DNA of 64,000 nt from Thalassobius sp. I31.1 (GTDB taxonomy: Bacteria; Pseudomonadota; Alphaproteobacteria; Rhodobacterales; Rhodobacteraceae). Positions within the stretch are counted from its first letter, which is position 1. The number at the start of each line of letters is the position of its first letter. The stretch is taken from positions 1-64,000 of the forward strand of contig NZ_PWAA01000004.1 in assembly GCF_003031585.1 (NCBI RefSeq). Direction: 5' to 3'. Shown here piece after piece: positions 1-64,000 of the stretch. The position numbers and the translations under genes are program-made. The notes beneath the pieces are model-generated. The model saw only the letters and a list, made by a program, of their open reading frames with translations. It did not search any database and was not told where the DNA came from.

Positions 1-2
1 AG

Positions 3-80
3 GAGATGGTGCTTGATGCTTTTGTGCGGGCATTGACCTTTTATGGTGGTGTTCCTCGTCGTGTTATCATCGACAATGGG
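3..80 (+). pseudogene. IS21-type transposase (IstA) fragment
   Basis: About 25 codons read as a piece of an IS21-family IstA integrase core: the stretch ending GGVPRRVIIDN resembles the IstA segment around the second catalytic aspartate. The similarity stops abruptly after the Asp-Asn at about position 77 and the frame goes on into unrelated sequence. The beginning lies outside the window. This is a remnant, not a working transposase. Confidence is limited by the short length. Confidence 0.55.
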
Positions 81-573
81 AGGCCATTCTCAAGGCTGAG
101 CCGGAACTTATCCACAAGCTTCGGGAGTTTGAGCAAGCCGCGAAAGCCGAGGCAAACACTGCCCCTATGCAAACTAGGGTGCATTCAGTGATCAAGAGTA
201 AAGCTGTTAATACGATTAGGATTACGGTTAACCATACTACTCCCGAAGCTGAGTATACTAACCACGATAGACCTCCGAAAAGTAGGACCGTTCGTAAAAC
301 GAACGCAAACTTCAGAAGCCAGATCAGAGGCTTGAGGGGGGCATTCCAAATATAAATCAGAACGGTCAAAGAGCCTATCAGCCAGACTCCCGATCTTAGA
401 ACCGCTGTTAGCTCAATCATGACAAACATCTCATCAATGCCAAAACTACGTAAATATGCTTTCTGGCTAGAGTAGGTGAAAATATACGAAGCTACTGAGA
501 GTAAGAGTAATGCCAACGCCTCATGATTTCGGATTATATTGAAGCCGAGCTTTTGGGGGGTGTCGTCTTCCAT
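67..573 (-). CDS. Small hydrophobic membrane protein, C-terminus probably replaced
   Basis: An unrecognised 168-residue protein. After a charged N-terminus it shows hydrophobic runs at roughly residues 18-35, 52-78 and 85-140, which would give three to five membrane helices. The last ~30 residues are Ser/Arg-rich and overlap the end of the IS21-like fragment on the other strand, so the original C-terminus may have been cut off and replaced. No strong ribosome binding site is seen before the ATG at 573. The strongly hydrophobic pattern is the main reason to accept it over the antisense reading. Function unknown. Confidence 0.4.
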   Translation of the reverse strand: MEDDTPQKLGFNIIRNHEALALLLLSVASYIFTYSSQKAYLRSFGIDEMFVMIELTAVLRSGVWLIGSLTVLIYIWNAPLKPLIWLLKFAFVLRTVLLFGGLSWLVYSASGVVWLTVILIVLTALLLITECTLVCIGAVFASAFAACSNSRSLWISSGSALRMASHCR

Positions 574-1110
574 AAGTAATCTCGTATCTGAAAATTTTGT
601 AATCTGGATAGTGCTAGTTCAGACCAGTTTACCCAAAAGTGCAAGGTTTGGTTGTAAGCTGACACTAATAATTGCAGTAACCGGAAGAACCCGGATGAAT
701 ACGGAAGACCCTGGATGAAGCCTTTAAAAATTGGGACTTCAGCAGGTCGTGACAGAAAAGTTGGCCAATAGCCTGTGTCATGCAGTAAGGCCTGCAATTA
801 GCAGAGTTAGCTGTCAGCACAGGGATTGGCAATAATTTGTGACCGTCCTGAAGTAGTTCGTAAAGGCCTTCTAAACATGCCTTTAAGGGACGTTTTAAGT
901 GGTGTTGAACCAGCGAGATATTTTCCGAACATTCCCAACCAGGGGAAACTTGGCCTAAATTGGGAAACTTAAGATTGCCGTTGAAAAATAGAGCGTCACC
1001 GCAAGCCAAGTGTAGGTTTCTGGTGTATCTAAGTTTCCCACTTTAGGCGGGAAATGAAGATTCCCACGCGTACACGTTCTCCGCCTTTCAACGCTTCGCT
1101 CTTAACTTAA
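574..1110. other. AT-rich intergenic stretch with repeats
   Basis: No convincing gene is seen in these ~540 bases. Open frames on the minus strand (534-797 and 665-1009) have no recognisable domain or start signal. The stretch holds a 20-bp imperfect tandem repeat at about 680-719 (GGAAGAACCCGGATGAATAC and a variant) and the GGGAAACTT repeat cluster listed separately. Base composition is more AT-rich than the prophage and core genes to the right. Confidence 0.5.
943..1048. repeat. GGGAAACTT repeat cluster (two direct, one inverted)
   Basis: GGGAAACTT occurs at 943-951 and 962-970 and, inverted, at 1031-1039. The second and third copies extend to a ~19-bp inverted pair differing by one base: 953-971 (CCTAAATTGGGAAACTTA as core) and 1029-1048 on the other strand. 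They lie 3' of the ImmA/IrrE gene, not at its promoter. Several ~20-bp sites in mixed orientation resemble the transposase-binding sites at a Mu-type end, or sites for another DNA-binding protein. The role is inferred only. Confidence 0.5.
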
Positions 1111-2322
1111 TCAAGCTTTGCGAGGTTTACTTGAAAAGGCGATTACTTGTCCATTCGAGCGGCCCAAAGATGGTTCTGTCTGTCCCTTGCGTAATGAAAG
1201 CTCAACAACTTGACTGGGGTTCCTTAAAAACCAACCAGAAGGCAGGTTCGCCAAGTTTTCGATATCCCCGCGATTCATGGTGAACTCGACCGCGAGCAAG
1301 TCTTCTTTGGAACGTGTACCTGAATCGACAATTAATTGAAGCGCATCATTGAGTATACGCGGTTGAGGTAGAGACCACTCACGGTCCAACGGTTCACATC
1401 TGCTCCATCCCTTGGCTGAATATGTTTTGTACATTCTTGTTGCGTCGTCACCATCAATGAGACCCAATGAGCGTAAGCGGGAAATCTGAGCCTTAATAGA
1501 AACTCTCCATCGTTCTTTGGCCGTTAGCATCCCTGCCAGAGAATAGTGCGGCAACTCACGGACGTAAGATGTTTCAGGCAACAAAAACGCGCTTGCAAAA
1601 CAAAAGGCCTGTTTTTCGATTACCTTGAGGTCTGTCTCGAGCTCACTTTTGGTGACATTTTTGTGCAATATTGCATGGCCTAGCTCGTGTGCCGCATCCA
1701 TCTGTCTCCGAGGTAATGACATCTTGTCAGTAGCTAGAAGAATGTGTGGACGCCCATCGCTTTCCGACCAGCTGCACACTCCGTCTAGTTTTGAGGTCCC
1801 CATTTCGATAGAGCTAACGACGCATCCAATTCGCTCCAACAGACCAACCACATCGATGCACGGCCCTTCGCCAAGGTTCCAGTGTTGACGGAGATGCGCG
1901 GCAAACCCCTCAATGTCACTGTCTCGAAGTTGCTGAAAATGCGTCGCCCCCATAAGGTCCGGGATGTCTAGTTCCGGAAAGTCCACATAATGTTGGACAA
2001 CAGAACTGATTTCATGAAGCCAGTTAACTTGTGCATGCTGATATGTGTGGTCACGCTTAAGCGTACTTGCCAATTTCCTATGGAAAAAGGGTCTGCTGCC
2101 CGTGAAGGTAGGACGCAAAAAAAACTCTCGCCTAACTCGCAGTTCTCGAGCTAATTCAGTCAATGCTTCAGGTTCTGGCGAATGCTCACCACTTTCCCAG
2201 CGAGAAACTTTGCTGGATGTAACGCCTAACATCCTAGCTAACTCTGTCATGCTAGGAATCCTTCTAGCTGCCCGAGCCTCTGTCAACCGCTCGGGCACGA
2301 AGCCTGGTGTGCCAATTCTCAT
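1111..2322 (-). CDS. XRE-family HTH / ImmA-IrrE zinc metallopeptidase fusion
   Basis: A 403-residue protein with an N-terminal XRE-type helix-turn-helix (about residues 22-65, with the segment KVSRWESGEHSPEPE) and a central ImmA/IrrE (COG2856, M78) peptidase domain carrying the zinc motif HELGH at 212-216. Family members cleave DNA-bound repressors or act as the antitoxin-like half of mobile modules (ImmA of ICEBs1, IrrE/PprI of Deinococcus). It is the second gene of a minus-strand operon, 30 bp after an unknown 251-residue protein. Position beside a prophage and the AT-rich composition suggest acquired cargo. Domain calls are firm; its target is unknown. Confidence 0.85.
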   Translation of the reverse strand: MRIGTPGFVPERLTEARAARRIPSMTELARMLGVTSSKVSRWESGEHSPEPEALTELARELRVRREFFLRPTFTGSRPFFHRKLASTLKRDHTYQHAQVNWLHEISSVVQHYVDFPELDIPDLMGATHFQQLRDSDIEGFAAHLRQHWNLGEGPCIDVVGLLERIGCVVSSIEMGTSKLDGVCSWSESDGRPHILLATDKMSLPRRQMDAAHELGHAILHKNVTKSELETDLKVIEKQAFCFASAFLLPETSYVRELPHYSLAGMLTAKERWRVSIKAQISRLRSLGLIDGDDATRMYKTYSAKGWSRCEPLDREWSLPQPRILNDALQLIVDSGTRSKEDLLAVEFTMNRGDIENLANLPSGWFLRNPSQVVELSLRKGQTEPSLGRSNGQVIAFSSKPRKA

Positions 2323-2352
2323 AATGTCTTCCTACTGCGGCAAGGTGGATCT

Positions 2353-3108
2353 TTAAGCAGTGTCGCTGTCTGTATTGGGTGTGGTCTGTGCTTCAGGAGC
2401 AATGTACGTTTTGGGGGAAGTTTTCAACCGGACTTTTTGTGAAGAGCTTGGGGCTATGCTTGACTTTATCACGGTAGGCTGAGCAATTTCCCCAGACAAG
2501 AACTTATCGATTGGCTCGTAGTAAAGGAACTGATCGTATCCAGAGTCAATCGCACCCACGGCCAGTTCTTTTAACTTTCCAGAGTGCTGAGGATCTCGTG
2601 CTACTAAAAGCAGAATAAAGACATCACCTGATTTTGGTTGCTTTCCATCCAGGTCCAGTTCTTGTGAGTACTGCCAGTTTACACTAACCCCAGCCAAACG
2701 AGAGCGATTTTTCACGGGTAACATGCTAGGTTGTGGCATAGATGCCAAGCCCAGTATGACTCCTTCTCCCTGTTTTCCAAACCGCATAAATGGCTGGTGA
2801 ACTTTTATTTCGCTATTTGGCAGCAAGCCGCCGGGGAGAAAAGTACCTCCGTGAAGCTCACACACTTGTTCGAAACCCTGTTCATTCATGCGAAATCGAG
2901 CCTGCCCCTCGAGCGCACGTGCGCGTCGATTGTCCAGGCCTGAGTGCAGGGAGATCATTTTAGAGGCCTTAAGAGTTTCCCCAGCAAGCCTATCTTCAAG
3001 GTCAATAATCAGATCTCTATATAGCGAGGCCGGGAATCGGGATCGAATTTCGTTGTTCAAAAGGTGCTCCAGTGACGTTAATTGCGGTATTCGGGATTTT
3101 TCTATCAA
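2353..3108 (-). CDS. Unknown protein, operon partner of the XRE-ImmA/IrrE gene
   Basis: A 251-residue soluble protein I cannot assign to a family. Residues ~1-200 look folded and mixed alpha/beta, with conserved-looking stretches such as RRARALEGQARFRMNE and GDVFILLLVARDP. The last ~40 residues are low-complexity and rich in Ser, Thr, Pro and Lys. There is no signal peptide or membrane helix. It is transcribed first, 30 bp ahead of the XRE-ImmA/IrrE gene, and diverges from a nuclease gene across about 96 bp. The arrangement suits a toxin-like or sensor partner of the peptidase, but the sequence does not show that. Confidence 0.7.
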   Translation of the reverse strand: MIEKSRIPQLTSLEHLLNNEIRSRFPASLYRDLIIDLEDRLAGETLKASKMISLHSGLDNRRARALEGQARFRMNEQGFEQVCELHGGTFLPGGLLPNSEIKVHQPFMRFGKQGEGVILGLASMPQPSMLPVKNRSRLAGVSVNWQYSQELDLDGKQPKSGDVFILLLVARDPQHSGKLKELAVGAIDSGYDQFLYYEPIDKFLSGEIAQPTVIKSSIAPSSSQKVRLKTSPKTYIAPEAQTTPNTDSDTA

Positions 3109-3204
3109 ATTTGTGCGTTATGCGCAAGGAGGCATTCCATCCTTCTTTCCTTTCTGACAGGAGTGAGTTGCAACCAAGATGTACAAAATATTGACTTTGA
3201 GCAA

Positions 3205-3648
3205 ATGAACCCTGCTAGAAACGCCATCCCAATTGCGCTCACCGTAGCGCTTTGCTTTTGCATTTATGGTGTTCTGAAGTCTGAACTCACCAATATAAAT
3301 GTAGTGGCTTCAACTGATATATATGTCGTGGATGGTGATACGGTACGGCATGATGGTGAACTGATACGACTGGAAGGTTTCAATACGCCAGAAACTCGAT
3401 TTTCAGAATGTGAAAGTGAACGCGAGGCGGGATACGTTGCCAAGGAGCGTCTTCGTGAGTTGATTGACCAAGCTGCCAACGTACAACTGGTCATTCGATT
3501 GAAACGTGACGGTGATCCGGTTCGTGACAAATACCGACGCCTAATCGCAAATTTAGTTTTAGATGACCAAAATATTGCAGAAATTATGGTTTCTGAAGGG
3601 CATGCTGAGATCTATAGCGGTGGTACGCGACGCAACTGGTGTAGCTAG
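3205..3648 (+). CDS. Membrane-anchored or secreted thermonuclease (SNase) family protein
   Basis: A 147-residue staphylococcal-nuclease-like protein. An N-terminal hydrophobic segment (residues ~6-22) can act as signal or anchor. The SNase core follows, with VVDGDTVRHDGELIRLEGFN and, later, RDKYRRLIANL, which supply the metal-binding Asp/Glu and Arg residues of the family. I chose the ATG at 3205 over the upstream in-frame ATG at 3082, because the hydrophobic segment then sits at the N-terminus and the upstream 41 codons look non-coding. It diverges from the 2353-3108 gene. Its stop overlaps that of the prophage repressor by 4 bp, so the two genes converge. Confidence 0.75.
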   Translation: MNPARNAIPIALTVALCFCIYGVLKSELTNINVVASTDIYVVDGDTVRHDGELIRLEGFNTPETRFSECESEREAGYVAKERLRELIDQAANVQLVIRLKRDGDPVRDKYRRLIANLVLDDQNIAEIMVSEGHAEIYSGGTRRNWCS

Positions 3649-4310
3649 CCCCACTTGTGCCCGGACCAGACGACCTCTCCGAGGACGTGCTCTGTGATCT
3701 GGTTCATTTCCCCGCCGGTGCGATGCTCTGGCGGGTATTTTGTATTGTCACTGCGGATAGTGATTGCAGCGTCACCTACGGTTTCCAGGCGCTTCAGGCG
3801 GAGGCCGTTGTCACCGTCCCAGAATACGTAAATGCGACCACTGCGGATCTCGCGTTTGCGTTGATCGACCATGACCAGATCACCGTCGTAGATGCTGGGC
3901 TCCATGCTGTCGCCTTTGACATTGATCAGGACGCTGGCCCCGGCATTGATGCCATTCTGCCCCAGCCATTTTTTTGAAAAGGCCAGATGATCAATGGGCG
4001 GCCCTTCAAAATTGACGGTGCCGTTGCCTGCAGCCGATTGGGCATCATAACGCGCGACCATGTCAAAGGGTTCTTCATCCAAGACTGTAACCGCAGCGGG
4101 CGCAGTTTCACGTGGCGGGCCAATGTAAAACTCCAGTCCAAGCGCATTGCTTAATGTACTGAGGCTACTTGCAGATAGGTCACGACCGGCTTCGGCACTG
4201 CGTATAACGCCGATAGGCATATCTAATTTCCGCGCAAACGGGCGCACCCCGTGCTCGGCAACCCCGGCTTTTACCAGGTCATAGATAGCTTCAATTCCGA
4301 ATCGTGTCAT
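3645..4310 (-). CDS. Prophage repressor, S24 (LexA/CI-like) self-cleaving type
   Basis: A 221-residue repressor in the position of Mu gene c. The N-terminal ~60 residues form the HTH DNA-binding part. The C-terminal half is an S24 peptidase domain with a likely Ala-Gly cleavage bond at 94-95, the nucleophile Ser135 in GDSMEP and general-base Lys173. Such repressors self-cleave with RecA during the SOS response, unlike classical Mu c, so induction by DNA damage is expected. I placed the start at 4310, where transcription would leave the operator region. The longer upstream frame would run through the operators and the divergent gene. It converges on the nuclease gene. Confidence 0.85.
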   Translation of the reverse strand: MTRFGIEAIYDLVKAGVAEHGVRPFARKLDMPIGVIRSAEAGRDLSASSLSTLSNALGLEFYIGPPRETAPAAVTVLDEEPFDMVARYDAQSAAGNGTVNFEGPPIDHLAFSKKWLGQNGINAGASVLINVKGDSMEPSIYDGDLVMVDQRKREIRSGRIYVFWDGDNGLRLKRLETVGDAAITIRSDNTKYPPEHRTGGEMNQITEHVLGEVVWSGHKWG

Positions 4311-4374
4311 GTGTGACACATAACACAAATCACACTTGACGCACTGTGTTTTGTGTGACACATCTATTCGTGTC
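4302..4374. promoter_or_regulatory. Early operator/promoter region between repressor and Ner-like gene
   Basis: The interval between the two divergent starts carries two identical copies of TGTGTGACACAT (4310-4321 and 4352-4363), plus further GTGTCA half-sites around 4303 and 4369 and CACAA/CACAC variants between. TTGACG at 4336-4341 is a possible -35 for the rightward promoter, which the right-hand operator would then cover. Twin palindromes between a repressor and a Cro/Ner-like gene are the expected architecture of a lysogeny switch. Binding is inferred. Confidence 0.7.
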
Positions 4375-4644
4375 ATGAATAGCACAGCACATAACCTTTG
4401 CGCACTGATTGAAGCGCTGGCATCGGCAACGAACCGATCAGTTTCAACTGTGTCTCGATTAACTACAGGGAGCGGCGACACATATCGCCGCCTCCAGTCA
4501 ACTGATGTGGATGGAAAGCCCGCTCACCGGATTTCTACTGAGCGTGCCGAACGCGCCTTTCTCTGGTTGTCTGCGAAATGGCCGGAAGACCTCGAATGGC
4601 CATCTGACATTCCGCGCCCGGCTGTTTCCGGGGAGGCCGCGTGA
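4375..4644 (+). CDS. Ner/Cro-like early DNA-binding protein
   Basis: An 89-residue protein divergent from the repressor. The N-terminal half reads as a helix-turn-helix (segment IEALASATNRSVSTVSRLTT). The C-terminal half has aromatic residues in a WLSAKWPEDLEWP stretch. The ATG at 4375 was chosen because it follows the operator, whereas the longer frame would start inside it. By position it corresponds to Mu ner, the early negative regulator. Its stop overlaps the next start. Confidence 0.65.
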   Translation: MNSTAHNLCALIEALASATNRSVSTVSRLTTGSGDTYRRLQSTDVDGKPAHRISTERAERAFLWLSAKWPEDLEWPSDIPRPAVSGEAA

Positions 4645-5027
4645 TGTCTCATTCACCAGATACCAGTTCCGCGCTGCTGCCACTCCCCGGGGCAAGCGCC
4701 GGAACGGGCGGCGGGGTCTCCCCTCACTCCCGCCCCGTCGCCCGAACTGTTGCCTCGCAAATCGCCACGCCTGTCGCTTTGCCCACCTCCTGCGGGGGTG
4801 CTGTTCGCCTCCCGCAGGCTTTTTCTGAACACGGCGGAACTCTGTCGCAGGTTGGTCACGCGCCTGCAGCAGGGTCAGGCCCCAGCGCGCGCAGGTCGCG
4901 CCGGGGCCACATTAAGCGTGGCCTGATGTGGCTGGAGAACAGCCTGATCGGTGATCTGATCGGCCTGATCTGCCTCTTTGGCGGCATGTATCTGCTGCTG
5001 ATCATTTCATGGGCGGCCTCCGCCTGA
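4644..5027 (+). CDS. Small phage early protein with C-terminal membrane helix
   Basis: A 127-residue product starting at the ATG that overlaps the previous stop codon (a GTG one codon upstream is possible). The first ~90 residues are Pro/Gly/Ala/Arg-rich and poorly structured. Residues ~100-125 form one clear membrane helix (LIGLICLFGGMYLLLIISW). I do not recognise it. The true product could be only the C-terminal ~38 residues, from the ATG that begins MWLENS. It lies within the early operon. Confidence 0.45.
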   Translation: MSHSPDTSSALLPLPGASAGTGGGVSPHSRPVARTVASQIATPVALPTSCGGAVRLPQAFSEHGGTLSQVGHAPAAGSGPSARRSRRGHIKRGLMWLENSLIGDLIGLICLFGGMYLLLIISWAASA

Positions 5028-5061
5028 GCCATCAAAGAAACGCGTGACACAGGAAGACAGT

Positions 5062-5919
5062 ATGACCGGGATTTCAGAACCTAAGATCCAGAAACTGGAA
5101 ATCGACAGAATTGAAGCGACAGAGCGCCTGCGCCCGGTGTCTGAAGCCGGGGTGGAAAGCCTGATTGCCTCCATCAATGAGCTGGGCGTGATCAAAGACG
5201 CGATCCATGTGCGCAAGAAAGGCCGGGGCGACAAAGAGGTGTTGGTTCTGATGGCGGGCGCGCACCGCCTTGAGGCCGCCAAACGTCTGGGCTGGGAGAA
5301 GATCCCGGCGCGGATCTGGGCTGATGTAAATGACAACTGGGCGCAGATCATGGAGATTGATGACAATCTGGCAGGCGCGGATCTGAGCGCGCTTGAGTTG
5401 TCCGTGTTTCTGGCAGAGCGGAAGCGGGTTTATGAACGCATTTATCCTGATGCGAAACACGGTGCCCACGGCGGGCGTGGTGGGAAACGGAATGAAAAGG
5501 ACATAATGTCCTTTTCAAAAAGTGTGGCTGAAAAGCGAGAGATGTCTACCAAGCACATCAGCCGCTTTGTCGCCATCGGCAATGCCCTCTCCCCTCATGA
5601 TATCGCTCAGCTTACTTCGTCTGAACATCCCATCAAAATGAAAGACCTGATGGCTCTGGCAAAGATCTCGGCCCCGATTGTGCGGGCGGATGTTGTCGGC
5701 AAACTGGCATCCGGCGCAGTTAGATCCGTGGCCGATGCTTTGGCTGATCTGGAACCCGGCGAGAGCAAGCCCGCACCCGATCCGATTGATGAAGCCTATC
5801 AGAAGCTTCTGACCCTCTGGAAGCGTTCTCCGATGCCCGCAAAGCGCCGCTTTGTGGATGACCTCGAAACCGAACTGGCATCGGTTATGAACGCCAAACC
5901 GCAAATCAAGGCGGTGTGA
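5062..5919 (+). CDS. ParB/RepB/Spo0J-family nuclease-domain protein
   Basis: A 285-residue protein. An N-terminal ParB/sulfiredoxin-like domain (~residues 8-100) carries the ParB signature region around LMAGAHRLEAAKRLGW, followed by a helical HTH-like middle (VAEKREMSTKHISRF) and an acidic C-terminus. The ATG at 5062 follows AGGAAG at good spacing; the GTG at 5044 has none. It sits directly before the transposase in the early operon, with a TGA overlapping the next start region. ParB-like proteins occur in this slot in some alphaproteobacterial Mu-like phages. Whether it binds DNA, CTP or the transposase is not shown. Confidence 0.8.
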   Translation: MTGISEPKIQKLEIDRIEATERLRPVSEAGVESLIASINELGVIKDAIHVRKKGRGDKEVLVLMAGAHRLEAAKRLGWEKIPARIWADVNDNWAQIMEIDDNLAGADLSALELSVFLAERKRVYERIYPDAKHGAHGGRGGKRNEKDIMSFSKSVAEKREMSTKHISRFVAIGNALSPHDIAQLTSSEHPIKMKDLMALAKISAPIVRADVVGKLASGAVRSVADALADLEPGESKPAPDPIDEAYQKLLTLWKRSPMPAKRRFVDDLETELASVMNAKPQIKAV

Positions 5920-5921
5920 TT

Positions 5922-8072
5922 ATGACCGCAACGCATCCAGACAAAATTTGGTGGACGCCCGCTGAACTTGCGGATGCGTGCCTGCCGGATATCCCTCAGT
6001 CCAAATCCTCACTGGATCGCATGATCAAACGTATGGGATGGCGCGAACAGCCTGATCTAATACGGCGGCGCAGTGGTGTTGTCGGTGGCGGCTGGGAATA
6101 TTCCTGGGAGCTGTTCCCGGCACGTGCGCGGCGCAAGCTGCTCTCTGAGGCCATTGCAGCACAGGCCCCGGCACCTGAACCGGAACGTGACCCCGAGGCC
6201 CAGCACCGCTATTTCGAAACCCTGCCAGCCAGCAGCAAAGCCAAAGCCGAAACCCGACTTCGGGTGCTGCAGGCCGTGCTGTCTATGGAGTTCACCGGGC
6301 TGACCCGCTTTCTGGCGGTGGATCAGGTGGCGCGGGAACAGGGCGTCTCTGATCGCACCATCTGGAACTGGTTTAAACTGGTGGCCGGTGCGGATGAGGC
6401 CGAATGGCTCTATCACCTCGCGCCCCAGCACCGGGCGGCCAATCGCAAGGTGGTAAAGACCGAATGCAGCCCGGAATTTTTTGAGCTTTTAAAAGGCGAT
6501 TATCTGCGCCTTGAACGGCCTTCATTTGCTTCCAGCTTCCGCCGTTGCGTGAAGATCGCCAAAGCAAAGGGCTGGGCCTTTTTGCCGGAGCGCACGGCCC
6601 GCCGCCGCCTGAATGAAGAGGTGCCGCGCGTGACGCAGGTGTTTGCCCGTGAGGGCTATATCGGGCTGGCAAAATGCTTCCCGCCCCAGACCCGGGACCG
6701 CAGCAGCATGGTGGCCATGGAAGGCGTGAATGCTGACTGCCATAAGTTTGATGTCTTCGTGCAATGGCCCGGTGAGGAGAAACCATCCCGTGCGCAGATC
6801 GTGGCGTTTCAGGATCTCTATTCCGGTAAAATCCTAAGCTGGCGCGTGGATCACAACCCCAACAAAGTGGCGGTGATGGCGGCTTTCGGGGATCTGATTG
6901 AGGAACATGGCATTCCGCGCCACTGCCTCTTTGATAACGGGCGCGAATTTGCCAACAAATGGCTGACCGGCGGGGCCAAAACCCGGTTCCGTTTTAAGGT
7001 GCGCGATGATGACCCGCTGGGGGTTCTGACCCTGCTGAACATCAAGATCCACTGGGCGACACCTGCCCATGGTCAGGCCAAACCGATTGAACGGGCCTTC
7101 CGGGATTTTGCCGATGATATCGCCAAAGACCCACGCTTTGCCGGGGCCTATGTGGGCAATCGCCCGGATGCCAAACCCGAGAATTACGGCAGCAAGGCCG
7201 TGCCTCTGGAAGAGTTCGTGCGGGTGGTTGGCGAAGGCATTGAAGAACATAATGCCCGCCAGGGTCGCCGTTCGGATACGGCTCTGGGACGCAGCTTTGA
7301 TGAGACCTTTTCCGAGAGCTATGCCAGCGCACCGATCCGCAAGGCATCTGATGAGCAGCGCCGCCTCTGGCTTATGGGCCAGGAGGTTCTGACCCTGCAC
7401 CGCAGCCATGGCCGCCTGTCGCTTCTGGGCAATAAATACTGGTCCGACTGGATGAATGAATTTGCCGGTCAAAAAGTAGTGGCGCGGTTCAACCCCGAGG
7501 ATCTGCATGCGGGCGTCTACCTTTACGGCCTTGATGGTGCATTTATGGGCTTTGCCGCCTGTGAAGAAAAAGTGGGCTTCTTTGACATGGTGGGCGCGAA
7601 AGATCACGCGCGCAAACTGAGCCGGATCAAACGGGCGGAACGCAGGCTGCGCGATGAGCTGCGCCCGGTGAAAGCCGATCAGGTGGCCGCTCATCTGGAT
7701 GAATTGCAGGGCAATGAGGCCGCCAGTCTTGAGGCGAAAGTAGTGGCCCCGGCGTTTGGTGGCAAACGTCCGGAAGCGGTCACACCGGAGCGCCCCGTCT
7801 TTGTTGAAAAGAGCTCTCCGGAAGCTGAAGCGCAGGTTCTGAACTTTCAGGCCCGGTTCCGGGAAGAACGCGCGGAAGAGGAAGCCACCCGAGATCAGGA
7901 AACCGCCCGGGACCGCTATCTGCGCGCCCTGGAGATTGAACGCCGCTCAGATGCGGGCGCGCAAGTTGGTCAGGAAGAAATGCGCTGGCTGCTCGGCTAC
8001 CAGAACACCGCCGAATATCGCGGCGAGAAACATATGCATGAGGATTTCGGGGACGAAGTGTTCCGGAAATGA
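5922..8072 (+). CDS. Mu-type transposase A
   Basis: A 716-residue DDE transposase that would carry out strand transfer during integration and replicative transposition. It has an N-terminal winged-helix (Mu DNA-binding) region with WWTPAELADA, helical end-binding domains up to ~residue 240, the RNase-H-like core with the expected acidic triad (Asp272 in NADCHKFD, Asp338 in FDNGREF, Glu390 in KPIERAFR), and a C-terminal beta-barrel and MuB/ClpX contact tail. The spacing of the triad is almost the same as in Mu A (269/336/392). The ATG at 5922 is preferred to the GTG at 5916 on spacing. It looks intact. Confidence 0.95.
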   Translation: MTATHPDKIWWTPAELADACLPDIPQSKSSLDRMIKRMGWREQPDLIRRRSGVVGGGWEYSWELFPARARRKLLSEAIAAQAPAPEPERDPEAQHRYFETLPASSKAKAETRLRVLQAVLSMEFTGLTRFLAVDQVAREQGVSDRTIWNWFKLVAGADEAEWLYHLAPQHRAANRKVVKTECSPEFFELLKGDYLRLERPSFASSFRRCVKIAKAKGWAFLPERTARRRLNEEVPRVTQVFAREGYIGLAKCFPPQTRDRSSMVAMEGVNADCHKFDVFVQWPGEEKPSRAQIVAFQDLYSGKILSWRVDHNPNKVAVMAAFGDLIEEHGIPRHCLFDNGREFANKWLTGGAKTRFRFKVRDDDPLGVLTLLNIKIHWATPAHGQAKPIERAFRDFADDIAKDPRFAGAYVGNRPDAKPENYGSKAVPLEEFVRVVGEGIEEHNARQGRRSDTALGRSFDETFSESYASAPIRKASDEQRRLWLMGQEVLTLHRSHGRLSLLGNKYWSDWMNEFAGQKVVARFNPEDLHAGVYLYGLDGAFMGFAACEEKVGFFDMVGAKDHARKLSRIKRAERRLRDELRPVKADQVAAHLDELQGNEAASLEAKVVAPAFGGKRPEAVTPERPVFVEKSSPEAEAQVLNFQARFREERAEEEATRDQETARDRYLRALEIERRSDAGAQVGQEEMRWLLGYQNTAEYRGEKHMHEDFGDEVFRK

Positions 8073-8141
8073 AAATGCCGCCGCTCCGGGAGCAACCGAC
8101 GCGACGGCGGAATTGGCTACACGGGCCAAAGTGAGGAAGAG

Positions 8142-8885
8142 ATGACACAGACACAGCAACTTTACAACACTGTCGCCCCGCTCAGAAATGTCAGCGCCCT
8201 TGTGGTGTTGATTGAGCGGGTGAACGCACGGCCTGTCGGACTGCCGGGCATGGCGGCGTTTTACGGCCCCAGCGGTTATGGCAAAACCACGGCTGCGGTT
8301 TATGCGGCCAATAAGTTTAACGCATATCAGGTGCAGCTCAAAAGCTGCTGGACCGGCAAGAAACTCTGCCAGGCACTGCTGCAGGAAATGGGTCTGGAGC
8401 CGCGCAAGACCATTGCCGATATGGTGGATCAGATTGCCCAGGAGATGAGCTTTACCAATCGCCCGCTGCTGATTGATGAGGCGGATTTTCTGGTGGCGCG
8501 CAAGATGATTGAGATCGTGCGCGACATCTATGAGAGCTCTGATGTGCCGGTCATTCTGATCGGGGAAGAACTGCTGCCCCAAAAGCTGCAGAAATGGGAG
8601 CGCGTGCATGGTCGCATGATGGACTGGGTGGGCGCGCAGCCTGCCTGTCTCAGCGATATTGATCACCTGGCGAAGATCTATTGCCCCGATGTGGCACTTG
8701 ATCCGGCCTTCAAAGAACATCTGCTGCGTTCCTCGCATCATTCGATCCGCCGGGTCTGCGTGAACCTCGCCAAAGTGGCCGAGGAAGCAGTGGTGAGCGG
8801 CTTTGACAGCATTGATCTGAAGAGCTGGGGCAAGCGTGAGTTTTTCGCCTGCGCAGCCCCCGCACCCCGGAGGGAACTGGCATGA
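8142..8885 (+). CDS. Mu B-like AAA+ ATPase, target-DNA activator
   Basis: A 247-residue AAA ATPase that would form filaments on target DNA and deliver it to the transposase. Walker A is GPSGYGKT at 42-49 and Walker B is LLIDEAD at 109-115. It is shorter than Mu B (312) and lacks an obvious N-terminal HTH. GAGGAAGAG precedes the ATG. The 69-bp gap after the transposase holds a GC-rich inverted repeat (CCGCCG...CGGCGG, 8079-8110), which may weaken readthrough. It overlaps the next gene by 4 bp. Confidence 0.92.
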   Translation: MTQTQQLYNTVAPLRNVSALVVLIERVNARPVGLPGMAAFYGPSGYGKTTAAVYAANKFNAYQVQLKSCWTGKKLCQALLQEMGLEPRKTIADMVDQIAQEMSFTNRPLLIDEADFLVARKMIEIVRDIYESSDVPVILIGEELLPQKLQKWERVHGRMMDWVGAQPACLSDIDHLAKIYCPDVALDPAFKEHLLRSSHHSIRRVCVNLAKVAEEAVVSGFDSIDLKSWGKREFFACAAPAPRRELA

Positions 8886-9073
8886 GCAATATCTACACAT
8901 GTGCCTTCTGCGGGCAGCGTGGCTTTGGCTACACCCTACAGATCTCTGCCCGCTTTTTCGGGCAGTCCGTTGAGAGCGACACACAGGATGTAAGCCTGTG
9001 CCTGATCTGCCGGGAAGAGAAGATGAAACAGGCGCTTGCGCTGTTTAAGCCGGAGGTGAAAGACGCCGCATGA
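8882..9073 (+). CDS. Small zinc-ribbon-like phage protein
   Basis: A 63-residue protein with two CxxC pairs (Cys7/Cys10 in CAFCG and Cys40/Cys43 in CLICR), consistent with one bound zinc. It is translationally coupled by ATGA overlaps to both the MuB-like gene and the next gene. No family is recognised. A small nucleic-acid- or protein-binding role in the early operon is likely. Confidence 0.65.
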   Translation: MSNIYTCAFCGQRGFGYTLQISARFFGQSVESDTQDVSLCLICREEKMKQALALFKPEVKDAA

Positions 9074-9666
9074 GCCGCAAACCCGTTGATCAGACCCGTA
9101 AACACCCGAAGCCCCAGGGGCAGGATGGTATCTGGCTGGCGATCCGCCGCCTGAAGCGCTTCACTGTCACCGATATTGTCAATGAAACGGATATCAACCG
9201 CAAAACCGTCACGGATTATGTGAAGCGCCTGACCGCTGGCAAATACCTGGTGGAACAGCCGGATTTTGAGAGCTCAAAAGCCTATGAGCTGATCCGCGAT
9301 GGCGGCGTGCATGCGCCGCGTCTGCGGCCCGATGGTGCGCCGGTTGTTCAGGGCACCGGAAATATCAACATGTGGCGCACCATCCGCATGGTAAAACAGT
9401 TCACTCCGCGTGATCTTGCGCTGCAGTCCAGCACGGAAGAAGTGGGCGTGACGGAAGCCACTGCGCGCACTTACTGCACCATGCTTCTGAAAGCCAAATA
9501 TCTGCGGGTGATCCAGAAAGCTGTGCCGGGCAAGCGTCAGGCGATCTATCGGTTTGTCCGCGACACCGGCCCGCTGCCGCCTCAGATCCAGCGCGTGAAG
9601 CAGGTCTATGATCCCAACATCAATGAGGTGGTTTATTATCCGCCCTCAGCCGGAGAGGCCGCATGA
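9070..9666 (+). CDS. Phage protein with two winged-helix repeats
   Basis: A 198-residue basic protein. Two similar halves each read as a winged helix: residues ~16-75 (IWLAIRRLKRFTVTDIVNET) and ~98-165 (MWRTIRMVKQFTPRDLALQ), an internal duplication. It probably binds DNA as an early regulator or replication helper. It overlaps both neighbouring genes by 4 bp. No named family assigned. Confidence 0.7.
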   Translation: MSRKPVDQTRKHPKPQGQDGIWLAIRRLKRFTVTDIVNETDINRKTVTDYVKRLTAGKYLVEQPDFESSKAYELIRDGGVHAPRLRPDGAPVVQGTGNINMWRTIRMVKQFTPRDLALQSSTEEVGVTEATARTYCTMLLKAKYLRVIQKAVPGKRQAIYRFVRDTGPLPPQIQRVKQVYDPNINEVVYYPPSAGEAA

Positions 9667-10028
9667 GTGATCCTGTAGAAACGGCCCGCGCGGCCTGGGG
9701 GCCTGAGTTGCCGGAATGGGTTCTGCGCCTGGCTGAAGAATGCGCCAGCAGTTCTCAGGTGAAGGTCGCGAAGCAACTTTCGCGCTCTGCCTCCCTCGTT
9801 AATCAGGTGCTTAAAGGCAAATATAAGGGCGATTTAAACGCCGTTGAGGCCTGCGTGCGCGGCGTCTTTATGTCCGGCACTGTGACCTGTCCGGAGCTGG
9901 GCGCGATCCCCTCAAATGAATGCCAGGAATGGCGCAAGAAATCCCGCAACTTCGGCAATGCCAACCGGCTGCGCGTACGGATGTTCCGCGCCTGCAATGG
10001 CTGCGCGCTGAACCAGAAAGGACATTAA
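9663..10028 (+). CDS. Phage HTH protein with C-terminal cysteines
   Basis: A 121-residue protein. Residues ~25-60 look like a helix-turn-helix (AKQLSRSASLVNQVLKGKYKG). The C-terminal part has scattered cysteines (CPELG, NECQEW, CNGCALN) that could bind a metal. It resembles small transcriptional regulators found in the early region of Mu-like prophages. Coupled to the preceding gene by an ATGA overlap. Confidence 0.65.
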   Translation: MSDPVETARAAWGPELPEWVLRLAEECASSSQVKVAKQLSRSASLVNQVLKGKYKGDLNAVEACVRGVFMSGTVTCPELGAIPSNECQEWRKKSRNFGNANRLRVRMFRACNGCALNQKGH

Positions 10029-10029
10029 C

Positions 10030-10362
10030 ATGGACAGCCGTGATCAGATCATCATGCTTGCGCTCAGTGGCAGCGAACTGGCTGAGATCAGCCGGATCTC
10101 CGGGACATCAATGCAGTCCGTTCACTGCACCCTGCGCAGCGCTCGTAAACGCTTTATGGAACAGCGGGATATGGGGGTGAAACATCCCTCGCTGAGCGCT
10201 TGGGGTCCGGCCTTCCGGAAAGCCGCATCCAGACGCAATCTGAGCATCAATCAATTGGCGCAGCGTATTCTGGAGACCGTCGCGACAGAGGATCTCTTTG
10301 ATGCCGTGCTTGATGACCTCATACCAACTGAAACACCTGAACAGGAAGGAGCAATCGCATGA
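10030..10362 (+). CDS. Small HTH phage protein
   Basis: A 110-residue protein. The N-terminal segment (IIMLALSGSELAEISRISG) reads as a sigma-region-4-like HTH. Residues ~60-100 are helical with a second HTH-like stretch (RRNLSINQLAQRILETV). It starts one base after the previous stop and overlaps the DUF3164 gene by 4 bp. Function unknown; probably regulatory. Confidence 0.65.
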   Translation: MDSRDQIIMLALSGSELAEISRISGTSMQSVHCTLRSARKRFMEQRDMGVKHPSLSAWGPAFRKAASRRNLSINQLAQRILETVATEDLFDAVLDDLIPTETPEQEGAIA

Positions 10363-10985
10363 CCGCCCCCTCACATGACCTGATTGAGCGCCCGGATGGC
10401 AGCCTGATCGCCTATGATATGCTGGAACCTGTGAAACAGCTTGAGCATGATCTGGTGACCCGCCTTTGCACGGAAGCACAGGCCCGCAGTGAAGAGCTCA
10501 AAACCTATAAGCTCAATGCGATCTCAGAAATGGTTGCGGCACGGGTGATGATGCTCTCTGACTGGGGCGTCAAAAAGGGTGGCAAAGATGGCAATCTGAC
10601 CCTGCGCTCTGAATGTCGCCGCTGGATGGTGCGCCTGACCGTTGGCAAGCACATCAGTTTTGGCCCCGAAATGGAAGCGGCCAAAGAGCTGATCTTTGAA
10701 GTGGTTGAGGATGAGAAAAGGAAAAGCGGTTCTGATTTTCTGTCTCAGATCGTGGACCGTGTGTTCAGCCCGAATAAGAAAGGCCGGATTGATACCCAGG
10801 GCATTCTCGGGCTGCGGGATGTGGAATGTGATGATCCGCGCTGGATCCGTGCGATGGAAGCGATTGAGCAATCTATCCTGCGTGACAGCGCCACCACCTA
10901 CATCAATTTTTATAAGGTCAATCTGCATGCAAAGACCCGGGCCGCCGGTGAGACCCGGATCTCCCTGAATTTGGCTGAGGTGTGA
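10359..10985 (+). CDS. DUF3164 family phage protein
   Basis: A 208-residue protein of the DUF3164 family, usual in the early region of Mu-like phages between the transposition genes and gemA. It is mostly helical and charged. Family hallmarks visible are the DWGVKKGGKDGNLTL region and the late INFYKV segment. No catalytic motif is known for the family and the role is unknown. Length and neighbours fit the family. Confidence 0.85.
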   Translation: MTAPSHDLIERPDGSLIAYDMLEPVKQLEHDLVTRLCTEAQARSEELKTYKLNAISEMVAARVMMLSDWGVKKGGKDGNLTLRSECRRWMVRLTVGKHISFGPEMEAAKELIFEVVEDEKRKSGSDFLSQIVDRVFSPNKKGRIDTQGILGLRDVECDDPRWIRAMEAIEQSILRDSATTYINFYKVNLHAKTRAAGETRISLNLAEV

Positions 10986-10987
10986 TC

Positions 10988-11437
10988 ATGAGCATTCGTT
11001 CTCTGCAAAAGATGGTGCATGTGGGCTGCCGTGAGCTGGGGCTCGATGCAGACACCCGGCGGGATCTGCAACTGGTGACCACGGGCAAATCCTCAATGGC
11101 GGATATGTCTGAAGGAGAGCTCAACAAGCTGGTGGGAGAGCTGAAGAAACGCGGCTTCCGGCCCAAGTCAGGCACTGCTGCCAAACGCCCGGCGGCGGAG
11201 CGCCCGGATATCCGTTTCTGTCATGTGATGTGGCGGCTGTTGCATGAAGCCGGTGCCGTAAAAGTCTCCGGTGCCCGGGGGCTCAATGGCTTTGTGCGCA
11301 AACGCTTTGAGGCAAGCTGGGGCGCGGTGCCGCTTGATATTGATCACCTGCGTGAGCCAGGCCAGATCCGGGATGTGGTGGAAGCCCTGAAGGACTGGTG
11401 TGCGCGTGTGAACATCGACCTCGGATCAGGTGCCTGA
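10988..11437 (+). CDS. GemA-like (Mu gp16, DUF1018) regulatory protein
   Basis: A 149-residue protein of the Mu gp16/GemA family, marked by HVGCRELGLDADTRRDL near the N-terminus and a helical C-terminal half. In Mu, GemA affects host gene expression and DNA topology. I took the ATG at 10988, because the GTG at 10982 lies before the previous stop. It is followed at once by the Mor-type gene. Confidence 0.8.
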   Translation: MSIRSLQKMVHVGCRELGLDADTRRDLQLVTTGKSSMADMSEGELNKLVGELKKRGFRPKSGTAAKRPAAERPDIRFCHVMWRLLHEAGAVKVSGARGLNGFVRKRFEASWGAVPLDIDHLREPGQIRDVVEALKDWCARVNIDLGSGA

Positions 11438-11439
11438 TC

Positions 11440-11826
11440 ATGCATGAGGCGTTCAAACCATATCTGCCGGGGGTTCTGGCGCAGATCGCTGAGGAAATCG
11501 GCGTGGATGTGGCGGTGCGCCTTGCTGAAACCCGTGGCGGGCGTGAGGTCTATATTCCACATTCGCCCGATGAAAACAGCAAACTTGCGCAGCTTGTCGG
11601 GCTGAAAGCCGCGCGCGAGATCTCTGATCTTCTGGGCCATGGGCATCTGCGGGTGCCCTGCGGCAATATCGGCGGGGCCAGCGGTCGGCGCACCCGTATT
11701 GAGGAACTCTGGCGACTGGGTCTGAGCCAGTCTCAGATCGCGGCAGAGGTTGACGTGCATACCCGAACTGTGGAACGGGTAATCAGCAGCCTGAAAGATG
11801 ATCGTCAGGGCGAGCTTCCCTTTTAA
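11440..11826 (+). CDS. Mor/C-family middle transcription activator
   Basis: A 128-residue activator of the Mu Mor/C family. The N-terminal dimerisation part includes PYLPGVLAQIAEEIGVDVAV. A glycine-rich turn (GGREVYIP) follows, and the C-terminal HTH is SQSQIAAEVDVHTRTVERVI. It is the last gene of the early operon and would switch on transcription of the genes to the right. The start at 11440 lies 2 bases after the gemA-like stop. Confidence 0.85.
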   Translation: MHEAFKPYLPGVLAQIAEEIGVDVAVRLAETRGGREVYIPHSPDENSKLAQLVGLKAAREISDLLGHGHLRVPCGNIGGASGRRTRIEELWRLGLSQSQIAAEVDVHTRTVERVISSLKDDRQGELPF

Positions 11827-11917
11827 CTCTCTTTAAGACCACCCCCCGACACCTGTCGGGGCGCTGATCGCATGCGGATTTTGCGAGGGTTCTGTCAAAC
11901 AGACGGAGCCTCCCCAC
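11827..11917 (+). promoter_or_regulatory. Early/late boundary with hairpin, candidate Mor target
   Basis: A 91-bp gap between the Mor-type activator and the lysis genes, one of the longer gaps in the phage. It contains a 7-bp stem with a 4-nt loop (CCCCGAC 11844-11850 / GTCGGGG 11855-11861) with no T-run after it. The position suits an early-transcript hairpin and a Mor-dependent promoter for the right-hand operon. No exact Mor site is recognised. Confidence 0.4.
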
Positions 11918-12793
11918 ATGCAGTTTTCTGATCACAGACTGGCTGACCATCCTTTCCGCCCCGCGCGCTGGACCGGCGGCACCATCACCCCGGAAATCAT
12001 TGTTCTGCATGATACGGCCAGCCGCCTTGATAAGGGCTCTGCTGCGGCGTTTCTGTTGGACAATGAGGCAAAAGTTTCTGTGCATTTTGTGCTGGAGATT
12101 GACGGCACAATCACTCAGCAGGTGCCAATCAATCGCCGCGCCAATCATGCCGGGCGCTCCCATTATCACGGGCGCGATCACTGCAACGGGTTCTCCATCG
12201 GCATTGAGATCGTCAATCCGGGCCGCATGACACGCACTGGTGATAAAGCACGCGCCTGGTATGGCGAGAGCTTTGATATTGGAGAATATGGCATTGAGGA
12301 AATCACCACGCCGGAACATGGCGCGGGCCTCTGGATGCCTTATGCGGAAGCACAGATCAAAGCGCTTCTGGAACTTCTGCAGGCACTGTCCCTGGCCTGC
12401 GATACACTGACAGATATTGTGCCGCATTGGTATATCTCACCCGGTCGCAAAGTGGATACAAACCCGCTCTTTCCACTGGAGCATATCAAGGCCCTTGTTC
12501 TGGGCCGCGATAATCCGGCGGAGGCACAGGCGGAAGAGATCTCTGACGCGGTGCCAGATGCCAATGAGCTCATTCAGGTGGATGCGCCGGGCGACACATT
12601 AAACCTGCGCCGCTGGCCGTCCTTTAATCCCAATGTCATCGCACAGATCCCGGATCAGGCCATCCTGCCGGTTCTGCGCAAAGGCACGTTTGCCGGGCGG
12701 GACTGGCTGCAGGTTCTCTATGGCGGCCAGAGCGGCTGGGTTGTTGCCCGCTACGCCGCCCCCATCACCTTTGACACAGGACATCAGACATGA
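11918..12793 (+). CDS. N-acetylmuramoyl-L-alanine amidase with SH3 domain (endolysin)
   Basis: A 291-residue muralytic enzyme that cleaves the amide between MurNAc and the stem peptide. An Amidase_2 domain fills residues ~10-190 (VLHDTA, NHAGRSHY and PHWYISPGRK hold the zinc-binding His and catalytic region). A bacterial SH3 domain at ~215-285 (TLNLRRWPSFN...GWVVARY) probably binds the wall. No signal peptide is present, so it needs the holin encoded next, whose start overlaps this stop. Confidence 0.9.
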   Translation: MQFSDHRLADHPFRPARWTGGTITPEIIVLHDTASRLDKGSAAAFLLDNEAKVSVHFVLEIDGTITQQVPINRRANHAGRSHYHGRDHCNGFSIGIEIVNPGRMTRTGDKARAWYGESFDIGEYGIEEITTPEHGAGLWMPYAEAQIKALLELLQALSLACDTLTDIVPHWYISPGRKVDTNPLFPLEHIKALVLGRDNPAEAQAEEISDAVPDANELIQVDAPGDTLNLRRWPSFNPNVIAQIPDQAILPVLRKGTFAGRDWLQVLYGGQSGWVVARYAAPITFDTGHQT

Positions 12794-13317
12794 AGAACTC
12801 AAAGATCCGGGAGATACTGGCAACCGTTGCCCCGACCGTTGCCACAGCCCTTGGCGGCCCGTTGGCGGGTGTTGCCACCCGCGCCATTGCGGCCAAAGTG
12901 CTGGGGCGAGAAGATGCCAGCTTTGAAGAGGTTGAAGCTGCAATCACCGGGGCCAGCGGTGCGGATCTCGTGCGCCTGAAAGAACTTGAATATGAGTTCA
13001 AAGCCCAGATGCAGGAAGCCGATATCAAGCTTGAACAGATCGCGGCAGAGGATCGCAACAGCGCCCGACAACGTCAGGTGCAGATGAAAGACTGGACGCC
13101 CTCTGTTCTGGGTCTCGCCATTATCATCGGCTTCTTTGGCGTCCTCGCCTATATCTTCCGCTTTGGTCTGCCAGCGGAAGGCAGCGAGGTGCTTCTGATC
13201 ATGGTGGGCGCGCTTGGCACCATGACCAGCCAGGTGGGCAACTTTTTCTTTGGCTCATCCTCCGGCTCCAAATCCAAAGATGCGGTGATTGCCGATCTGA
13301 AAGGGGCGCAGGATTGA
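12790..13317 (+). CDS. Holin of the 3TM (gene-transfer-agent) family
   Basis: A 175-residue protein with a hydrophobic N-terminal segment (~9-35), an alpha-helical charged middle (FKAQMQEADIKLEQIAAEDR) and two membrane helices at ~100-145. This matches the GTA-type three-TM holins common in Rhodobacterales. It would let the endolysin through the inner membrane. Coupled by overlap to the amidase upstream and DUF2730 downstream, forming a lysis cassette ahead of the packaging genes. Confidence 0.8.
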   Translation: MKNSKIREILATVAPTVATALGGPLAGVATRAIAAKVLGREDASFEEVEAAITGASGADLVRLKELEYEFKAQMQEADIKLEQIAAEDRNSARQRQVQMKDWTPSVLGLAIIIGFFGVLAYIFRFGLPAEGSEVLLIMVGALGTMTSQVGNFFFGSSSGSKSKDAVIADLKGAQD

Positions 13318-13661
13318 CCCTTGATCTCGACACGCTGGTAAAACTCGCAAGCCTCGGCCTTTCGGTCGGGGCAATCATTTTCTCCTATTTCGCCACGCGC
13401 AAAAAAGATGTGGAAGAGCGCTTTGAAAAGGGTCGCCTGATCTTTGCGGAACATGAGGCCCGGATCACCGCTCTGGAAACCGCCCAGAACAATATGCCCA
13501 AAAACACGGATCTTCACCGGCTGGAGCTCACACTGTCTGAGATCGGCGGCGACATGAAAGCTGTGCGCGCCACCATGCGGGGCATGTCCGAAAGCATGGC
13601 GCGCACAGAGGCCATTGTGAACCGCCACGAAACCCATCTGCTCGACGGAGGCAAATCATGA
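13314..13661 (+). CDS. DUF2730 family phage protein
   Basis: A 115-residue protein with one N-terminal membrane helix (~10-28) and a coiled-coil body ending near a conserved ETHLL. DUF2730 proteins sit in Mu-like prophages beside lysis genes, and a spanin-like or lysis-accessory role has been suggested from context. The start is a TTG overlapping the holin stop, which is unusual but gives tight coupling. Confidence 0.75.
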   Translation: MTLDLDTLVKLASLGLSVGAIIFSYFATRKKDVEERFEKGRLIFAEHEARITALETAQNNMPKNTDLHRLELTLSEIGGDMKAVRATMRGMSESMARTEAIVNRHETHLLDGGKS

Positions 13662-13957
13662 GCGCCTATCAAAAAACCGTGGCCAAACATCGCCGCCTTG
13701 CCATCCTGCGCCATCTTGAGGGCTGTGTGGAATATACATCCAATGCCTCAATTCTGGGCGATGTGCTCAAAGGCGTCGGTGTCAATTCCACCCGCGATCA
13801 GATTGTGACCGAACTGGCCTGGCTGCGCGAGACCGGCATGGTCACCTATGATGACAGCGCGGATTTTGTCGTGGTCACCGCAACCGTGCGCGGGGTTGAG
13901 ATTGCCACGGGACTTGCCAGCCATCCGGACATTCAGCGTCCTTCACCGCGAGACTGA
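13658..13957 (+). CDS. Small winged-helix phage protein (Mu gp26-like position)
   Basis: A 99-residue protein that reads as one winged helix (RRLAILRHLEGCVEY, then ELAWLRETGMVTYDD). It occupies the slot of Mu gp26, ahead of the DUF3486 gene. It overlaps the DUF2730 stop. A DNA-binding role is inferred; no biochemical function known. Confidence 0.7.
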   Translation: MSAYQKTVAKHRRLAILRHLEGCVEYTSNASILGDVLKGVGVNSTRDQIVTELAWLRETGMVTYDDSADFVVVTATVRGVEIATGLASHPDIQRPSPRD

Positions 13958-13959
13958 TC

Positions 13960-14496
13960 ATGCCTCCGGTTCGCAAAATTGATCTGATCCCCCGTGAGCT
14001 GGGCCTCTGGCTTCAGGAAGAGCTGAAGGAGCGCGGCTTCTCCGGCTATGAGGATCTGACGGAAAGCCTGAACTTCCGCCTGGCAGATGCCGGGCTTGAG
14101 ATGAAGATCGGCAAATCCGCCGTCCACAGCTTCGGGCAGGAGTTCCAGGAGTTCGCCCGTCTGCAGGAGCAGGCTCAGGATGAGATCCGTGGTTTTCTTG
14201 AGAAAGCCAGCCTGAAAGATGAGGTAGATGTGACCTCTGCGCTCTTCCAGCAGCTCACCACCATTCAGTGGCGTCTGCAGATGATGATGGCGCGCGAAAG
14301 CGAGCTGCCGGATCCACGCGGCATGAAAGATCTGACTTCGGCTCTGAACAACCTGATCCGCTCAACATCCCTGCGCGACAGCATTCTGAAGGCCGAACGC
14401 ACGGCCCAGGCGGAGAAACTGGAGAGCGCGGTGGAAGCCGGTGACATTGAAGCAGAAGCCGCCCGCAAGGCCCGTGAAATCATGGGGTTTGAATGA
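13960..14496 (+). CDS. DUF3486 protein, small-terminase-like (Mu gp27)
   Basis: A 178-residue helical protein of the DUF3486 family (Mu gp27), thought to act as small terminase subunit for DNA packaging. Visible hallmarks are the N-terminal KIDLIPRELGLWLQEELKERG, an HTH-like KSAVHSFGQEF, and a long charged C-terminal helix. It lies two genes before the large terminase, as in Mu-like genomes. Confidence 0.85.
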   Translation: MPPVRKIDLIPRELGLWLQEELKERGFSGYEDLTESLNFRLADAGLEMKIGKSAVHSFGQEFQEFARLQEQAQDEIRGFLEKASLKDEVDVTSALFQQLTTIQWRLQMMMARESELPDPRGMKDLTSALNNLIRSTSLRDSILKAERTAQAEKLESAVEAGDIEAEAARKAREIMGFE

Positions 14497-14690
14497 TGCC
14501 ATCCGCTGACATGGATATCGGCATGCTGGTGCTTTACGCGAATGGCATGTGGAAGCAGGCCGGGATCTGCCTGCGCGTGTCAGCCTGGCTGTTTGGGCGT
14601 CATGAGGTCTTTGTGCATCTCGGCAGGCGCTTCCGGATCTCATGGTTCCGGAGCGTGCCTTATCTCCTGTCAGTTGCGGAGGTTGCGTGA
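14493..14690 (+). CDS. Small unknown phage protein
   Basis: A 65-residue protein wedged between the DUF3486 and terminase genes with 4-bp overlaps on both sides, which supports it being real. It is Trp/Arg-rich with a hydrophobic C-terminus. No family recognised. Confidence 0.5.
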   Translation: MMPSADMDIGMLVLYANGMWKQAGICLRVSAWLFGRHEVFVHLGRRFRISWFRSVPYLLSVAEVA

Positions 14691-16132
14691 CTGATCCCGT
14701 CATCAAATTCCTGCCCTATCAGAAAGCCTGGCTGCAGGATGACAGCCGGTTCAAGATCGGCATGTTCACCCGGCGCGGCGGCAAGACCTTCGGGGCCAGC
14801 GGTGAGATCGTGCAGGATTGCATTGATGCGGAGATTGAGAACCGCAAGACCCGCTGGACCATTCTCTCGCGCTCTGAAGCCACAGCAAAAGAGGCAATTG
14901 AAGACGCGTTAAAACCCATGGTGAAGGCCTATTACGCGGCCTATTCCACATTGGCGCGCAAGGGTCGCCCGGAGTTCTCGGTAGAGGATTTCCACGTGCC
15001 TGCCCATCAGCGTGAGGTGATCCAGAACGGCGATCCACAGATGATTGATGTGGCCGAGGCAACCTATAAAGCGCAGGAGGTGCGCTTTCCCGGCGGCTCC
15101 CGCGTGACAGCCATCTCAGCCAGCCCGGATGCGGCGCGTGGCTTTGGCGGCAATATGCTGTTTGACGAATTTGCCTTCCATCAGGACAGCCGCCGGATCT
15201 GGGGCTCTGCCTTTCCTGTGGCGGCCCGGGGCGGCCATAAGATCCGGGTGATCAGCACGCCAAACGGCAAAGGCAACAAGTTCTATGAGCTGATGACCAC
15301 CAAAGAAAATGGCTGGTCCAGACATCATATTGATATCTATGAGGCGGTGCGCCAGGGGCTTGATGTTGACATTGATGAGCTGCGTGCGGGCATGGCCGAT
15401 GAGGATGCCTGGGCGCAGGAGTTTGAGCTTAAATGGCTGGATGCCGCGTCCTCCTGGCTGCCTTATGATCTGATCTCTTCCTGCGAGCATCCGCTGGCCG
15501 GTCACCCTGCGCTTTATCGTGGCGGGCCGTGTTTTGTCGGTGTGGATATCGCCGCGCGCAATGACCTCTTTGTCATCTGGGTGCTGGAGCTGGTCGGGGA
15601 TCAGCTTGTGACCCGGGAGGTGATCGCCCGCCGCCGCATTAAATTTGCCGAACAGGACCGGCTGCTGGCCGATGTCTTCCGCCGCTATCATGTGGTGCGT
15701 TGCGCCATGGATCAGACCGGCATGGGCGAAAAGCCGGTGGAAGACGCGAAGGCTAGTCACGGTGAAGAGCGTGTGGATGGGGTGCTCTTCAGTGCCAGCA
15801 GCAAGCTTGATCTTGCCACCGGACTGAAGCAGAGCCTGCAGGACCGTCAGACGCTGATCCCGGCGGGCGATCCCAACATGCGTGCGGATCTGCATGCAAT
15901 CAAATCCATGACCGGCCCGACCGGCATTCGCCGCCTTGTGGCCGATGGTGACAGCGATGGTCACGCGGACCGCTTCTGGGCGCTCTCGCTCGCGGTGGGT
16001 GCATCCGAGACAACCTATCAGCCCTATGTTTACCGCCCGGTGACCGCTTCAGCCCTCTCGCGTCTGCAGGAAGATCAGATGCGCCTGCTGAAGCTGACCG
16101 CCGGATTTAAAACCCGTAAAGGAGTATGGTGA
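14687..16132 (+). CDS. Terminase large subunit (Mu gp28-like)
   Basis: A 481-residue packaging motor. The ATPase part has a Walker-A-like TRRGGKT at 28-34 and Walker B MLFDE at 157-161. The C-terminal RNase-H-like nuclease half includes VGVDIAARND, CAMDQTGMGEKP and the late DGDSDGHADRFWA acidic patch. I chose the GTG at 14687, which overlaps the previous stop; the upstream in-frame ATG lies inside the previous gene. It looks intact although head genes are missing. Confidence 0.9.
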   Translation: MTDPVIKFLPYQKAWLQDDSRFKIGMFTRRGGKTFGASGEIVQDCIDAEIENRKTRWTILSRSEATAKEAIEDALKPMVKAYYAAYSTLARKGRPEFSVEDFHVPAHQREVIQNGDPQMIDVAEATYKAQEVRFPGGSRVTAISASPDAARGFGGNMLFDEFAFHQDSRRIWGSAFPVAARGGHKIRVISTPNGKGNKFYELMTTKENGWSRHHIDIYEAVRQGLDVDIDELRAGMADEDAWAQEFELKWLDAASSWLPYDLISSCEHPLAGHPALYRGGPCFVGVDIAARNDLFVIWVLELVGDQLVTREVIARRRIKFAEQDRLLADVFRRYHVVRCAMDQTGMGEKPVEDAKASHGEERVDGVLFSASSKLDLATGLKQSLQDRQTLIPAGDPNMRADLHAIKSMTGPTGIRRLVADGDSDGHADRFWALSLAVGASETTYQPYVYRPVTASALSRLQEDQMRLLKLTAGFKTRKGVW

Positions 16133-17682
16133 TGGCCGTTCTTGATCAATATGGCCGCGCGATGAACAGCACGCAGCACAAGCGACGTCTGACAGAGCGT
16201 GTGGCTGAGCCCGGCCTGACTTCCATCCGCAGCGCCTGGGCTCCTTCAGTGACCTCTGGTCTCACGCCCATGCGGCTGGCCGCAATTCTGCAATCAGCAG
16301 CAGAGGGCAATCTGCATGATTATCTGGTGCTGGCGGAAGAGATGGAGGAACGTGATCCCCATTATGCGTCTGTGCTGGGGGTGCGCAAACGCACGGTTTC
16401 CGGTGTAGTGCCCACGGTGACACCGGCCTCTGATGATGCCCGTGATGTGAAGATCGCAGATGATGTGCGTGAGAATATCGCGCATCACGACGGGTTTGCG
16501 GATCTTGTGGAAGATATGCTCGATGCGCTTGGCAAGGGCTTCTCACAGATTGAGCTCCTCTGGGGGCGCAGCAAAAAGACCTGGTGGATTGAGGAGTTCA
16601 TCTGGCGTGATCCGCGTTTCTTCATGTTTGACCGGGAGACCGGGCGGGAGGTGCGCCTGATTGATCATGAGGATCTGACCAATGGTGTCCCGCTTGAGCC
16701 GAACAAATGGATCAGCCATCGAGCCCGCCTGAAATCAGGTCTCGCCGGTCGCGGTGGTCTGGCGCGGCTCGTGTGTTTTGGCTGGATGTGCAAGAGCTAC
16801 ACCATGAAGGACTGGATTGCCTTCATTGAGACTTATGGTCTGCCTCTGCGCCTTGGCCGCTATGGTTCCAGCGCCACGCCGGAAGATGTGGAGATCCTCT
16901 TCAGTGCGGTTGCCAATATCGGCACCGATGCGGCGGCAGTTCTGCCGGATAATATGCGCATTGATTTTGAGCAGATTGCCAACGGGGCGGGCAATGATAT
17001 CTTTGAGAACCTCGCCCGCTGGTCGGATGAGCAGACATCAAAGGCCGTGTTGGGTCAGACCATGACCTCTGACAATGGGTCATCCCAGGCGCAGGCCAAT
17101 GTGCACAATGAGGTGCGCCATGATGTGGCGGCTTCAGATGCGCGCTCGATCTCAGGCACGCTCAATCGTGATCTTGTGAAACCCTATGTGGATCTGATCT
17201 ACGGCGAACAGATCCGCTACCCAAAGCTGAAAATCGTGGTGGAAGAGGCCGAAGACGTGGACATGATCCTGCAGAATGCCAATCGGCTGATCAGCCGGGG
17301 TCTGCGGGTGAAACAGTCTGAGCTGCGCAGCAAACTGGGCTTCTCTGAACCTGATCCGGATGATGAGGTGGTGGGTGGTCCGCCCCCGAAAAAACCAACG
17401 CCGGAGAGCGAAGAGCAGCATCGCAACCAGGCGGAAGCCGGAGATCTGGACAGCGAAGCCGTGCTGGCGGAACTTGAGGGGGATCTGGCTTCAAGTTGGG
17501 AAGAGGTTCTGGAGGGGGTGCTTGATCCGGTGATTGCCCTGCTGCAGAGCGCCACGGATTATGAGGAAGCCCAGCAGATGCTGGCGGAGGCCTTCCCGCT
17601 GATGGACAACCGCGCCCTGATTGAAAGCCTTGTGAAGAGCAATTTAAAGGCCCGGGCATTGGGAGATCATCCGGATGGCTGA
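16132..17682 (+). CDS. Portal protein (DUF935, Mu gp29)
   Basis: A 516-residue DUF935 portal protein, the dodecameric channel at the head vertex. Family features include the conserved MDWIAFIETYGLPLRLGRYG-like segment (here KDWIAFIETYGLPLRLG), a GLGQTMTSDNGSSQAQA-like stretch (VLGQTMTSDNGSSQAQA) and an acidic C-terminus. GGAG gives a 7-nt spacing to the ATG at 16132, so that start is preferred over the ATG at 16126. It overlaps the F remnant by 8 bp. Confidence 0.92.
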   Translation: MAVLDQYGRAMNSTQHKRRLTERVAEPGLTSIRSAWAPSVTSGLTPMRLAAILQSAAEGNLHDYLVLAEEMEERDPHYASVLGVRKRTVSGVVPTVTPASDDARDVKIADDVRENIAHHDGFADLVEDMLDALGKGFSQIELLWGRSKKTWWIEEFIWRDPRFFMFDRETGREVRLIDHEDLTNGVPLEPNKWISHRARLKSGLAGRGGLARLVCFGWMCKSYTMKDWIAFIETYGLPLRLGRYGSSATPEDVEILFSAVANIGTDAAAVLPDNMRIDFEQIANGAGNDIFENLARWSDEQTSKAVLGQTMTSDNGSSQAQANVHNEVRHDVAASDARSISGTLNRDLVKPYVDLIYGEQIRYPKLKIVVEEAEDVDMILQNANRLISRGLRVKQSELRSKLGFSEPDPDDEVVGGPPPKKPTPESEEQHRNQAEAGDLDSEAVLAELEGDLASSWEEVLEGVLDPVIALLQSATDYEEAQQMLAEAFPLMDNRALIESLVKSNLKARALGDHPDG

Positions 17683-17947
17683 TCCATCTGACAAGCCCGG
17701 TTACAGCTTTAATCCCGGCCCGCCGCCGGAGGTCTCCCGGTTTTTCCGCAATAAAAACCTGCTGCCTGCCTTCAGCTATCATGATGTGGAACCGCAGGAG
17801 CATGCGGTGGGGTTTACGGTTGCGAAAGCCATGAACCTTGATGTGCTCCAGAGCATTCAGGGCGCGCTGCAGCAGGCGATGGATGCAGGCCATGGGTCAG
17901 CAGCTCATCAATCAGGGCGCGCTTCTGGGCTTCAACTGCTGGCTTGA
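17675..17947 (+). pseudogene. Minor head protein F (Mu gp30-like), truncated by deletion
   Basis: The first ~70 codons read as the start of a Mu F-type head morphogenesis protein (KPGYSFNPGPPPEVSRFF, then HAVGFTVAKAMNLDVLQSI). Family members are several hundred residues long. Here the match stops at QQAMDAG (about 17888) and the frame runs 19 unrelated codons to a stop at 17947. The next bases in another frame encode the end of a tail sheath protein. This is the left side of a large internal deletion. Confidence 0.85.
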
Positions 17948-18104
17948 TCCGGAGCTCAACACAGAGACCACGCTGAAGGCAGGCAAGCTCTATCTGGACT
18001 TTGATTTTGAGCCGCCCGCGCCACTGGAACATCTGATCTTCCGGGCCCATCGCAATGGCTCTTACTATGATGAGCTGATCTCAGACGTCACCTCTGCAGC
18101 GTAA
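17883..18104 (+). pseudogene. Tail sheath protein L, C-terminal remnant
   Basis: About 73 codons in the frame opening at 17883 match the conserved end of Mu L-type tail sheath proteins: AMGQQLINQGALLGFNCWLD, then the LDFDFEPPAPLEHLIFR segment. Family members are about 500 residues, so more than 85 percent is missing. The frame differs from that of the F remnant, so no fusion protein is made. It is the right side of the deletion. Confidence 0.85.
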
Positions 18105-18108
18105 TCAC

Positions 18109-18130
18109 AGGGGCGCAGATCTGCGCCTCT
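18109..18130. terminator. GC-rich hairpin after the sheath remnant
   Basis: AGGGGCGCAG (18109-18118) pairs with CTGCGCCTCT (18121-18130), one G-T wobble, separated by AT. It lies between the sheath remnant stop and the tube protein gene. There is no T-run, so it may tune sheath-to-tube expression or protect RNA ends rather than terminate fully. Confidence 0.4.
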
Positions 18131-18159
18131 GATCCCCGAACATAAGAAGGAACAGCGAG

Positions 18160-18657
18160 ATGTCATATCCGCGTAAAATCCGTAATTTCTCCTCCTTTAT
18201 TGATGGCGTCAGCTATGCTGGCCGCGCGCTTGAGGGCAAACTGCCGGAGCTGAAACTGCAACTGGCCAGCCACCGGGGCGGTGGCATGGATGGCCCTGTG
18301 ACTCAGGACATGGGCACGGAAGCCATGAAGGCGGAACTGACCCTGGCGGACTGGCCGCCGGAGCTGATCACTCTGTTTGGCACCCGCCAGCGTATGACCC
18401 TGCGCCCCGCCGCAAAGGGAGAGCATGATTTCTCCGCCGACAGCTATGTCGCAACCCTCGGCGGACTCTGGACTGTGGTGAACTTTTCAGACCTCAAACC
18501 CGGCTCTGATGTGCCCCTGAAGCTCACGCTGGAAGTCGATTATTTCCGCATGCAGCACAATGGGGCTGAGCTCTTTGAGATCGACATCGAGGCGGGCAAA
18601 CGCGTGATCGGCGGTGTCGATCAGCTTGGTGAACTCCGCAAGGCCATGGGGCTCTGA
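18160..18657 (+). CDS. Major tail tube protein (P2 FII family)
   Basis: A 165-residue P2 FII-type contractile-tail tube protein, which would stack as hexamers to form the tail core. Start segment SYPRKIRNFSSFIDGVSYAG and the DVPLKLTLEVDYFRMQHNG end match the family, and length is normal. AGAAGGAACAGCG lies before the ATG. It is intact, but its sheath partner upstream is destroyed. Confidence 0.9.
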   Translation: MSYPRKIRNFSSFIDGVSYAGRALEGKLPELKLQLASHRGGGMDGPVTQDMGTEAMKAELTLADWPPELITLFGTRQRMTLRPAAKGEHDFSADSYVATLGGLWTVVNFSDLKPGSDVPLKLTLEVDYFRMQHNGAELFEIDIEAGKRVIGGVDQLGELRKAMGL

Positions 18658-18667
18658 TCCTCTCTCT

Positions 18668-18688
18668 CAGGCGGGGTGGTCCCGCCTG
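18668..18688 (+). terminator. Hairpin after tail tube gene
   Basis: CAGGCGGG (18668-18675) pairs with CCCGCCTG (18681-18688) around a 5-nt loop and is followed by TTTAAAC. It lies in the 63-bp gap between the tube and chaperone genes. A partial terminator here would give more tube protein than chaperone. Confidence 0.55.
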
Positions 18689-18720
18689 TTTAAACGCACT
18701 TTCAAACGGGCTTTAATCCT

Positions 18721-19038
18721 ATGTCAAACATCTCAAAAATGAACACTGTCACCCTGAACGATCCTGTCACCGTGGATGGCAACCCGGTTTCAGAAATCAC
18801 TCTGCGCAAACCCACAAGCGGCGAGCTGCGTGGCCTGTCTCTGGTCGATATTCTGCGCATGGAAACCACGGCCATGCTCAACCTGTTGCCCCGCATCACA
18901 CAGCCGCCGCTCAATGCGGCACAGCTTGGCGCACTTGACCCGGCAGATTTCACAGATCTCGCGGGGAAAACCGTGCTTTTTTTCGCGAAGAAACAGCAAC
19001 TGGAGGGGCAGCTTCTGGAGATGCAGGCGACGGCTTAA
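18721..19038 (+). CDS. Tail assembly chaperone E (P2 gpE / TAC type)
   Basis: A 105-residue tail assembly protein that would coat the tape measure during tail building. It shows the family pattern TLRKPTSGELRGLSL near the N-terminus. Codon 86 begins CTT TTT TTC (18976-18984), a T TTT TTC slippery heptamer that allows -1 slippage into the frame of the next small ORF, as in P2 E/E'. Without slippage the product ends at 19038. Confidence 0.85.
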   Translation: MSNISKMNTVTLNDPVTVDGNPVSEITLRKPTSGELRGLSLVDILRMETTAMLNLLPRITQPPLNAAQLGALDPADFTDLAGKTVLFFAKKQQLEGQLLEMQATA

Positions 19039-19196
19039 AGCTGCCTGACGATATTGAAGAGGCGATGGCAGACATCGCCTCTGTCTTCCACTGGGCTCCG
19101 TCAGAAATGGACCCGATGCCCCCTGAAGAACTGGTGCGCTGGAGGGAAAAAGCCCGCGCGCGCCGGGAAGCAGAAACCACCCAAACACAGGAATAA
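18721..19196 (+). CDS. Predicted E-E' frameshift fusion (tail assembly chaperone)
   Basis: A -1 slip at 18978-18984 joins codons 1-88 of E to the frame that starts at CGC 18984 and stays open to the TAA at 19194. This gives ~158 residues ending in the gpE'-type domain. No stop codon occurs between the slip site and the E' domain. Conservation of this arrangement across tailed phages is established; use of this site is inferred. Confidence 0.7.
19065..19196 (+). CDS. GpE' family tail protein domain
   Basis: Forty-three codons from ATG 19065 match the short P2 gpE'-type domain: MADIASVFHWAPSEMD, then the EELVRWREKARAR segment typical of the family. It is too short for most ORF listings. It is probably made mainly as the C-terminal part of the frameshift fusion. 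Independent initiation at 19065 is possible but lacks a clear Shine-Dalgarno site. It ends 5 bp before the tape measure gene. Confidence 0.75.
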   Translation: MADIASVFHWAPSEMDPMPPEELVRWREKARARREAETTQTQE

Positions 19197-19201
19197 CACC
19201 C

Positions 19202-21994
19202 ATGGCCGCCGGTGATCTGAACATTGCAATGGTCCTGAAACTTGTGGATCAGGTGTCCGGGCCCGCGCGTGGTGCCGTCAATGCGCTGCGCGGCATCGGG
19301 GCCGCCGCTGAGAACACGGGTCAGGCCGGGGTTGCCTGGGCCAATCAGCAACTTGAAGCCAATCAGATGCGCCGCCAGGCTTTGCAGTCTGAAGCTCTGG
19401 GGATTGCCGCCACAGGCTATGCGCTCGTGCAGGCCCTGCGCCCGGCCATTGAATTTGAAAGCGCCATGGCCGGTGTGTCGAAAGTCGTGGATTTTGACAG
19501 CCCGGCAGGCTTGTCCAGAATGCAGGAAGAGATCCTTGCCCTGACCACCTCCGGCGCTCTTCCCATGGCGGCGGAAGGCATTGCAGAAATCATTGAGGCC
19601 GCCGGTCAGGCCGGTGTGGTGGATGCCGCGCTGCCCGATGCAGAAGAGCGCGAACAGCTCATAGCCTTTGCCCGGGATGCGGCGCAGATGGGTGTCGCCT
19701 TTGATATATCCGCCCAGATGTCCGGTGAAGCTATGGCCCAGTGGCGCAAAGCCATGGGTTTGAGCCAGGACCGGGCGCTCGCGCTTGGGGATGCAATCAA
19801 CCATCTCTCCAATAATATGAATGCCACGGCCCCGGGGCTGGTAGACATTATCCGCCGTCAGGGCGCTGTGGCGCAGACCGCCGGGCTTGCGGAAACTGAG
19901 ATTGCCGCGCTTTCTGCTGCATTCCTCTCCGGTGGGGCCAGCCCGGAGATCGCCGCGACCGGCCTGAAGAACTTCCTGGGTGCCCTGACCGATGGTGAAG
20001 CGATGACCAATCGACAACGTGGTGTCATGCAATCCCTTGGTCTTGATGCGGTTGAGATGTCACAGCGCATGCAGGTGGATGCGAAAGGCGCAATCATTGA
20101 GGTGATGGAAGCCCTGGCTGAACTGCCTGCTCATGCGCAGGGTGCAGCTCTGAGCCAGTTGTTTGGCGAGGAAAGCAAGGGCGCGATTGCACCGCTTCTG
20201 ACCAATGTGGATTTGCTGCGTGAGGCCTTTGCCCTGGTTGCAGATGAAAGCCAGTTCGCCGGTTCTATGCTGGAAGAATATGCCAAACAGTCTGAGACCA
20301 CGGCCAATGCTTTGATCCTGACAAAGAACTACGTCACCGGGCTTGCGATTGCGGCGGGCAGTATTCTGCTGCCAGAGCTCAATGAGCTGCTCGCAACTGT
20401 GCAGCCGGTGATCTCCATGGTGACGGCCTGGGCAGAAGCCCATCCGGAACTGATCTCTCTGATCGCAAAGCTTGTGGCTGGGGTGCTGGCCCTGAAGGTC
20501 GCCTCCATTGCCCTGCGCTGGGGGATCTTCTCGGCTCTCACGCCCATTCTGCAGATGGTACGCGCCGGATCCTGGCTTCTGATCCTTCTGCCCCGGCTCG
20601 GGGCCGGTCTGCTGGCCTTGCTCTCCCCTATGAAACTCATTCGCGGCGCACTGATTGCCCTGCGCTATGCCTTTATTGCCACGGGCATCGGGGCTTTGCT
20701 GGCCGGTGTCGCCATGGCAGGTGTCTGGATCTATAACAACTGGTCCGGCCTGAAGGTCTTTTTTGCCGGGTTCTGGGCCTCATTCCGGGAAGCACTTGGA
20801 CCGGCGGGGCCGATGCTGGACGGGATCATCGACAATGTCCGCGCGCTCTGGTCCTGGGTGACATCTCTGCTCGGGCCGCTGGATGCCAACGCTGCGACCT
20901 GGAATGCCTGGGGGCAATCTGCAGGCACGGCCATTGGCGGTGTGGTCGGGGCGGTTATGAGCTGGACCGGCGCATCAGGTGAGCTGATCACCACAATCGC
21001 GCAGCTCTATGGCGGGTTTCTGGCGCTGCGTCTGATCTGGAAACTGCCCCTCAGTCCCTTGCGTCTCGCGGGCAATGCGGTTGCCTGGATCGGGCGCGGC
21101 CCTCTGGTCTGGGCGCTGCGTGGGGTCCGGCTGCTTTCCGGAGCTTTCCTGCGCCTCGGGCTGGTTGCGCTGACCAACCCGATTGGCCTGGTGATTACCT
21201 CTGTCGCGGCCCTTGCTGTGGTGGTGTATCAGAACTGGGATAAGGTCGTCTCTTACTTCACAGAAAAGCTGGAAACTGTGCGTTCCGCTTTTGATGAAGG
21301 GCTCCTGAAGGGGGTTCTGACCACCCTGGCGGAGTTCAATGTGTTTGGCATGATGCTCGACGGAATGCAGGGCCTGCTTGCCTATGTGATGGAACTTATC
21401 GGGGTGCCTGATCAGATCGTGGCTGCCTTCGCTTCCTTCAGTCTCTGGGATACAGGCGTCAATCTGATGCAGTCGCTCTGGGACGGCATGGGCTCCATTG
21501 TTGAGAATATGACCGCTGCGCTCTCTGCAAAGATCGCCTCTCTGAAACCGCAATGGCTGACGGATCTGCAAAGCTGGGTCAGCGGTGATGATGAGGCTGG
21601 CGCGGAACCCGGCCGGGATCGCGGCGGGCCGGTGCGCGCAGGTGTGCCTTATCTGGTGGGGGAGCGTGACGCAGAGATCTTTGTGCCTGGTGTTTCCGGC
21701 TCCATTCTGCCCGCCCGCAGTCTGAAAGCCGCCATGGCGGCCACAGCACTTGCAGCCCCGGCGGCGGCAGCTCCGGCACAGGCGGAACTGATGCAGCGGG
21801 TGGATCAGCGCCCGGCGATCTCTGCGCCATCCTCTCCGCGCCAGATCATCCGCGAGGGCGATCAGATCAGCATTTCTGTTCAGGCGGCACCGGGCATGGA
21901 TGCCCAGGATATTGCCCGGGAGGTTGAGCGCCAGCTTACTCGCCGGGAAGATGCGCGCCGTGGTGAGCTGCATGACGGGGGGCTGTTTGAATGA
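19202..21994 (+). CDS. Tail tape measure protein (P2 gpT / TP901 type)
   Basis: A 930-residue tape measure that sets tail length. The N-terminal TP901 core domain lies at ~80-350 (FESAMAGVSKVVDFDSP, IIRRQGAVAQTAGL). Several hydrophobic stretches lie at ~390-700 and a Gln/Arg/Ala-rich C-terminus follows. At about 0.15 nm per residue it would specify a tail near 140 nm. It looks intact and overlaps the U gene by 4 bp. Confidence 0.92.
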   Translation: MAAGDLNIAMVLKLVDQVSGPARGAVNALRGIGAAAENTGQAGVAWANQQLEANQMRRQALQSEALGIAATGYALVQALRPAIEFESAMAGVSKVVDFDSPAGLSRMQEEILALTTSGALPMAAEGIAEIIEAAGQAGVVDAALPDAEEREQLIAFARDAAQMGVAFDISAQMSGEAMAQWRKAMGLSQDRALALGDAINHLSNNMNATAPGLVDIIRRQGAVAQTAGLAETEIAALSAAFLSGGASPEIAATGLKNFLGALTDGEAMTNRQRGVMQSLGLDAVEMSQRMQVDAKGAIIEVMEALAELPAHAQGAALSQLFGEESKGAIAPLLTNVDLLREAFALVADESQFAGSMLEEYAKQSETTANALILTKNYVTGLAIAAGSILLPELNELLATVQPVISMVTAWAEAHPELISLIAKLVAGVLALKVASIALRWGIFSALTPILQMVRAGSWLLILLPRLGAGLLALLSPMKLIRGALIALRYAFIATGIGALLAGVAMAGVWIYNNWSGLKVFFAGFWASFREALGPAGPMLDGIIDNVRALWSWVTSLLGPLDANAATWNAWGQSAGTAIGGVVGAVMSWTGASGELITTIAQLYGGFLALRLIWKLPLSPLRLAGNAVAWIGRGPLVWALRGVRLLSGAFLRLGLVALTNPIGLVITSVAALAVVVYQNWDKVVSYFTEKLETVRSAFDEGLLKGVLTTLAEFNVFGMMLDGMQGLLAYVMELIGVPDQIVAAFASFSLWDTGVNLMQSLWDGMGSIVENMTAALSAKIASLKPQWLTDLQSWVSGDDEAGAEPGRDRGGPVRAGVPYLVGERDAEIFVPGVSGSILPARSLKAAMAATALAAPAAAAPAQAELMQRVDQRPAISAPSSPRQIIREGDQISISVQAAPGMDAQDIAREVERQLTRREDARRGELHDGGLFE

Positions 21995-22416
21995 GCATTG
22001 GCATGGTCATGATTGCGCTCGGGACGTACCGCTTCGGGATGCGCAATGGTTCTTATCAGACATTTGCGCGCACAGCGGCGTATCGCTGGAGCAAGGTCAA
22101 CCGCCTGGGCCGTGCGCCCGCGCTGCAATATGCCGGGCCGGATGCGCAGGAGCTGATGATTGAGGGTGTGATTTACCCGCATTACAAAGGCGGGTTGCGT
22201 CAGGTCGATCTGATGCGGGCGCAGGCCGGGCTCGGGCGGCCCATGATGATGGTGGATGGTCTGGGCTGGGTCTGGAAACGCTGGGTGATCACCCGTGTGG
22301 AAGAGCGCAAAAGCGTGTTTCTGCCGGATGGGGCCCCGCGCAAAATTGAGTTCTCGCTCAGCCTGCAGACCTATGGATCTGATGGACAGCCTGCACTCCT
22401 CGGGGGGCTGTTATGA
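21991..22416 (+). CDS. Tail terminator-like protein U (P2 gpU family)
   Basis: A 141-residue P2 gpU homologue. It shows ALGTYRFGMRNGSYQTFART at the start and the conserved WKRWVITRVEERKSVF region before a beta-rich end (IEFSLSLQTYG). In P2, U is needed for tail completion. Overlaps both neighbours by 4 bp. Confidence 0.88.
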   Translation: MSIGMVMIALGTYRFGMRNGSYQTFARTAAYRWSKVNRLGRAPALQYAGPDAQELMIEGVIYPHYKGGLRQVDLMRAQAGLGRPMMMVDGLGWVWKRWVITRVEERKSVFLPDGAPRKIEFSLSLQTYGSDGQPALLGGLL

Positions 22417-22616
22417 CACCTTACCGCACGAAAGAGGGCGATATGGTCGATGCGATCTGCAAGGCGCATTACGGATCTGAAACCATGGCCCGCACCGTAT
22501 ATGAAGCGAACCCCGGGCTGGCGGCGCATGGATCACTCCTGCCCATGGGGCTTGTGGTGCTTCTGCCTGATCCCGCGCCGGAACCCGTGCGCCAGCCCAT
22601 CCGACTCTGGAGCTGA
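22413..22616 (+). CDS. Tail protein X (LysM-like)
   Basis: A 67-residue P2 gpX homologue with a LysM-like fold: TPYRTKEGDMVDAICKAHYG, then VYEANPGLAAHG and a LPMGLVVLLP end. It is thought to act at the tail tip/baseplate hub. Normal length and position between U and D. Confidence 0.88.
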   Translation: MTPYRTKEGDMVDAICKAHYGSETMARTVYEANPGLAAHGSLLPMGLVVLLPDPAPEPVRQPIRLWS

Positions 22617-22619
22617 TCC

Positions 22620-23594
22620 ATGCAGATTGATTATCAGATCCTTGAGGGCGGCAGCGATATTACAGCGCGATTTAAAGACCGTTTAACAGGGCTTTCAATC
22701 ACCGATGAAGCCGGGCTGAAATCCGACAGTGCTGAGATCTCCGTTGATAACCGGGATCAGCGCGTAGAGCTGCCGCCGGTCGGGGCAAAACTTGAGATTG
22801 CGCTGGGGTTTAAGGAAACCGGCCTGACCGCCATGGGTCATTATATCGTGGATGATCTTTCCGGTGAGATCATGCCCGAGGTGATGACGATCAGCGCGAA
22901 AGCGGCTGACATGCTGGGTTCCATTCGTGCCCCGAAAACCCGCGCCTGGGAGGCTGTCACTCTGGGCGATATCGTGAACACCATCGCCGCCGATCACAAT
23001 CTGAAACCCGCCGTCAGTGAGGATCTGCAGCCCGCTTTCTTTGGCTATCTGGCCCAGACTTCTGAAAGCGATCTCAATCTGCTGACACGGCTCGCCCGCG
23101 ACCTCAACGCCACTGTGAAACCCGCCGCCGGTCATCTGGTTTTTGTCCGCCGGGGCGCTGGAAAAACCGTTTCCGGCGAGGATATCCTGCCCCATGTCAT
23201 CCACCGCAGCCAGATCTCGCGCGGGTCATGGAAACTCACCGGGCGGGGCAAATATGGCAAGGTCACAGCCGAATGGTCAGAGACCGGCACCGCATCCCTG
23301 CACCGGGTCAGCGCCGGGGAGAAATCCCCTGAGCTGAAGCTGCGCCATCCCTACGCCACAGAGGCCGAGGCCCGCCGCGCTGCAGAGGCAGCCCTTCGCG
23401 CCAGCCAGTTCGCCAGTGGCAGCATCAGCCTGCAGCTCGGCGGGTTCTTTGGTGACATCGCCGCTGAGAGCCCCGTGGATCTGCAGGGCATCCTGCCAGA
23501 GCTCACCGGGATCTGGATCGTCACACGCGTGACGCACCGGCTGGGTGAGACACTGACCACGAGCATTGATGCAAAGAGAGGGGAGGAGAGTTGA
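22620..23594 (+). CDS. Late control / hub protein D (P2 gpD)
   Basis: A 324-residue gpD-type baseplate hub protein (the half equivalent to gp27 of T4). It starts MQIDYQILEGGSDITARFKD and contains the conserved YLAQTSESDLNLLTRLARDL segment. It is the last recognisable phage gene. In complete relatives the spike V, W, J, I and tail fibre genes follow, and none is present here. Confidence 0.9.
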   Translation: MQIDYQILEGGSDITARFKDRLTGLSITDEAGLKSDSAEISVDNRDQRVELPPVGAKLEIALGFKETGLTAMGHYIVDDLSGEIMPEVMTISAKAADMLGSIRAPKTRAWEAVTLGDIVNTIAADHNLKPAVSEDLQPAFFGYLAQTSESDLNLLTRLARDLNATVKPAAGHLVFVRRGAGKTVSGEDILPHVIHRSQISRGSWKLTGRGKYGKVTAEWSETGTASLHRVSAGEKSPELKLRHPYATEAEARRAAEAALRASQFASGSISLQLGGFFGDIAAESPVDLQGILPELTGIWIVTRVTHRLGETLTTSIDAKRGEES

Positions 23595-23849
23595 GAGCTC
23601 TGGCTAGTGGGCAAAATGGGCATCCTGAGATGCGAAGGCCAAAATGCGCTGAAAGCGGACCTTTGCAAAGCTGGTTGGATTTTTTGATGCGGCGTCAGCT
23701 GTCAGCCCAAAGCAGACGTGGCGCTTCGATAAATTGGGCGCCAGAGATCTCTTCACTGCAGATCAGTAGATGCAGAAAGCGGACACCCATAAACTGCGGA
23801 TGAGATATCAGCCTTGACCTATTCGGAATTTTGGAACAGAGATCATCAT
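23595..23849. other. Junction region between prophage and cobalamin riboswitch
   Basis: About 255 bp with no gene. It contains AAAGCGGAC motifs at 23652-23660 and 23776-23784, AAAGCAGAC at about 23709, and a CCTTTGCAAAG palindrome at about 23659-23669. Related motifs recur after the permease gene (27358-27495). No phage right-end sites, TG/CA terminus or target duplication could be recognised. The prophage's right end has probably been deleted here. Confidence 0.5.
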
Positions 23850-24037
23850 AGATGGTTTCCGGAATACAAATGTGATTCCGGGATGAAATGGGAATACGGT
23901 CAGGTGTAGCCATAAGGCGCCAATTCCGTAACTGCCCCCGCAACTGTAGGCGGCGAGCGACCCCGGTATGACCACTGAACGCAAAGCGTTTGGGAAGGTC
24001 CGGGAAAGCATCGACCCGCAAGTCAGGAGACCTGCCA
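23850..24037 (+). promoter_or_regulatory. Cobalamin (B12) riboswitch
   Basis: An AdoCbl-type class I cobalamin riboswitch. Signature blocks in order are GGTTTCC near 23854, GGTCAGGTGTAGCC near 23898, the B12-box-type core AACTGCCCCCGCAACTGTAG near 23931-23950 with the following GGCGGCGAGCGACC, then CCACTG, GGGAAGG, and the closing GACCCGCAAGTCAGGAGACC just before 24036. Downstream, CATCATAAT (24036-24044) can pair with ATTATGATG (24079-24087) as a possible expression platform. It would shut off the uptake operon when cobalamin is plentiful. Confidence 0.95.
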
Positions 24038-24151
24038 TCATAATGAAACTTCAACCCGGGCGGGGTGTCCGGAAGGTGATTATGATGATACGGAAAATTC
24101 CGTCTGAAAATCTGTCTGTCCTTTGCCCCGCGCATTCGCGGAGGGCGAGAT

Positions 24152-24556
24152 ATGGGCATTCCAAAACACAGAATTACGATCTGCACATCCTGCAAAAACA
24201 AAGGCGAAACCTGTCGTCCCGGCTATGAACTGATTGAACGGCTGCGTGCTGCGATTGAAGCAGCCGGAGATTCCGTGTCAGAAGATTTCGAGATTTCCGG
24301 CGTCGCCTGTATGGCGGGCTGTGATCATCCCTGCACCGTCGCCTATCACGGCACCCGCAAGGCAACTTATCTGTTTGGTGACATTGAACCCGGCCAGGAC
24401 ATTGAAGATCTGGTGGATTTCGCGCAGCAATACGCGCTTTTGCATGACGGCTGGTGTTCCTCTGTCGACCGCCCCGGGAAGCTGCGTAAAAACACGCTGG
24501 TCCGCGTCCCAGCCATGATGATGGCGCTTGAAGAATCCGAAAGGCTTGTCTCATGA
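24152..24556 (+). CDS. DUF1636 family metal-binding protein
   Basis: A 134-residue DUF1636 protein. Cysteines lie in CTSCKNKGETC near the N-terminus and GVACMAGCDHPC in the middle, suggesting an Fe-S (thioredoxin-fold ferredoxin-like) or other metal site. The family is often found with cobalamin or cobalt genes in Proteobacteria. As first gene under the riboswitch it probably supports B12 uptake, trafficking or processing. GGAGGGCGAG precedes the ATG. It overlaps the ATPase gene by 4 bp. Confidence 0.85.
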   Translation: MGIPKHRITICTSCKNKGETCRPGYELIERLRAAIEAAGDSVSEDFEISGVACMAGCDHPCTVAYHGTRKATYLFGDIEPGQDIEDLVDFAQQYALLHDGWCSSVDRPGKLRKNTLVRVPAMMMALEESERLVS

Positions 24557-25335
24557 AACCTGCCGGATTGATCGCAGAAAACATCAGTTGGGCACCACGT
24601 AAAAACCTGCCCAAACTGCTGCATCCTGTAAGTTTTGAAGTAAAACCTGGCCAGGTTCTCGGGGTTGTCGGGCCAAATGGTGCCGGCAAGTCCACACTGT
24701 TGCGTATGATTTACCGGTATCAGGCCCCAACCAGCGGGCGTGTGTTGGTGGGCGGTGAAGATATCTGGGCGGGACCACCACGCGCCGCGGCACGCAAAGT
24801 TGCAGCCGTCCTGCAGGAACAGCCAGGTGCTTTTGGCCTGTCCGTGCGTGAAGTCGTCACCCTGGGACGCACCCCACACCGCCTGGGGTATTCCACCCCG
24901 GGCGCTGCTGATGCAGAGATTGTGAACAACGCGCTGGATCGGATGGAATTGCGTCACATTGAATTCCGGGACCTGGGCAATCTGTCTGGTGGGGAACGTC
25001 AGCGTGTCATGGTCGCCCGCGCACTGGCACAGCAACCGCAGCTGCTTGTGATGGATGAACCAACCAACCATCTGGATATCCGGCATCAGTTGGAAATCCT
25101 GTCTCTCATCCGCTCACTGGGGCTGACCATCGTTGTTTCCCTGCATGATCTCAATATGGCAGCAGAAGTCTGCGATGCGGTTCTCATGCTCCAGGACGGG
25201 CATTGTCGCGGTTTTGGCGCCCCCGAAGACGTCCTGAGTGAAGCGCAGGTGTCGCAAACTTTTCGGGTGAAGGCCTGGCGCGAGGTCCTCAGCCGCAGCA
25301 ACACTGAACATCTTTCTTTCCACCTTCCTGATTAA
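24553..25335 (+). CDS. ABC transporter ATP-binding protein, BtuD-like
   Basis: A 260-residue ATPase of the FepC/BtuD type. Walker A is GPNGAGKST, the signature is LSGGERQRVMVARAL, Walker B is LLVMDEPTNHLD, and the H-loop is VVSLHDLNMAAEV. Under a cobalamin riboswitch and next to binding-protein and permease genes, it is best read as the motor of a vitamin B12 importer. Siderophore import would be the alternative without the riboswitch. Confidence 0.93.
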   Translation: MKPAGLIAENISWAPRKNLPKLLHPVSFEVKPGQVLGVVGPNGAGKSTLLRMIYRYQAPTSGRVLVGGEDIWAGPPRAAARKVAAVLQEQPGAFGLSVREVVTLGRTPHRLGYSTPGAADAEIVNNALDRMELRHIEFRDLGNLSGGERQRVMVARALAQQPQLLVMDEPTNHLDIRHQLEILSLIRSLGLTIVVSLHDLNMAAEVCDAVLMLQDGHCRGFGAPEDVLSEAQVSQTFRVKAWREVLSRSNTEHLSFHLPD

Positions 25336-25346
25336 AGGACAAACCC

Positions 25347-26294
25347 ATGAAACTGAATTCTACCTCTCTTGCGACGGGCCTGATCGCCACTGTAATGGCC
25401 ACCTCTGCCATGGCCGAAATCACCGTTCAAAGTTGTGACCGCGAAGTCACCTTTGACACGCCCCCCACAGCGGCAATCTCAAATGATGTGAACCTTACTG
25501 AAATGATGCTGGTTCTGGGCCTCGCAGATCGTATGGTTGGCTACACCGGCATTTCCGGCTGGAACAAACTGGACGCTGAAATGCGCGAAGGCGTGGCTGA
25601 GCTGCCCGAACTGTCTGAACGTTACCCATCCAAAGAAGTCCTGATCGGTGCAGATGCAGATTTTTTCTTTGCGGGCTGGAACTACGGCATGAAAGTGGGC
25701 GGCGAAGTCACCCCGGAGACCCTCGCACCCTTTGGCATGAAGGTTTATGAGCTGACCGAAAGCTGCATCCATGTCGGCAAAGAGCAAGACGTCACCATGG
25801 ATCTGATGTATAATGACCTGCTGAACCTCGGCAAAATCTTCGGCGTGGAAGAACGCGCGGAAGAACTGGTTGCGGGCTATCAGGCGGAACTGGCAGAGAT
25901 CACTGCAGGTGTTGATGCGAATGCAGAATCCGTGCGTGCTTTTGTCTTTGATTCCGGCGCGGACACACCCTTCACCGCCGGTCACTATGCGATCCCAACC
26001 GCGATGATAGAAGCCGCCGGTGGCGTCAACGTCATGGACAGCTTCCGCAAAAGCTGGGGCACCGTCAGCTGGGAAGAAGTCGTCGCCCAGGACCCGGAAA
26101 TCGTGGTCATCATCAACTACGGTGAACTCACCGCAGAAGACCGTATGAACATCATGCGTGACAACCCGGCGCTGGCAAACATCCAGGCCGTCAAGAACGA
26201 CCGTTTCGTGGTCCTGGAATATGTCGAGGCCACTCCTGGTCCACGCAACATTGCCGCGATCCGTCGCCTGGCCGACGCCTTTCACGGTGAATAA
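25347..26294 (+). CDS. Periplasmic substrate-binding protein, BtuF-like
   Basis: A 315-residue binding protein with a signal peptide ending near AMA (about residue 23), then a two-lobe class III (FecB/BtuF) fold. Features include TAAISNDVNLTEMMLVLGLADRMVG at the start of lobe one (as shorter segments TEMMLVLGLADRMVG), the long helix around residue 170-195, and NPALANIQAVKNDRFVV near the end. It would capture cobalamin (or a corrinoid) and hand it to the permease. AAAGGACAA precedes the ATG. Confidence 0.9.
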   Translation: MKLNSTSLATGLIATVMATSAMAEITVQSCDREVTFDTPPTAAISNDVNLTEMMLVLGLADRMVGYTGISGWNKLDAEMREGVAELPELSERYPSKEVLIGADADFFFAGWNYGMKVGGEVTPETLAPFGMKVYELTESCIHVGKEQDVTMDLMYNDLLNLGKIFGVEERAEELVAGYQAELAEITAGVDANAESVRAFVFDSGADTPFTAGHYAIPTAMIEAAGGVNVMDSFRKSWGTVSWEEVVAQDPEIVVIINYGELTAEDRMNIMRDNPALANIQAVKNDRFVVLEYVEATPGPRNIAAIRRLADAFHGE

Positions 26295-26297
26295 ACC

Positions 26298-27341
26298 ATG
26301 ACTGAGACAGCAGTGGACATCTCCCGCAATCGTAAATTCCGTCTTACTATGTTTTGCGGGGTGATCCTGCTGCTGTTCTCTGTTTCCGTTGCCATCAGTG
26401 TGGGGGCCGTTTCCGTGCCCCTGCACGTGGTCTGGGGCGTGTTGATCAACAAAATCGCCCCGGATACGATTGAACAGACCTGGTCTGTCGGGCGTCAGTC
26501 AATCGTCTGTGAAATCCGCTTTCCGCGCGCATTGCTTGCCTCATTTGTTGGGGCAGGGTTGGCCATTGTGGGGGCAAGTCTGCAGGCTGTCACCCGCAAC
26601 CCGCTGGCAGATCCGCATCTGTTGGGGATTTCCTCCGGCGGGGCATTTGGTGCGATCCTGGCGCTGCTGCACACCGGTATGTTCCTGGGCCTGCTGACAG
26701 TGCCGCTGTTTGCCTTTCTCGGGGCGCTTGGCGCAACCCTTCTTGTGCTGGCCGTGTCGCAGTTTGCGTCTGCCACCAGTGCGGATCGCCTGATCCTTGC
26801 GGGTGTCGCTGTGTCATTCATCGTTATGTCACTGGCCAATATTCTGATTTTTCTGGGCGATCCGCGTGCAACGCATACTGTTGTCTTCTGGATGCTTGGT
26901 GGTCTGGGCCTCGCGCAATGGAGCCAGCTTCTTTACCCGCTTACAATTCTTCTGCTTTGCGGCGGCTGGCTCTGGCTCAATGCGGGCAATCTCAACGCGA
27001 TGACCATTGGTGATGAAACGGCAACTACACTGGGTATTCCTGTTGCGCGCTTTCGCCTGATGATCTTTGTCACGGGCGCCCTGATCACCGGTGTCATGGT
27101 CGCCTTTTCCGGGATTATCGGCTTTGTTGGGCTGATGGTGCCGCATATCGTGCGCATGCTGGTGGGCGGCGACTACTTGCGCGTCCTCCCTGCTTCAGCA
27201 TTGTTTGGCGCGATCTACCTGCTTTGGTCCGATATCATTGCCCGCACGATTATGGCGCCTGAAGACATGCCAATCGGTATTGTTACCGGCCTGATTGGTG
27301 GTGCGTTCTTTGTCTGGTTGTTACGGCGGCGAGACACTTGA
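26298..27341 (+). CDS. ABC transporter permease, BtuC/FecCD family
   Basis: A 347-residue FecCD-family permease with about ten membrane helices. Hallmarks are RFPRALLASFVGAGLAIVGA, NPLADPHLLGISSGGAFGA, and the coupling region near GFVGLMVPHIVRMLVGGDY. It starts 4 bp after the binding-protein stop and ends the operon. Together with the BtuD- and BtuF-like proteins it makes a complete B12 importer. Confidence 0.93.
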   Translation: MTETAVDISRNRKFRLTMFCGVILLLFSVSVAISVGAVSVPLHVVWGVLINKIAPDTIEQTWSVGRQSIVCEIRFPRALLASFVGAGLAIVGASLQAVTRNPLADPHLLGISSGGAFGAILALLHTGMFLGLLTVPLFAFLGALGATLLVLAVSQFASATSADRLILAGVAVSFIVMSLANILIFLGDPRATHTVVFWMLGGLGLAQWSQLLYPLTILLLCGGWLWLNAGNLNAMTIGDETATTLGIPVARFRLMIFVTGALITGVMVAFSGIIGFVGLMVPHIVRMLVGGDYLRVLPASALFGAIYLLWSDIIARTIMAPEDMPIGIVTGLIGGAFFVWLLRRRDT

Positions 27342-27681
27342 CGGTTGCGATGCCGCTAAAGCGGACAGTCGCATACAGACTGAGGCGGAGCATTCGGTTG
27401 ACTTTGCAAAGGCCGCTATCTGCCCATCGCAGACATGCACAGACATCCGACTGAGATAAGGGGCGGTGTCCGCTTTGACCGGCAAAGCAGACATTAGGGC
27501 TGCTGCAACTTTAGTTGTCACAAACTGAAAATATCCGTGGCGAGCTACATTGGTTGCAGTTGATTCCACCTCAGGAAACGCCAAAACTGGCCCAAAACCA
27601 GTTTATAACTGTTTATAACTTTGCATGATAAACAGACCACGAAGCGGAAGCGCTTTAAGTTATTGATATTTAAGGAAAAAG
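27342..27681. repeat. Intergenic repeat-bearing region after the B12 operon
   Basis: About 340 bp without a gene. AAAGCGGACA (27358-27367) and its inverse TGTCCGCTTT (27467-27476) form a 10-bp inverted pair ~100 bp apart, with AAAGCAGACATT at 27484-27495 and ACTTTGCAAAGG near 27401. The same motif family occurs between the prophage and the riboswitch, partly inverted, so the B12 operon is bracketed by related sequences. They may belong to a small degenerate mobile repeat. Confidence 0.5.
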
Positions 27682-27757
27682 TGGTGCCCCCACACGGACT
27701 CGAACCGCGGACCTACTGATTACAAATCAGTTGCTCTACCAGCTGAGCTATAGGGGC
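27682..27757 (-). tRNA. tRNA-Thr (anticodon TGT)
   Basis: A 76-nt cloverleaf on the minus strand beginning GCCCCTA and ending GGGGGCACCA. The acceptor stem pairs 7 bp (one G-T), the D-arm reads GCTCAGCTGGTAGAGC, the anticodon loop TTTGTAA reads TGT, and the T-arm has TTCGAAC. CCA is encoded. It is tRNA-Thr decoding ACA and wobble ACG. Confidence 0.96.
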
Positions 27758-27930
27758 ACTGCGGTGCATTTACGGAATTTATCGGGTGGGTTCAAGTCAC
27801 TTTTTGCAAAAAATGTGCTGATTAACAATTTTGGTATTTCGGTACGTGCTTAGCCTGAGTGGTGTTTCAGAATGAGATGGTCACGACAGGATATACGGAT
27901 GGCTTAATACATTTCCTGGAGTGAAACGTT

Positions 27931-27959
27931 ATAAGCCGAGCAGGGTATGCCCGGCTTAT
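27931..27959 (-). terminator. Hairpin downstream of dctM
   Basis: ATAAGCCG (27931-27938) pairs with CGGCTTAT (27952-27959) with a further GGGTATGCCC in the loop. It lies 12 bp beyond the dctM stop. There is no clear T-run on the minus strand, so it is a modest terminator candidate or 3'-end protector. Confidence 0.5.
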
Positions 27960-27971
27960 GTTTGTTGGTTG

Positions 27972-29384
27972 TTACTGCACAATCAGTTCCGGTCCCATGA
28001 GGGAGTTGGGCAGGTAGGTTGAGATCGCAGGTACATATGTGATCAGGATCAGGAAGACGAACAGCACCGCGAGGAACGGCAGAGCCGCCTTCACGACATT
28101 CATCATCGGCATGCCCGCCACGCCTGAGGTCACAAACAGGTTCAGGCCAACGGGCGGGGTGATCATTCCGATTTCCATGTTCACGACCATGATGATACCC
28201 AGGTGAATCGGATCAATGCCGAGCTCAATCGCGATGGGGAACACCAAGGGTGCCACGATCACAAGCAGGCCGGAAGGTTCCATAAACTGGCCGCCGATCA
28301 GCAGGATCAGGTTCACAACCACCAGGAACATCACCGGACCAAAGCCTGCGGATAACATGGCCTCTGCCACATGTTGTGGGATCTGTTCTTCGGTCAGCAC
28401 ATGTTTCAGGATCAGGGCATTGGCGATGACAAACAGCAGGGTCACGGTCAGCTTACCGGCCTCAAACAATGTCTGGCGTGTATCTTTGTGGAACAGCGCC
28501 GTGATCAGTGCCTGTGGTTTCTTCAGAAGGCTTGATTTTGTGCGGCCCTCGCGTTCAGCCAGCGGCCCCATATCGCGGTAGACAAAACTTGCCACGACAA
28601 AGGCGTAGACCGAGGCCACGGCTGCTGCTTCGGTTGGGGTGAACCAGGCCTTCACATAATACCAGCTGTCTGCATCGGCAGGGATGCCGTAGATGCCAAA
28701 CATAATGATGAAGATCAGGAAGAGGCCCCAGAAGGCGTCCCGAAAGCTTTCACCAATTTCACCCCAGCCTGAAAATTCTCCGGCAGGCATATTCTTGATG
28801 CGTGCCATCACATAGATCGCGATCATCAGCATAAGACCCGCAAGGATCCCGGGGAAGACACCGGCAAGGAACATACGGCCGACGGAAACATCCACAGCAG
28901 CCGCATAGACCACCATTACAATGGAAGGCGGGATCAGGATGCCCAGCGTGCCTGCGTTACAGATCACGCCAGCGGCGAATTCTTTGGTGTAACCCGCCTG
29001 ACGCATGGCTGCGATCACGATGGAACCGATGGCCACAACCGTTGCCGGGGATGACCCGGACAGGGCGGCAAACATCATACAGGCAAACACACCGGCAATC
29101 GCAAGACCGCCGCGCAGGTGGCCGACACAGGCGATGGAAAACCGGATAATTCGTTGCGCCACACCGCCCGTCGACATGAAGGTCGAAGCCAGGATGAAGA
29201 ACGGGATCGCAAGCAGCGTGTAATGGCCCTCAAAGGCCTGAAACAGGGTCTGTGCGATGGAGGACAGGGAGCCTTCCGAAAAGAAGATAAGGAACAGAAT
29301 GGAGGACATGCCAAGGGACACAGCGATTGGCACCCCGATCAGCATAAAGCCGATCACCATTACAAAAAGCAGAAGGACTTCCAT
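27972..29384 (-). CDS. dctM: TRAP transporter large permease DctM
   Basis: A 470-residue DctM with about 12-14 membrane helices, the ion-coupled transport subunit. Family features are the GVPIAVSLGMSS start, the ALSGSSPATVVAIGSI stretch, and the NLILLIGGQFMEPSGLLVI region late in the protein. Its start overlaps the dctQ stop by 1 bp. With DctP and DctQ it imports C4-dicarboxylates or related organic acids using the sodium or proton gradient; the DctBD regulators upstream favour C4-dicarboxylates. Confidence 0.93.
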   Translation of the reverse strand: MEVLLLFVMVIGFMLIGVPIAVSLGMSSILFLIFFSEGSLSSIAQTLFQAFEGHYTLLAIPFFILASTFMSTGGVAQRIIRFSIACVGHLRGGLAIAGVFACMMFAALSGSSPATVVAIGSIVIAAMRQAGYTKEFAAGVICNAGTLGILIPPSIVMVVYAAAVDVSVGRMFLAGVFPGILAGLMLMIAIYVMARIKNMPAGEFSGWGEIGESFRDAFWGLFLIFIIMFGIYGIPADADSWYYVKAWFTPTEAAAVASVYAFVVASFVYRDMGPLAEREGRTKSSLLKKPQALITALFHKDTRQTLFEAGKLTVTLLFVIANALILKHVLTEEQIPQHVAEAMLSAGFGPVMFLVVVNLILLIGGQFMEPSGLLVIVAPLVFPIAIELGIDPIHLGIIMVVNMEIGMITPPVGLNLFVTSGVAGMPMMNVVKAALPFLAVLFVFLILITYVPAISTYLPNSLMGPELIVQ

Positions 29385-30088
29385 TATTTCGCACTCCCTG
29401 CGTCTGTTTCGCCATCCATGGCCGCGCCAAGACGTTCGCGGACTTCTTCGATTTCATCTTCGACTTCATGGCTGGCCACCACGCGGTCAATTTTTCCGGA
29501 AAACATGGCCATACCGGCCTGGATAAAGCGAAAAAGCAGCAGCGCCATGGAAACAGGCAGCACCATATAGGGGATAAACCGGGGCAACTTGTCATAAGGG
29601 TCACCGTAATTCATCGCGCCTTCAAGCCAGCCCAGGAACCAGGGATTGGGAACGTCATTCACGATATACCAGGACCGGTAATCCGTTGGCTTCATTTCCT
29701 GAAAACCTGTCGGGAATACACGGCCTGTGGTCTGGGGCAGGTTGGCAAAGTTTGCCCAGTAATCCCAGGCGCCTTTCAACAGCAGAAAGCTGTAAATAAT
29801 GCAGATCAGAACCGCCACAAGCCCAAGCGCGCGGCGCTTTTGGCCGTGAACCATATTCACCACCACATCAACACCCAGATGCGCGCCCTTCTTCACAGCG
29901 TATGAGGCGCCGATCAGTACAAGCCAGGCAAAAAGAAACACCAGTGTTTCCTTCGCCCAGAGGATATTTCCCCCGCTTTTGCGTACGATTACATTCACAA
30001 AGGCCAGCACAGTCATCAGACCCAGGATCAGCGCGATCACGCTTTCCTCGATCCGGTCCATGCGGCTTTCTCCTGGTTTCGGATGCAT
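29384..30088 (-). CDS. dctQ: TRAP transporter small permease DctQ
   Basis: A 234-residue DctQ with four predicted helices (ALILGLMTVLAFVNVIV; VFLFAWLVLIGASYAV; LGLVAVLICIIYSFLLL; PYMVLPVSMALLLFRFI). A long hydrophilic loop of ~55 residues lies between helices 3 and 4, as in the larger DctQ proteins; many DctQ proteins are shorter, near 170. It binds DctM in the membrane. The start at 30088 is 30 bp beyond the terminator-like hairpin that follows dctP. Confidence 0.9.
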   Translation of the reverse strand: MHPKPGESRMDRIEESVIALILGLMTVLAFVNVIVRKSGGNILWAKETLVFLFAWLVLIGASYAVKKGAHLGVDVVVNMVHGQKRRALGLVAVLICIIYSFLLLKGAWDYWANFANLPQTTGRVFPTGFQEMKPTDYRSWYIVNDVPNPWFLGWLEGAMNYGDPYDKLPRFIPYMVLPVSMALLLFRFIQAGMAMFSGKIDRVVASHEVEDEIEEVRERLGAAMDGETDAGSAK

Positions 30089-30106
30089 TTCTGCCCCTCC
30101 CGAAAA

Positions 30107-30146
30107 TAAAAAGAAAACGGGCGCAGCCTGCGAAAGACTGCGCCCG
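30107..30146 (-). terminator. Intercistronic terminator/attenuator between dctP and dctQ
   Basis: CGGGCGCAG (30118-30126) pairs with CTGCGCCCG (30138-30146), and on the minus strand the stem is followed by TTTTCTTTTTATTTT. This has the form of a rho-independent terminator. Placed right after dctP, it would let the binding protein be made in excess over the permease subunits. Confidence 0.8.
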
Positions 30147-30162
30147 CCGTCGTCACATTGAA

Positions 30163-31164
30163 TTAGTTGGCAGCGTTGATGGCCTGTGCGGCATCAATGT
30201 TTTCCTGGCCAACGTCACCAGCGAACTGGGCCCAGACCGGCATCATGACATCAACCCATGCCTGACGCTGTTCCGCGGTCAGTTCGCGGATCTCACCGCC
30301 TGCATCCAGAACAGACTGACGCGCCTGCTGGTTCACAGCAAAGGATTCAGCGTTCCGTACGTCGGTGACTTCTGCCAGAATGGTCAGGAACTGTTCACGA
30401 ACTTCTGGTTCCAGGCTGTCGAGCCATTCGGTGGAAGTCACAACCAGATAGTCAATAATGCCGTGGTTGGTTTCGGTGATACCGTCCTGAACTTCAAAGA
30501 ACTTCTTGCCGAAGATGTTGGACCAGGTGTTTTCCTGACCATCTACAACACCCTGTTGCAGTGCGCCGTATACTTCAGAGAAAGCCATTTTCTGCGGGGA
30601 GCCACCGATGGCTTCCATCTGGGCGACCAGAACGTCAGAAGACTGAACGCGGAACTTCAGGCCGTCTGCGTCAGTTGGTTCAATCAGTGGAACGTTTGCA
30701 GACATCTGCTTCATGCCATTGTGCCAGAAAGCCAGGCCTTGCAGGCCACGGCGCTGCATGCTGTCCATCATGGACTGACCCGCGTCAGAAGCCTGGAATG
30801 CGTCTACGGCTTCGATATCTTCAAACATGAAAGGCAGATCAAAGATGCGGAACTGACGTGTGAAAGCTTCGAATTTGGACAGGGACGGTGCTGCAAGCTG
30901 CACATCACCCTGAAGCATCGCTTCGAGAACTTTGTTGTCATCATACAGTGTGGAGTTCGGGAAGACCTCCATACAGGCAACACCGTTCATTTCCTCGTTC
31001 ACGCGCTCTTCCAGCAGGCTGGCGGCGATGCCTTTCGGGTGACGATCAGTGTTGGTCACATGGGCGAATTTAATAACGATTTCGCCGTCGTCGCAGGACG
31101 CAAATGCACTTTGGCCTGTCACACTCAGCGCAAGCGCCATGGCTGCTGTAGTAAGGAATTTCAT
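30163..31164 (-). CDS. dctP: TRAP transporter periplasmic binding protein DctP
   Basis: A 333-residue binding protein with a signal peptide ending at about SAFA-S (residue 22). The DctP family pattern follows: VIKFAHVTNTDRHPKG, GDVQLAAPSLSKFEAF, FRVQSSDVLVAQMEAIGGSP (the conserved Arg that contacts the carboxylate) and VDGQENTWSNI. First gene of dctPQM; AGGGAGGAGATCC precedes the ATG. Ligand inferred as a C4-dicarboxylate from the adjacent DctBD. Confidence 0.93.
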   Translation of the reverse strand: MKFLTTAAMALALSVTGQSAFASCDDGEIVIKFAHVTNTDRHPKGIAASLLEERVNEEMNGVACMEVFPNSTLYDDNKVLEAMLQGDVQLAAPSLSKFEAFTRQFRIFDLPFMFEDIEAVDAFQASDAGQSMMDSMQRRGLQGLAFWHNGMKQMSANVPLIEPTDADGLKFRVQSSDVLVAQMEAIGGSPQKMAFSEVYGALQQGVVDGQENTWSNIFGKKFFEVQDGITETNHGIIDYLVVTSTEWLDSLEPEVREQFLTILAEVTDVRNAESFAVNQQARQSVLDAGGEIRELTAEQRQAWVDVMMPVWAQFAGDVGQENIDAAQAINAAN

Positions 31165-31396
31165 TTGGATCTCCTCCCTGGATATATCCGGTTTCTTCAG
31201 GACCGATCTGATTAGCCGGTCTTAATGACGATTGCCCACGCAAGGGCAGACCAAAACAGAATGAGGGGCCAGGGGCGGAAAGCAAGGAAAAGGAAGGTTA
31301 AGGTGTTTTGTCGTATTATTGCATTAAATCAATGACTTGCATTCGGGAGATCTCTGCGCCAGCTTGTTGATGGCGAGATTTCACACAGGTAAATGG

Positions 31397-31424
31397 AAAC
31401 ATGTGCGAAAATCCGCACATGTTT
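31397..31424. promoter_or_regulatory. Perfect 11-bp palindrome upstream of dctP (candidate DctD site)
   Basis: AAACATGTGCG (31397-31407) and CGCACATGTTT (31414-31424) form a perfect inverted repeat with a 6-bp spacer. It lies 12 bp past the dctD stop and ~230 bp upstream of dctP, where an upstream activator site would be. Alternatively it could serve as a 3' hairpin for dctD, but no T-run follows on the minus strand. Confidence 0.6.
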
Positions 31425-31435
31425 GCCGTAGTTTG

Positions 31436-32671
31436 TCAGGAAGATTCGATCCTGCGATAGTCTTCTGCCCGGATGTCATACCGCGACAGGCGATCATAGA
31501 ATGTCTTGCGTGGCAACTTCAGCGCTTTTGCCGCCTCTGAGGCATGGCCGTTGTGCCGTTGCAATGCTTCACGCAACAAAGCAGCCTCTACACGCGCGAG
31601 CTGTTCATTTAGTCCTTCATCAGCTGATGGGCTGTTTTCTGCAACGCCCATCACAAAGCGCATCGCTTCATTCATCAGCGCGCGGGCATTTCCCGGCCAG
31701 TCCTGGGCCATCAGGCGAGAGGTCATTTCGCTGGTAATTTCAGGTTCCGAAAGGTTGGCCTGCTCTGCAGCCTGGGCCACGTAATGTCGAAACAACACGG
31801 GAATATCGTCGGGTCGTTCTTTCAGGGATGGAATGCGCACACGCATCAGATCAAGGCGTAAGACAAGATCCGGATGAAACCTGCCTTCAGCCACCAGAGC
31901 AGACAGATCCTGATATGTCCCTGCGATCAAACAGGTCGTGCGATCTTGTTCCAGGTGATCCAGAAGCCAGAGTTGCAGATCGGGGGACAGGCCGGCTATT
32001 TCATCCAGAAACAATGTGCCACCTTCTGCGGCAGTAAATGCAGTGCGGATCGTTTCACGCGAAAGCCCGGCTGCGGCCCGTTTCTCAAACGGTGCCCGTG
32101 CGCCACGGGCCAGCAAATGGATCACCTCCGCGACCTTCGCCGTGCCGGAGCCGGTTTCACCACAGACCAGCACCTCGGTTCCGGCCGTTGCGGCGATGCG
32201 CACTTTGTTGCGCAATGCATCTGCTTTGTCTGAGTGCCCAAACAGCATGCGTGCTGCGGCATCCCCCTGGCGCAGCTGTTGCTTCATCCGCCGGTTTTCC
32301 AGGACCATGTCACGGGCGCGCCCGGCCCGATCGATCGTGGCTTTCAGTGTTTCTGTGTCACAGGGTTTTTCGAGAAACCCGAAGGCACCGCCAGACATGC
32401 CCCGCACGGCCATGGGGACATCGCCTTCGCCTGTCAGCAGGATGACCGGCAGGTCAGGATCCTGTTTTCGGGCGTATTCCAGCAGGTGAAAGCCGTCTTT
32501 CCCCGGCATCCTGATATCGCTGAGAACAACACCATCAAAAGACATGCTGATGTAATCTTTGGCAACGATAAAGCTGCCAACCGAGATCACCTGATATCCC
32601 GCCAGCTCCAGGGTTTGTGTCAAGGCTTCGCGCAGGGCTGCGTCATCATCCACAAGTAGAACTTTTGTCAA
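31436..32671 (-). CDS. dctD: DctD-type response regulator lacking sigma-54 motifs
   Basis: A 411-residue regulator with a receiver domain (phospho-acceptor Asp52, Lys102 in EKP), an AAA+-like domain (~140-310) and a C-terminal Fis-type HTH (EAAKALKLPRKTFYDRLSRY). The Walker A region reads GETGSGTAKVAE at 171-182, with Thr where the lysine should be. The GAFTGA loop that contacts sigma-54 is absent: only ~37 residues separate Walker A from GGTLFLDEI at 217-225. It should bind DNA and respond to DctB but probably does not drive sigma-54. It overlaps dctB by 4 bp. Confidence 0.88.
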   Translation of the reverse strand: MTKVLLVDDDAALREALTQTLELAGYQVISVGSFIVAKDYISMSFDGVVLSDIRMPGKDGFHLLEYARKQDPDLPVILLTGEGDVPMAVRGMSGGAFGFLEKPCDTETLKATIDRAGRARDMVLENRRMKQQLRQGDAAARMLFGHSDKADALRNKVRIAATAGTEVLVCGETGSGTAKVAEVIHLLARGARAPFEKRAAAGLSRETIRTAFTAAEGGTLFLDEIAGLSPDLQLWLLDHLEQDRTTCLIAGTYQDLSALVAEGRFHPDLVLRLDLMRVRIPSLKERPDDIPVLFRHYVAQAAEQANLSEPEITSEMTSRLMAQDWPGNARALMNEAMRFVMGVAENSPSADEGLNEQLARVEAALLREALQRHNGHASEAAKALKLPRKTFYDRLSRYDIRAEDYRRIESS

Positions 32672-34419
32672 CTTACCGCTTCCTCATTCATGCTGTCGCG
32701 CCAGTATTCAAGATCCACGGTCATCATCGCGCCCCGGATCTGATCGTTTCCTGTCGTGATGTTTGCACCTCGTATCGCACCACCGAAGCTTTGCACAATA
32801 CCGTATGAAATAGACAATCCCAGTCCCATACCTTCATCGCTACTTTGCCCCACCTCTTTGGTTGAGTAAAACGGATCGAACATCTTTTCGGGTGCGGTAA
32901 TGCCGGGCCCCGTGTCCCGAACGGTGACCGACAGCTTCGTGCCATTGTTGACCACAATCCGAAGACGGCGCAGTTCGCTTTCTGCCATGGCATCCACGGC
33001 ATTGGTAATCAGATTCACAAAGACCTGGACCAGCCGCACCTCACCCGCGCAGGCAAACACCTGATCAGAAGGGGGCTGCCATTGCAGTGTGACATCGTTC
33101 TGGCGCAGATGTGCTTCGGTCAGCTCAATCGCCGTTTCTATCGCGGCGGTGACATCCACCTGACGTACTGGCTCAATCTCCTGGCGGGCAAAGGCACGAA
33201 GATTACGAATGATCCTGTCTATGCGTCCGGTCATATCCCCGATTCTGGTCAGGTTCGCGGCGGTTGCATCATGTTGTCCGCGTTCCAGAAAGACATTGGC
33301 ATTTTCGGCAAAGTTTCGGATGGCCATCAGGGGCTGGTTCAGCTCGTGACTGATCCCGGCGGACATCTGGCCCAGGGCGGAAAGCTTCGCCGCCTGAACC
33401 AGTTCCGCCTGGGCTTTTTGCAATCTTTCATTTGATTCTGTCAGCGCACGGGTGCGCCGATCCACCCGGCCTTCCAGCCAGGAATTCGCCAGGGCCAGGG
33501 CGCGGCGGCGTTCGCTGGCCAGAAATAACAGGGCACCGAACGCAAGGCACAGGGCCGCGGTCGCCAGCCCTTGCAGGATTGCCAGACGTTCGGCGGGGGC
33601 CGTGTCAATCAGGGCTTCGCCTGTCAGGCCGATCACGGGCAGGGGGCGGGTGACATAAAGAGCGTGCCATGGAAGATAGCGCCCTGCATCCAGGATCCAG
33701 ATTTCCTGCCCCGCAACTGAAAGGGAGTAACTGGCCGCGAAGGTGGTTGCGTGGCCTGGCTGCTGGGGTGTCCGATTGGGGCGTTTGCGAAACAAAAGCT
33801 CTGATCTGTTTGAGACAAAAATCAACCCGTTCTGATCGGAAAAGAAAATAGCCTCCGGTCCGCCACGCCAGTCGCTTTCTTCCACAGCTTCCATGTCAAT
33901 TCTGACAATAACGGTGCCGGTGACATTCTGATCAGAGAAGACCGGCGCGAAGAAAGAAAATGCCCTGTGCGGTTCTGACTGCAAGGTGCTTGCTGGCAAG
34001 ATCGCATGTTCCTGCCCTAGCGCACCATGCAGCGCACGTTGAAAGGCGGATGAACCTGCGATCAGATTTCCGGCTTCGCCAGGATCAGATGAGACAATAA
34101 TTTCTCCGGTTATATTGGCGTAGCTGATCGAAAGGGCCCCGCTTTGATCAGCAGTATGCTGCAGCAGGTCCTGTATATGCGTTGCGTCATTTTCCAGCCC
34201 GGACGGATTGCTTAAAGCCGGGTGATCCGCCAGCAGCACAGCCACCTGGCGATACCGGTGCAGTTGGCCAACCAGCCGTTCGGATGCGCTTTCCAGATCG
34301 GCATTGCCGCGTTCTGCCAGTGGGCCAAGGGCTGAAATAAGCGCGAACCAGGCGACGGCCAGCGACAACACTGCGACAGCACAGAGAAAAAGGCAGATGA
34401 TCAGAAGGCGTCGGGTCAT
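32668..34419 (-). CDS. dctB: C4-dicarboxylate sensor histidine kinase DctB
   Basis: A 583-residue membrane kinase. Helix one is at ~5-30, a periplasmic double-Cache-type sensor at ~35-280, and helix two at ~288-310 (AILQGLATAALCLAFGALLFLA). A coiled linker leads to the H-box SHELNQPLMAIRNFAENA. The ATPase domain has NLITNAVDAM (N-box), DTGPGI and GMGLGLSIS. It senses external dicarboxylate and phosphorylates the DctD encoded next. Confidence 0.92.
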   Translation of the reverse strand: MTRRLLIICLFLCAVAVLSLAVAWFALISALGPLAERGNADLESASERLVGQLHRYRQVAVLLADHPALSNPSGLENDATHIQDLLQHTADQSGALSISYANITGEIIVSSDPGEAGNLIAGSSAFQRALHGALGQEHAILPASTLQSEPHRAFSFFAPVFSDQNVTGTVIVRIDMEAVEESDWRGGPEAIFFSDQNGLIFVSNRSELLFRKRPNRTPQQPGHATTFAASYSLSVAGQEIWILDAGRYLPWHALYVTRPLPVIGLTGEALIDTAPAERLAILQGLATAALCLAFGALLFLASERRRALALANSWLEGRVDRRTRALTESNERLQKAQAELVQAAKLSALGQMSAGISHELNQPLMAIRNFAENANVFLERGQHDATAANLTRIGDMTGRIDRIIRNLRAFARQEIEPVRQVDVTAAIETAIELTEAHLRQNDVTLQWQPPSDQVFACAGEVRLVQVFVNLITNAVDAMAESELRRLRIVVNNGTKLSVTVRDTGPGITAPEKMFDPFYSTKEVGQSSDEGMGLGLSISYGIVQSFGGAIRGANITTGNDQIRGAMMTVDLEYWRDSMNEEAVS

Positions 34420-34601
34420 TGCAGGCCAGAATTAAGGAGGCCTTATCCTGCACAGAGGGATGCGGAATGGCAAGAGAGCTCTCCTGGATCTTTCCGATGG
34501 GTTTACAGCTTTCGGTCAAAGATTGGTTGTTCCTTAAACTCGGGAAATGCCAATTCAACATATATCTGCTCTGCAGGTTTTTTACCGTGGGATGGCTGCC
34601 C

Positions 34602-35108
34602 CTAAGTTGCGCAGGCGGGAATGCCCAGACGGATCAGTTCGGTGCCTCGAATGGAATAATACCCGCCTTGTCGCAACCGTCCTTCCCGCATGTACCAGGT
34701 TTTCAGAGGTTCCGGATAGTGACGCGCCACTTCCCTGGACCAGTATTCAAAATCTGAAGCTGCAAGGCGCTGCTGACCGCGCTGTGGTGCATGAAAGCCA
34801 AGCCGTGTGGTTCGTGTGACACATGTGTTTCGCAAGGCCAGATACATTGTGCAGGCCGACAGGCATTCACCCTCAATCTGCACGCGCTGTCCGGTCCGTT
34901 CTAGATGCGCAATTTCATCGCTGCGTTCAGATATCAGACCACCGTGGTCATTTCGCACAATCAGAATCTGTTCCACATGTGCCTGCCCCCCGGAAGCTGC
35001 AATCAGGGCCAGGATCAGCAGAAGACAGATCAGCACGACACCCCGGATCTGAAACACACTATACCCGCGCCGCAGTCCGGGGATTTTTGTCACAGGACTT
35101 CCCATCAC
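34602..35108 (-). CDS. COG3904-like periplasmic protein with ClpP/crotonase-type motif
   Basis: A 168-residue protein with an N-terminal membrane helix or signal (~22-42). The domain that follows has QIEGECLSACTMYLAL, which resembles the serine-containing motif of COG3904 predicted periplasmic proteins with a ClpP/crotonase-like fold. LGFHAPQRG follows, with a candidate catalytic His. Function is unknown; a peptidase-like role is possible. It stands alone, 182 bp from dctB. Confidence 0.65.
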   Translation of the reverse strand: MMGSPVTKIPGLRRGYSVFQIRGVVLICLLLILALIAASGGQAHVEQILIVRNDHGGLISERSDEIAHLERTGQRVQIEGECLSACTMYLALRNTCVTRTTRLGFHAPQRGQQRLAASDFEYWSREVARHYPEPLKTWYMREGRLRQGGYYSIRGTELIRLGIPACAT

Positions 35109-35343
35109 TCACTCCATTTGATTTTCACCCGTGGTGAGTTCAGCAAAACCTGCCTGCGATCCGGTTAACAGATCGGAGGTTTATCGGGGTTATTTGCGCG
35201 GCATTTTTACAAAATCTGCGCGAAAAGGCGCAAATCCTTGCCCCGGCAGCGCAGATTTATGTCTTCCCCCCTTGAAATGCACTGGAAAGGCGGTCATTTA
35301 ACAGGCGCCCGCGTTGTGTCGGGTGTTTAAGAATGGAGTCATC

Positions 35344-35562
35344 ATGGCCAAGGAAGAACTGCTCGAATTTCCCGGTGTTGTAACGGAACTCCTGCCGAAC
35401 GCGACATTCCGGGTCGAGCTTGAGAACGGCCATGAGATCATCGCGCATACGGCAGGTAAAATGCGCAAGAACCGCATCCGCGTTCTGGCAGGCGATAAGG
35501 TACAGGTCGAAATGACCCCTTATGACCTGACCAAGGGTCGCATTAACTACCGCTTCAAGTAA
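35344..35562 (+). CDS. infA: Translation initiation factor IF-1
   Basis: A 72-residue S1-fold protein covering the A site of the 30S subunit. The sequence from [21 protein letters not shown] to the end [12 protein letters not shown] is typical of alphaproteobacterial IF-1. The start is the ATG at 35344; ten extra codons upstream in frame are not conserved. It begins the infA-maf-RNase E/G-yacG cluster. Confidence 0.98.
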
Positions 35563-35566
35563 GCAC

Positions 35567-36142
35567 ATGAAACTGATCCTCGGATCTGCAAGTCCGCGCC
35601 GCAGGGAACTGCTGGCGCAGATTGGCGTGGTGCCGGATGATATCCGCCCGGCCGATATTGATGAAACACCCCTGAAGGGTGAATTGCCCCGCCCCTATGC
35701 CCAACGGCTTGCACGTGAGAAAGCCGAAGCACTGGATCTTGCTGCAGATGAAGCCGTGCTTTCTGCGGATACGATCGTGGCGCTTGGTCGCCGGATCCTG
35801 GGCAAACCTGCCGATGCGGATCAGGCGCGTGATTACCTGCGTATGCTGTCAGGCCGCCGTCATTCTGTGACCACGGCTGTTGCCCTGCGCGCAAATGACC
35901 GGATCTGGCAAAAAGCCAGCACCACTGCCCTGCGTATGAAACGCCTGTCTGATGCTGATATCGAAGCCTATATCGCCACCGGTGAATGGGAAGGCAAAGC
36001 GGGCGCATATGGCATTCAGGGCTATGCGGGACAGTTTATCCCCTGGATCAACGGATCATATACCGGGGTGGTTGGTCTGCCCCTGACGGAAACTGCCGGG
36101 ATGCTGACTGCGGCCGGATTGCTGGTAAAGGAAAAGGCATGA
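35567..36142 (+). CDS. maf: Maf-family nucleoside triphosphate pyrophosphatase
   Basis: A 191-residue Maf protein that hydrolyses non-canonical NTPs to NMP and PPi. It has [14 protein letters not shown] at the N-terminus, the catalytic [16 protein letters not shown], and [16 protein letters not shown]. It starts 4 bp after the infA stop and overlaps the RNase gene by 4 bp. The exact substrate class (dTTP/UTP versus m7GTP type) is not decided here. Confidence 0.95.
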
Positions 36143-37182
36143 AGGGGCGTATCGCTGTTCTCGGGCATCTGGAAGATCAGACTGCAAGTGCATTGATCGA
36201 AGACGGGCAACTGGTGGATCTTCTCATCGATGCCCCCGGCGAAGCCCCCGTACCGGGTTCGATCTATCGTGCGATCACAGAACGACCAGTCAAAGGCCAG
36301 GGCGGGATCTTTCTGCGTCTGCCAGGTGGCGAAAAGGCCTATCTGCGTCAGGCAAAAGGCCTTGCGCCCGGCGAAGCCTTGTTGGTGATGGTCACGGGAT
36401 TTGGCGAGGATGGAAAAGCCACACCCGTCACGCCGAAAGTGCTGTTCAAAAGCAAATACGCTATTGTGACACCAGACGCCCCGGGTCTGAATATCTCACG
36501 GTCGATCCGTGACGACGATCTGCGCGACGAACTGATGGTGATTGCGCATGAGGAAATGGAAGGCTCCGAGGCCGGGCTGATCCTGCGTTCTGCCTGTGCC
36601 ACGGCCTCTGCCGAAGACATTGCAGAAGATATTGCCGCCATGCGTGCCCTTGCAGATCAAATCGCAACGGACGCAGAAGGGTCCGAGCCTGAACTGTTGA
36701 TGGAAGGTCCCAATGCCCACCATATGGCCTGGCGCGAATGGGATGTGGATGAAGTTGCGACTCATGACGCGGCTTTTGACAATCACCAGGTTCTGGATCT
36801 GATCGAAACATTCACGCGCACTTATGCACCATTGTCGGGCGGCGGGCATCTGTTCATTGAACCCACCCGTGCCCTGGTTGCAGTGGATGTGAACACCGGT
36901 AAAGACATGTCCCTTGCGGCAGGTCTGAAGGCGAACCTTGCTATGGCAAAGGACCTGCCCCGTCAGCTGCGCATTCGCGGCCTCGGTGGTCAGATCACAT
37001 TGGATCTGGCTCCGATGCCGAAAAAAGATCGCAAGATGTTTGAACAAAGCCTGCGGGCGCAATTGCGCAAAGAGGCCGTGGATACGGTTCTGGCCGGCTG
37101 GACGCCGCTTGGCTGTTATGAACTACAGCGCAAGCGTGAACGCCTGCCTTTGAAGCTGCTTCTGCCTGCAGGTGTTCTGTAA
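36139..37182 (+). CDS. Short ribonuclease E/G family protein
   Basis: A 347-residue RNase E/G homologue, shorter than E. coli RNase G (489). The catalytic metal-binding aspartates lie in [11 protein letters not shown] and [12 protein letters not shown]. The chain ends at [12 protein letters not shown], without the CPxC zinc-link and the small domain that make the RNase E/G tetramer. The start is the ATG at 36139 overlapping the maf stop; longer frames begin inside maf. A reduced form in this gene position is familiar in this order. Confidence 0.88.
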
Positions 37183-37364
37183 TGGCACAATCCTGCGCGA
37201 TCTGTGAGAAAGATCAGGACGCGAAATACCGGCCTTTTTGTTCTAAGCGTTGCGCAGATATTGATCTGGGGCGCTGGTTTGACGGCACATATACCATGGC
37301 CGAAGACGAGACATCCGGGGACGATGTCAGCCTTGATGACACGCCAGGACCCGCAGAACATTAA
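37182..37364 (+). CDS. yacG: DNA gyrase inhibitor YacG
   Basis: A 60-residue zinc protein with Cys5, Cys8, Cys20 and Cys24 (CAIC...FCSKRC), followed by DLGRWFDGTY as in YacG. In E. coli, YacG inhibits DNA gyrase by binding GyrB. The start overlaps the RNase stop by 1 bp. Its stop overlaps that of the convergent phosphatase gene by 4 bp. Confidence 0.93.
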   Translation: MAQSCAICEKDQDAKYRPFCSKRCADIDLGRWFDGTYTMAEDETSGDDVSLDDTPGPAEH

Positions 37365-37831
37365 GGCTTTGCGGCTGAGGGAACAGGGGGGCCAAAGCGT
37401 TCGATCAGTTTCGCACTGATCTGATCCCGTGCCTGCCTGTAGGATGCCAGTTTGGCCTCGCGTGTTTCGCCCAATCCTGTTGGATCGAGAATGGGCCAGT
37501 ATTCGACTTCAAGGTGGAAAAAACGGGTCAGCTCCAGGGCGCGGCGCTGGCTGGCGGGCGACAGGGCAATCACCAGATCAAAGCCAGACAGATCATCGCC
37601 CCATTGCTCCATCTCGTCAAAGCTGCGGGATTTATGGCGGGACAGTTCCACATCCATTTCCTGACAGACAGCGATGGAAAACCCGTCAATTTCCAGGTCG
37701 TTTTTCACACCTGCGGATTGCACATAGGTATCAAACCCATAGTACTTTTTCATCAGCCCTTCCGCCATGGGGGAACGCACGGCGTTGTAATCGCAACAAA
37801 ATAACACTGATCCCGGAAGGTCCTGCACCAC
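37361..37831 (-). CDS. Low-molecular-weight protein tyrosine phosphatase family protein
   Basis: A 156-residue LMW-PTP/arsenate-reductase-fold protein with the signature Cys13-X5-Arg19 (CDYNAVRS) and a late LDPTGLGE segment holding the general-acid Asp. Usual family loops read CxGNxCRS; here Asn and Arg are kept but the second Cys is replaced by Val. It is the last gene of the minus-strand hisD cluster. Substrate unknown. Confidence 0.85.
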   Translation of the reverse strand: MVQDLPGSVLFCCDYNAVRSPMAEGLMKKYYGFDTYVQSAGVKNDLEIDGFSIAVCQEMDVELSRHKSRSFDEMEQWGDDLSGFDLVIALSPASQRRALELTRFFHLEVEYWPILDPTGLGETREAKLASYRQARDQISAKLIERFGPPVPSAAKP

Positions 37832-37834
37832 GTA

Positions 37835-38317
37835 TCAGCCTCCGAAATGCAGAACGCAGATCAGGGTGAACAGGCGGCGGGCGGTATCAAGATCGATATC
37901 CGCTTTCCCTTCAAGGCGTTCCTGCAACACGCGGGCACCTTCATTGTGGATGCCGCGGCGGGCCATATCGATGGCCTCAATTTTGCTGGGGGGCAGTTTC
38001 TTGACCGCGTCGAAATAATTTTCACAGACCTGAAAGTAATCCTTTACCACTTGGCGGAATGGGCCAAGTGACAGGTGGAACGCGCCAACAGAAGTTTCGT
38101 CTTCCTGCGCGATTTCAAAGACCAGACGACGTTCACGGATGGCCAGAAGTATCCGGTACGGGCCAGCTGGCACGTCGCGGTCTTCGCGCGTGGGCAGGGT
38201 GAAACTGTTGTCTTCAAGCAGGTCAAAAATAGCGACCTTGCGTTCCTGTTCGATCTCTGGTGTCGGCGCGGGCAGGCCTGCGTCGTCGATCTCAATGTGG
38301 CAGATTCGATTTGTCAT
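37835..38317 (-). CDS. UPF0262 family protein
   Basis: A 160-residue protein of the alphaproteobacterial UPF0262 family, with RICHIEIDDAGLPAPTPEIE at the start and DMARRGIHNEGARVLQERL near the end. No function is known. It lies 3 bp after hisD and 3 bp before the phosphatase, a conserved arrangement in Rhodobacterales. Confidence 0.92.
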   Translation of the reverse strand: MTNRICHIEIDDAGLPAPTPEIEQERKVAIFDLLEDNSFTLPTREDRDVPAGPYRILLAIRERRLVFEIAQEDETSVGAFHLSLGPFRQVVKDYFQVCENYFDAVKKLPPSKIEAIDMARRGIHNEGARVLQERLEGKADIDLDTARRLFTLICVLHFGG

Positions 38318-38320
38318 AAC

Positions 38321-39625
38321 TCAGTCACTGTTCAATTGTTTCAGGCGCAATGCTACAGAAAGCCCGTGGGCTTCAAGGCTTTCGCTGGTGGCAAGGGTGA
38401 CGGCGGCGGGGCCGATGGCTTTCAGCGCGGCGGGCGACATTTTGGAAAGTGTCGTGCGTTTCATGAAGTCCAGCACTGACAGGCCGGAACTGAACCGGGC
38501 AGAGCGCGCGGTGGGCAGCACGTGGTTCGGCCCACCGATATAATCGCCAATGGCTTCTGGGGTGAAACGACCAAGGAAGATCGCACCGGCGTGGTTGATT
38601 TTATCTGTCAGCGCATCGGGATCATCGACACATAGTTCCAGGTGTTCCGGGGCCACTCGATCGGACAGGGCGGCGGCTTCATCCAGATCACGGACCACAA
38701 TCACGGCCCCGTAATCCCGCCAGCTTGGTGCGGCAATCTTACGGCGTTCCAGCGTTTCAAGACGCTTATCCACGGCCTCAGACACGGCCTGACCAAATGC
38801 AGCATCATCGGTGATCAGGATAGATTGCGCGCTTTCGTCATGTTCGGCCTGGCTCAGCAGATCTACAGCGATCCAATCCGGGTCATTGTCTTTATCCGCG
38901 ATCACCAGGATTTCACTGGGGCCTGCGATCATATCGATACCGACTTTGCCGAACACACGGCGCTTTGCGGCGGCAACAAAAGCATTGCCCGGGCCGGTAA
39001 TCTTATCAACAGGCGTAATGGTGTCGGTTCCATAAGCCAGCGCGGCAATGGCCTGCGCGCCACCGATACGGGCGATGTTGTCGACGCCAGACAGCTGTGC
39101 AGCAAGGATCACCAGAGGGTTCACAATACCATCGGGTGTTGGCACGGTGATGGTCAGGTTTTTCACGCCAGCAACTTTGGCCGGGATCGCGTTCATCAGA
39201 ACCGATGATGGATAGCTTGCCAGTCCGCCAGGCACATAAAGGCCCGCAGAATCGACAGCGCCCCAGCGCCAGCCAAGGGTTGCGCCCGTTTCGTCTGTCC
39301 AGCTTTCGTCTTGTGGCAGCTGACGCGCGTGATAGGCGCGGATGCGTTCCGCTGCCAGTTCCAGCGCGGCACGATCGGTTTCATTCACCTTCGCGCATTC
39401 AGCTTTGATCTCAGCCTCGGAAAGCAGGATCTGATCCGCCGTCAATTCCATCCGATCAAACTTCGCCGTCAATTCCAGCACCGCCGCATCCCCGCGCGTA
39501 CGCACGTCGGCAATAATATCGCGGACCACATCATCAACTTCTGGCGAATCTTCGCGCTTGGTGGTCAGGAAAGCGGCAAAGCGGCTTTCGAAATCAGGAT
39601 CGGAGGAATTCAGAAAGATCGGCAT
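38321..39625 (-). CDS. hisD: Histidinol dehydrogenase
   Basis: A 434-residue HisD catalysing the last two steps of histidine synthesis (L-histidinol to L-histidine, 2 NAD+, zinc). Visible are AGLYVPGGLASYPSSVLM, GPGNAFVAAAKRRVFG, AGPSEILVIAD and the catalytic IGGPNHVLPT region. I chose the ATG at 39625, which gives the usual length and N-terminus (PIFLNSSDPDFE). The next gene upstream is a GNAT gene. Confidence 0.96.
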   Translation of the reverse strand: MPIFLNSSDPDFESRFAAFLTTKREDSPEVDDVVRDIIADVRTRGDAAVLELTAKFDRMELTADQILLSEAEIKAECAKVNETDRAALELAAERIRAYHARQLPQDESWTDETGATLGWRWGAVDSAGLYVPGGLASYPSSVLMNAIPAKVAGVKNLTITVPTPDGIVNPLVILAAQLSGVDNIARIGGAQAIAALAYGTDTITPVDKITGPGNAFVAAAKRRVFGKVGIDMIAGPSEILVIADKDNDPDWIAVDLLSQAEHDESAQSILITDDAAFGQAVSEAVDKRLETLERRKIAAPSWRDYGAVIVVRDLDEAAALSDRVAPEHLELCVDDPDALTDKINHAGAIFLGRFTPEAIGDYIGGPNHVLPTARSARFSSGLSVLDFMKRTTLSKMSPAALKAIGPAAVTLATSESLEAHGLSVALRLKQLNSD

Positions 39626-39679
39626 AGCAGGTGTCCGCAAAGAAAGATTGCCTGTCCATAGCGCGCGCGCGCCGTTGTC

Positions 39680-40174
39680 TCAAGGGGCAGGGGGCCGCAG
39701 CATATAAATACCCGGCGCATTGTCGGTGGCGCAGAAGCATTTTGCATCATCCGGGGCAGGGGCCGTGATGAAGCCAAGGCGTTCATAGGCGCGGATCGCC
39801 GGGGTGTTGTCCGCACGTACCAGAAGTTCGGCATGTTTGCCTGTGGGAATGCAATGTTCGATCAGCCTGTCTGCAATTCCCTGCCCGCGATGCGCGGGTT
39901 GCACCCAGATACTGAAGAGGCGCAGAAAATCTGCTGGCCGCGGGGCGGCAACAGGGTGGCAGGCGGCAATCGCAACGGGGGTGTCTTTGGCAAAGGCTGC
40001 ACAGACTGTGTTGCGCTGCAGAGAGGCCTGCAAATCCGCATCATCGCGCTCGTCAAATTCTGCCAGCGGTTCGTCAAACTGCGCAGGTGCATCCACAAGG
40101 GCAGCCCGGCGCACAGCGCGCCAAAGCAAATGATCCGCCGGGGTCAGGCGGCGGATCGTATAATTATGCGTCAT
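39680..40174 (-). CDS. GNAT family N-acetyltransferase
   Basis: A 164-residue acetyltransferase with the acetyl-CoA-binding motif WVQPAHRGQGIADRLI and the C-terminal AIRAYERLGF typical of GNAT enzymes. The start at 40174 gives [18 protein letters not shown] and lies just beyond the DUF2948 stop on the same strand (about 10 bp overlap). It sits between DUF2948 and hisD and may be an insertion in the conserved cluster. Substrate unknown. Confidence 0.85.
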   Translation of the reverse strand: MTHNYTIRRLTPADHLLWRAVRRAALVDAPAQFDEPLAEFDERDDADLQASLQRNTVCAAFAKDTPVAIAACHPVAAPRPADFLRLFSIWVQPAHRGQGIADRLIEHCIPTGKHAELLVRADNTPAIRAYERLGFITAPAPDDAKCFCATDNAPGIYMLRPPAP

Positions 40175-40637
40175 GTCCGGGCGCTTGCTTAGAGGGCGCG
40201 ACATAAGGACGGGTGACATCTTTGAGCGAGATATTCACCGCTTCGACATTCAGGGCAATTGCCCCGTCACCGGACAGGGTCAGCGTCAGTCGGCCCATGC
40301 CATCTTCGCCAGCTTCAAATTCCACGGCCATCAGGGAATAGACCGTGTCTTCATCGCGTGAAACCCCCTGGGTCTGTACGCCCAGCACGTCTTCCACCAT
40401 CAGGACAGACTGCACCCGTTCAAAGTTACGGCCACGGCGTTCTGCGGCGGTTTTGTCTTCCCAGCGGAAGCGGTTCAATAGGATCGCAAAGCGGCGTTCC
40501 CCCTTGAGGAATGACATCTCATTGCCCGGAAAAACCGCATCCTGCGTCAGGGCGGACATGACTTTCAGATCATCCGCATCTGCAGCCATCAGGCGCAGGG
40601 GTTGTTCTGCGCCATCTTCAAAACTTGCGTCCATCAT
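40164..40637 (-). CDS. DUF2948 family protein
   Basis: A 157-residue DUF2948 protein, found in alphaproteobacteria next to murA and hisD. Recognisable parts are [21 protein letters not shown] and [14 protein letters not shown]. No function known. It overlaps the murA stop by 4 bp, so the two are translationally coupled. Confidence 0.9.
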
Positions 40638-41905
40638 TCGTCTTTGATCCTTTCAATCTGTGCGTCAACGCCAGAGAATTTACGCACCACCTGTTCATAA
40701 CCGCGATCCAGATGATACACACGGCTGACACGGGTTTCGCCTTCTGCAGCCAGACCTGCCAGGATCAGCGAAACTGACGCACGCAGATCTGTCGCCATCA
40801 CAGGTGCGCCTTTCAGACGGTTCACGCCATGCACGGTTGCTGTACCGCCGTTAACTTCGATATTTGCACCCATACGGATCAGTTCCGGGGCATGCATAAA
40901 GCGGTTCTCAAAGATCTTCTCTTCCAGAACGGATGTGCCCTCTGCGGTACACAGCAGTGCCATCATTTGTGCCTGGAGGTCGGTCGGGAAGCCGGGGAAA
41001 GGTTCAGTCACCACATCAACGGCGGACAGACGGCCGTTTTTGCGCGCCACCTTCAGGCCGCGTTCTGTTTCGGTCACGGAAATCCCGGCGGTATCCAGCT
41101 TTTCACAGAAAGCTTCGATCAGGTTTATACGGCCGCCCAGCAGTTCAACCTCACCACCGGCAATCGCCGGGGCCAGCATATAGGTGCCAAGTTCGATCCG
41201 GTCGGTCACAACCGGATGTGTTGCGCCGTGCAGACGATCCACGCCCTGAATGGTGATCGACGGGCTGCCATCGCCTTCAATCTGGGCACCCATTTTGCGC
41301 AGGCAATCCGCAAGATCGACAATTTCAGGTTCACGGGCGGCGTTGTTGATAACCGTTGTCCCCTTCGCAAGGGTCGCCGCCATCATGATGTTTTCCGTCG
41401 CACCAACAGAGGCAAATGGGAAATCAATCACAGCGCCCTTCAGGCCACCCATCGGGGCTTTGGCGTGCAGGTAGCCATCTTTCAGTTCAATCGTCGCACC
41501 CATGGCTTCCAGACCGTTGGTGTGAATGTCCATCGGGCGTGCGCCAATTGCGCAACCGCCGGGCAGGGACACTACAGCCTGACCTTCACGCGCCAGCAGC
41601 GGGCCAAGGACCAGGTTTGAGGCACGCATTTTGCGCACAATGTCATATTCCGCCACATGGTTGATCGCACCGTGGCAGGACATAGCCTGCACCTGACCGT
41701 CCTGCATGGATGTCACTTCTGCGCCCAGTGATTCCAGCAGCTGGGTCATCGTTTTGATGTCTGACAGACGCGGGGCATTTGTCAGTGTCAGGGGCTCTTC
41801 ACTCAGCAATGTTGCCGGCATCAGGGTCAGGCAGGCGTTTTTCGCACCCGCAATCGGAATCACCCCGGACAGTTCTTTGCCACCATTTACAATTATTGAA
41901 TCCAT
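40634..41905 (-). CDS. murA: UDP-N-acetylglucosamine 1-carboxyvinyltransferase
   Basis: A 423-residue MurA, first committed enzyme of peptidoglycan synthesis (enolpyruvyl transfer from PEP to UDP-GlcNAc). It has [18 protein letters not shown] at the start, the active-site Cys in [12 protein letters not shown], and [13 protein letters not shown]. The active-site Cys implies normal fosfomycin sensitivity. First gene of the minus-strand cluster. Confidence 0.97.
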
Positions 41906-41935
41906 ATCACTGCCCGCCTGTCTTTAATTCATTGC

Positions 41936-42115
41936 TCATTTCGTGTCGTCAGCCGTGCTTTCAGCGCTTGGTTTCGCCGCCACACGTGCCCGCGATTGCG
42001 CTTTGCGGCGCCCCATATTCGACTTCAATGCTGCTTTTAAACGTTCTTCACGTTGCTGGGCAGCGGTTTTTTTACTTTTCTGCCCGGTCTGGGCGGTATC
42101 TTTCTCATGTGCCAT
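41936..42115 (-). CDS. Small basic protein of unknown function
   Basis: A 59-residue, Lys/Arg/Ala-rich protein (AAQQREERLKAALKSNMGRRKAQ in two overlapping halves) that looks helical and possibly nucleic-acid binding. The ATG at 42115 gives MAHEKDT; longer frames extend upstream without support. It lies just upstream of murA on the same strand. Confidence 0.6.
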   Translation of the reverse strand: MAHEKDTAQTGQKSKKTAAQQREERLKAALKSNMGRRKAQSRARVAAKPSAESTADDTK

Positions 42116-42212
42116 AGCCATTCGTACCCCGAGGCGCAAAAAACGTCCAGTTTGCGCTTGCGTCTGTCATGAATTGAGTTTAATCAGCCGCACATCGGAC
42201 GAAAGTTCAGAT

Positions 42213-42287
42213 GCTGTGGTAGCTCAGTGGTAGAGCGCGTCATTGGTAATGACGAGGTCGGGAGTTCAATCCTCCCTCACAGCACCA
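42213..42287 (+). tRNA. tRNA-Thr (anticodon GGT)
   Basis: A 75-nt cloverleaf from GCTGTGG to CACAGCACCA. The 7-bp acceptor stem pairs fully, the D-arm is GCTCAGTGGTAGAGC, the anticodon loop TTGGTAA reads GGT, and the T-loop is TTCAATC. CCA is encoded. It decodes ACC/ACU and is the second Thr tRNA of the window. Confidence 0.97.
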
Positions 42288-42512
42288 GTTACATATCTCA
42301 CCTTTAATTCTTCGAAGATTTGCTTGATCGCAAGCAGCACCTTTTTGCTCAGAAATAGTACGAGCTGTGAGGTGAATTTATGCGTTTTTCGGCTTCCTCA
42401 GGGGCATATTTCTACCTGAAAGAAAGCGTGAAAGCAGGCGCTGGCTGTTAAGTTTTCAGGACTTATTGTGCCTGGTGACAGGCGCCGCCGCGTGGTGTTC
42501 GTTTGGCCTATG

Positions 42513-42549
42513 AAAAACGCCTTCCCAACGAGATTGGAAAGGCGTTTTT
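42513..42549 (-). terminator. Bidirectional terminator after the small lipoprotein gene
   Basis: AAAAACGCCTT (42513-42523) pairs with AAGGCGTTTTT (42539-42549); the inner part adds further partial pairing. A-rich on one side and T-rich on the other, it can stop transcription in both directions. It lies 24 bp past the lipoprotein stop. Confidence 0.85.
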
Positions 42550-42572
42550 GTTTGTTTCTTATCTGAACTCTA

Positions 42573-42818
42573 TCAGCGATTTGCGAGGCGACGATTACCT
42601 TCGCGGATACAGACGTTGTTTGCTTCCCGAATAGTCATACCTTCAGGGGCCAGGATCGCTTCATCCCAGAGCACACGGTTTTCAGTGTACAGCTGACAAA
42701 CGACTGTACCTTTTTCAGTCTCAACCTGAACCGGAGTGGTTGCGTAGGATTGTTGATCGATACAGCCTGCAAGGGCAACGGTTGCGATAGTTGTAGCCAT
42801 TATAGTGACTGTTTTCAT
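42573..42818 (-). CDS. Small lipoprotein
   Basis: An 81-residue protein with a lipoprotein signal: start KTVTIMATTIATVALAGC, lipobox LAGC with the lipidated Cys at about residue 18. The mature ~64 residues hold two more cysteines (VVCQLY and NNVCIRE) that could pair. The ATG at 42818 is preferred to 42836 for the signal peptide length. No family recognised. Confidence 0.7.
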   Translation of the reverse strand: MKTVTIMATTIATVALAGCIDQQSYATTPVQVETEKGTVVCQLYTENRVLWDEAILAPEGMTIREANNVCIREGNRRLANR

Positions 42819-43058
42819 AAGATAACTCCTGAACATTTATACCTGAGGTCAACACTGTTGATATACGCCAGTTTGTCAAAAAACAATTTATCGAAACAGA
42901 CATAGGTTCAATAATTCGCATTATTCACACAGTTTTGCAGCTTTATGCGACATTATTGCAGGGGAATACACGCTTTGGGTGCATTTTGGGGTTCCTGACG
43001 GAGGAGTGATCTCACTTTTCAGGAAACAATACTCATGACAGTGGGGATTGTGCCTGTT

Positions 43059-43853
43059 TCAGGATGCGTCCGTGCCGCTGGATGAGGTGATTCCCAGTTC
43101 GTGAGATAACCGCAGGCTTGCGACGATTTCATTTTCTTCCCGCGTTCGTTGCGCTTCCAGGCAGCCTGCGACGTAATCCATATGCACTTCACAGGCTTCA
43201 CGTGCTTTTTGCGGGTTCCTCAGTTGAAGGGCGTCGTTGATCGCCCGGTGTTGTTCCAGCATTGTTGTTGCGGTTGTTTCCTGATCGAACATGGCCTGAC
43301 GGTTGTAAAAGACACCGCGCTGCAAAAGTTCAAACATAGACCGCATCATATGTAGCATCACCACATTGTGGCTGGCTTCCATGATGGACAGGTGAAATTC
43401 TGCATCCAGCTGGGCTTCCAGCCGGTCGTCGCCCGCGGCATGGGCTTTTTCCATCTTCTGAAAGATTGTGTCGATAACCTTCAGGTCGGTGTCAGATGCA
43501 CAGGAAGCTGCACGCTGTGCGGCCAGTCCTTCCATGTCGCGACGAAAATTCACATAGTCAGCAACAGCACGGTCATGACTTGCAAAAAGCGTGACAAGCG
43601 CGTTGGAAAAAGCGGACCCCAGAACTTCGGTGACAAAAATCCCGGCACCGGCACGTTTTTCAAGCAGCCCTTTGTCCTGCAGGCTGGAGATAGCTTCGCG
43701 CAGGGATGGGCGCGAAACCCCCAGGCGTTCCGCAAGATCACGTTCTGCGGGCAGACGTTCCCCAGGGCGCAGAATGCCCTGAAGGATGAGTTCCTCAATC
43801 TGATGATCCACAGCTTCGGCCAGCTTTTGTGGCTGAATTTTCTGAAAAGGCAT
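43059..43853 (-). CDS. FadR/GntR-family transcriptional regulator (PdhR-like)
   Basis: A 264-residue regulator with an N-terminal winged HTH (ERLPAERDLAERLGVSRPSLREAI) and a C-terminal all-helical FCD ligand domain (~95-235). The metal-binding His/Asp pattern includes AEFHLSIMEASHN and EQHRAINDAL. It probably responds to an organic acid. A TGGTCA...TGACCA palindrome lies upstream, so autoregulation is likely. No obvious target operon is adjacent. Confidence 0.9.
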   Translation of the reverse strand: MPFQKIQPQKLAEAVDHQIEELILQGILRPGERLPAERDLAERLGVSRPSLREAISSLQDKGLLEKRAGAGIFVTEVLGSAFSNALVTLFASHDRAVADYVNFRRDMEGLAAQRAASCASDTDLKVIDTIFQKMEKAHAAGDDRLEAQLDAEFHLSIMEASHNVVMLHMMRSMFELLQRGVFYNRQAMFDQETTATTMLEQHRAINDALQLRNPQKAREACEVHMDYVAGCLEAQRTREENEIVASLRLSHELGITSSSGTDAS

Positions 43854-43869
43854 GCGGGCTCCTGTCTGT

Positions 43870-43888
43870 TGGTCAGATTATATGACCA
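43870..43888. promoter_or_regulatory. TGGTCA-N7-TGACCA operator upstream of the FadR-type gene
   Basis: A perfect 6-bp inverted repeat (TGGTCA 43870-43875, TGACCA 43883-43888), with another TGGTC at 43890. TGGTC/GACCA half-sites are characteristic of FadR-subfamily GntR regulators. It sits 17 bp before the regulator's start codon, fitting autorepression. Confidence 0.65.
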
Positions 43889-43910
43889 CTGGTCCTGCCA
43901 GACAAATAAA

Positions 43911-43935
43911 AACGGCCAGGACATGCCTGGCCGTT
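43911..43935 (-). terminator. Rho-independent terminator of the OmpA-family gene
   Basis: AACGGCCAGG (43911-43920) pairs perfectly with CCTGGCCGTT (43926-43935) around a 5-nt loop. On the minus strand the stem runs into TTTTTATTTG. It lies 24 bp beyond the stop of the OmpA-family lipoprotein and shields the FadR-type gene's operator from readthrough. Confidence 0.9.
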
Positions 43936-43959
43936 GGTGTTCTGAATTTATCTGCCGGA

Positions 43960-44610
43960 TCAGTTCGGGCGGATAATGATCTCTACCCGGCGGTTCTGTG
44001 CGCGGCCTTCGTGGGTCAGGTTTGTGGCGACAGGTTCATTCTCGCCACGGCCAAAGGCGCGGATGCGATGCGACGCGACACCAGAATTGCGCAGAACGGT
44101 TGCCACAGATGCAGCACGGCGGGAGGACAGATCCTGGTTATAACCGGCATCCCCTGTGTTGTCGGTGTGGCCGATGACTTCGACAGTGCTGTCAGGATAT
44201 TGGTTCAGGCTGTGTGCCAACGTGCGCAGATCATTTTGCAGAGAACCGGTCAGGCCTGCGCTGTCCACCGCGAAAAGCACATCCTGTGGCATGGTCACCA
44301 CCAGGTGGTCGCCGTTGTTGGTAACATCTACATTATTGCCCAGATCGCGGTTCAGTTCTTCGGCCTGCTGGTCAAGATAGCTGCCCACACCTGCGCCAAG
44401 GATGGCGCCAACAGCTGCGCCTACAGCGGCATTCTTCAACCGATCACTGCCGCTTTCACGCGTGCCGCCAATTACAGCCCCAAGACCAGCGCCGATCAGC
44501 GCACCGTTTTGCGTACGGGTGTTGCCGTTCTGTGGTTCAGGTGTAACGCAGCCCGCCAGGGCGATCGTACCTGCACAAAGAAGGACGACGGAAGATTTTG
44601 CACGGATCAT
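43960..44610 (-). CDS. OmpA-family lipoprotein (peptidoglycan-associated)
   Basis: A 216-residue outer-membrane lipoprotein. The signal ends with lipobox LAGC at about residue 21. A glycine-zipper segment (GALIGAGLGAVIGG, then AAVGAAVGAILGAGVGSYL) follows, and then an OmpA C-terminal domain with EVIGHTDNTGDAGYN and RRVEIIIRPN that binds peptidoglycan. The ATG at 44610 was chosen because the signal peptide starts there; 53 further upstream codons are not plausible. Confidence 0.9.
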   Translation of the reverse strand: MIRAKSSVVLLCAGTIALAGCVTPEPQNGNTRTQNGALIGAGLGAVIGGTRESGSDRLKNAAVGAAVGAILGAGVGSYLDQQAEELNRDLGNNVDVTNNGDHLVVTMPQDVLFAVDSAGLTGSLQNDLRTLAHSLNQYPDSTVEVIGHTDNTGDAGYNQDLSSRRAASVATVLRNSGVASHRIRAFGRGENEPVATNLTHEGRAQNRRVEIIIRPN

Positions 44611-44791
44611 AAGATGCCTCGTAATTTTGTCTGTTTCGTTGCTCTGACATATAGGGCGTAGGCGGCTGTTATTAAATATCAACACCATGTTATCCCATTT
44701 AACAGCATAAACCGGCTTGTCCGGATGGGGTGATTCTGTCAGATGTTTCGTGTATTTTCTGTCTATCAAGACCCGGAAGGAACAGGCATTG

Positions 44792-46225
44792 ATGTCATCA
44801 ATGATGCGATTTTCTTTGAAGTTGGCTCCGGTGCTGGCTGCTTTTGTCGTAGTACTAATTGCGGTTATAGACCCGGATGGAAAGCTTTCCCCTGACAGTA
44901 CTGGGTATCTGGAAATCGCCCATTATAATCTGACTGGCTTTTTCCATCATGGAAACCCGGATCACCGGTATGTTCCTGGTGGTGCATGGGTGACGCTATG
45001 GCCACCACTTTACCCTGCGCTGATTGCATTAGTCAGTAAGTTAGCGGGGCTTTCAGTCTTTGTGGCGTCTAAACTGCTGGGCGTTGTTTTCCTGCTCGGC
45101 TCTGTTGCCGTTGTTTGTCGGCACTTCACTACTTTCGGTGCAGTTCCTGCTCTGGTTCTGGTGACATATGGCAACCTGAAGATCTGGTCTCACACCTGGA
45201 GCGAAGCGCCGTTCATCTTCTTGCTTGTCGTGCTTTCTGTTCTCCTGAGCCGTATTATGGATTATAAGGCCGGATCGCTGAACCGTTTACTGGCGGGTGT
45301 TTATCTCTGTCTGACAGCGATTTTCCTGACCCGCTATATTGGTTTGTTTTCGCTTGGATCTGTCGGAGTGGTAGGGCTTTTAACGCTTCTTCAGGGGCGC
45401 TGGTCTGTGACACTACGGCTGTTTATCACAGCAATTTTGTCCGCGCTCACATCGGGCGCATGGCTGTGGCTAAACTACCATTTGACTGGCAACCTCATGG
45501 GGCCGGATCGTATTCCGGCGCCCGAGGGGCATGGTGAACTTTTGCTTGCACTGACGGGAGGGCTTCTGGACTCCAGTATTCCCTTCGTTCTGTTCTTGCC
45601 TTTTTTGATCCTGTGGGTGTTGCGTGGCGCACCACGGGGGCCTGTGGTTCAAGTGCCCGTTGGCATCTCTGGCTTTCTGGTGGTGGGCCTTACTTATCTG
45701 GCTGCGATCATCTACGCGCGATGGACTACACAATTTGACAGCTTCAACGTTCGCCTGCTCAGCCCGGGGGTGAATTTGTTGTTGATCGCTTTCTTTGCAT
45801 CTGTTTGCCAGAATTGGGAAAGAGGTCTGCAACTTGCCAGCCGTTTCCTGATCGGAGTCGTATTTCTCTCACTCCTGGTACCTTCGGGGCGAGCCGCTCG
45901 GGATTACACCGGTGCCAGCTATTTTTCCAAAAATCTCGAACGGCGTGCAACCTATGAGCAGATTGCACCGGGCAGTGTGGTTCTCTTTGGTTCTCCGCAT
46001 CTGAAATACCTGCGTCCTGATGTGCGTGTAGCGGGCCCTCTTTTTAAACCCTATGCTCCAGAAGATGAAACGTGGGATGCGTTCATTGCCAGGGTAAATG
46101 GGCCTTTTGAGTTTTGGATGGAATCATCAGCACAGCAGTGGATGAGTTCCTTACATTTTGATGAATCCGTGCGCGCGGTTCTGCAGCAGCATTCCGGACA
46201 ATCGCTACAACCCTTCAGGCCCTAG
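44792..46225 (+). CDS. Polytopic membrane protein, GT-C glycosyltransferase-like
   Basis: A 477-residue protein with roughly 10-11 membrane helices and a ~110-residue soluble C-terminus. The first external loop has DPDGKLSPDSTGYLEIAHY, an acidic Asp-rich loop as in ArnT/PMT-like GT-C enzymes, followed by WVTLWPPLYPALIAL. It may transfer a sugar from a lipid carrier. Start at 44792, after GGAAGGAACAG. Not part of an operon. The family assignment is tentative. Confidence 0.65.
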   Translation: MSSMMRFSLKLAPVLAAFVVVLIAVIDPDGKLSPDSTGYLEIAHYNLTGFFHHGNPDHRYVPGGAWVTLWPPLYPALIALVSKLAGLSVFVASKLLGVVFLLGSVAVVCRHFTTFGAVPALVLVTYGNLKIWSHTWSEAPFIFLLVVLSVLLSRIMDYKAGSLNRLLAGVYLCLTAIFLTRYIGLFSLGSVGVVGLLTLLQGRWSVTLRLFITAILSALTSGAWLWLNYHLTGNLMGPDRIPAPEGHGELLLALTGGLLDSSIPFVLFLPFLILWVLRGAPRGPVVQVPVGISGFLVVGLTYLAAIIYARWTTQFDSFNVRLLSPGVNLLLIAFFASVCQNWERGLQLASRFLIGVVFLSLLVPSGRAARDYTGASYFSKNLERRATYEQIAPGSVVLFGSPHLKYLRPDVRVAGPLFKPYAPEDETWDAFIARVNGPFEFWMESSAQQWMSSLHFDESVRAVLQQHSGQSLQPFRP

Positions 46226-47060
46226 ACGTTCTTCCTGCATCCGCCCGTGCTCCTTCCCAGGCCAGCATGGCACGTTTGACGGGCAGGCCCCAGTGGTAGC
46301 CGCCAAGTGCGCCGGATTTGCGCAGGGCGCGGTGGCAGGGGATCAGCCAGGAGACCGGGTTTCGCCCGACGGCGGTGCCAACAGCCCGCTGGGCGCGGGG
46401 GGCACCGATGGCGCTGGCGATTTCGGAATAGGTGGTAACATGGCCGGATGGGATCTGAAGAAGGGCCTCCCAGACTTTGATCTGCATGGGCGCGCCGATC
46501 AGCACGAGACTGGTTTCTTTGCCGCCGATTGCACCGTCGATCCAGGGTTTCAGAAGGGGTTCGTTTTGCACGAAGTTGGCCCGGGGCCAGCGCGATTGCA
46601 TATCCGCCAGGGCTGTGTCGCGTCCGCATTCAGATGTGAAGGCCAGACCGCAGAGCCCTTTGTCTGTGCCCATGGCCAGCATTTCGCCAAAGGGCCCGTC
46701 AAACCAGCCCTGATAGATCGTAAGACCTTCGCCTTTGGCGGCATAGACGCCAGGGCTCATGGCTTCCCAGCGGACAAACATATCATGCAGACGCCCGCCG
46801 CCAGACAGTCCGGTGGCATGGGCGGTGTCGAGCACAGAAAACCGGTCGCGCAGCAGATCTTTGGCGTGGCCCAGTTGCAGATATTGCTGATAGCGCTTGG
46901 GCGAAACACCAACCCAGCGGGAAAAGACCCGTTGAAAATGGGCCGGGGACATTTGCATTTTTGCCGCCAGATCATCCAGCGACAAGGGTGCGTCTGATGC
47001 GTCGATTTCATCCAGCGCGCGGCGGATCAGGGAAAAGTGATAGGCTTCATCCATCTGCAT
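46215..47060 (-). CDS. Ada-like AraC / O6-methylguanine-DNA methyltransferase
   Basis: A 281-residue two-domain protein: an AraC-type HTH (~10-105, with MSPAHFQRVFSRWVGVSPKRY) and a C-terminal O6-alkylguanine methyltransferase domain with the acceptor motif LIPCHRALRKSGALGGYHWG. It lacks the N-terminal phosphotriester domain of E. coli Ada. It repairs alkylated guanine and may regulate its own expression. AAAGGAG precedes the ATG at 47060. Its stop overlaps the end of the convergent membrane-protein gene. Confidence 0.9.
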   Translation of the reverse strand: MQMDEAYHFSLIRRALDEIDASDAPLSLDDLAAKMQMSPAHFQRVFSRWVGVSPKRYQQYLQLGHAKDLLRDRFSVLDTAHATGLSGGGRLHDMFVRWEAMSPGVYAAKGEGLTIYQGWFDGPFGEMLAMGTDKGLCGLAFTSECGRDTALADMQSRWPRANFVQNEPLLKPWIDGAIGGKETSLVLIGAPMQIKVWEALLQIPSGHVTTYSEIASAIGAPRAQRAVGTAVGRNPVSWLIPCHRALRKSGALGGYHWGLPVKRAMLAWEGARADAGRTSRA

Positions 47061-47122
47061 TTTGGTCTCCTTTGACACAAAGGTGCATGTTTCAGCGCGC
47101 CTGATCGACCCGTTTTTTGCGC

Positions 47123-49912
47123 TTAATGTGCCTCTGCCCAGTTTGCGCCTTGTCCCGCGTCGACCACCAGAGGCACAGACAGTTTCACTGCGGGATCTGC
47201 GGCGTTTTCCATGATGTGACGCACGACGCCCACGACTTCGTCCACGGCGTTTTGATCGACTTCAAAAATCAGTTCATCGTGGACCTGCAGCAGCATTTTT
47301 GCGGGCAGCCCCTGAATGGCGTCGGGCATGCGGATCATGGCGCGGCGGATGACATCGGCGGCGGTGCCCTGAATAGGGGCGTTGATCGCAGCACGTTTGC
47401 CAAAGCCAGCGCGCGGGCCTTTTTCGGCGATGCCTGGGGTGTGGATTTTGCGACCAAACAGGGTCTGCACGTAACCGTGTTCTTTCGCGAATTCCACGGT
47501 CTGATCCATATAGGTACGGATGCCGGGGAAGCGTTCGAAGTAGCGATCAATAAAGCCCTGGGCTTCTTTACGGGGGATGCGCAGGTTGCGGGCAAGGCCA
47601 AAACCAGAGATGCCGTAAATCACACCAAAGTTGATCGCCTTGGCCTGACGGCGGATCATCGGATCCATGCCTTTCAACGGCACATCAAACATCTCAGATG
47701 CGGTCATCGCGTGAATATCGTGGCCCTGACGGAAAGCGTCTTTCAGGGCGTCAATGCCAGCGATGTCAGCGAGAATACGCAGTTCGATCTGGCTGTAATC
47801 GAGGCTGACCAGAACTTTGCCTTCCGGTGCGATAAAGGCTTCGCGGATGCGGCGGCCTTCGTCACTGCGCACGGGGATATTCTGCAGGTTCGGATCGGTT
47901 GAGGCCAGACGTCCGGTGCTTGCGCCCGCAATGGAATAGGACGTGTGCACACGGCCCGTGTCGGGATTGATGTGATCCTGAAGCGCGTCGGTGTAGGTCG
48001 ATTTCAGTTTGCTTAGCTGCCGCCAGTCAAGGACCAGGGCGGGCATTTCATGTTCCGTGGCCAGATCTTCGAGAATATCGGCACCTGTCGCATAAGCCCC
48101 TGTTTTGCCTTTCTTACCGCCGGGCAGTTCAAGGTCATCAAACAGGATTTCACCCAGCTGTTTGGGGGATCCGACGTTAAACGGACGGCCCGCCTTTTCG
48201 TGAATCTCGGCCTCAAGCCCGGCCATTTTCTGGGCGAAGGTGTTGGACATGCGGGACAGGGCATCGCGGTCTACTTCGATGCCGTGCATTTCCATTTCAG
48301 CCAGAACTGGCACAAGCGGACGTTCCAGTTTTTCGTAAACCTTCGTGACCTGTTTTTCGTGCAGTTGCGGTTTGAACAATTGCCACAGGCGCAGGGTGAT
48401 GTCGGCATCTTCGGCGGCGTATTTCACTGCGTCAGCCACAGGGACTTTGTCAAAGGTGATCGCGGATTTTCCGGTGCCCAGCAGGGATTTGATCGGAATT
48501 GGTTTGTGATCAAGATAGCGTTCGCTGAGCGTGTCCATACCGTGATTATGCAATCCCCCGTGCAGGGCGTAGGACAGCAGCATCGTGTCATCAATCGGGG
48601 CGACGCGGGCACCGTAACGGGCGAAAATCTTGGCGTCATATTTCATGTTCTGGCCGATTTTAACAATCGTCGGATCTTCCAGCATCGGGCGCAGCATCGT
48701 CAGGGCGTCTTCCAGATTCATCTGGTCTTCGGCCACAGCTTCGGTTGCAAAAAGATCATCGCCCCCATCGGCGATATGGGCCAGTGGGATGTAGCAGGCT
48801 TCGCCCGCCTCAACACAAAGGGAAATGCCCACAAGATCGACCAGCATTTCGTTCAGGCCGGTGGTTTCTGTGTCCACAGCGACCCAGCCACGGGCGTAGA
48901 TTTTGTCGATCCAGGTCTGCAGACCCTGGGCGTCTTTCACCCATTCATATGTGTCAGGATCAAAGCCTTTTGTTTCAGGCGCGGCGGAACTGGCGGCGGG
49001 GGCATCGGGGATGGCCGGGGCTTCGAGGCCCAGTTTGTTTGCGATGCGCGTGGACAGCGTGCGAAGTTCCATATCCGCAAGGAAACCCAGCAGATCGTCG
49101 GCGACCGGGGCCTTCATTTCGAGGCTTTCCAGGGTGAAATCCAGATCCATATTCTGATCAAGTTCCACCAGACGTTTTGAGATCCGGATCAGGTCGGCGT
49201 TTTCAATCAGGCTTTGGCGGCGCTTGGGTTGTTTGATTTCTTCGGCGCGCTCCAGCAGGCTTTCGAGATCACCATATTCATTAATCAGCAGGGCGGCGGT
49301 TTTGATGCCGATGCCTGGCGCGCCCGGCACGTTGTCCACGCTGTCGCCCGCCAGGGCCTGAACATCGACCACGCGATTGGGGCCAACGCCGAATTTTTCC
49401 TCAACACCTTCAGAATCGATGCGTTTGTTTTTCATCGGGTCGACCATTTCGACGCCGCCACCGATCAGTTGCATCAGGTCTTTGTCTGAACTGATGATCG
49501 ACACACGACCCCCGGCTTCGCGGCCCTGACGGGCGAGGGTTGCGATGATGTCATCGGCCTCAAATCCTTCGACTTCGATGCTGGCCAGGTTGAAGGCGCG
49601 GGTGGCGTCGCGAGTCAGGGGGAATTGCGGGTGCAGGTCTTCGGGGGCAGGGGGGCGGTTTGCTTTGTATTTATCATAAATATCATCGCGAAAGGTCTTA
49701 CCTTTGTGGTCGAACACCACGGCCACATGGGTTGGCGCATCATGGCCGGTGCTTTCTTCCACCACTTTCATCAGCATGTTGCAGAAGCCAGAGACAGCGC
49801 CAATGGGCAGCCCGTCAGATTTGCGCGTCAGCGGTGGCAGCGCGTGATAAGCCCGGAAGATAAAAGCCGATCCGTCGATCAGATGCAGGTGACAGCCTTC
49901 GCCAAATGACAT
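47123..49912 (-). CDS. polA: DNA polymerase I
   Basis: A 929-residue family A polymerase with all three domains. The 5'-3' flap exonuclease is at ~1-290 (LIDGSAFIFRAYHALPPL, DSVDNVPGAPGIG). The 3'-5' proofreading exonuclease is at ~320-520 with WVAVDTETTGLN intact. The polymerase domain has DYSQIELRILADI, RRQAKAINFGVIYGISGFG and LLQVHDELIFEV. The ATG at 49912 begins SFGEGCHLHLIDG; 23 earlier codons are not conserved. Confidence 0.97.
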   Translation of the reverse strand: MSFGEGCHLHLIDGSAFIFRAYHALPPLTRKSDGLPIGAVSGFCNMLMKVVEESTGHDAPTHVAVVFDHKGKTFRDDIYDKYKANRPPAPEDLHPQFPLTRDATRAFNLASIEVEGFEADDIIATLARQGREAGGRVSIISSDKDLMQLIGGGVEMVDPMKNKRIDSEGVEEKFGVGPNRVVDVQALAGDSVDNVPGAPGIGIKTAALLINEYGDLESLLERAEEIKQPKRRQSLIENADLIRISKRLVELDQNMDLDFTLESLEMKAPVADDLLGFLADMELRTLSTRIANKLGLEAPAIPDAPAASSAAPETKGFDPDTYEWVKDAQGLQTWIDKIYARGWVAVDTETTGLNEMLVDLVGISLCVEAGEACYIPLAHIADGGDDLFATEAVAEDQMNLEDALTMLRPMLEDPTIVKIGQNMKYDAKIFARYGARVAPIDDTMLLSYALHGGLHNHGMDTLSERYLDHKPIPIKSLLGTGKSAITFDKVPVADAVKYAAEDADITLRLWQLFKPQLHEKQVTKVYEKLERPLVPVLAEMEMHGIEVDRDALSRMSNTFAQKMAGLEAEIHEKAGRPFNVGSPKQLGEILFDDLELPGGKKGKTGAYATGADILEDLATEHEMPALVLDWRQLSKLKSTYTDALQDHINPDTGRVHTSYSIAGASTGRLASTDPNLQNIPVRSDEGRRIREAFIAPEGKVLVSLDYSQIELRILADIAGIDALKDAFRQGHDIHAMTASEMFDVPLKGMDPMIRRQAKAINFGVIYGISGFGLARNLRIPRKEAQGFIDRYFERFPGIRTYMDQTVEFAKEHGYVQTLFGRKIHTPGIAEKGPRAGFGKRAAINAPIQGTAADVIRRAMIRMPDAIQGLPAKMLLQVHDELIFEVDQNAVDEVVGVVRHIMENAADPAVKLSVPLVVDAGQGANWAEAH

Positions 49913-50030
49913 GTTAACACTCCCGGTTTGCGCGTTTCTCTGTTCATGCCATGTTCCGCGCCCGGGGGCCAGCCCGCGCACGGTGAGAGTTGGTATATTC
50001 CTGACAATTGCCGATACTAAAGGACGGGGC

Positions 50031-50405
50031 TTACTGGCCTGACAGGTTTTGCGCGAGCATCAGGGCATTGCCGTCAGGGTCATAGATTGTGGCAAGTTTC
50101 ACCATGCCTTCGATCACCTCAGTGTCGCCGTCGAATTTGACGCCTGCCGCTTCGAGCTTTGCCCGGTCATTGTCCAGATCGGTTGTGCCAAAAACCGGCA
50201 CGCAATTGCCCGGCGCAGGTGCGCTGCGTTCCCCGAAGCCAAGGGTTACGCCAGGTGTATTGGTTTCCATTTCGGACCAGCCGACGTCATCCGCGTGATA
50301 ACGCAGTTTAAAGCCAAGCATTTTTTCATACCAGGCGGCGCTGGCGTGGCGATCAGTGACGGACATTGAAAGAGTAATCGTATTATCGGTGGTCACGAGA
50401 GACAT
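50031..50405 (-). CDS. VOC family (glyoxalase/dioxygenase-like) protein
   Basis: A 124-residue VOC protein of paired beta-alpha-beta-beta-beta modules: SMSVTDRHASAAWYEKMLGF, then ATIYDPDGNALMLAQNL. These are metal-dependent enzymes or resistance proteins; the substrate is unknown. It diverges from the HxlR-like regulator over 39 bp, which suggests that regulator controls it. Confidence 0.88.
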   Translation of the reverse strand: MSLVTTDNTITLSMSVTDRHASAAWYEKMLGFKLRYHADDVGWSEMETNTPGVTLGFGERSAPAPGNCVPVFGTTDLDNDRAKLEAAGVKFDGDTEVIEGMVKLATIYDPDGNALMLAQNLSGQ

Positions 50406-50444
50406 GGGCTTTCCTTTTGTCTGAAAATATATTAACTATACTTT

Positions 50445-50993
50445 ATGGACATAAATTCATTTGTCAATATGACCACGCGGGCCTGGAGCCTGCCCATTCT
50501 GGCAAAGCTGCATGACGGGGTTGCCGGGCGTCAGGCGCCTTTGCTGGCGGCGACCGGGGCGGGGCGGACATCGTTTGGGCAAAGCCTTGAACATCTGATG
50601 GATCTGAATTTACTGGAACGAAATCCGGGGCATGGTCATCCGTTGCGCCCGGAATTTCGACTGACGGATCCGGGAAAGGCGGCGGCGGAACTGGCCTATC
50701 GGGTTTACAGTCGGACAGAGGCCGCGGATCAGGATCTTTTGCGCAAGTCCTGGACATTGCCGGTGCTGACAGCTTTGCATTCCACCGGGCAGTTTTCTGT
50801 GATCCGCCGGGGATTGCCGCGCATCACGGACCGGGCCCTGTCGCAATCTCTGAAATTGCTGGAAGACCGAAGCTGGGTGCAGCGCGCGGTTGATGAAAAA
50901 TCCCGCCCTTTGCGGCCGGTTTACAGGGCGGTCAATACGGGGGGGCTGGTCAGCGATATTGCCGGGGCGTCGGTTCGGTTTCAGATGCCGTGA
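50445..50993 (+). CDS. Tandem winged-helix regulator, HxlR-like
   Basis: A 182-residue protein in which two winged-helix halves resemble each other: TRAWSLPILAKLHDG at ~11-25 and RKSWTLPVLTALHST at ~100-114, each followed by a recognition-helix and wing region. HxlR proteins are normally single-domain dimers of ~110 residues, so this looks like a fused duplicate. It diverges from the VOC gene and overlaps the end of the next convergent gene by 13 bp. Confidence 0.75.
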   Translation: MDINSFVNMTTRAWSLPILAKLHDGVAGRQAPLLAATGAGRTSFGQSLEHLMDLNLLERNPGHGHPLRPEFRLTDPGKAAAELAYRVYSRTEAADQDLLRKSWTLPVLTALHSTGQFSVIRRGLPRITDRALSQSLKLLEDRSWVQRAVDEKSRPLRPVYRAVNTGGLVSDIAGASVRFQMP

Positions 50994-51667
50994 TGTTCTT
51001 GCAGGGACAGGCCAAAGGACCAGATGGTCGGGGTCCAGACACCAAAACGTACGCCCGCGTTGCGCAATTGATCCCCAAGCCAGACATTGCAGGTGCGCAG
51101 GGCGCTGAAATGCCCGTTGGCGTGAAAAAAGCGATCCGTATCGGTGAACCTCGGGTGATCCAGAACCTGCGCCTGGCCGAAATTGTCACGGGTGAAACTT
51201 TCGGTAAGTGAGGCCAGCAGTGCATTATATTGTACATGCGTCAGAGACAGGCGCTGCACCGGTGCATTAAAGTGAAGCTGCCCCAGAACATCCACGCGCA
51301 TGACAGCATCATCGCCGGTGATCGCGCGCAGAACGGCGGTGGCTTTTACGTCAGAATAACTGCCTGCTGAAGTGTAAAACTGTTTTGCACCCCAGCCGAT
51401 CAGAAACCATTCCACCCCGGGATGATCAACAGGCACACCGCCATTGGCCGTGAAGCGCAGGGCGCTGCGGGTCTGCAGATTGGCAGGCAGAAGAATGTCA
51501 TAGTGAATCTTGCGGCCAACCAGCAGCACATCGATGCTGCCCGGGGCGTGGGGGTTATCTTTGTTGGCCGGTATCAACCCGCCCAACATGCCGAAAAACA
51601 GCCATAGAAAAACGATCTTCAGCGCAAGGCGTGTGCCAAAAAGAGGAAAACGCAGCAGCCGCAGCAT
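50981..51667 (-). CDS. DUF2459 (TIGR02117) family protein
   Basis: A 228-residue protein with an N-terminal membrane helix (~14-34) and a DUF2459 domain: IDVLLVGRKIHYDILLP, EWFLIGWGAKQFY, and FSALRTCNVWLGDQLRNAG with the conserved Cys near the end. The conserved His (KIHYD) and Cys (RTCN) suggest a papain-like or transferase-like active site, unproven. It overlaps the HxlR-like gene's end. Confidence 0.85.
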   Translation of the reverse strand: MLRLLRFPLFGTRLALKIVFLWLFFGMLGGLIPANKDNPHAPGSIDVLLVGRKIHYDILLPANLQTRSALRFTANGGVPVDHPGVEWFLIGWGAKQFYTSAGSYSDVKATAVLRAITGDDAVMRVDVLGQLHFNAPVQRLSLTHVQYNALLASLTESFTRDNFGQAQVLDHPRFTDTDRFFHANGHFSALRTCNVWLGDQLRNAGVRFGVWTPTIWSFGLSLQEHHGI

Positions 51668-51672
51668 GCGGA

Positions 51673-51855
51673 TCAGGAAGCTTTATCAGCCATGCTTTTG
51701 TGGATGATTTTCTTGTCGCAATATCCACATTCGACAAAGCCTGTATCACGGGGAATCTGCAGCCAGACGCGCGGGTGACCAAGCGCGCCTTCGCTGCCGT
51801 CACATGAAACTTTCCAGCTGTCCACAATCTCGGTTTCGGGGGCTTTGGTATTCAT
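51673..51855 (-). CDS. Zinc-finger (CHCC) protein
   Basis: A 60-residue protein with the CHCC pattern: Cys18 (VSCDG), His27 ([10 protein letters not shown]), Cys43 and Cys46 (VECGYCDKK). Family relatives include the NDUFS6 accessory subunit of respiratory complex I. It lies 5 bp upstream of the DUF2459 gene, in the same orientation. Its job in bacteria is not settled. Confidence 0.85.
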
Positions 51856-51922
51856 CGGTGTGTTCCGCTTTGCCTGTGCAGTTTATGCAGTGATAGCAGC
51901 GCATCTCTGCGCCGCCAAGGGA

Positions 51923-52300
51923 TTATGCTTTCGCCAGCATCCGTCCCAATGGGCGACCTGCCAGGATGTGAACATGCAGGTGTTCAACTTCCTGTACGCC
52001 ATGTTCGCCGGAATTTGCGATGGTGCGATAACCTTCACCTGCATCATCCGCGACACCAAGAATCTTGCAGACTTCACCAATCGCGCGGGTAAAACCAACA
52101 ATTTCTGCATCAGAGGCCGCGTTGGCGAAGTGATCATAGCAGACATAAGGCCCTTTCGGGATCACCAGCACATGATCTGGTGCCTGTGGGTAAAGATCCC
52201 GGAACGCCAGGGCATAATCGTTTTCAAACACGGTGTTGTTCGGAATTTCCCCGCGCAGGATTTTTGCGAAGATATTCTGATCATCGTAGCTGTAGGCCAT
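51923..52300 (-). CDS. HIT family (HINT-like) hydrolase
   Basis: A 125-residue HIT protein with the His triad in EVEHLHVHILAGRPLG and LYPQAPDHVLVIPKG upstream. It hydrolyses purine nucleoside phosphoramidates or similar AMP conjugates. Full family length. It lies 14 bp downstream of the Branch-type glycosyltransferase gene on the same strand. Confidence 0.93.
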   Translation of the reverse strand: MAYSYDDQNIFAKILRGEIPNNTVFENDYALAFRDLYPQAPDHVLVIPKGPYVCYDHFANAASDAEIVGFTRAIGEVCKILGVADDAGEGYRTIANSGEHGVQEVEHLHVHILAGRPLGRMLAKA

Positions 52301-52314
52301 GGGCTTTCCTTCGA

Positions 52315-53892
52315 TTAATCCGCAAACAGATGCGGGGCATGGATGATGTTCGTTGCGGCGTCGCGCGGACAGTGCAGGAATTCTGATACCGCAAGAATGT
52401 TTTCTTCATCCGTACCACTTTCGCGCATGCGGAAAAGATCGCTCTGAATGCTGTCCTGGATTTCATCGCTTTCCTGCAAGACGTCCCTGCGGATTGTAGG
52501 CAGCAACCGCCGGATTGTATCTTCCGGGGTCATTTCACCGGCCAGACCAACGCGTTTCGCATGACCCGCCAGGTAATCGTCAGAAAAACTGCATTCCAGT
52601 TCAATCACCCGGGTGTTCGAACGGTCGGTGTAAAAGTCCTGCATCAGATCAAGGTTTTTAGGATCCAGGCAGATAACCAGCCTGTCGGTCTGATAATAGT
52701 CAAACAGCATTCTGGTCAGGGCCCGGCGATGGCGCGTGCGTTTTGCCAGAGATCCTTCGATGCCCCCCAGATCCGGAAGGGCGGTGTTTTCTTCATCGAA
52801 AAGATAGTCAATCGCCGGAAGATCCGTGTGTTGCCGGATGGCAGACACAAACCGTTTCGCGACGTGCCATTTTTTACAGGTGACGATGTATAATGTGCGT
52901 TCGCGACCAAGCGAGCTTTCGACTTCCCAGAAACGGCGGGCAAATCGTCTGCCGATCCTTCCACGCCCGGCAAGAAATTTATAAAGCCCGCGTCCTTCGC
53001 CTGAAATCTGGAATTCCTGATCGTCATTCGCCCAGAGATCGCCAAGGCGTTGCTTCAGTTCTTTTGCACCCGGGCTGATCTTGCGTGCAAAGAGAAAATC
53101 CTGGCTCAACATCAGATCATAGTGGTCATTGTAGAAGGTCACAGGCATCCCGTAGTCAGAGAACATCAGGAAAGTCAGTGTCCGGCTGTCAATTTCCTCA
53201 GAAGGAATCAGATGGCGCACAAGGGTCTGAAAGAAGGTTTCATCCGGAATCCATGTTGTCCGGAAAAATCGCAGGACTTCAGGGTGCTCACGGCAATATT
53301 TGAGGATGCTTTCGATTGTGTTGCGTCGCAGGCACCACCACTGGCTGCCGATCATGACCTGAAGGTCATTGGGAACGGTACGGGTCAGCCCCAGCTTGCG
53401 TTGCAGGTTGAAAGATCCGTAAAACCGTTTTTTCTGGGTGCGTTCGTTAAAGAAGTGGCGATAGATCAGCCGTTCTTCTTTCATGCCGGTTTTGATCCAG
53501 TCACTTTTGAAATAGTCAAAGCTTTCGACATAATCGCAATCACGATTGTCCAGGAAATTATGCGCGTATTTTGATGTTTTGATCGCCATACAATCGCCGG
53601 ACAACATGTAAAAATGTGTCGCGCGCGGGAAGGCTTCTACAGCGGCCTCAACGGCGTATAGTGTTGCCTGGACAAGTGACCATTCACCCCAGCCGCATTT
53701 GATACGCTTCCTGGCGAATGTCACATCAGGATTATCGGCCAGTTCCGTTTTTATTCTTTTATAGTGCTCGGGATTCGCCCGGGCATCAAAGTGAATGGAA
53801 ATGCAGTCGCCCGTGGCTGTAAGGCGCTCTGCCTGCTTGATGATAGATTCAGGGTCTTTGTGGCAGAGCAGAATAAAGGCAATCTTTGACAT
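52315..53892 (-). CDS. Branch-family (core-2/I) glycosyltransferase with C-terminal extension
   Basis: A 525-residue protein. Residues ~1-290 match the beta-1,6-N-acetylglucosaminyltransferase (Branch, GT14) fold: KIAFILLCHKDPESI, CGWGEWSLVQATLYAVE, FYMLSGDCMAI and GSQWWCLRRNT. The remaining ~230 residues form a second domain (TLYIVTCKKWHVAKRF, LDPKNLDLMQDFYTDRS) with a nucleotide-binding look, as in the DUF5928-type extension of Rhodobacterales homologues. It diverges from a sulfotransferase gene, suggesting synthesis of a sulfated surface glycan. Confidence 0.85.
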   Translation of the reverse strand: MSKIAFILLCHKDPESIIKQAERLTATGDCISIHFDARANPEHYKRIKTELADNPDVTFARKRIKCGWGEWSLVQATLYAVEAAVEAFPRATHFYMLSGDCMAIKTSKYAHNFLDNRDCDYVESFDYFKSDWIKTGMKEERLIYRHFFNERTQKKRFYGSFNLQRKLGLTRTVPNDLQVMIGSQWWCLRRNTIESILKYCREHPEVLRFFRTTWIPDETFFQTLVRHLIPSEEIDSRTLTFLMFSDYGMPVTFYNDHYDLMLSQDFLFARKISPGAKELKQRLGDLWANDDQEFQISGEGRGLYKFLAGRGRIGRRFARRFWEVESSLGRERTLYIVTCKKWHVAKRFVSAIRQHTDLPAIDYLFDEENTALPDLGGIEGSLAKRTRHRRALTRMLFDYYQTDRLVICLDPKNLDLMQDFYTDRSNTRVIELECSFSDDYLAGHAKRVGLAGEMTPEDTIRRLLPTIRRDVLQESDEIQDSIQSDLFRMRESGTDEENILAVSEFLHCPRDAATNIIHAPHLFAD

Positions 53893-54040
53893 TTTAGCGA
53901 CAGGTACCCCAGAGAACAGACATGAATTTACAGATACTCATGTCTGCCGTTGTATAAACCGATTTTTTTTGCTTTTTTATACAGTATTGCAGAATAAGAA
54001 CAGTACGTATCTGCAGCGTTAATCAGGAGGCAAGTTAAGT
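53893..54040. promoter_or_regulatory. Divergent promoter region, glycosyltransferase/sulfotransferase
   Basis: A 148-bp, AT-rich gap between two divergent starts. It includes a run of T (GATTTTTTTTGC near 53966) and an AGGAGG Shine-Dalgarno at about 54025-54030 ahead of the sulfotransferase ATG. No clear operator palindrome is seen. It must hold promoters for both genes. Confidence 0.5.
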
Positions 54041-54859
54041 ATGGGTTTTCCCGGAACCTGGATGACCGAAAGCGAAAGCGTCGTTTATCGTGTTGTGCCA
54101 AAATGTGCTTGCTCGACCATTGGTCAGGTCATGTATTATTCTGACCACGGTGAATTTTTTGATGGCGATATTCATGATGCCAAAGGCCGCATGCATAAAT
54201 GGTCGCTGGATGCGAGCCAGCCGAAGATTGAAAAGAATGTAAAAGCGCATAAATCCTACGCCTTTACCTGCGTGCGCAATCCTTACACCCGGATCCTCAG
54301 TTCGTTTTTTGACAAGATCTGTGGGATTCAGCGGAATGGTAAACGCTATCGTGGCAACCTTGTGCCGCTGCTGATCCAGAAATACGGCATTGAAGTCGGT
54401 GACCCTGAAACAGGGTTTGAGTTTGATCAGATCGAAAGCTTCCGCCGTTTTCTGTTGTTCACACGTGATACCATCCGCTGGCGTCGTCCGATGGACCCGG
54501 ATATTCACTGGTCCGCCATGTCGGGCCATGTGTCGACTTTCATTGTGAACGGTGGCCGCTATGACAACATCTTCTTTACTGAAAAGTTTAACGAAGGTTT
54601 TCAAAGCGTCCTCGATAACATCGAAACGCCGCACAAAGTAGATCTGACACAGATCCCGCGTTTCAACGAATCTGAAGGCCACGGCCCCAAACGCGCCCAT
54701 CCGGTGGAAGATTACTTTGACGATCTTTCCATGCATCTGATCTGGGAAATTTATCACCGGGATTTCAAACTGTTCAAATACAGTTTTGACGATCCATCGA
54801 ATAAATTCCCGATTGGTGAAGTTGATCTGGACGAAGTTCACGCCAAACTGGGCGAGTAA
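54041..54859 (+). CDS. Sulfotransferase family 2 protein
   Basis: A 272-residue carbohydrate-type sulfotransferase using PAPS. The 5'-phosphosulfate loop is VVPKCACSTIGQVMYY and the 3'-phosphate site is TCVRNPYTRILSSF, the two hallmarks of the family. AGGAGGC lies upstream of the ATG. It diverges from a Branch-type glycosyltransferase. Soluble, so the acceptor would be modified in the cytoplasm. Confidence 0.9.
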   Translation: MGFPGTWMTESESVVYRVVPKCACSTIGQVMYYSDHGEFFDGDIHDAKGRMHKWSLDASQPKIEKNVKAHKSYAFTCVRNPYTRILSSFFDKICGIQRNGKRYRGNLVPLLIQKYGIEVGDPETGFEFDQIESFRRFLLFTRDTIRWRRPMDPDIHWSAMSGHVSTFIVNGGRYDNIFFTEKFNEGFQSVLDNIETPHKVDLTQIPRFNESEGHGPKRAHPVEDYFDDLSMHLIWEIYHRDFKLFKYSFDDPSNKFPIGEVDLDEVHAKLGE

Positions 54860-54870
54860 GTTTCGGGAAG

Positions 54871-55863
54871 ATGCTGACCGGAATGAACGATGCACCCATC
54901 GATAACGACCTTGCGGAAGGCCCTGCCAATGGCAGGGCTTTCTGGTGTCTGGCAGAAGACGGCCTGCGCCTGCGGGTCGCGCACTGGCGACCAGCTGTGG
55001 AGTGCCGGGGAACAATACTTTTGTTTTCCGGGCGCAGTGAGTGTGTCGAGAAATATGGGCGTACGGCGACAGAGCTTGTTGCGCATGGTTATGCGGTTCT
55101 TGTGATGGACTGGCGTGGGCAGGGGCTGTCTGATCGTCTGGTAAGTGACCGGATGCGCGGTCATGTGGATGCATTCCCGGATTATCAGAAAGATGCGGCC
55201 GCGCTGATCCGGGCCGCCCGGGAACTCGACCTGCCTGATCCCTGGCACCTTCTGGGCCACTCGATGGGGGCATGTATTGGATTGCGGGCGTTGAATGATG
55301 GTTTGCCTGTTGTGTCCTGCGCATTTACGGCACCAATGTGGGGGATCACGATGTCACCACTACAGCGTGTGCTTGCCTGGCCGGTGTCATGGGGCGCGCG
55401 GTTGTCGGGCAAAGCTGGGAATTATCTCCCTGATAAAACCCGACAGAACCGGAAGTCATATGTTCTTACTGTCGGTTTTGAAGACAATCGTCTGACACAG
55501 GATGCGGATATGTTCGCATATCTTGTCCGACTGGCTGAAAATCTGCCTGACAGGTTGATTGGCGGCGCAACGTTTGGCTGGTTGAATGCAGCGTTGCGGG
55601 AGTGTCGGGCGCTCAGGTCGAAAACATCACCTGACATTCCGGCCCTGGTGTTTTCTGCAGGGCAGGATGAGATTGTCGACAATCGGGTGACGGCTGAAAG
55701 AATGAAACACTGGTCCCACGCGCGGTATGAAGTCGTTTCAGACGCGATGCATGACATTCTGTCCGAAAGGCCAGAAATCCGTAACCGCGTGATTTCAGAG
55801 ATCTGTCATTTTTTCACGCGTCAGGCGGGTGCCCAAAACAAAGCGGCCCTGCCCAAAGGCTGA
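54871..55863 (+). CDS. Alpha/beta hydrolase, lysophospholipase/monoacylglycerol lipase type
   Basis: A 330-residue hydrolase of the PldB type. The nucleophile is Ser in LLGHSMGACIG, the acid is Asp in FSAGQDEIVDN and the base is His in DAMHDILSE. RGQGLSDR is the family's conserved strand-4 region. No signal peptide. It starts 12 bp after the sulfotransferase stop and may be co-transcribed. Substrate inferred as a lipid ester. Confidence 0.9.
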   Translation: MLTGMNDAPIDNDLAEGPANGRAFWCLAEDGLRLRVAHWRPAVECRGTILLFSGRSECVEKYGRTATELVAHGYAVLVMDWRGQGLSDRLVSDRMRGHVDAFPDYQKDAAALIRAARELDLPDPWHLLGHSMGACIGLRALNDGLPVVSCAFTAPMWGITMSPLQRVLAWPVSWGARLSGKAGNYLPDKTRQNRKSYVLTVGFEDNRLTQDADMFAYLVRLAENLPDRLIGGATFGWLNAALRECRALRSKTSPDIPALVFSAGQDEIVDNRVTAERMKHWSHARYEVVSDAMHDILSERPEIRNRVISEICHFFTRQAGAQNKAALPKG

Positions 55864-55898
55864 GGCCGCATTGCAAATCTTTTAAGAAAGCTGATGTA

Positions 55899-56891
55899 TC
55901 AGATCAGACCCTGTTTCTGGAACAAAGCTTTCATATCACTTTTCGGGCGCGGGCCGATGTGACGGATACATTCCGCTGCGGATGTGGTGCCCATCTTGCC
56001 GCAGGTTTCCAGATCCTGACCGGTCGCCAGGCCATACAGGAAACCGGCTGCGAACATATCACCAGCTCCCGTCGCATCCACAGGCGTGATGGTTTCCACA
56101 GGGATTTCGACCTTCTCATCACCACGGATAATCACCACCGGATCGCCGGAACGGGTGCAGACCACCAGATCACATTCCTTGCGCGCCATTTCCAGGGCAT
56201 CCATGACGTTGTTCTGCTCGTACAGCGAACACCATTCTTCCTCATTGCCCAGAACGTAATCCATTTCCTCTTTCACCAGACGGCGGAAATCATCACGGTG
56301 ACGGTCAACGCAAAAGGGGTCAGACAGGGAAATACCGGTTTTGCCGCCTGTGGAACGGCAGGCTTTGGCAGCTGCGGTGAAAGCTTCTTTGCCCTCAGGT
56401 TTGTCGAACAGATACCCTTCAAGGAAAATATATTCCGCGTCAGCTGCCACATCATCAGATACATCTGCCGGGCTGATGTCCGCTGAAATACCAAGGTAGG
56501 TGTTCATGGAACGCTCGCCATCCGGCGACACAAAGATCATGGAACGTGATGTTGGCAGGTCACTGTCGGCAACTGGCGGGTTCACAAAGGCCGTGCCGCC
56601 TGCTTCGGTGCTTTCCACATAAAACCGTCCCAGCGCATCATCGCGCACACGACCGATCAGCGCGGTATCAAGGCCAAGCGTACCAAGGGCGGCAAGCGTG
56701 TTGCAGACAGAACCACCAGGCGCCTGAACGCGGCTTTCCATAGCGCCGTAAAGCGTTTCGGCACGGTCTTTTTCAACCAGCTGCATGATGCCTTTTTCAA
56801 TCCCCATGTGGTCAAGGAAGGTGTCATCACATTGGGTCAGCACATCCACAATCGCATTGCCGATACCCACAACTTTATACTTTTTGCTCAT
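55899..56891 (-). CDS. PfkB-family carbohydrate kinase, adenosine-kinase-like
   Basis: A 330-residue ribokinase-fold enzyme with KYKVVGIGNAIVDVL at the start, PGGSVCNTLAALGTLG and the catalytic anion-hole motif VDATGAGDMFAAGFLYG. In alphaproteobacteria this form is usually annotated adenosine kinase or sugar kinase. It lies 16 bp upstream of nth on the opposite reading side (nth follows upstream on the same strand). Confidence 0.9.
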   Translation of the reverse strand: MSKKYKVVGIGNAIVDVLTQCDDTFLDHMGIEKGIMQLVEKDRAETLYGAMESRVQAPGGSVCNTLAALGTLGLDTALIGRVRDDALGRFYVESTEAGGTAFVNPPVADSDLPTSRSMIFVSPDGERSMNTYLGISADISPADVSDDVAADAEYIFLEGYLFDKPEGKEAFTAAAKACRSTGGKTGISLSDPFCVDRHRDDFRRLVKEEMDYVLGNEEEWCSLYEQNNVMDALEMARKECDLVVCTRSGDPVVIIRGDEKVEIPVETITPVDATGAGDMFAAGFLYGLATGQDLETCGKMGTTSAAECIRHIGPRPKSDMKALFQKQGLI

Positions 56892-56906
56892 CCCAGACGC
56901 TCCGGC

Positions 56907-57572
56907 TTACAGGTTTTTATCTTCAAACAGGCAGAGATCACGTATCAGGCAATTGCTGCACATTGGTTTACGGGCCTTACAAACATAACGCCCGTGCAGG
57001 ATCAACCAATGATGGGCGTGATGCTGAAATTCGGCCGGAATGTTGTCTTCAATCGCACGTTCCACCGCATCCACATCCTTGCCCGGACAAATGCCAGTGC
57101 GATGGCCGATGCGGAAAATATGCGTGTCCACGGCCTGGGCCGGTTGTTTGAACCACATGTTCAGAACCACATTTGCGGTTTTGCGTCCGACACCTGGCAG
57201 GCTGACCAGGGCCGCACGCGACGATGGCACTTCGCCGCCATAGTCATCCACAAGGATTTGCGCTGTCTTCATGACATTCTTTGCCTTCTGACGATAAAGC
57301 CCGATGGTTTTGATATGTTCGGTCAGCACGTCGATCCCCAGATCCAGCATCTTCTGTGGGGTATCAGCGACTTTAAACAGCTCTTTCGTGGCTTTGTTTA
57401 CGCCCACATCCGTCGCCTGGGCTGACAGCGCCACAGCAACCACAAGCGTATAGGCATTGGTGTGGTCCAGTTCCCCCTTGGGTTCTGGTTCCAAATCCCG
57501 AAAACGCGTGAAGATCTCCTTCAGCACAGGATAGGACATTTGCTTGGCGGGTTTGGCTGGCTTATCTGTCAT
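56907..57572 (-). CDS. nth: Endonuclease III
   Basis: A 221-residue base-excision DNA glycosylase/AP lyase for oxidised pyrimidines. Features are the helix-hairpin-helix LPGVGRKTANVVLN with the catalytic Lys, catalytic Asp in VDTHIFRIG, and a [4Fe-4S] cluster motif C-X6-C-X2-C-X5-C (CKARKPMCSNCLIRDLC). Length and motifs are complete. It is just upstream of the PfkB-type kinase, on the same strand. Confidence 0.96.
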   Translation of the reverse strand: MTDKPAKPAKQMSYPVLKEIFTRFRDLEPEPKGELDHTNAYTLVVAVALSAQATDVGVNKATKELFKVADTPQKMLDLGIDVLTEHIKTIGLYRQKAKNVMKTAQILVDDYGGEVPSSRAALVSLPGVGRKTANVVLNMWFKQPAQAVDTHIFRIGHRTGICPGKDVDAVERAIEDNIPAEFQHHAHHWLILHGRYVCKARKPMCSNCLIRDLCLFEDKNL

Positions 57573-57616
57573 GCCCGGTTTTATGCCCGGATGTGGCGGA
57601 GGGGTCTAGGGGGTGT

Positions 57617-58093
57617 TCAGGGAAATCGCGTTGCTCTGGATATGCGGTCAAACAATTCCTGCTGTCGACGAAATTGCCGTAAAAGCGGTGGATCAACCAA
57701 ATCTTGTAATTGCTGCATCCGATTCAGTGCCGTGTTCATAGCCCTTAATGAAGGAGGGTTTACCGCACTATCAAAACGCCTGAATATAGTTCGTATATCA
57801 TATCGATTTGAACAGCTAGTTTCGCTGCATTGCGATGTTTCCCTTCTCAACTCCGCGTGACGCTCCTTCGCAGCTTCTAGGCGTTCATCTGCAGTATTGT
57901 TCCACTTTCTTAAGAGGCGTCGTCTGACCTTTTCCCAGTCTTGCTCAGGGAAATGCTTCGTAGCGATTTTTTCAATCGTAGGTGTTTTTTTCAGGCTGGG
58001 GTTGCGAATTAATATATCAGCCACTTCGTCGAGGTAGCGTGCGTCATTGAGTGTAGTGCCTTTTGGTCGGCCGCGTGAACGTTTATGTTCCAT
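57617..58093 (-). CDS. Unknown basic protein with AT-hook-like N-terminus
   Basis: A 158-residue charged protein I cannot assign. It starts MEHKRSRGRPKGTTLND; RGRPKG is an AT-hook-like, DNA-minor-groove motif. Residues ~20-55 (YLDEVADILIRNPSLKKT) look like an HTH-type helical domain of the kind seen in uncharacterised Rhodobacterales proteins. The rest is helical and Arg/Gln-rich. The gene is more AT-rich than its neighbours and lies alone, suggesting transfer. Confidence 0.6.
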   Translation of the reverse strand: MEHKRSRGRPKGTTLNDARYLDEVADILIRNPSLKKTPTIEKIATKHFPEQDWEKVRRRLLRKWNNTADERLEAAKERHAELRRETSQCSETSCSNRYDIRTIFRRFDSAVNPPSLRAMNTALNRMQQLQDLVDPPLLRQFRRQQELFDRISRATRFP

Positions 58094-58196
58094 GTCAAAT
58101 TTCCTTCAAAATGTTGAACCGTCGTGGTCATGCATCCAATATGTGGATGGTTTTTTCACCAATCTAGTGACAAGAATTCGAGAAGTGATTTTTCTT

Positions 58197-58262
58197 AGGA
58201 CATTAAATAGCAGGTTTAGGGCATTAAATCATCTGGGTGGTGAAGGGTTAAGGACAATAAAT
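58197..58262. repeat. Three 12-bp AGGRCAWTAAAT repeats
   Basis: AGGACATTAAAT (58197-58208), AGGGCATTAAAT (58218-58229) and AGGACAATAAAT (58251-58262) are direct near-identical copies spaced 21 and 33 bp apart. They lie between the WYL-regulator stop and the start of the AT-hook-like gene, that is on the promoter side of the latter, and may be its operators. Confidence 0.5.
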
Positions 58263-58265
58263 CAG

Positions 58266-58955
58266 TCAGACACCACATTCCCGTTCCATCTGCGCATAGA
58301 AATCCACCAGTCGTTTGCCACGCTCTTCCTTAAATCTCTCGCCCTCCGCCATATCCCGGATACGATCCAGGCGGAACATGCGGAAATCTTCGCGCAGCTC
58401 GCACCAGCCGACAATTGTCCAGACTTTACCCCAGAACCACAGACCCAGCGGGCGGATGATGCGGGTGGTCTCGGACCCTTCCGCATCGGCGTAGTCTAGT
58501 GACAGGCGCAGGCGCGTATCGCAGGCTGCTTCGATCCGGTCGATCTTTTCACGTACCGCATCGCTTAATTCCGGCGAGGAGACTGAATGCACCGGCACCG
58601 CTTCCGCATGCACCCGGTCCCGATCCGGCAGCACGGCGTTGATCTTGACCAGTGCCTCTTCCGCCGCCGCGGCCATTTCGGCCCCGCCCCAGGCTTTGAT
58701 CAGCCGGGCACCGGCGACAAGGGCGGTGATTTCCTTATGGGTGAACATCAGAGGCGGCAGATCATAGCCATCCCGCATCAGGTAACCGACCCCGGCCTCG
58801 CCATCAATGGGCACGCCAGAGCCGATCAGATCCGCAATATCACGGTAAATCGTGCGTTCCGATACTTCCAGACGATCCGCCAGCATACGCGCCGTGGTCA
58901 GGCGGCCACCCCGAAGATACTGCACAATCTGAAACAACCGGTCCGCACGCCGCAT
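58266..58955 (-). CDS. YafY-type transcriptional regulator with WYL domain
   Basis: A 229-residue DeoR/YafY-like regulator. The N-terminal winged HTH is RADRLFQIVQYLRGGRLTT, then LEVSERTIYRDIADL. The C-terminal WYL-type ligand domain lies at ~135-210 (RIIRPLGLWFWGKVWTIVGWCELREDFRMFRLDRI, shown here in outline). It is 3 bp downstream of a VOC gene on the same strand, so the two form an operon. Confidence 0.92.
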   Translation of the reverse strand: MRRADRLFQIVQYLRGGRLTTARMLADRLEVSERTIYRDIADLIGSGVPIDGEAGVGYLMRDGYDLPPLMFTHKEITALVAGARLIKAWGGAEMAAAAEEALVKINAVLPDRDRVHAEAVPVHSVSSPELSDAVREKIDRIEAACDTRLRLSLDYADAEGSETTRIIRPLGLWFWGKVWTIVGWCELREDFRMFRLDRIRDMAEGERFKEERGKRLVDFYAQMERECGV

Positions 58956-58958
58956 GGG

Positions 58959-59348
58959 TTAATTCCCTTCAAACAGCCCGATGGAATTTCCACAGGGGTC
59001 AATGCCATAAACAAAGCGCCCTGCCGGGATCACCACCGGATCACCTTTCAGAACTTCGCCGCCAGCAGCCTCAAAGCGTTCTGCGGTTGCCTCAAGCCTA
59101 TCAGGCACCACCAGATGCAGCGTCGCCCCGGATCCATCCTTCGCGGGCTTGCCTTCATAAAGGTTCCCGGCAACGCCTTCGCCATCGGCTGTCGGGATCA
59201 TCGCAATCATATTCGGGCCCATATCCATAGTCTGCAGATCATAGTGAAAGACCGCATTGTAAAAGGCCACAGCTTTCTCAAGATTGCTGACAGGCAGTTC
59301 CGCCCAGATCAGGGCGTGTTGGGGTTTGAACGGGTTGTTGGTCATCAT
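58959..59348 (-). CDS. VOC family protein
   Basis: A 129-residue VOC (glyoxalase-fold) protein: ALIWAELPVSNLEKAVAFYN, then FVYGIDPCGNSIGLFEGN. AAAGGAACAC lies before the ATG at 59348 (a second ATG follows at once). Likely an enzyme or binding protein for a small molecule, co-transcribed with the WYL regulator. Substrate unknown. Confidence 0.88.
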   Translation of the reverse strand: MMTNNPFKPQHALIWAELPVSNLEKAVAFYNAVFHYDLQTMDMGPNMIAMIPTADGEGVAGNLYEGKPAKDGSGATLHLVVPDRLEATAERFEAAGGEVLKGDPVVIPAGRFVYGIDPCGNSIGLFEGN

Positions 59349-59383
59349 GTGTTCCTTTGTATCAGGATTTCACTTTGACAGCC

Positions 59384-59411
59384 CCCTCCTGACAACATCC
59401 TGTCAGGAGGG
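59384..59411 (-). terminator. 11-bp perfect hairpin at the end of the ankyrin gene
   Basis: CCCTCCTGACA (59384-59394) pairs with TGTCAGGAGGG (59401-59411) around a 6-nt loop. The right arm overlaps the stop codon of the ankyrin-type gene (59403-59405). No T-run follows on the minus strand, so termination is plausible but unproven. Confidence 0.6.
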
Positions 59412-60854
59412 TTGCCTGATCAGGATGTTTTTTTCCCAGGTCAGTGTCCTGAGATCCAGCGTATAATTACTGTCATTGTCGCAAAAGCCAGGTTCGGTCT
59501 TGCCGCCCATAACCATGATCTTATCATCATGTAAGAGTGATTTATGCCGGTGGATCCAGCCGGGGTTTTCACCGATGGTCTGTAGGTTCTCAATAGAATA
59601 ATCGGAAAGATCCAGGCGCAATACCTGTGTAATGCCTTCCTTCCGATGCTCGGGATACCCAAGAGATCCAATGATCCAGATGTGATTTCTGACAAGTGTA
59701 GCCGTGTGGAAATCTGTCGGAGGGAAGACATCTTCAGGATAGATGAAGTGCGCCACACCGCCTTTCGCGCCCAACACAGTGACATCAGCATAGATACAGA
59801 AATCCGGGTGATAGCCGTCTTCGTGTTCTCCGGCAATCAGGATAAGCCGCCCATCCGGCAGGGAGGTCGCACTGCGTCCATAGCGATGTACGGACCAGAT
59901 CGGTTTGGATTTGTCCTCTTCATACGACAGGTATTTGGGGCCAGCATATCTTCCGGTGCGCATTTGTTCATACCAGAAGGCGGGCATAAATCGTTCTGGG
60001 TTGGCTCTGCCAGGCCGTGCGCTCCGGTTGCGGTCAAATTTCTTCTGGGAGAGCGGCCGTTCGGGCAGGAAGCCAAATACGGGCGCTTCGGGGGTTACCG
60101 CGTATTGCAGGTGTGAAGGAGGGATGCCGTTCACAACAAACAAACGACGTATCTGATCAGATTTAGCGACCCGCAGGACCGACGAATACTCACGCTGAGG
60201 GCTTGAATAGGGTGAGGCTCCCGCTTTCAGTAACAGATCTGCGGTCTGGGCGTCATCATTCTCCGAAGCGAGTTCTAACGCACTGGTGCCATATGTGGTG
60301 CTGGCATCAGGGGAAAACCCTTCCTTAAGAAGCCAGGCGACAACTTTAGCTGCGCGGGCCCGTGTCGCCGCCATAAGGGCATCCCCGGAACGGTTCTGAT
60401 AGCTGGCTGATTGTTCCGCATAGGTCTTTGCCGCACTCAGTTTTCCGACGTTGCAGGCGAAAATGAATGCGTCGGTTTCATGGGTGTTGGGCGTTTCTGG
60501 GAGTTCCCCAAGCGCAATTGCGATCTGGTCTGCGGTCCATCTAATGCGCGCGCCTGCCTTCAGAAGAACCCGCATTGACGCCAGTTTACCGTTATAAAAA
60601 CAACGTTGAGCCGGTGTGGTGCCATAGTTCCCGGGTGTTTCGTTTGGATCTTCACCCGCTGCCAGGTGTTGACGCAGAGCTGTCACAAGTTCCGCATCCG
60701 GTAAGCTGACAACGTTTCGCAAGACAGGTGGGAAATGGCTGACAAGCCGGCTGGCCCGTTCTTCAGCTTCGCTTATTAGGCCGTGTGCATGTAAAGCCCG
60801 TTGAATAGCAGCTTCTTCCACCTGAAAGCGGGCGTGTAGTTCCAGAACATTCAT
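59403..60854 (-). CDS. Ankyrin-repeat protein with kelch-like C-terminal half
   Basis: A 483-residue protein. Residues ~40-230 contain ankyrin-type repeats (NYGTTPAQRCFYNGKLASMRVLLKAGA in outline; TTYGTSALELASENDDAQTADLLLKAGA in outline). After a linker, residues ~290-480 have kelch-like blades (RYGRSATSLPDGRLILIAGEHED; HTATLVRNHIWIIGSLG; HKSLLHDDKIMVMGGKTEPG). Both are protein-binding folds and together they are an unusual pairing in a bacterium. No signal peptide. Role unknown. Confidence 0.75.
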   Translation of the reverse strand: MNVLELHARFQVEEAAIQRALHAHGLISEAEERASRLVSHFPPVLRNVVSLPDAELVTALRQHLAAGEDPNETPGNYGTTPAQRCFYNGKLASMRVLLKAGARIRWTADQIAIALGELPETPNTHETDAFIFACNVGKLSAAKTYAEQSASYQNRSGDALMAATRARAAKVVAWLLKEGFSPDASTTYGTSALELASENDDAQTADLLLKAGASPYSSPQREYSSVLRVAKSDQIRRLFVVNGIPPSHLQYAVTPEAPVFGFLPERPLSQKKFDRNRSARPGRANPERFMPAFWYEQMRTGRYAGPKYLSYEEDKSKPIWSVHRYGRSATSLPDGRLILIAGEHEDGYHPDFCIYADVTVLGAKGGVAHFIYPEDVFPPTDFHTATLVRNHIWIIGSLGYPEHRKEGITQVLRLDLSDYSIENLQTIGENPGWIHRHKSLLHDDKIMVMGGKTEPGFCDNDSNYTLDLRTLTWEKNILIRQPS

Positions 60855-60938
60855 TTGTTTTCGCCGTCATATCGGCGCGAAAGGAAATATACCGCTAAAG
60901 TGCATGATGGTTTCGAAAAGCGCAACAGAATGTACGCC

Positions 60939-61673
60939 TCAGAACCAATCCAGCTCGTCTTTGGTTGCGCCCGCCGGATTATATTCGCCGCTGATCAGGC
61001 CGTCATATCCGGCCTTATCAAGTGCCCGGAAAAAGGCCGGGAAGTCATAGCCTGCCGCAGGTTCATGGCGATCCGGATGGGATGATACCTGAATGTGCTG
61101 CACAAGGAGCTGATACTTGCGGAACAGCTTCAGCGGATCATGGCCCATATTCATCGCGTGGAATGTATCTAACAGCAGGCCGGCATTCGGACGGTTCACC
61201 TTTTCCAGCACCTGCGCGGCCTGTTCAAAACTGTTCAGCCCATAGCCCGGCACAGCCTGCGCACTGATCGGTTCAATGATAAAGCTTTGCTCTGGTTCCA
61301 GATCACAGGCCTGGATCAGGTTTTCTGTCAGCACATCTGATGCGCTCGCGCCCGCGATCCCGGCCATCACATGGATATGATGCACGCCCAGAATATCCGC
61401 GATGTCGATGGTTTTCACAATCTGACTGAAGAACGCCATTTGCTGGCCATCCTGTGCGCCAATGCCCCAGGCCTCGCCACGTGGGGTGTCGATCAGGGCG
61501 AATTCCACGCCCGCCGCCTCTGCAAGGCGGGCCAGTTCTTCCGGGCTTTCTTCGGCTTCATCGGGCCAGAGCAACTCTACCGCCTGAAACCCGCTATCCG
61601 CCGCCGCCTGAAAGCGATCGCTCAGAGGCAGTTCCTGGAACAGCATTGTCAGGTTCGCGCAAAACCGGGCCAT
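60939..61673 (-). CDS. hyi: Hydroxypyruvate isomerase
   Basis: A 244-residue TIM-barrel enzyme interconverting hydroxypyruvate and tartronate semialdehyde. It has FCANLTMLFQELPLSDRFQ at the start, LLDTFHAMNMGHDP and the late SGEYNPAG with metal-ligand Glu. Hyi links glyoxylate and glycerate metabolism. It is slightly shorter than E. coli Hyi (258). It overlaps the DUF1285 stop by 1 bp, on the same strand. Confidence 0.88.
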   Translation of the reverse strand: MARFCANLTMLFQELPLSDRFQAAADSGFQAVELLWPDEAEESPEELARLAEAAGVEFALIDTPRGEAWGIGAQDGQQMAFFSQIVKTIDIADILGVHHIHVMAGIAGASASDVLTENLIQACDLEPEQSFIIEPISAQAVPGYGLNSFEQAAQVLEKVNRPNAGLLLDTFHAMNMGHDPLKLFRKYQLLVQHIQVSSHPDRHEPAAGYDFPAFFRALDKAGYDGLISGEYNPAGATKDELDWF

Positions 61674-62275
61674 CAGACGTCAAGCTCGGCTGAGGGAATG
61701 ATCGGGAAGAACTGGCCAGAGGACCAGACGCCAAACCAGCTTTCCCCTTCCAAATCTTCATGCGCGCCGATTTCCACCAGGCGGTAGAAACTTTTGCGAT
61801 CAATCAGGGCTTCAAGGTTCGCGCGGATCAGAACGTAAGGCGATGGTTCCCCGGTTTCCGGATCCCGCACCACACGAATAGGGTTCTCAGGCCCGGCCAC
61901 AGCTTCGTCATCCACATGGGTCACAAAAGTCATGACCTGATCCCGGCCTTCGCCCGTCGTTTCAAAGTCAATCGCGACAAAGGGCGCGTCATCCACAGTG
62001 ATGCCGACTTTCTCAACGGGCGTGACCAGAAAGTAATCTTCGCCATCTTTGCGAATGATGGAAGAAAACAGCTTTACCAGTTCTTTCCGGCCCATGGGCG
62101 TTCCAAGGTACCACCATGTTCCGTCCCGCGCGATACGCATATCCAGATCACCGCAGAAATCCGGGTTCCACAGATGCACCGGCGGCGGGCCTTTTTTGCT
62201 GGCCGCTTTGACAGCAGATGCGAGGTTTTCCGCCGATGGGGCAGCAGTTTTCTGGTCGTTTGAGGATTTTGTCAT
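61673..62275 (-). CDS. DUF1285 family protein
   Basis: A 200-residue DUF1285 protein with VHLWNPDFCGDLDMRIARDG, WWYLGTPMGRKELVKLFSSI and PYVLIRANLEALIDRKSFYRL. Widespread in alphaproteobacteria; no function known. It is just upstream of hyi and diverges from moxR over 74 bp. Confidence 0.9.
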   Translation of the reverse strand: MTKSSNDQKTAAPSAENLASAVKAASKKGPPPVHLWNPDFCGDLDMRIARDGTWWYLGTPMGRKELVKLFSSIIRKDGEDYFLVTPVEKVGITVDDAPFVAIDFETTGEGRDQVMTFVTHVDDEAVAGPENPIRVVRDPETGEPSPYVLIRANLEALIDRKSFYRLVEIGAHEDLEGESWFGVWSSGQFFPIIPSAELDV

Positions 62276-62349
62276 TTGTTCTTCGTACCAATCCGGCCTT
62301 TAATGCGACTATTGTAACACGAGAATAAGCCCAGCGGGAGAGTATCAAT

Positions 62350-63369
62350 ATGGCAGAAGCGGAAAATCTTGTCGCAGAGATCGAAAACCTCGGCGAAAAG
62401 CTGTCCCGTGCGAAGGCTGAAATCGCCGCGCGCTTTATCGGTCAGGAAGAGGTGGTTGATCTTGTGCTGACGGCGCTTCTGTCCGGCGGGCATGGTCTGC
62501 TGATCGGTCAGCCGGGTCTTGGCAAGACATTGCTGGTCGAAACACTGGCCACTGTCATGGGGCTGGATGGCAGCCGTATTCAGTTCACGCCGGATCTGAT
62601 GCCTGCGGATATTCTGGGTTCTGAAGTGCTTGAAAAGAAGAAGGGCGGCGAACGGGAATTCCGTTTCATCGAAGGCCCTGTCTTCTGTCAGCTGCTGATG
62701 GCGGATGAAATCAACCGCGCCTCACCACGCACGCAATCCGCCTTGCTGCAGGCGATGCAGGAAAAGGAAGTCACCATCGCGGGGCAACATCGTGCGCTGG
62801 GCAAGCCCTTCCATGTGCTGGCCACGCAAAACCCGATTGAACAGGAAGGCACCTATCCACTGCCCGAAGCACAGCTTGACCGCTTCCTTCTGCAGATCGA
62901 AGTCACCTATCCGAAACGCGATGTGGAACGCGATATTCTGTTGGCGACCACAGGTGTTGAAGATGCGCAGGCACAACAGGTTTTCAACGCAGAGGATCTG
63001 ATCGCAGCACAAACGCTTCTGCGCCGGATGCCCGTGGGCGAAAGCGTGGTCGAACTGATCCTTGATCTTGTGCGATCCTTCCGTCCCGAAGATGAAAAAG
63101 CCCCTGAAATCACCCGCAATGCCGTGTCCTGGGGGCCTGGCCCACGTGCCGCCCAGGCCTTTATGCTGGCGGCGCGCGCACGGGCATTGCTGGATGGGCG
63201 CCTTGCCCCGTCCGCTGATGATGTTGCCCATCTCGCCCGTCCGGTTCTGATGCACCGTATGGCGCTGGGCTTTGCCGCACGTGCCCAGGGGCAGGACGCA
63301 GGGGCGCTGATTGATCAGGTGACGTCTGATGTGATCCGCCGTGCACGAGCTGGCGAGGCTGCCGCGTGA
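62350..63369 (+). CDS. MoxR-family AAA+ ATPase
   Basis: A 339-residue MoxR ATPase, a chaperone-like AAA+ protein acting with VWA-domain proteins. Walker A is GQPGLGKTLLVETLA, Walker B is LLMADEINRASPRTQSALLQ, and EQEGTYPLPEAQLDRFLL is the sensor-1 region. It is followed by a DUF58 gene with a 4-bp overlap, the usual start of a MoxR-DUF58-VWA operon. Confidence 0.94.
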   Translation: MAEAENLVAEIENLGEKLSRAKAEIAARFIGQEEVVDLVLTALLSGGHGLLIGQPGLGKTLLVETLATVMGLDGSRIQFTPDLMPADILGSEVLEKKKGGEREFRFIEGPVFCQLLMADEINRASPRTQSALLQAMQEKEVTIAGQHRALGKPFHVLATQNPIEQEGTYPLPEAQLDRFLLQIEVTYPKRDVERDILLATTGVEDAQAQQVFNAEDLIAAQTLLRRMPVGESVVELILDLVRSFRPEDEKAPEITRNAVSWGPGPRAAQAFMLAARARALLDGRLAPSADDVAHLARPVLMHRMALGFAARAQGQDAGALIDQVTSDVIRRARAGEAAA

Positions 63370-64000
63370 ACCAACCCACCGCCCTGACACTGCGCCGGGA
63401 TGCCGCGCAATCTGCGGCTGGCCTGCCCGCGCTTCTGGCCGCGGCAGAACGTCTGGCGCAGACGGTGATGCCCGGTGTGCATGGCCGGCGTCGTGCAGGG
63501 CAGGGGGATGAGTTCTGGCAATACCGCCCGGCGATGGATACAGATGCGCCCCGTCACATTGACTGGCGACGGTCCTCGAAATCTGATGGTAATTTTATCC
63601 GTCAGAAAGAATGGCAACTGGCGCAAAGCGTGATGTTCCTTGTTGATCCCGGGGCCTCCATGCGCTGGGCGAGCCATAAGAACCTGCCGCAGAAATCCCA
63701 TCGTGCGGCAACGCTCGCATTGGCCTGTTCCATGCTTTTGCAACGCGGTGGCGAACGTTTCGGTCTGATCGGGGCAGAGGCCATTCTGCCCCGCACGGGC
63801 GATGTGCAGATCATGCGTATGGCCCAGGCGCTCAGCAATGGGGAAGACACGGCACAGGATTTCACTGCACCCGATCTATCTGCCCTGCGCCCCGATACGC
63901 AACTTGTGATGATTTCTGATTTCCTCGGGGATCCCGCCGCTTTCACCCGTGCCGCTGATCAGGCTGCCGGACTTGGCGCACGCGGGGTTTTCCTTCAGAT
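63366..64000 (+). CDS. DUF58 family protein (incomplete at window end)
   Basis: The first ~211 codons of a DUF58 protein, which starts with GTG at 63366 overlapping the moxR stop (GTGA) and runs off the window. The family core DEFWQYRPAMDTDAPRHIDWRRSSKSDG (outlined), with the RHIDWRRSSK signature, is present, then a VWA-like region MFLVDPGASMRWASH. Works with MoxR; the remaining operon genes would lie to the right. Confidence 0.92.
   Translation, partial: MNQPTALTLRRDAAQSAAGLPALLAAAERLAQTVMPGVHGRRRAGQGDEFWQYRPAMDTDAPRHIDWRRSSKSDGNFIRQKEWQLAQSVMFLVDPGASMRWASHKNLPQKSHRAATLALACSMLLQRGGERFGLIGAEAILPRTGDVQIMRMAQALSNGEDTAQDFTAPDLSALRPDTQLVMISDFLGDPAAFTRAADQAAGLGARGVFLQ

Follow-up and report, generated by a model that had tools for sequence, protein, structure and literature searches.

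The Mu-like prophage at positions 653 to 27549 of the window (the whole stretch of 64,000 nucleotides that was analysed) combines Mu-type head and packaging genes with a P2-type tail, and it has in all likelihood lost about 12.1 kb through one internal, illegitimate deletion at a microhomology of 2-7 bp. The probability of this reading is placed at roughly 0.87. Such an event would have joined codon 71-72 of an F-like minor head gene, out of frame, to the last 73 codons of a tail sheath gene, by way of microhomology or slippage. The product would be a lysogen that is incapable of forming particles and retains its repressor, transposition and cargo genes (Table 1).

Table 1. Features of the defective prophage (window coordinates) and genes found between the corresponding breakpoints in the Halocynthiibacter namhaensis prophage (G002)
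Feature	Position	Strand	Basis or remark
Left target-site duplication TTGGT	648..652		identical 5 bp at 27550-27554
Left prophage end, TGT...TGACAC...CAGTAAC	653..681	+	similar motif in G101, G102, G103, G105
HTH + ImmA/IrrE-type protease, RmrA-like antitoxin	1111..2322	-	PADLOC RmrA E=3.3e-198; PF06114, PF01381
RmrT-like partner	2353..3108	-	PADLOC RmrT E=1.5e-93
S24 repressor-like gene	3645..4481	-	PF00717
ParB-domain early gene	5044..5919	+	PF02195
Mu-type transposase A, full length	5916..8072	+	PF02914, PF09039, PF09299
AAA ATPase, transposition protein B position	8142..8885	+	PF13401
Amidase (lysis)	11918..12793	+	PF01510
Terminase small subunit	13960..14496	+	phrog_426
Terminase large subunit	14642..16132	+	PF03237, PF17289
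Mu-type portal, full length	16126..17682	+	PF06074 E=2.4e-95
5' stub, F-like minor head gene	17675..17890	+	72 of ~380 codons; phrog_220
Deletion join	17882..17893		12.1 kb absent relative to G002
3' stub, sheath gene	17883..18104	+	last 73 codons; PF17482, phrog_23; frame differs from F
Tail tube, FII type	18160..18657	+	PF04985; phrog_55, named 'head closure' by PHROGs
Tail assembly chaperone, E type	18721..19038	+	PF10109
Tape measure, 930 aa, same as G002	19202..21994	+	PF10145
gpU-like tail protein	21991..22416	+	PF06995
gpD-like baseplate hub	22620..23594	+	PF05954, phrog_52
Cobalamin riboswitch	23838..24053	+	RF00174, 126 bits
DUF1636 gene + ABC ATPase, binding protein, FecCD permease	24152..27341	+	between gene D and right end
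Right prophage end, CTGAAAA...GTGGCGAGCTACA	27525..27549	+	same motif in relatives
Right target-site duplication TTGGT	27550..27554		matches 648..652
F, remainder	G002, between breakpoints		PF04233
Protease	G002, between breakpoints		PF10123
Major capsid protein	G002, between breakpoints		PF10124, 384 bits
Head-tail adaptor	G002, between breakpoints		phrog_195
Further small head or connector genes	G002, between breakpoints		
Baseplate wedge subunit	G002, between breakpoints		phrog_43
Baseplate_J	G002, between breakpoints		PF04865
Tail protein	G002, between breakpoints		phrog_48
Tail fibre	G002, between breakpoints		phrog_523 and others
Further tail-fibre-related protein	G002, between breakpoints		phrog_2837, phrog_1807
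Most of sheath	G002, between breakpoints		PF04984, PF17482

The principal evidence is collinearity with a Mu-like prophage of Halocynthiibacter namhaensis (genome G002, contig C15), which served as the reference and belongs to the same genus as the window's genome. Among the best 80 of 128 loci, the closest relatives of the window's portal are on two H. namhaensis contigs (84%). An alignment to a Mu-like relative had been proposed as a check in the first-pass annotation, and in this comparison blastn recovered two collinear blocks, with window positions 14686-17893 corresponding to 4715-7920 of contig C15 and positions 17884-23555 to 20014-25704. The jump between the blocks indicates that 12.1 kb are absent at the window's join. 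Contigs C14 and C15 of G002 overlap at their ends by 21.9 kb at 100%, and they are therefore probably one prophage with an unmerged assembly overlap. The reference prophage may itself not be fully intact, because its portal gene is frameshifted near residue 489 (L118 7621), either a defect or a sequencing error. A Hint-domain gene also lies in its head module, on the opposite strand directly after F (L118 8849-9880), and is among the genes between the breakpoints.

The two open reading frames that meet at the join each match only part of their family. For the frame from 17675 to 17947, similarity to the minor head protein family (phrog_220) is restricted to residues 15-73, in agreement with the earlier observation that the family match ends near position 17888. 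The F-like stub is at 82% to the H. namhaensis F, and past 17890 its frame continues out of phase into sheath DNA until a stop at 17947. In the frame from 17838 to 18104, the match to the tail sheath begins at residue 16-17 (the C-terminal domain, PF17482) and covers positions 407-476 of 496 of phrog_23, which bears out the description of a second frame holding only the C-terminal part of a sheath protein. This stub is at 88% to the C-terminus of the G002 sheath, and the ATG at 17883 is a possible start for a remnant of 73 residues from which most of the protein is absent. Because the F and sheath stubs lie in different frames, no F-sheath chimeric protein is made, and the proposal that head gene F had been fused to sheath gene L does not hold at the protein level. 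The sheath had also been described as Mu-type; it belongs instead to a P2-order tail module.

The extent of the microhomology can be estimated from relatives of both genes. Of 34 sheath rows from relatives, some of which repeat a genome, 32 have valine just before Gln (GTG in G002), so the GA at the join is unlikely to be of sheath origin. For F, 69 rows from relatives, again with some genomes repeated, were compared at the position where the window has the Ala of Asp-Ala-Gly; 40 have Glu there and three have Ala, and F may therefore have shared only TG. With an F like that of G002 the microhomology would comprise TG; with an F already encoding Asp-Ala-Gly it could reach about TGCAGGC at most. 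The 10-bp sequence GATGCAGGCC, which had been put forward as common to both parents, was not confirmed and overstates the overlap.

Judged from its sequence, the join is genuine and reads as a deletion scar. It sits 17.9 kb inside a contig of 102.8 kb, and the surrounding 601 bases have no second match in the window's genome (32 of 32 candidates scored). Both observations argue against an assembly artefact, in which the contig would join places that are not adjacent, for example where several related prophages are present. Related prophage pieces do occur in the same genome: contigs C9 and C18 are at 93% and 95%, respectively, to gene D, contig C10 is at 97% to TerL, and contigs C9 and C5 start with the same 77 bases. 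Moreover, the junction 28-mer was found in a single IMG/VR record, and the three stretches of it that were compared, of 13,964-17,469 bases, show no difference from the window. Because of this identity the record is taken as the same genome and assembly and not as independent support, so that the assembly is the only source of the join. However, the missing 12.1 kb was not found elsewhere in the window's genome at similar identity (40 of 49 candidates scored), where it gave only four short matches (77-478 bases, 73-75%). Nor could an overlap or k-mer assembler create a join out of a shared stretch as short as 2-7 bp. An artefact is regarded as very unlikely.

The spacing of the flanking genes in relatives is consistent with a loss in the window. 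The portal start and the tube start are 2,034 bp apart here, while among the 14 of 17 genomes in which this distance was measurable on one contig it amounts to 11.2-15.8 kb for 13 and to 29.8 kb for G110. The other three comprise G112, which has no tube match, G113, whose tube lies on a different contig from the portal, and G001, whose tube match is weak (25% identical); the tube was matched in 16 of the 17. The short arrangement is absent from the other two genomes of the genus, so that among the three only the window's genome (G000) has it. On viral contigs, a portal match was obtained at 98 of 101 loci, with the sheath or tube visible at only 11, and the remaining 87 are uninformative on distance. 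Within the informative 11, the short arrangement occurs only at L145, L168 and L245; all three belong to a single IMG/VR record, taken as the window's own. One further viral contig (L226) has a portal at 52% and, in the 8.8 kb downstream, no capsid match. An origin of the head and tail halves from different phages was suggested by missing sheath and tube matches, which were lacking in the six closest loci and present in 2 of the best 80 of 128 (L030 and L037), with a weak chaperone match only in L053. This suggestion was rejected, as most 10-kb locus flanks stop before the sheath.

A recombination between two prophages, one supplying the head and packaging half and the other the tail half, has also been considered in place of a deletion within one. 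In its favor, DNA identity to G002 is 81% in the left block by the join and 76% in the right block, and related D genes are present on C9 and C18. However, both halves match one prophage in the same order. Given this and a join at non-homologous genes, a deletion needs fewer steps, and recombination appears quite unlikely. The two events leave an identical product.

Under the preferred reading, a deletion within one prophage, the losses extend beyond those first listed. The remainder of F, the protease, the capsid, the connectors and most of the sheath are missing, as the first-pass annotation had stated, but its list is incomplete. The tail genes follow the P2 order, with baseplate and fibres before the sheath, so the deletion removed the baseplate and fibre genes too. 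This order, which we take to be baseplate, fibre, sheath, tube, E, T, U, X and D, is found in G002, and what remains of it in the window runs from the sheath stub to D. Overall, the proposal of an internal deletion stands on the collinearity with one prophage of the same genus and on the absence of the segment elsewhere, while the fusion, the microhomology and the list of losses had to be revised.

The element is a defective derivative of the Mu-like prophages and not an intact member. It has a MuA-family DDE transposase with an adjacent AAA ATPase, and matched ends with a 5-bp duplication. Of the Mu-type head genes, the portal is complete, F is a stub of 72 codons, and the protease and capsid are absent at the locus. 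Particle-essential genes have thus been lost, as in cryptic prophages, with the capsid and baseplate genes lying within the 12.1 kb. Nor does the locus resemble a tailocin, since the sheath is a stub of 73 codons and the baseplate wedge genes are absent at the locus. Another reading is that the element has been reduced by adaptation to a satellite, a tailocin or a gene-transfer particle able to function with no head of its own. In its favor, the genes for the terminase, portal, tube, tape measure, hub and transposition are open and full length, and both ends are present. However, having lost the capsid, the fibres, the baseplate wedges and most of the sheath, the element would not be expected to yield a complete particle or even a tail without a head. 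Additionally, no Mu-type capsid (PF10124) that could belong to a resident helper was matched in the window's genome by a model that matched only one of 14 control genomes, and the arrangement is confined to the window's own record among the informative viral-contig loci and missing from the two other genomes of the genus. Such a reduction is considered exceedingly improbable.

The limits of the prophage are defined by terminal motifs and a target-site duplication. Besides the relatives in Table 1, the left-end motif is found in G001, C10 and C18 (C-numbers given without a genome are contigs of the window's genome), and the right-end motif is common to G101, G102, G103, G105, G002, C9, C18 and C5. 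A search for ends in eight relatives gave a convincing pair with a 5-bp duplication in four (G101, G102, G103 and G105) and none in G104, G106, G108 and G114. These four have TGT...CAG on the left, CTGAAAA...GCTACA or near variants on the right, and their own identical 5-bp flanks. In G001, a sister species, the site is uninterrupted, and the match to the window runs through the left flank and TTGGT and on into the right flank for another 30 bases; 32 of 35 bases match rightward from the start of TTGGT, followed by a Mu-like left end of G001's own. The prophage is 26,897 bp long, and the 26.9 kb present together with the 12.1 kb missing make 39.0 kb, in or close to the range of 34-39 kb spanned by the four relatives whose two ends were located (from coordinates, about 39.1 kb in G105, 37.5 in G101, 36.4 in G103 and 34.2 in G102). 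A prophage cut off to the right of gene D, where the riboswitch operon follows, was rejected because the operon turned out to be followed by the right-end motif and TTGGT. In three species of the genus, Mu-like elements have inserted into one and the same intergenic region, close to a tRNA gene, at three different points that lie within about 80 bp (window 609-653 / 27550-27584, L119 13584 and L258 7866), with the opposite orientation in G002.

Compared with the H. namhaensis prophage, the genes for the transposase, ATPase, terminases, portal, tube, tape measure, U and D have their full length or almost all of it, with the transposase at 81% to G002 over residues 1-718 and the ATPase at 89% to the H. 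namhaensis locus L017. Nonsynonymous and synonymous changes were counted on the window and G002 branches with G101 as the outgroup. The early genes have equal ratios on the two branches (30:141 and 34:161, respectively). The pooled structural genes showed no significant relaxation, with 68:229 on the window branch and 55:277 on the G002 branch (p=0.055), or 64:222 and 55:271 without the F stub (p=0.10). The pooled counts exclude the sheath stub, the small gene at 22414 and the genes at 11918 and 12790, the last two of which have no outgroup match. The tube gene has 8:8 against 2:16 (p=0.02, uncorrected and chosen after the table was seen). In view of the lack of significant relaxation, either the deletion is probably recent or the test is too weak. 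The prophage can probably no longer form particles, and transposition may still work.

With the ends at 653 and 27549 and the flanking TTGGT, both the RosmerTA-like pair and the riboswitch uptake operon lie inside the prophage. In its left part, an ImmA-domain RmrA-like gene stands beside an RmrT-like gene on the same strand, and positions 1111-3108 are predicted to encode a RosmerTA-like toxin-antitoxin pair with a putative role in defence. The RosmerTA phage-defence pairs described in PMC10440598 likewise place an ImmA-type protease antitoxin beside an RmrT-type partner, whereas the pair here is assigned by profile and is located at the left end of a prophage. The DUF1636/ABC operon probably mediates corrinoid or metal uptake. 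Its relatives are in G001 (91% DNA), where the copy lies about 3.6 kb from the Mu-like left end of that genome (the contig ends), and in G002 (71%). No second close copy was found in the window's genome, in which other permeases reach at most 39% over long stretches. As the riboswitch-controlled operon is now between phage ends, it may be mobile, and the host may retain the prophage partly for this cargo and the RosmerTA-like pair. The stretch from gene D to the right end resembles a variable cargo slot (window 23595-27500, L278 870-4950, L279 8430-12137 and L119 10750-13560), which contains RTX-repeat proteins in C9 and C18, a weak hydrolase-like gene in G002 and the uptake operon in the window.

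Other remnants of the genome and genus have likewise retained a left end next to an internal deletion. C18 carries a unit of about 4.3 kb made up of the left end, a gene D fragment, RTX and the right end (L279 8345-12656, minus strand), with the left end running straight into the middle of gene D, and in C10 the left end is joined to the middle of TerL (L296 78-591, minus strand). Both breaks fall at the identical left-end position, where GGA leads into TATC. In contig C23 of G001, the left end is followed by a protease fragment. The flanks of the C18 unit are CTGAA and CCGGC, with no duplication, so no mini-element is shown to have moved as such.

Particle-defective prophages are common, and Bobay et al. 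reportedly dealt with defective prophages in 2014. Laboratory mini-Mu derivatives have lost internal DNA and kept their ends. The window element has the same internal loss with its ends kept; unlike them, it is natural and retains the transposase and many late genes. The decay of cryptic, or 'grounded', prophages has been reviewed (PMC6379469) and modelled (PMC7744054), and there too particle genes are deleted with transposase or cargo kept. In contrast, the element here is a Mu-like transposable phage whose two ends and target duplication are present and whose transposase gene is open. Mu-like elements combined with a myovirus-type tail were already known, as here, from the alphaproteobacterial phage vB_CibM-P1 of Citromicrobium; according to PMC5488378, this phage is inducible and not a deletion derivative. 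The window prophage is not named in any of the titles and abstract openings listed for literature on Mu-like/P2-tail and transposable phages, Halocynthiibacter, RcapMu, RmrA/RmrT, vB_CibM-P1 and defective prophages, or on Mu-like prophages with cobalamin/BtuF. Likewise, Halocynthiibacter is absent from the main text of a survey of Rhodobacteraceae prophages (PMC8224337).

In conclusion, the deletion itself is ordinary prophage decay, and the locus provides a clear example of a transposable phage that has become particle-defective while its transposase, ends and passenger genes are still open. A broader and rather doubtful suggestion is that the Mu-like phages of the genus repeatedly lose their insides and keep their terminal sequences and right-end cargo, giving rise to natural, non-autonomous mini-Mu elements. 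If this were true, such elements would carry genes useful to the host, such as those for RTX-repeat proteins and the corrinoid or metal uptake operon, and the element in the window would represent an earlier step on that path.
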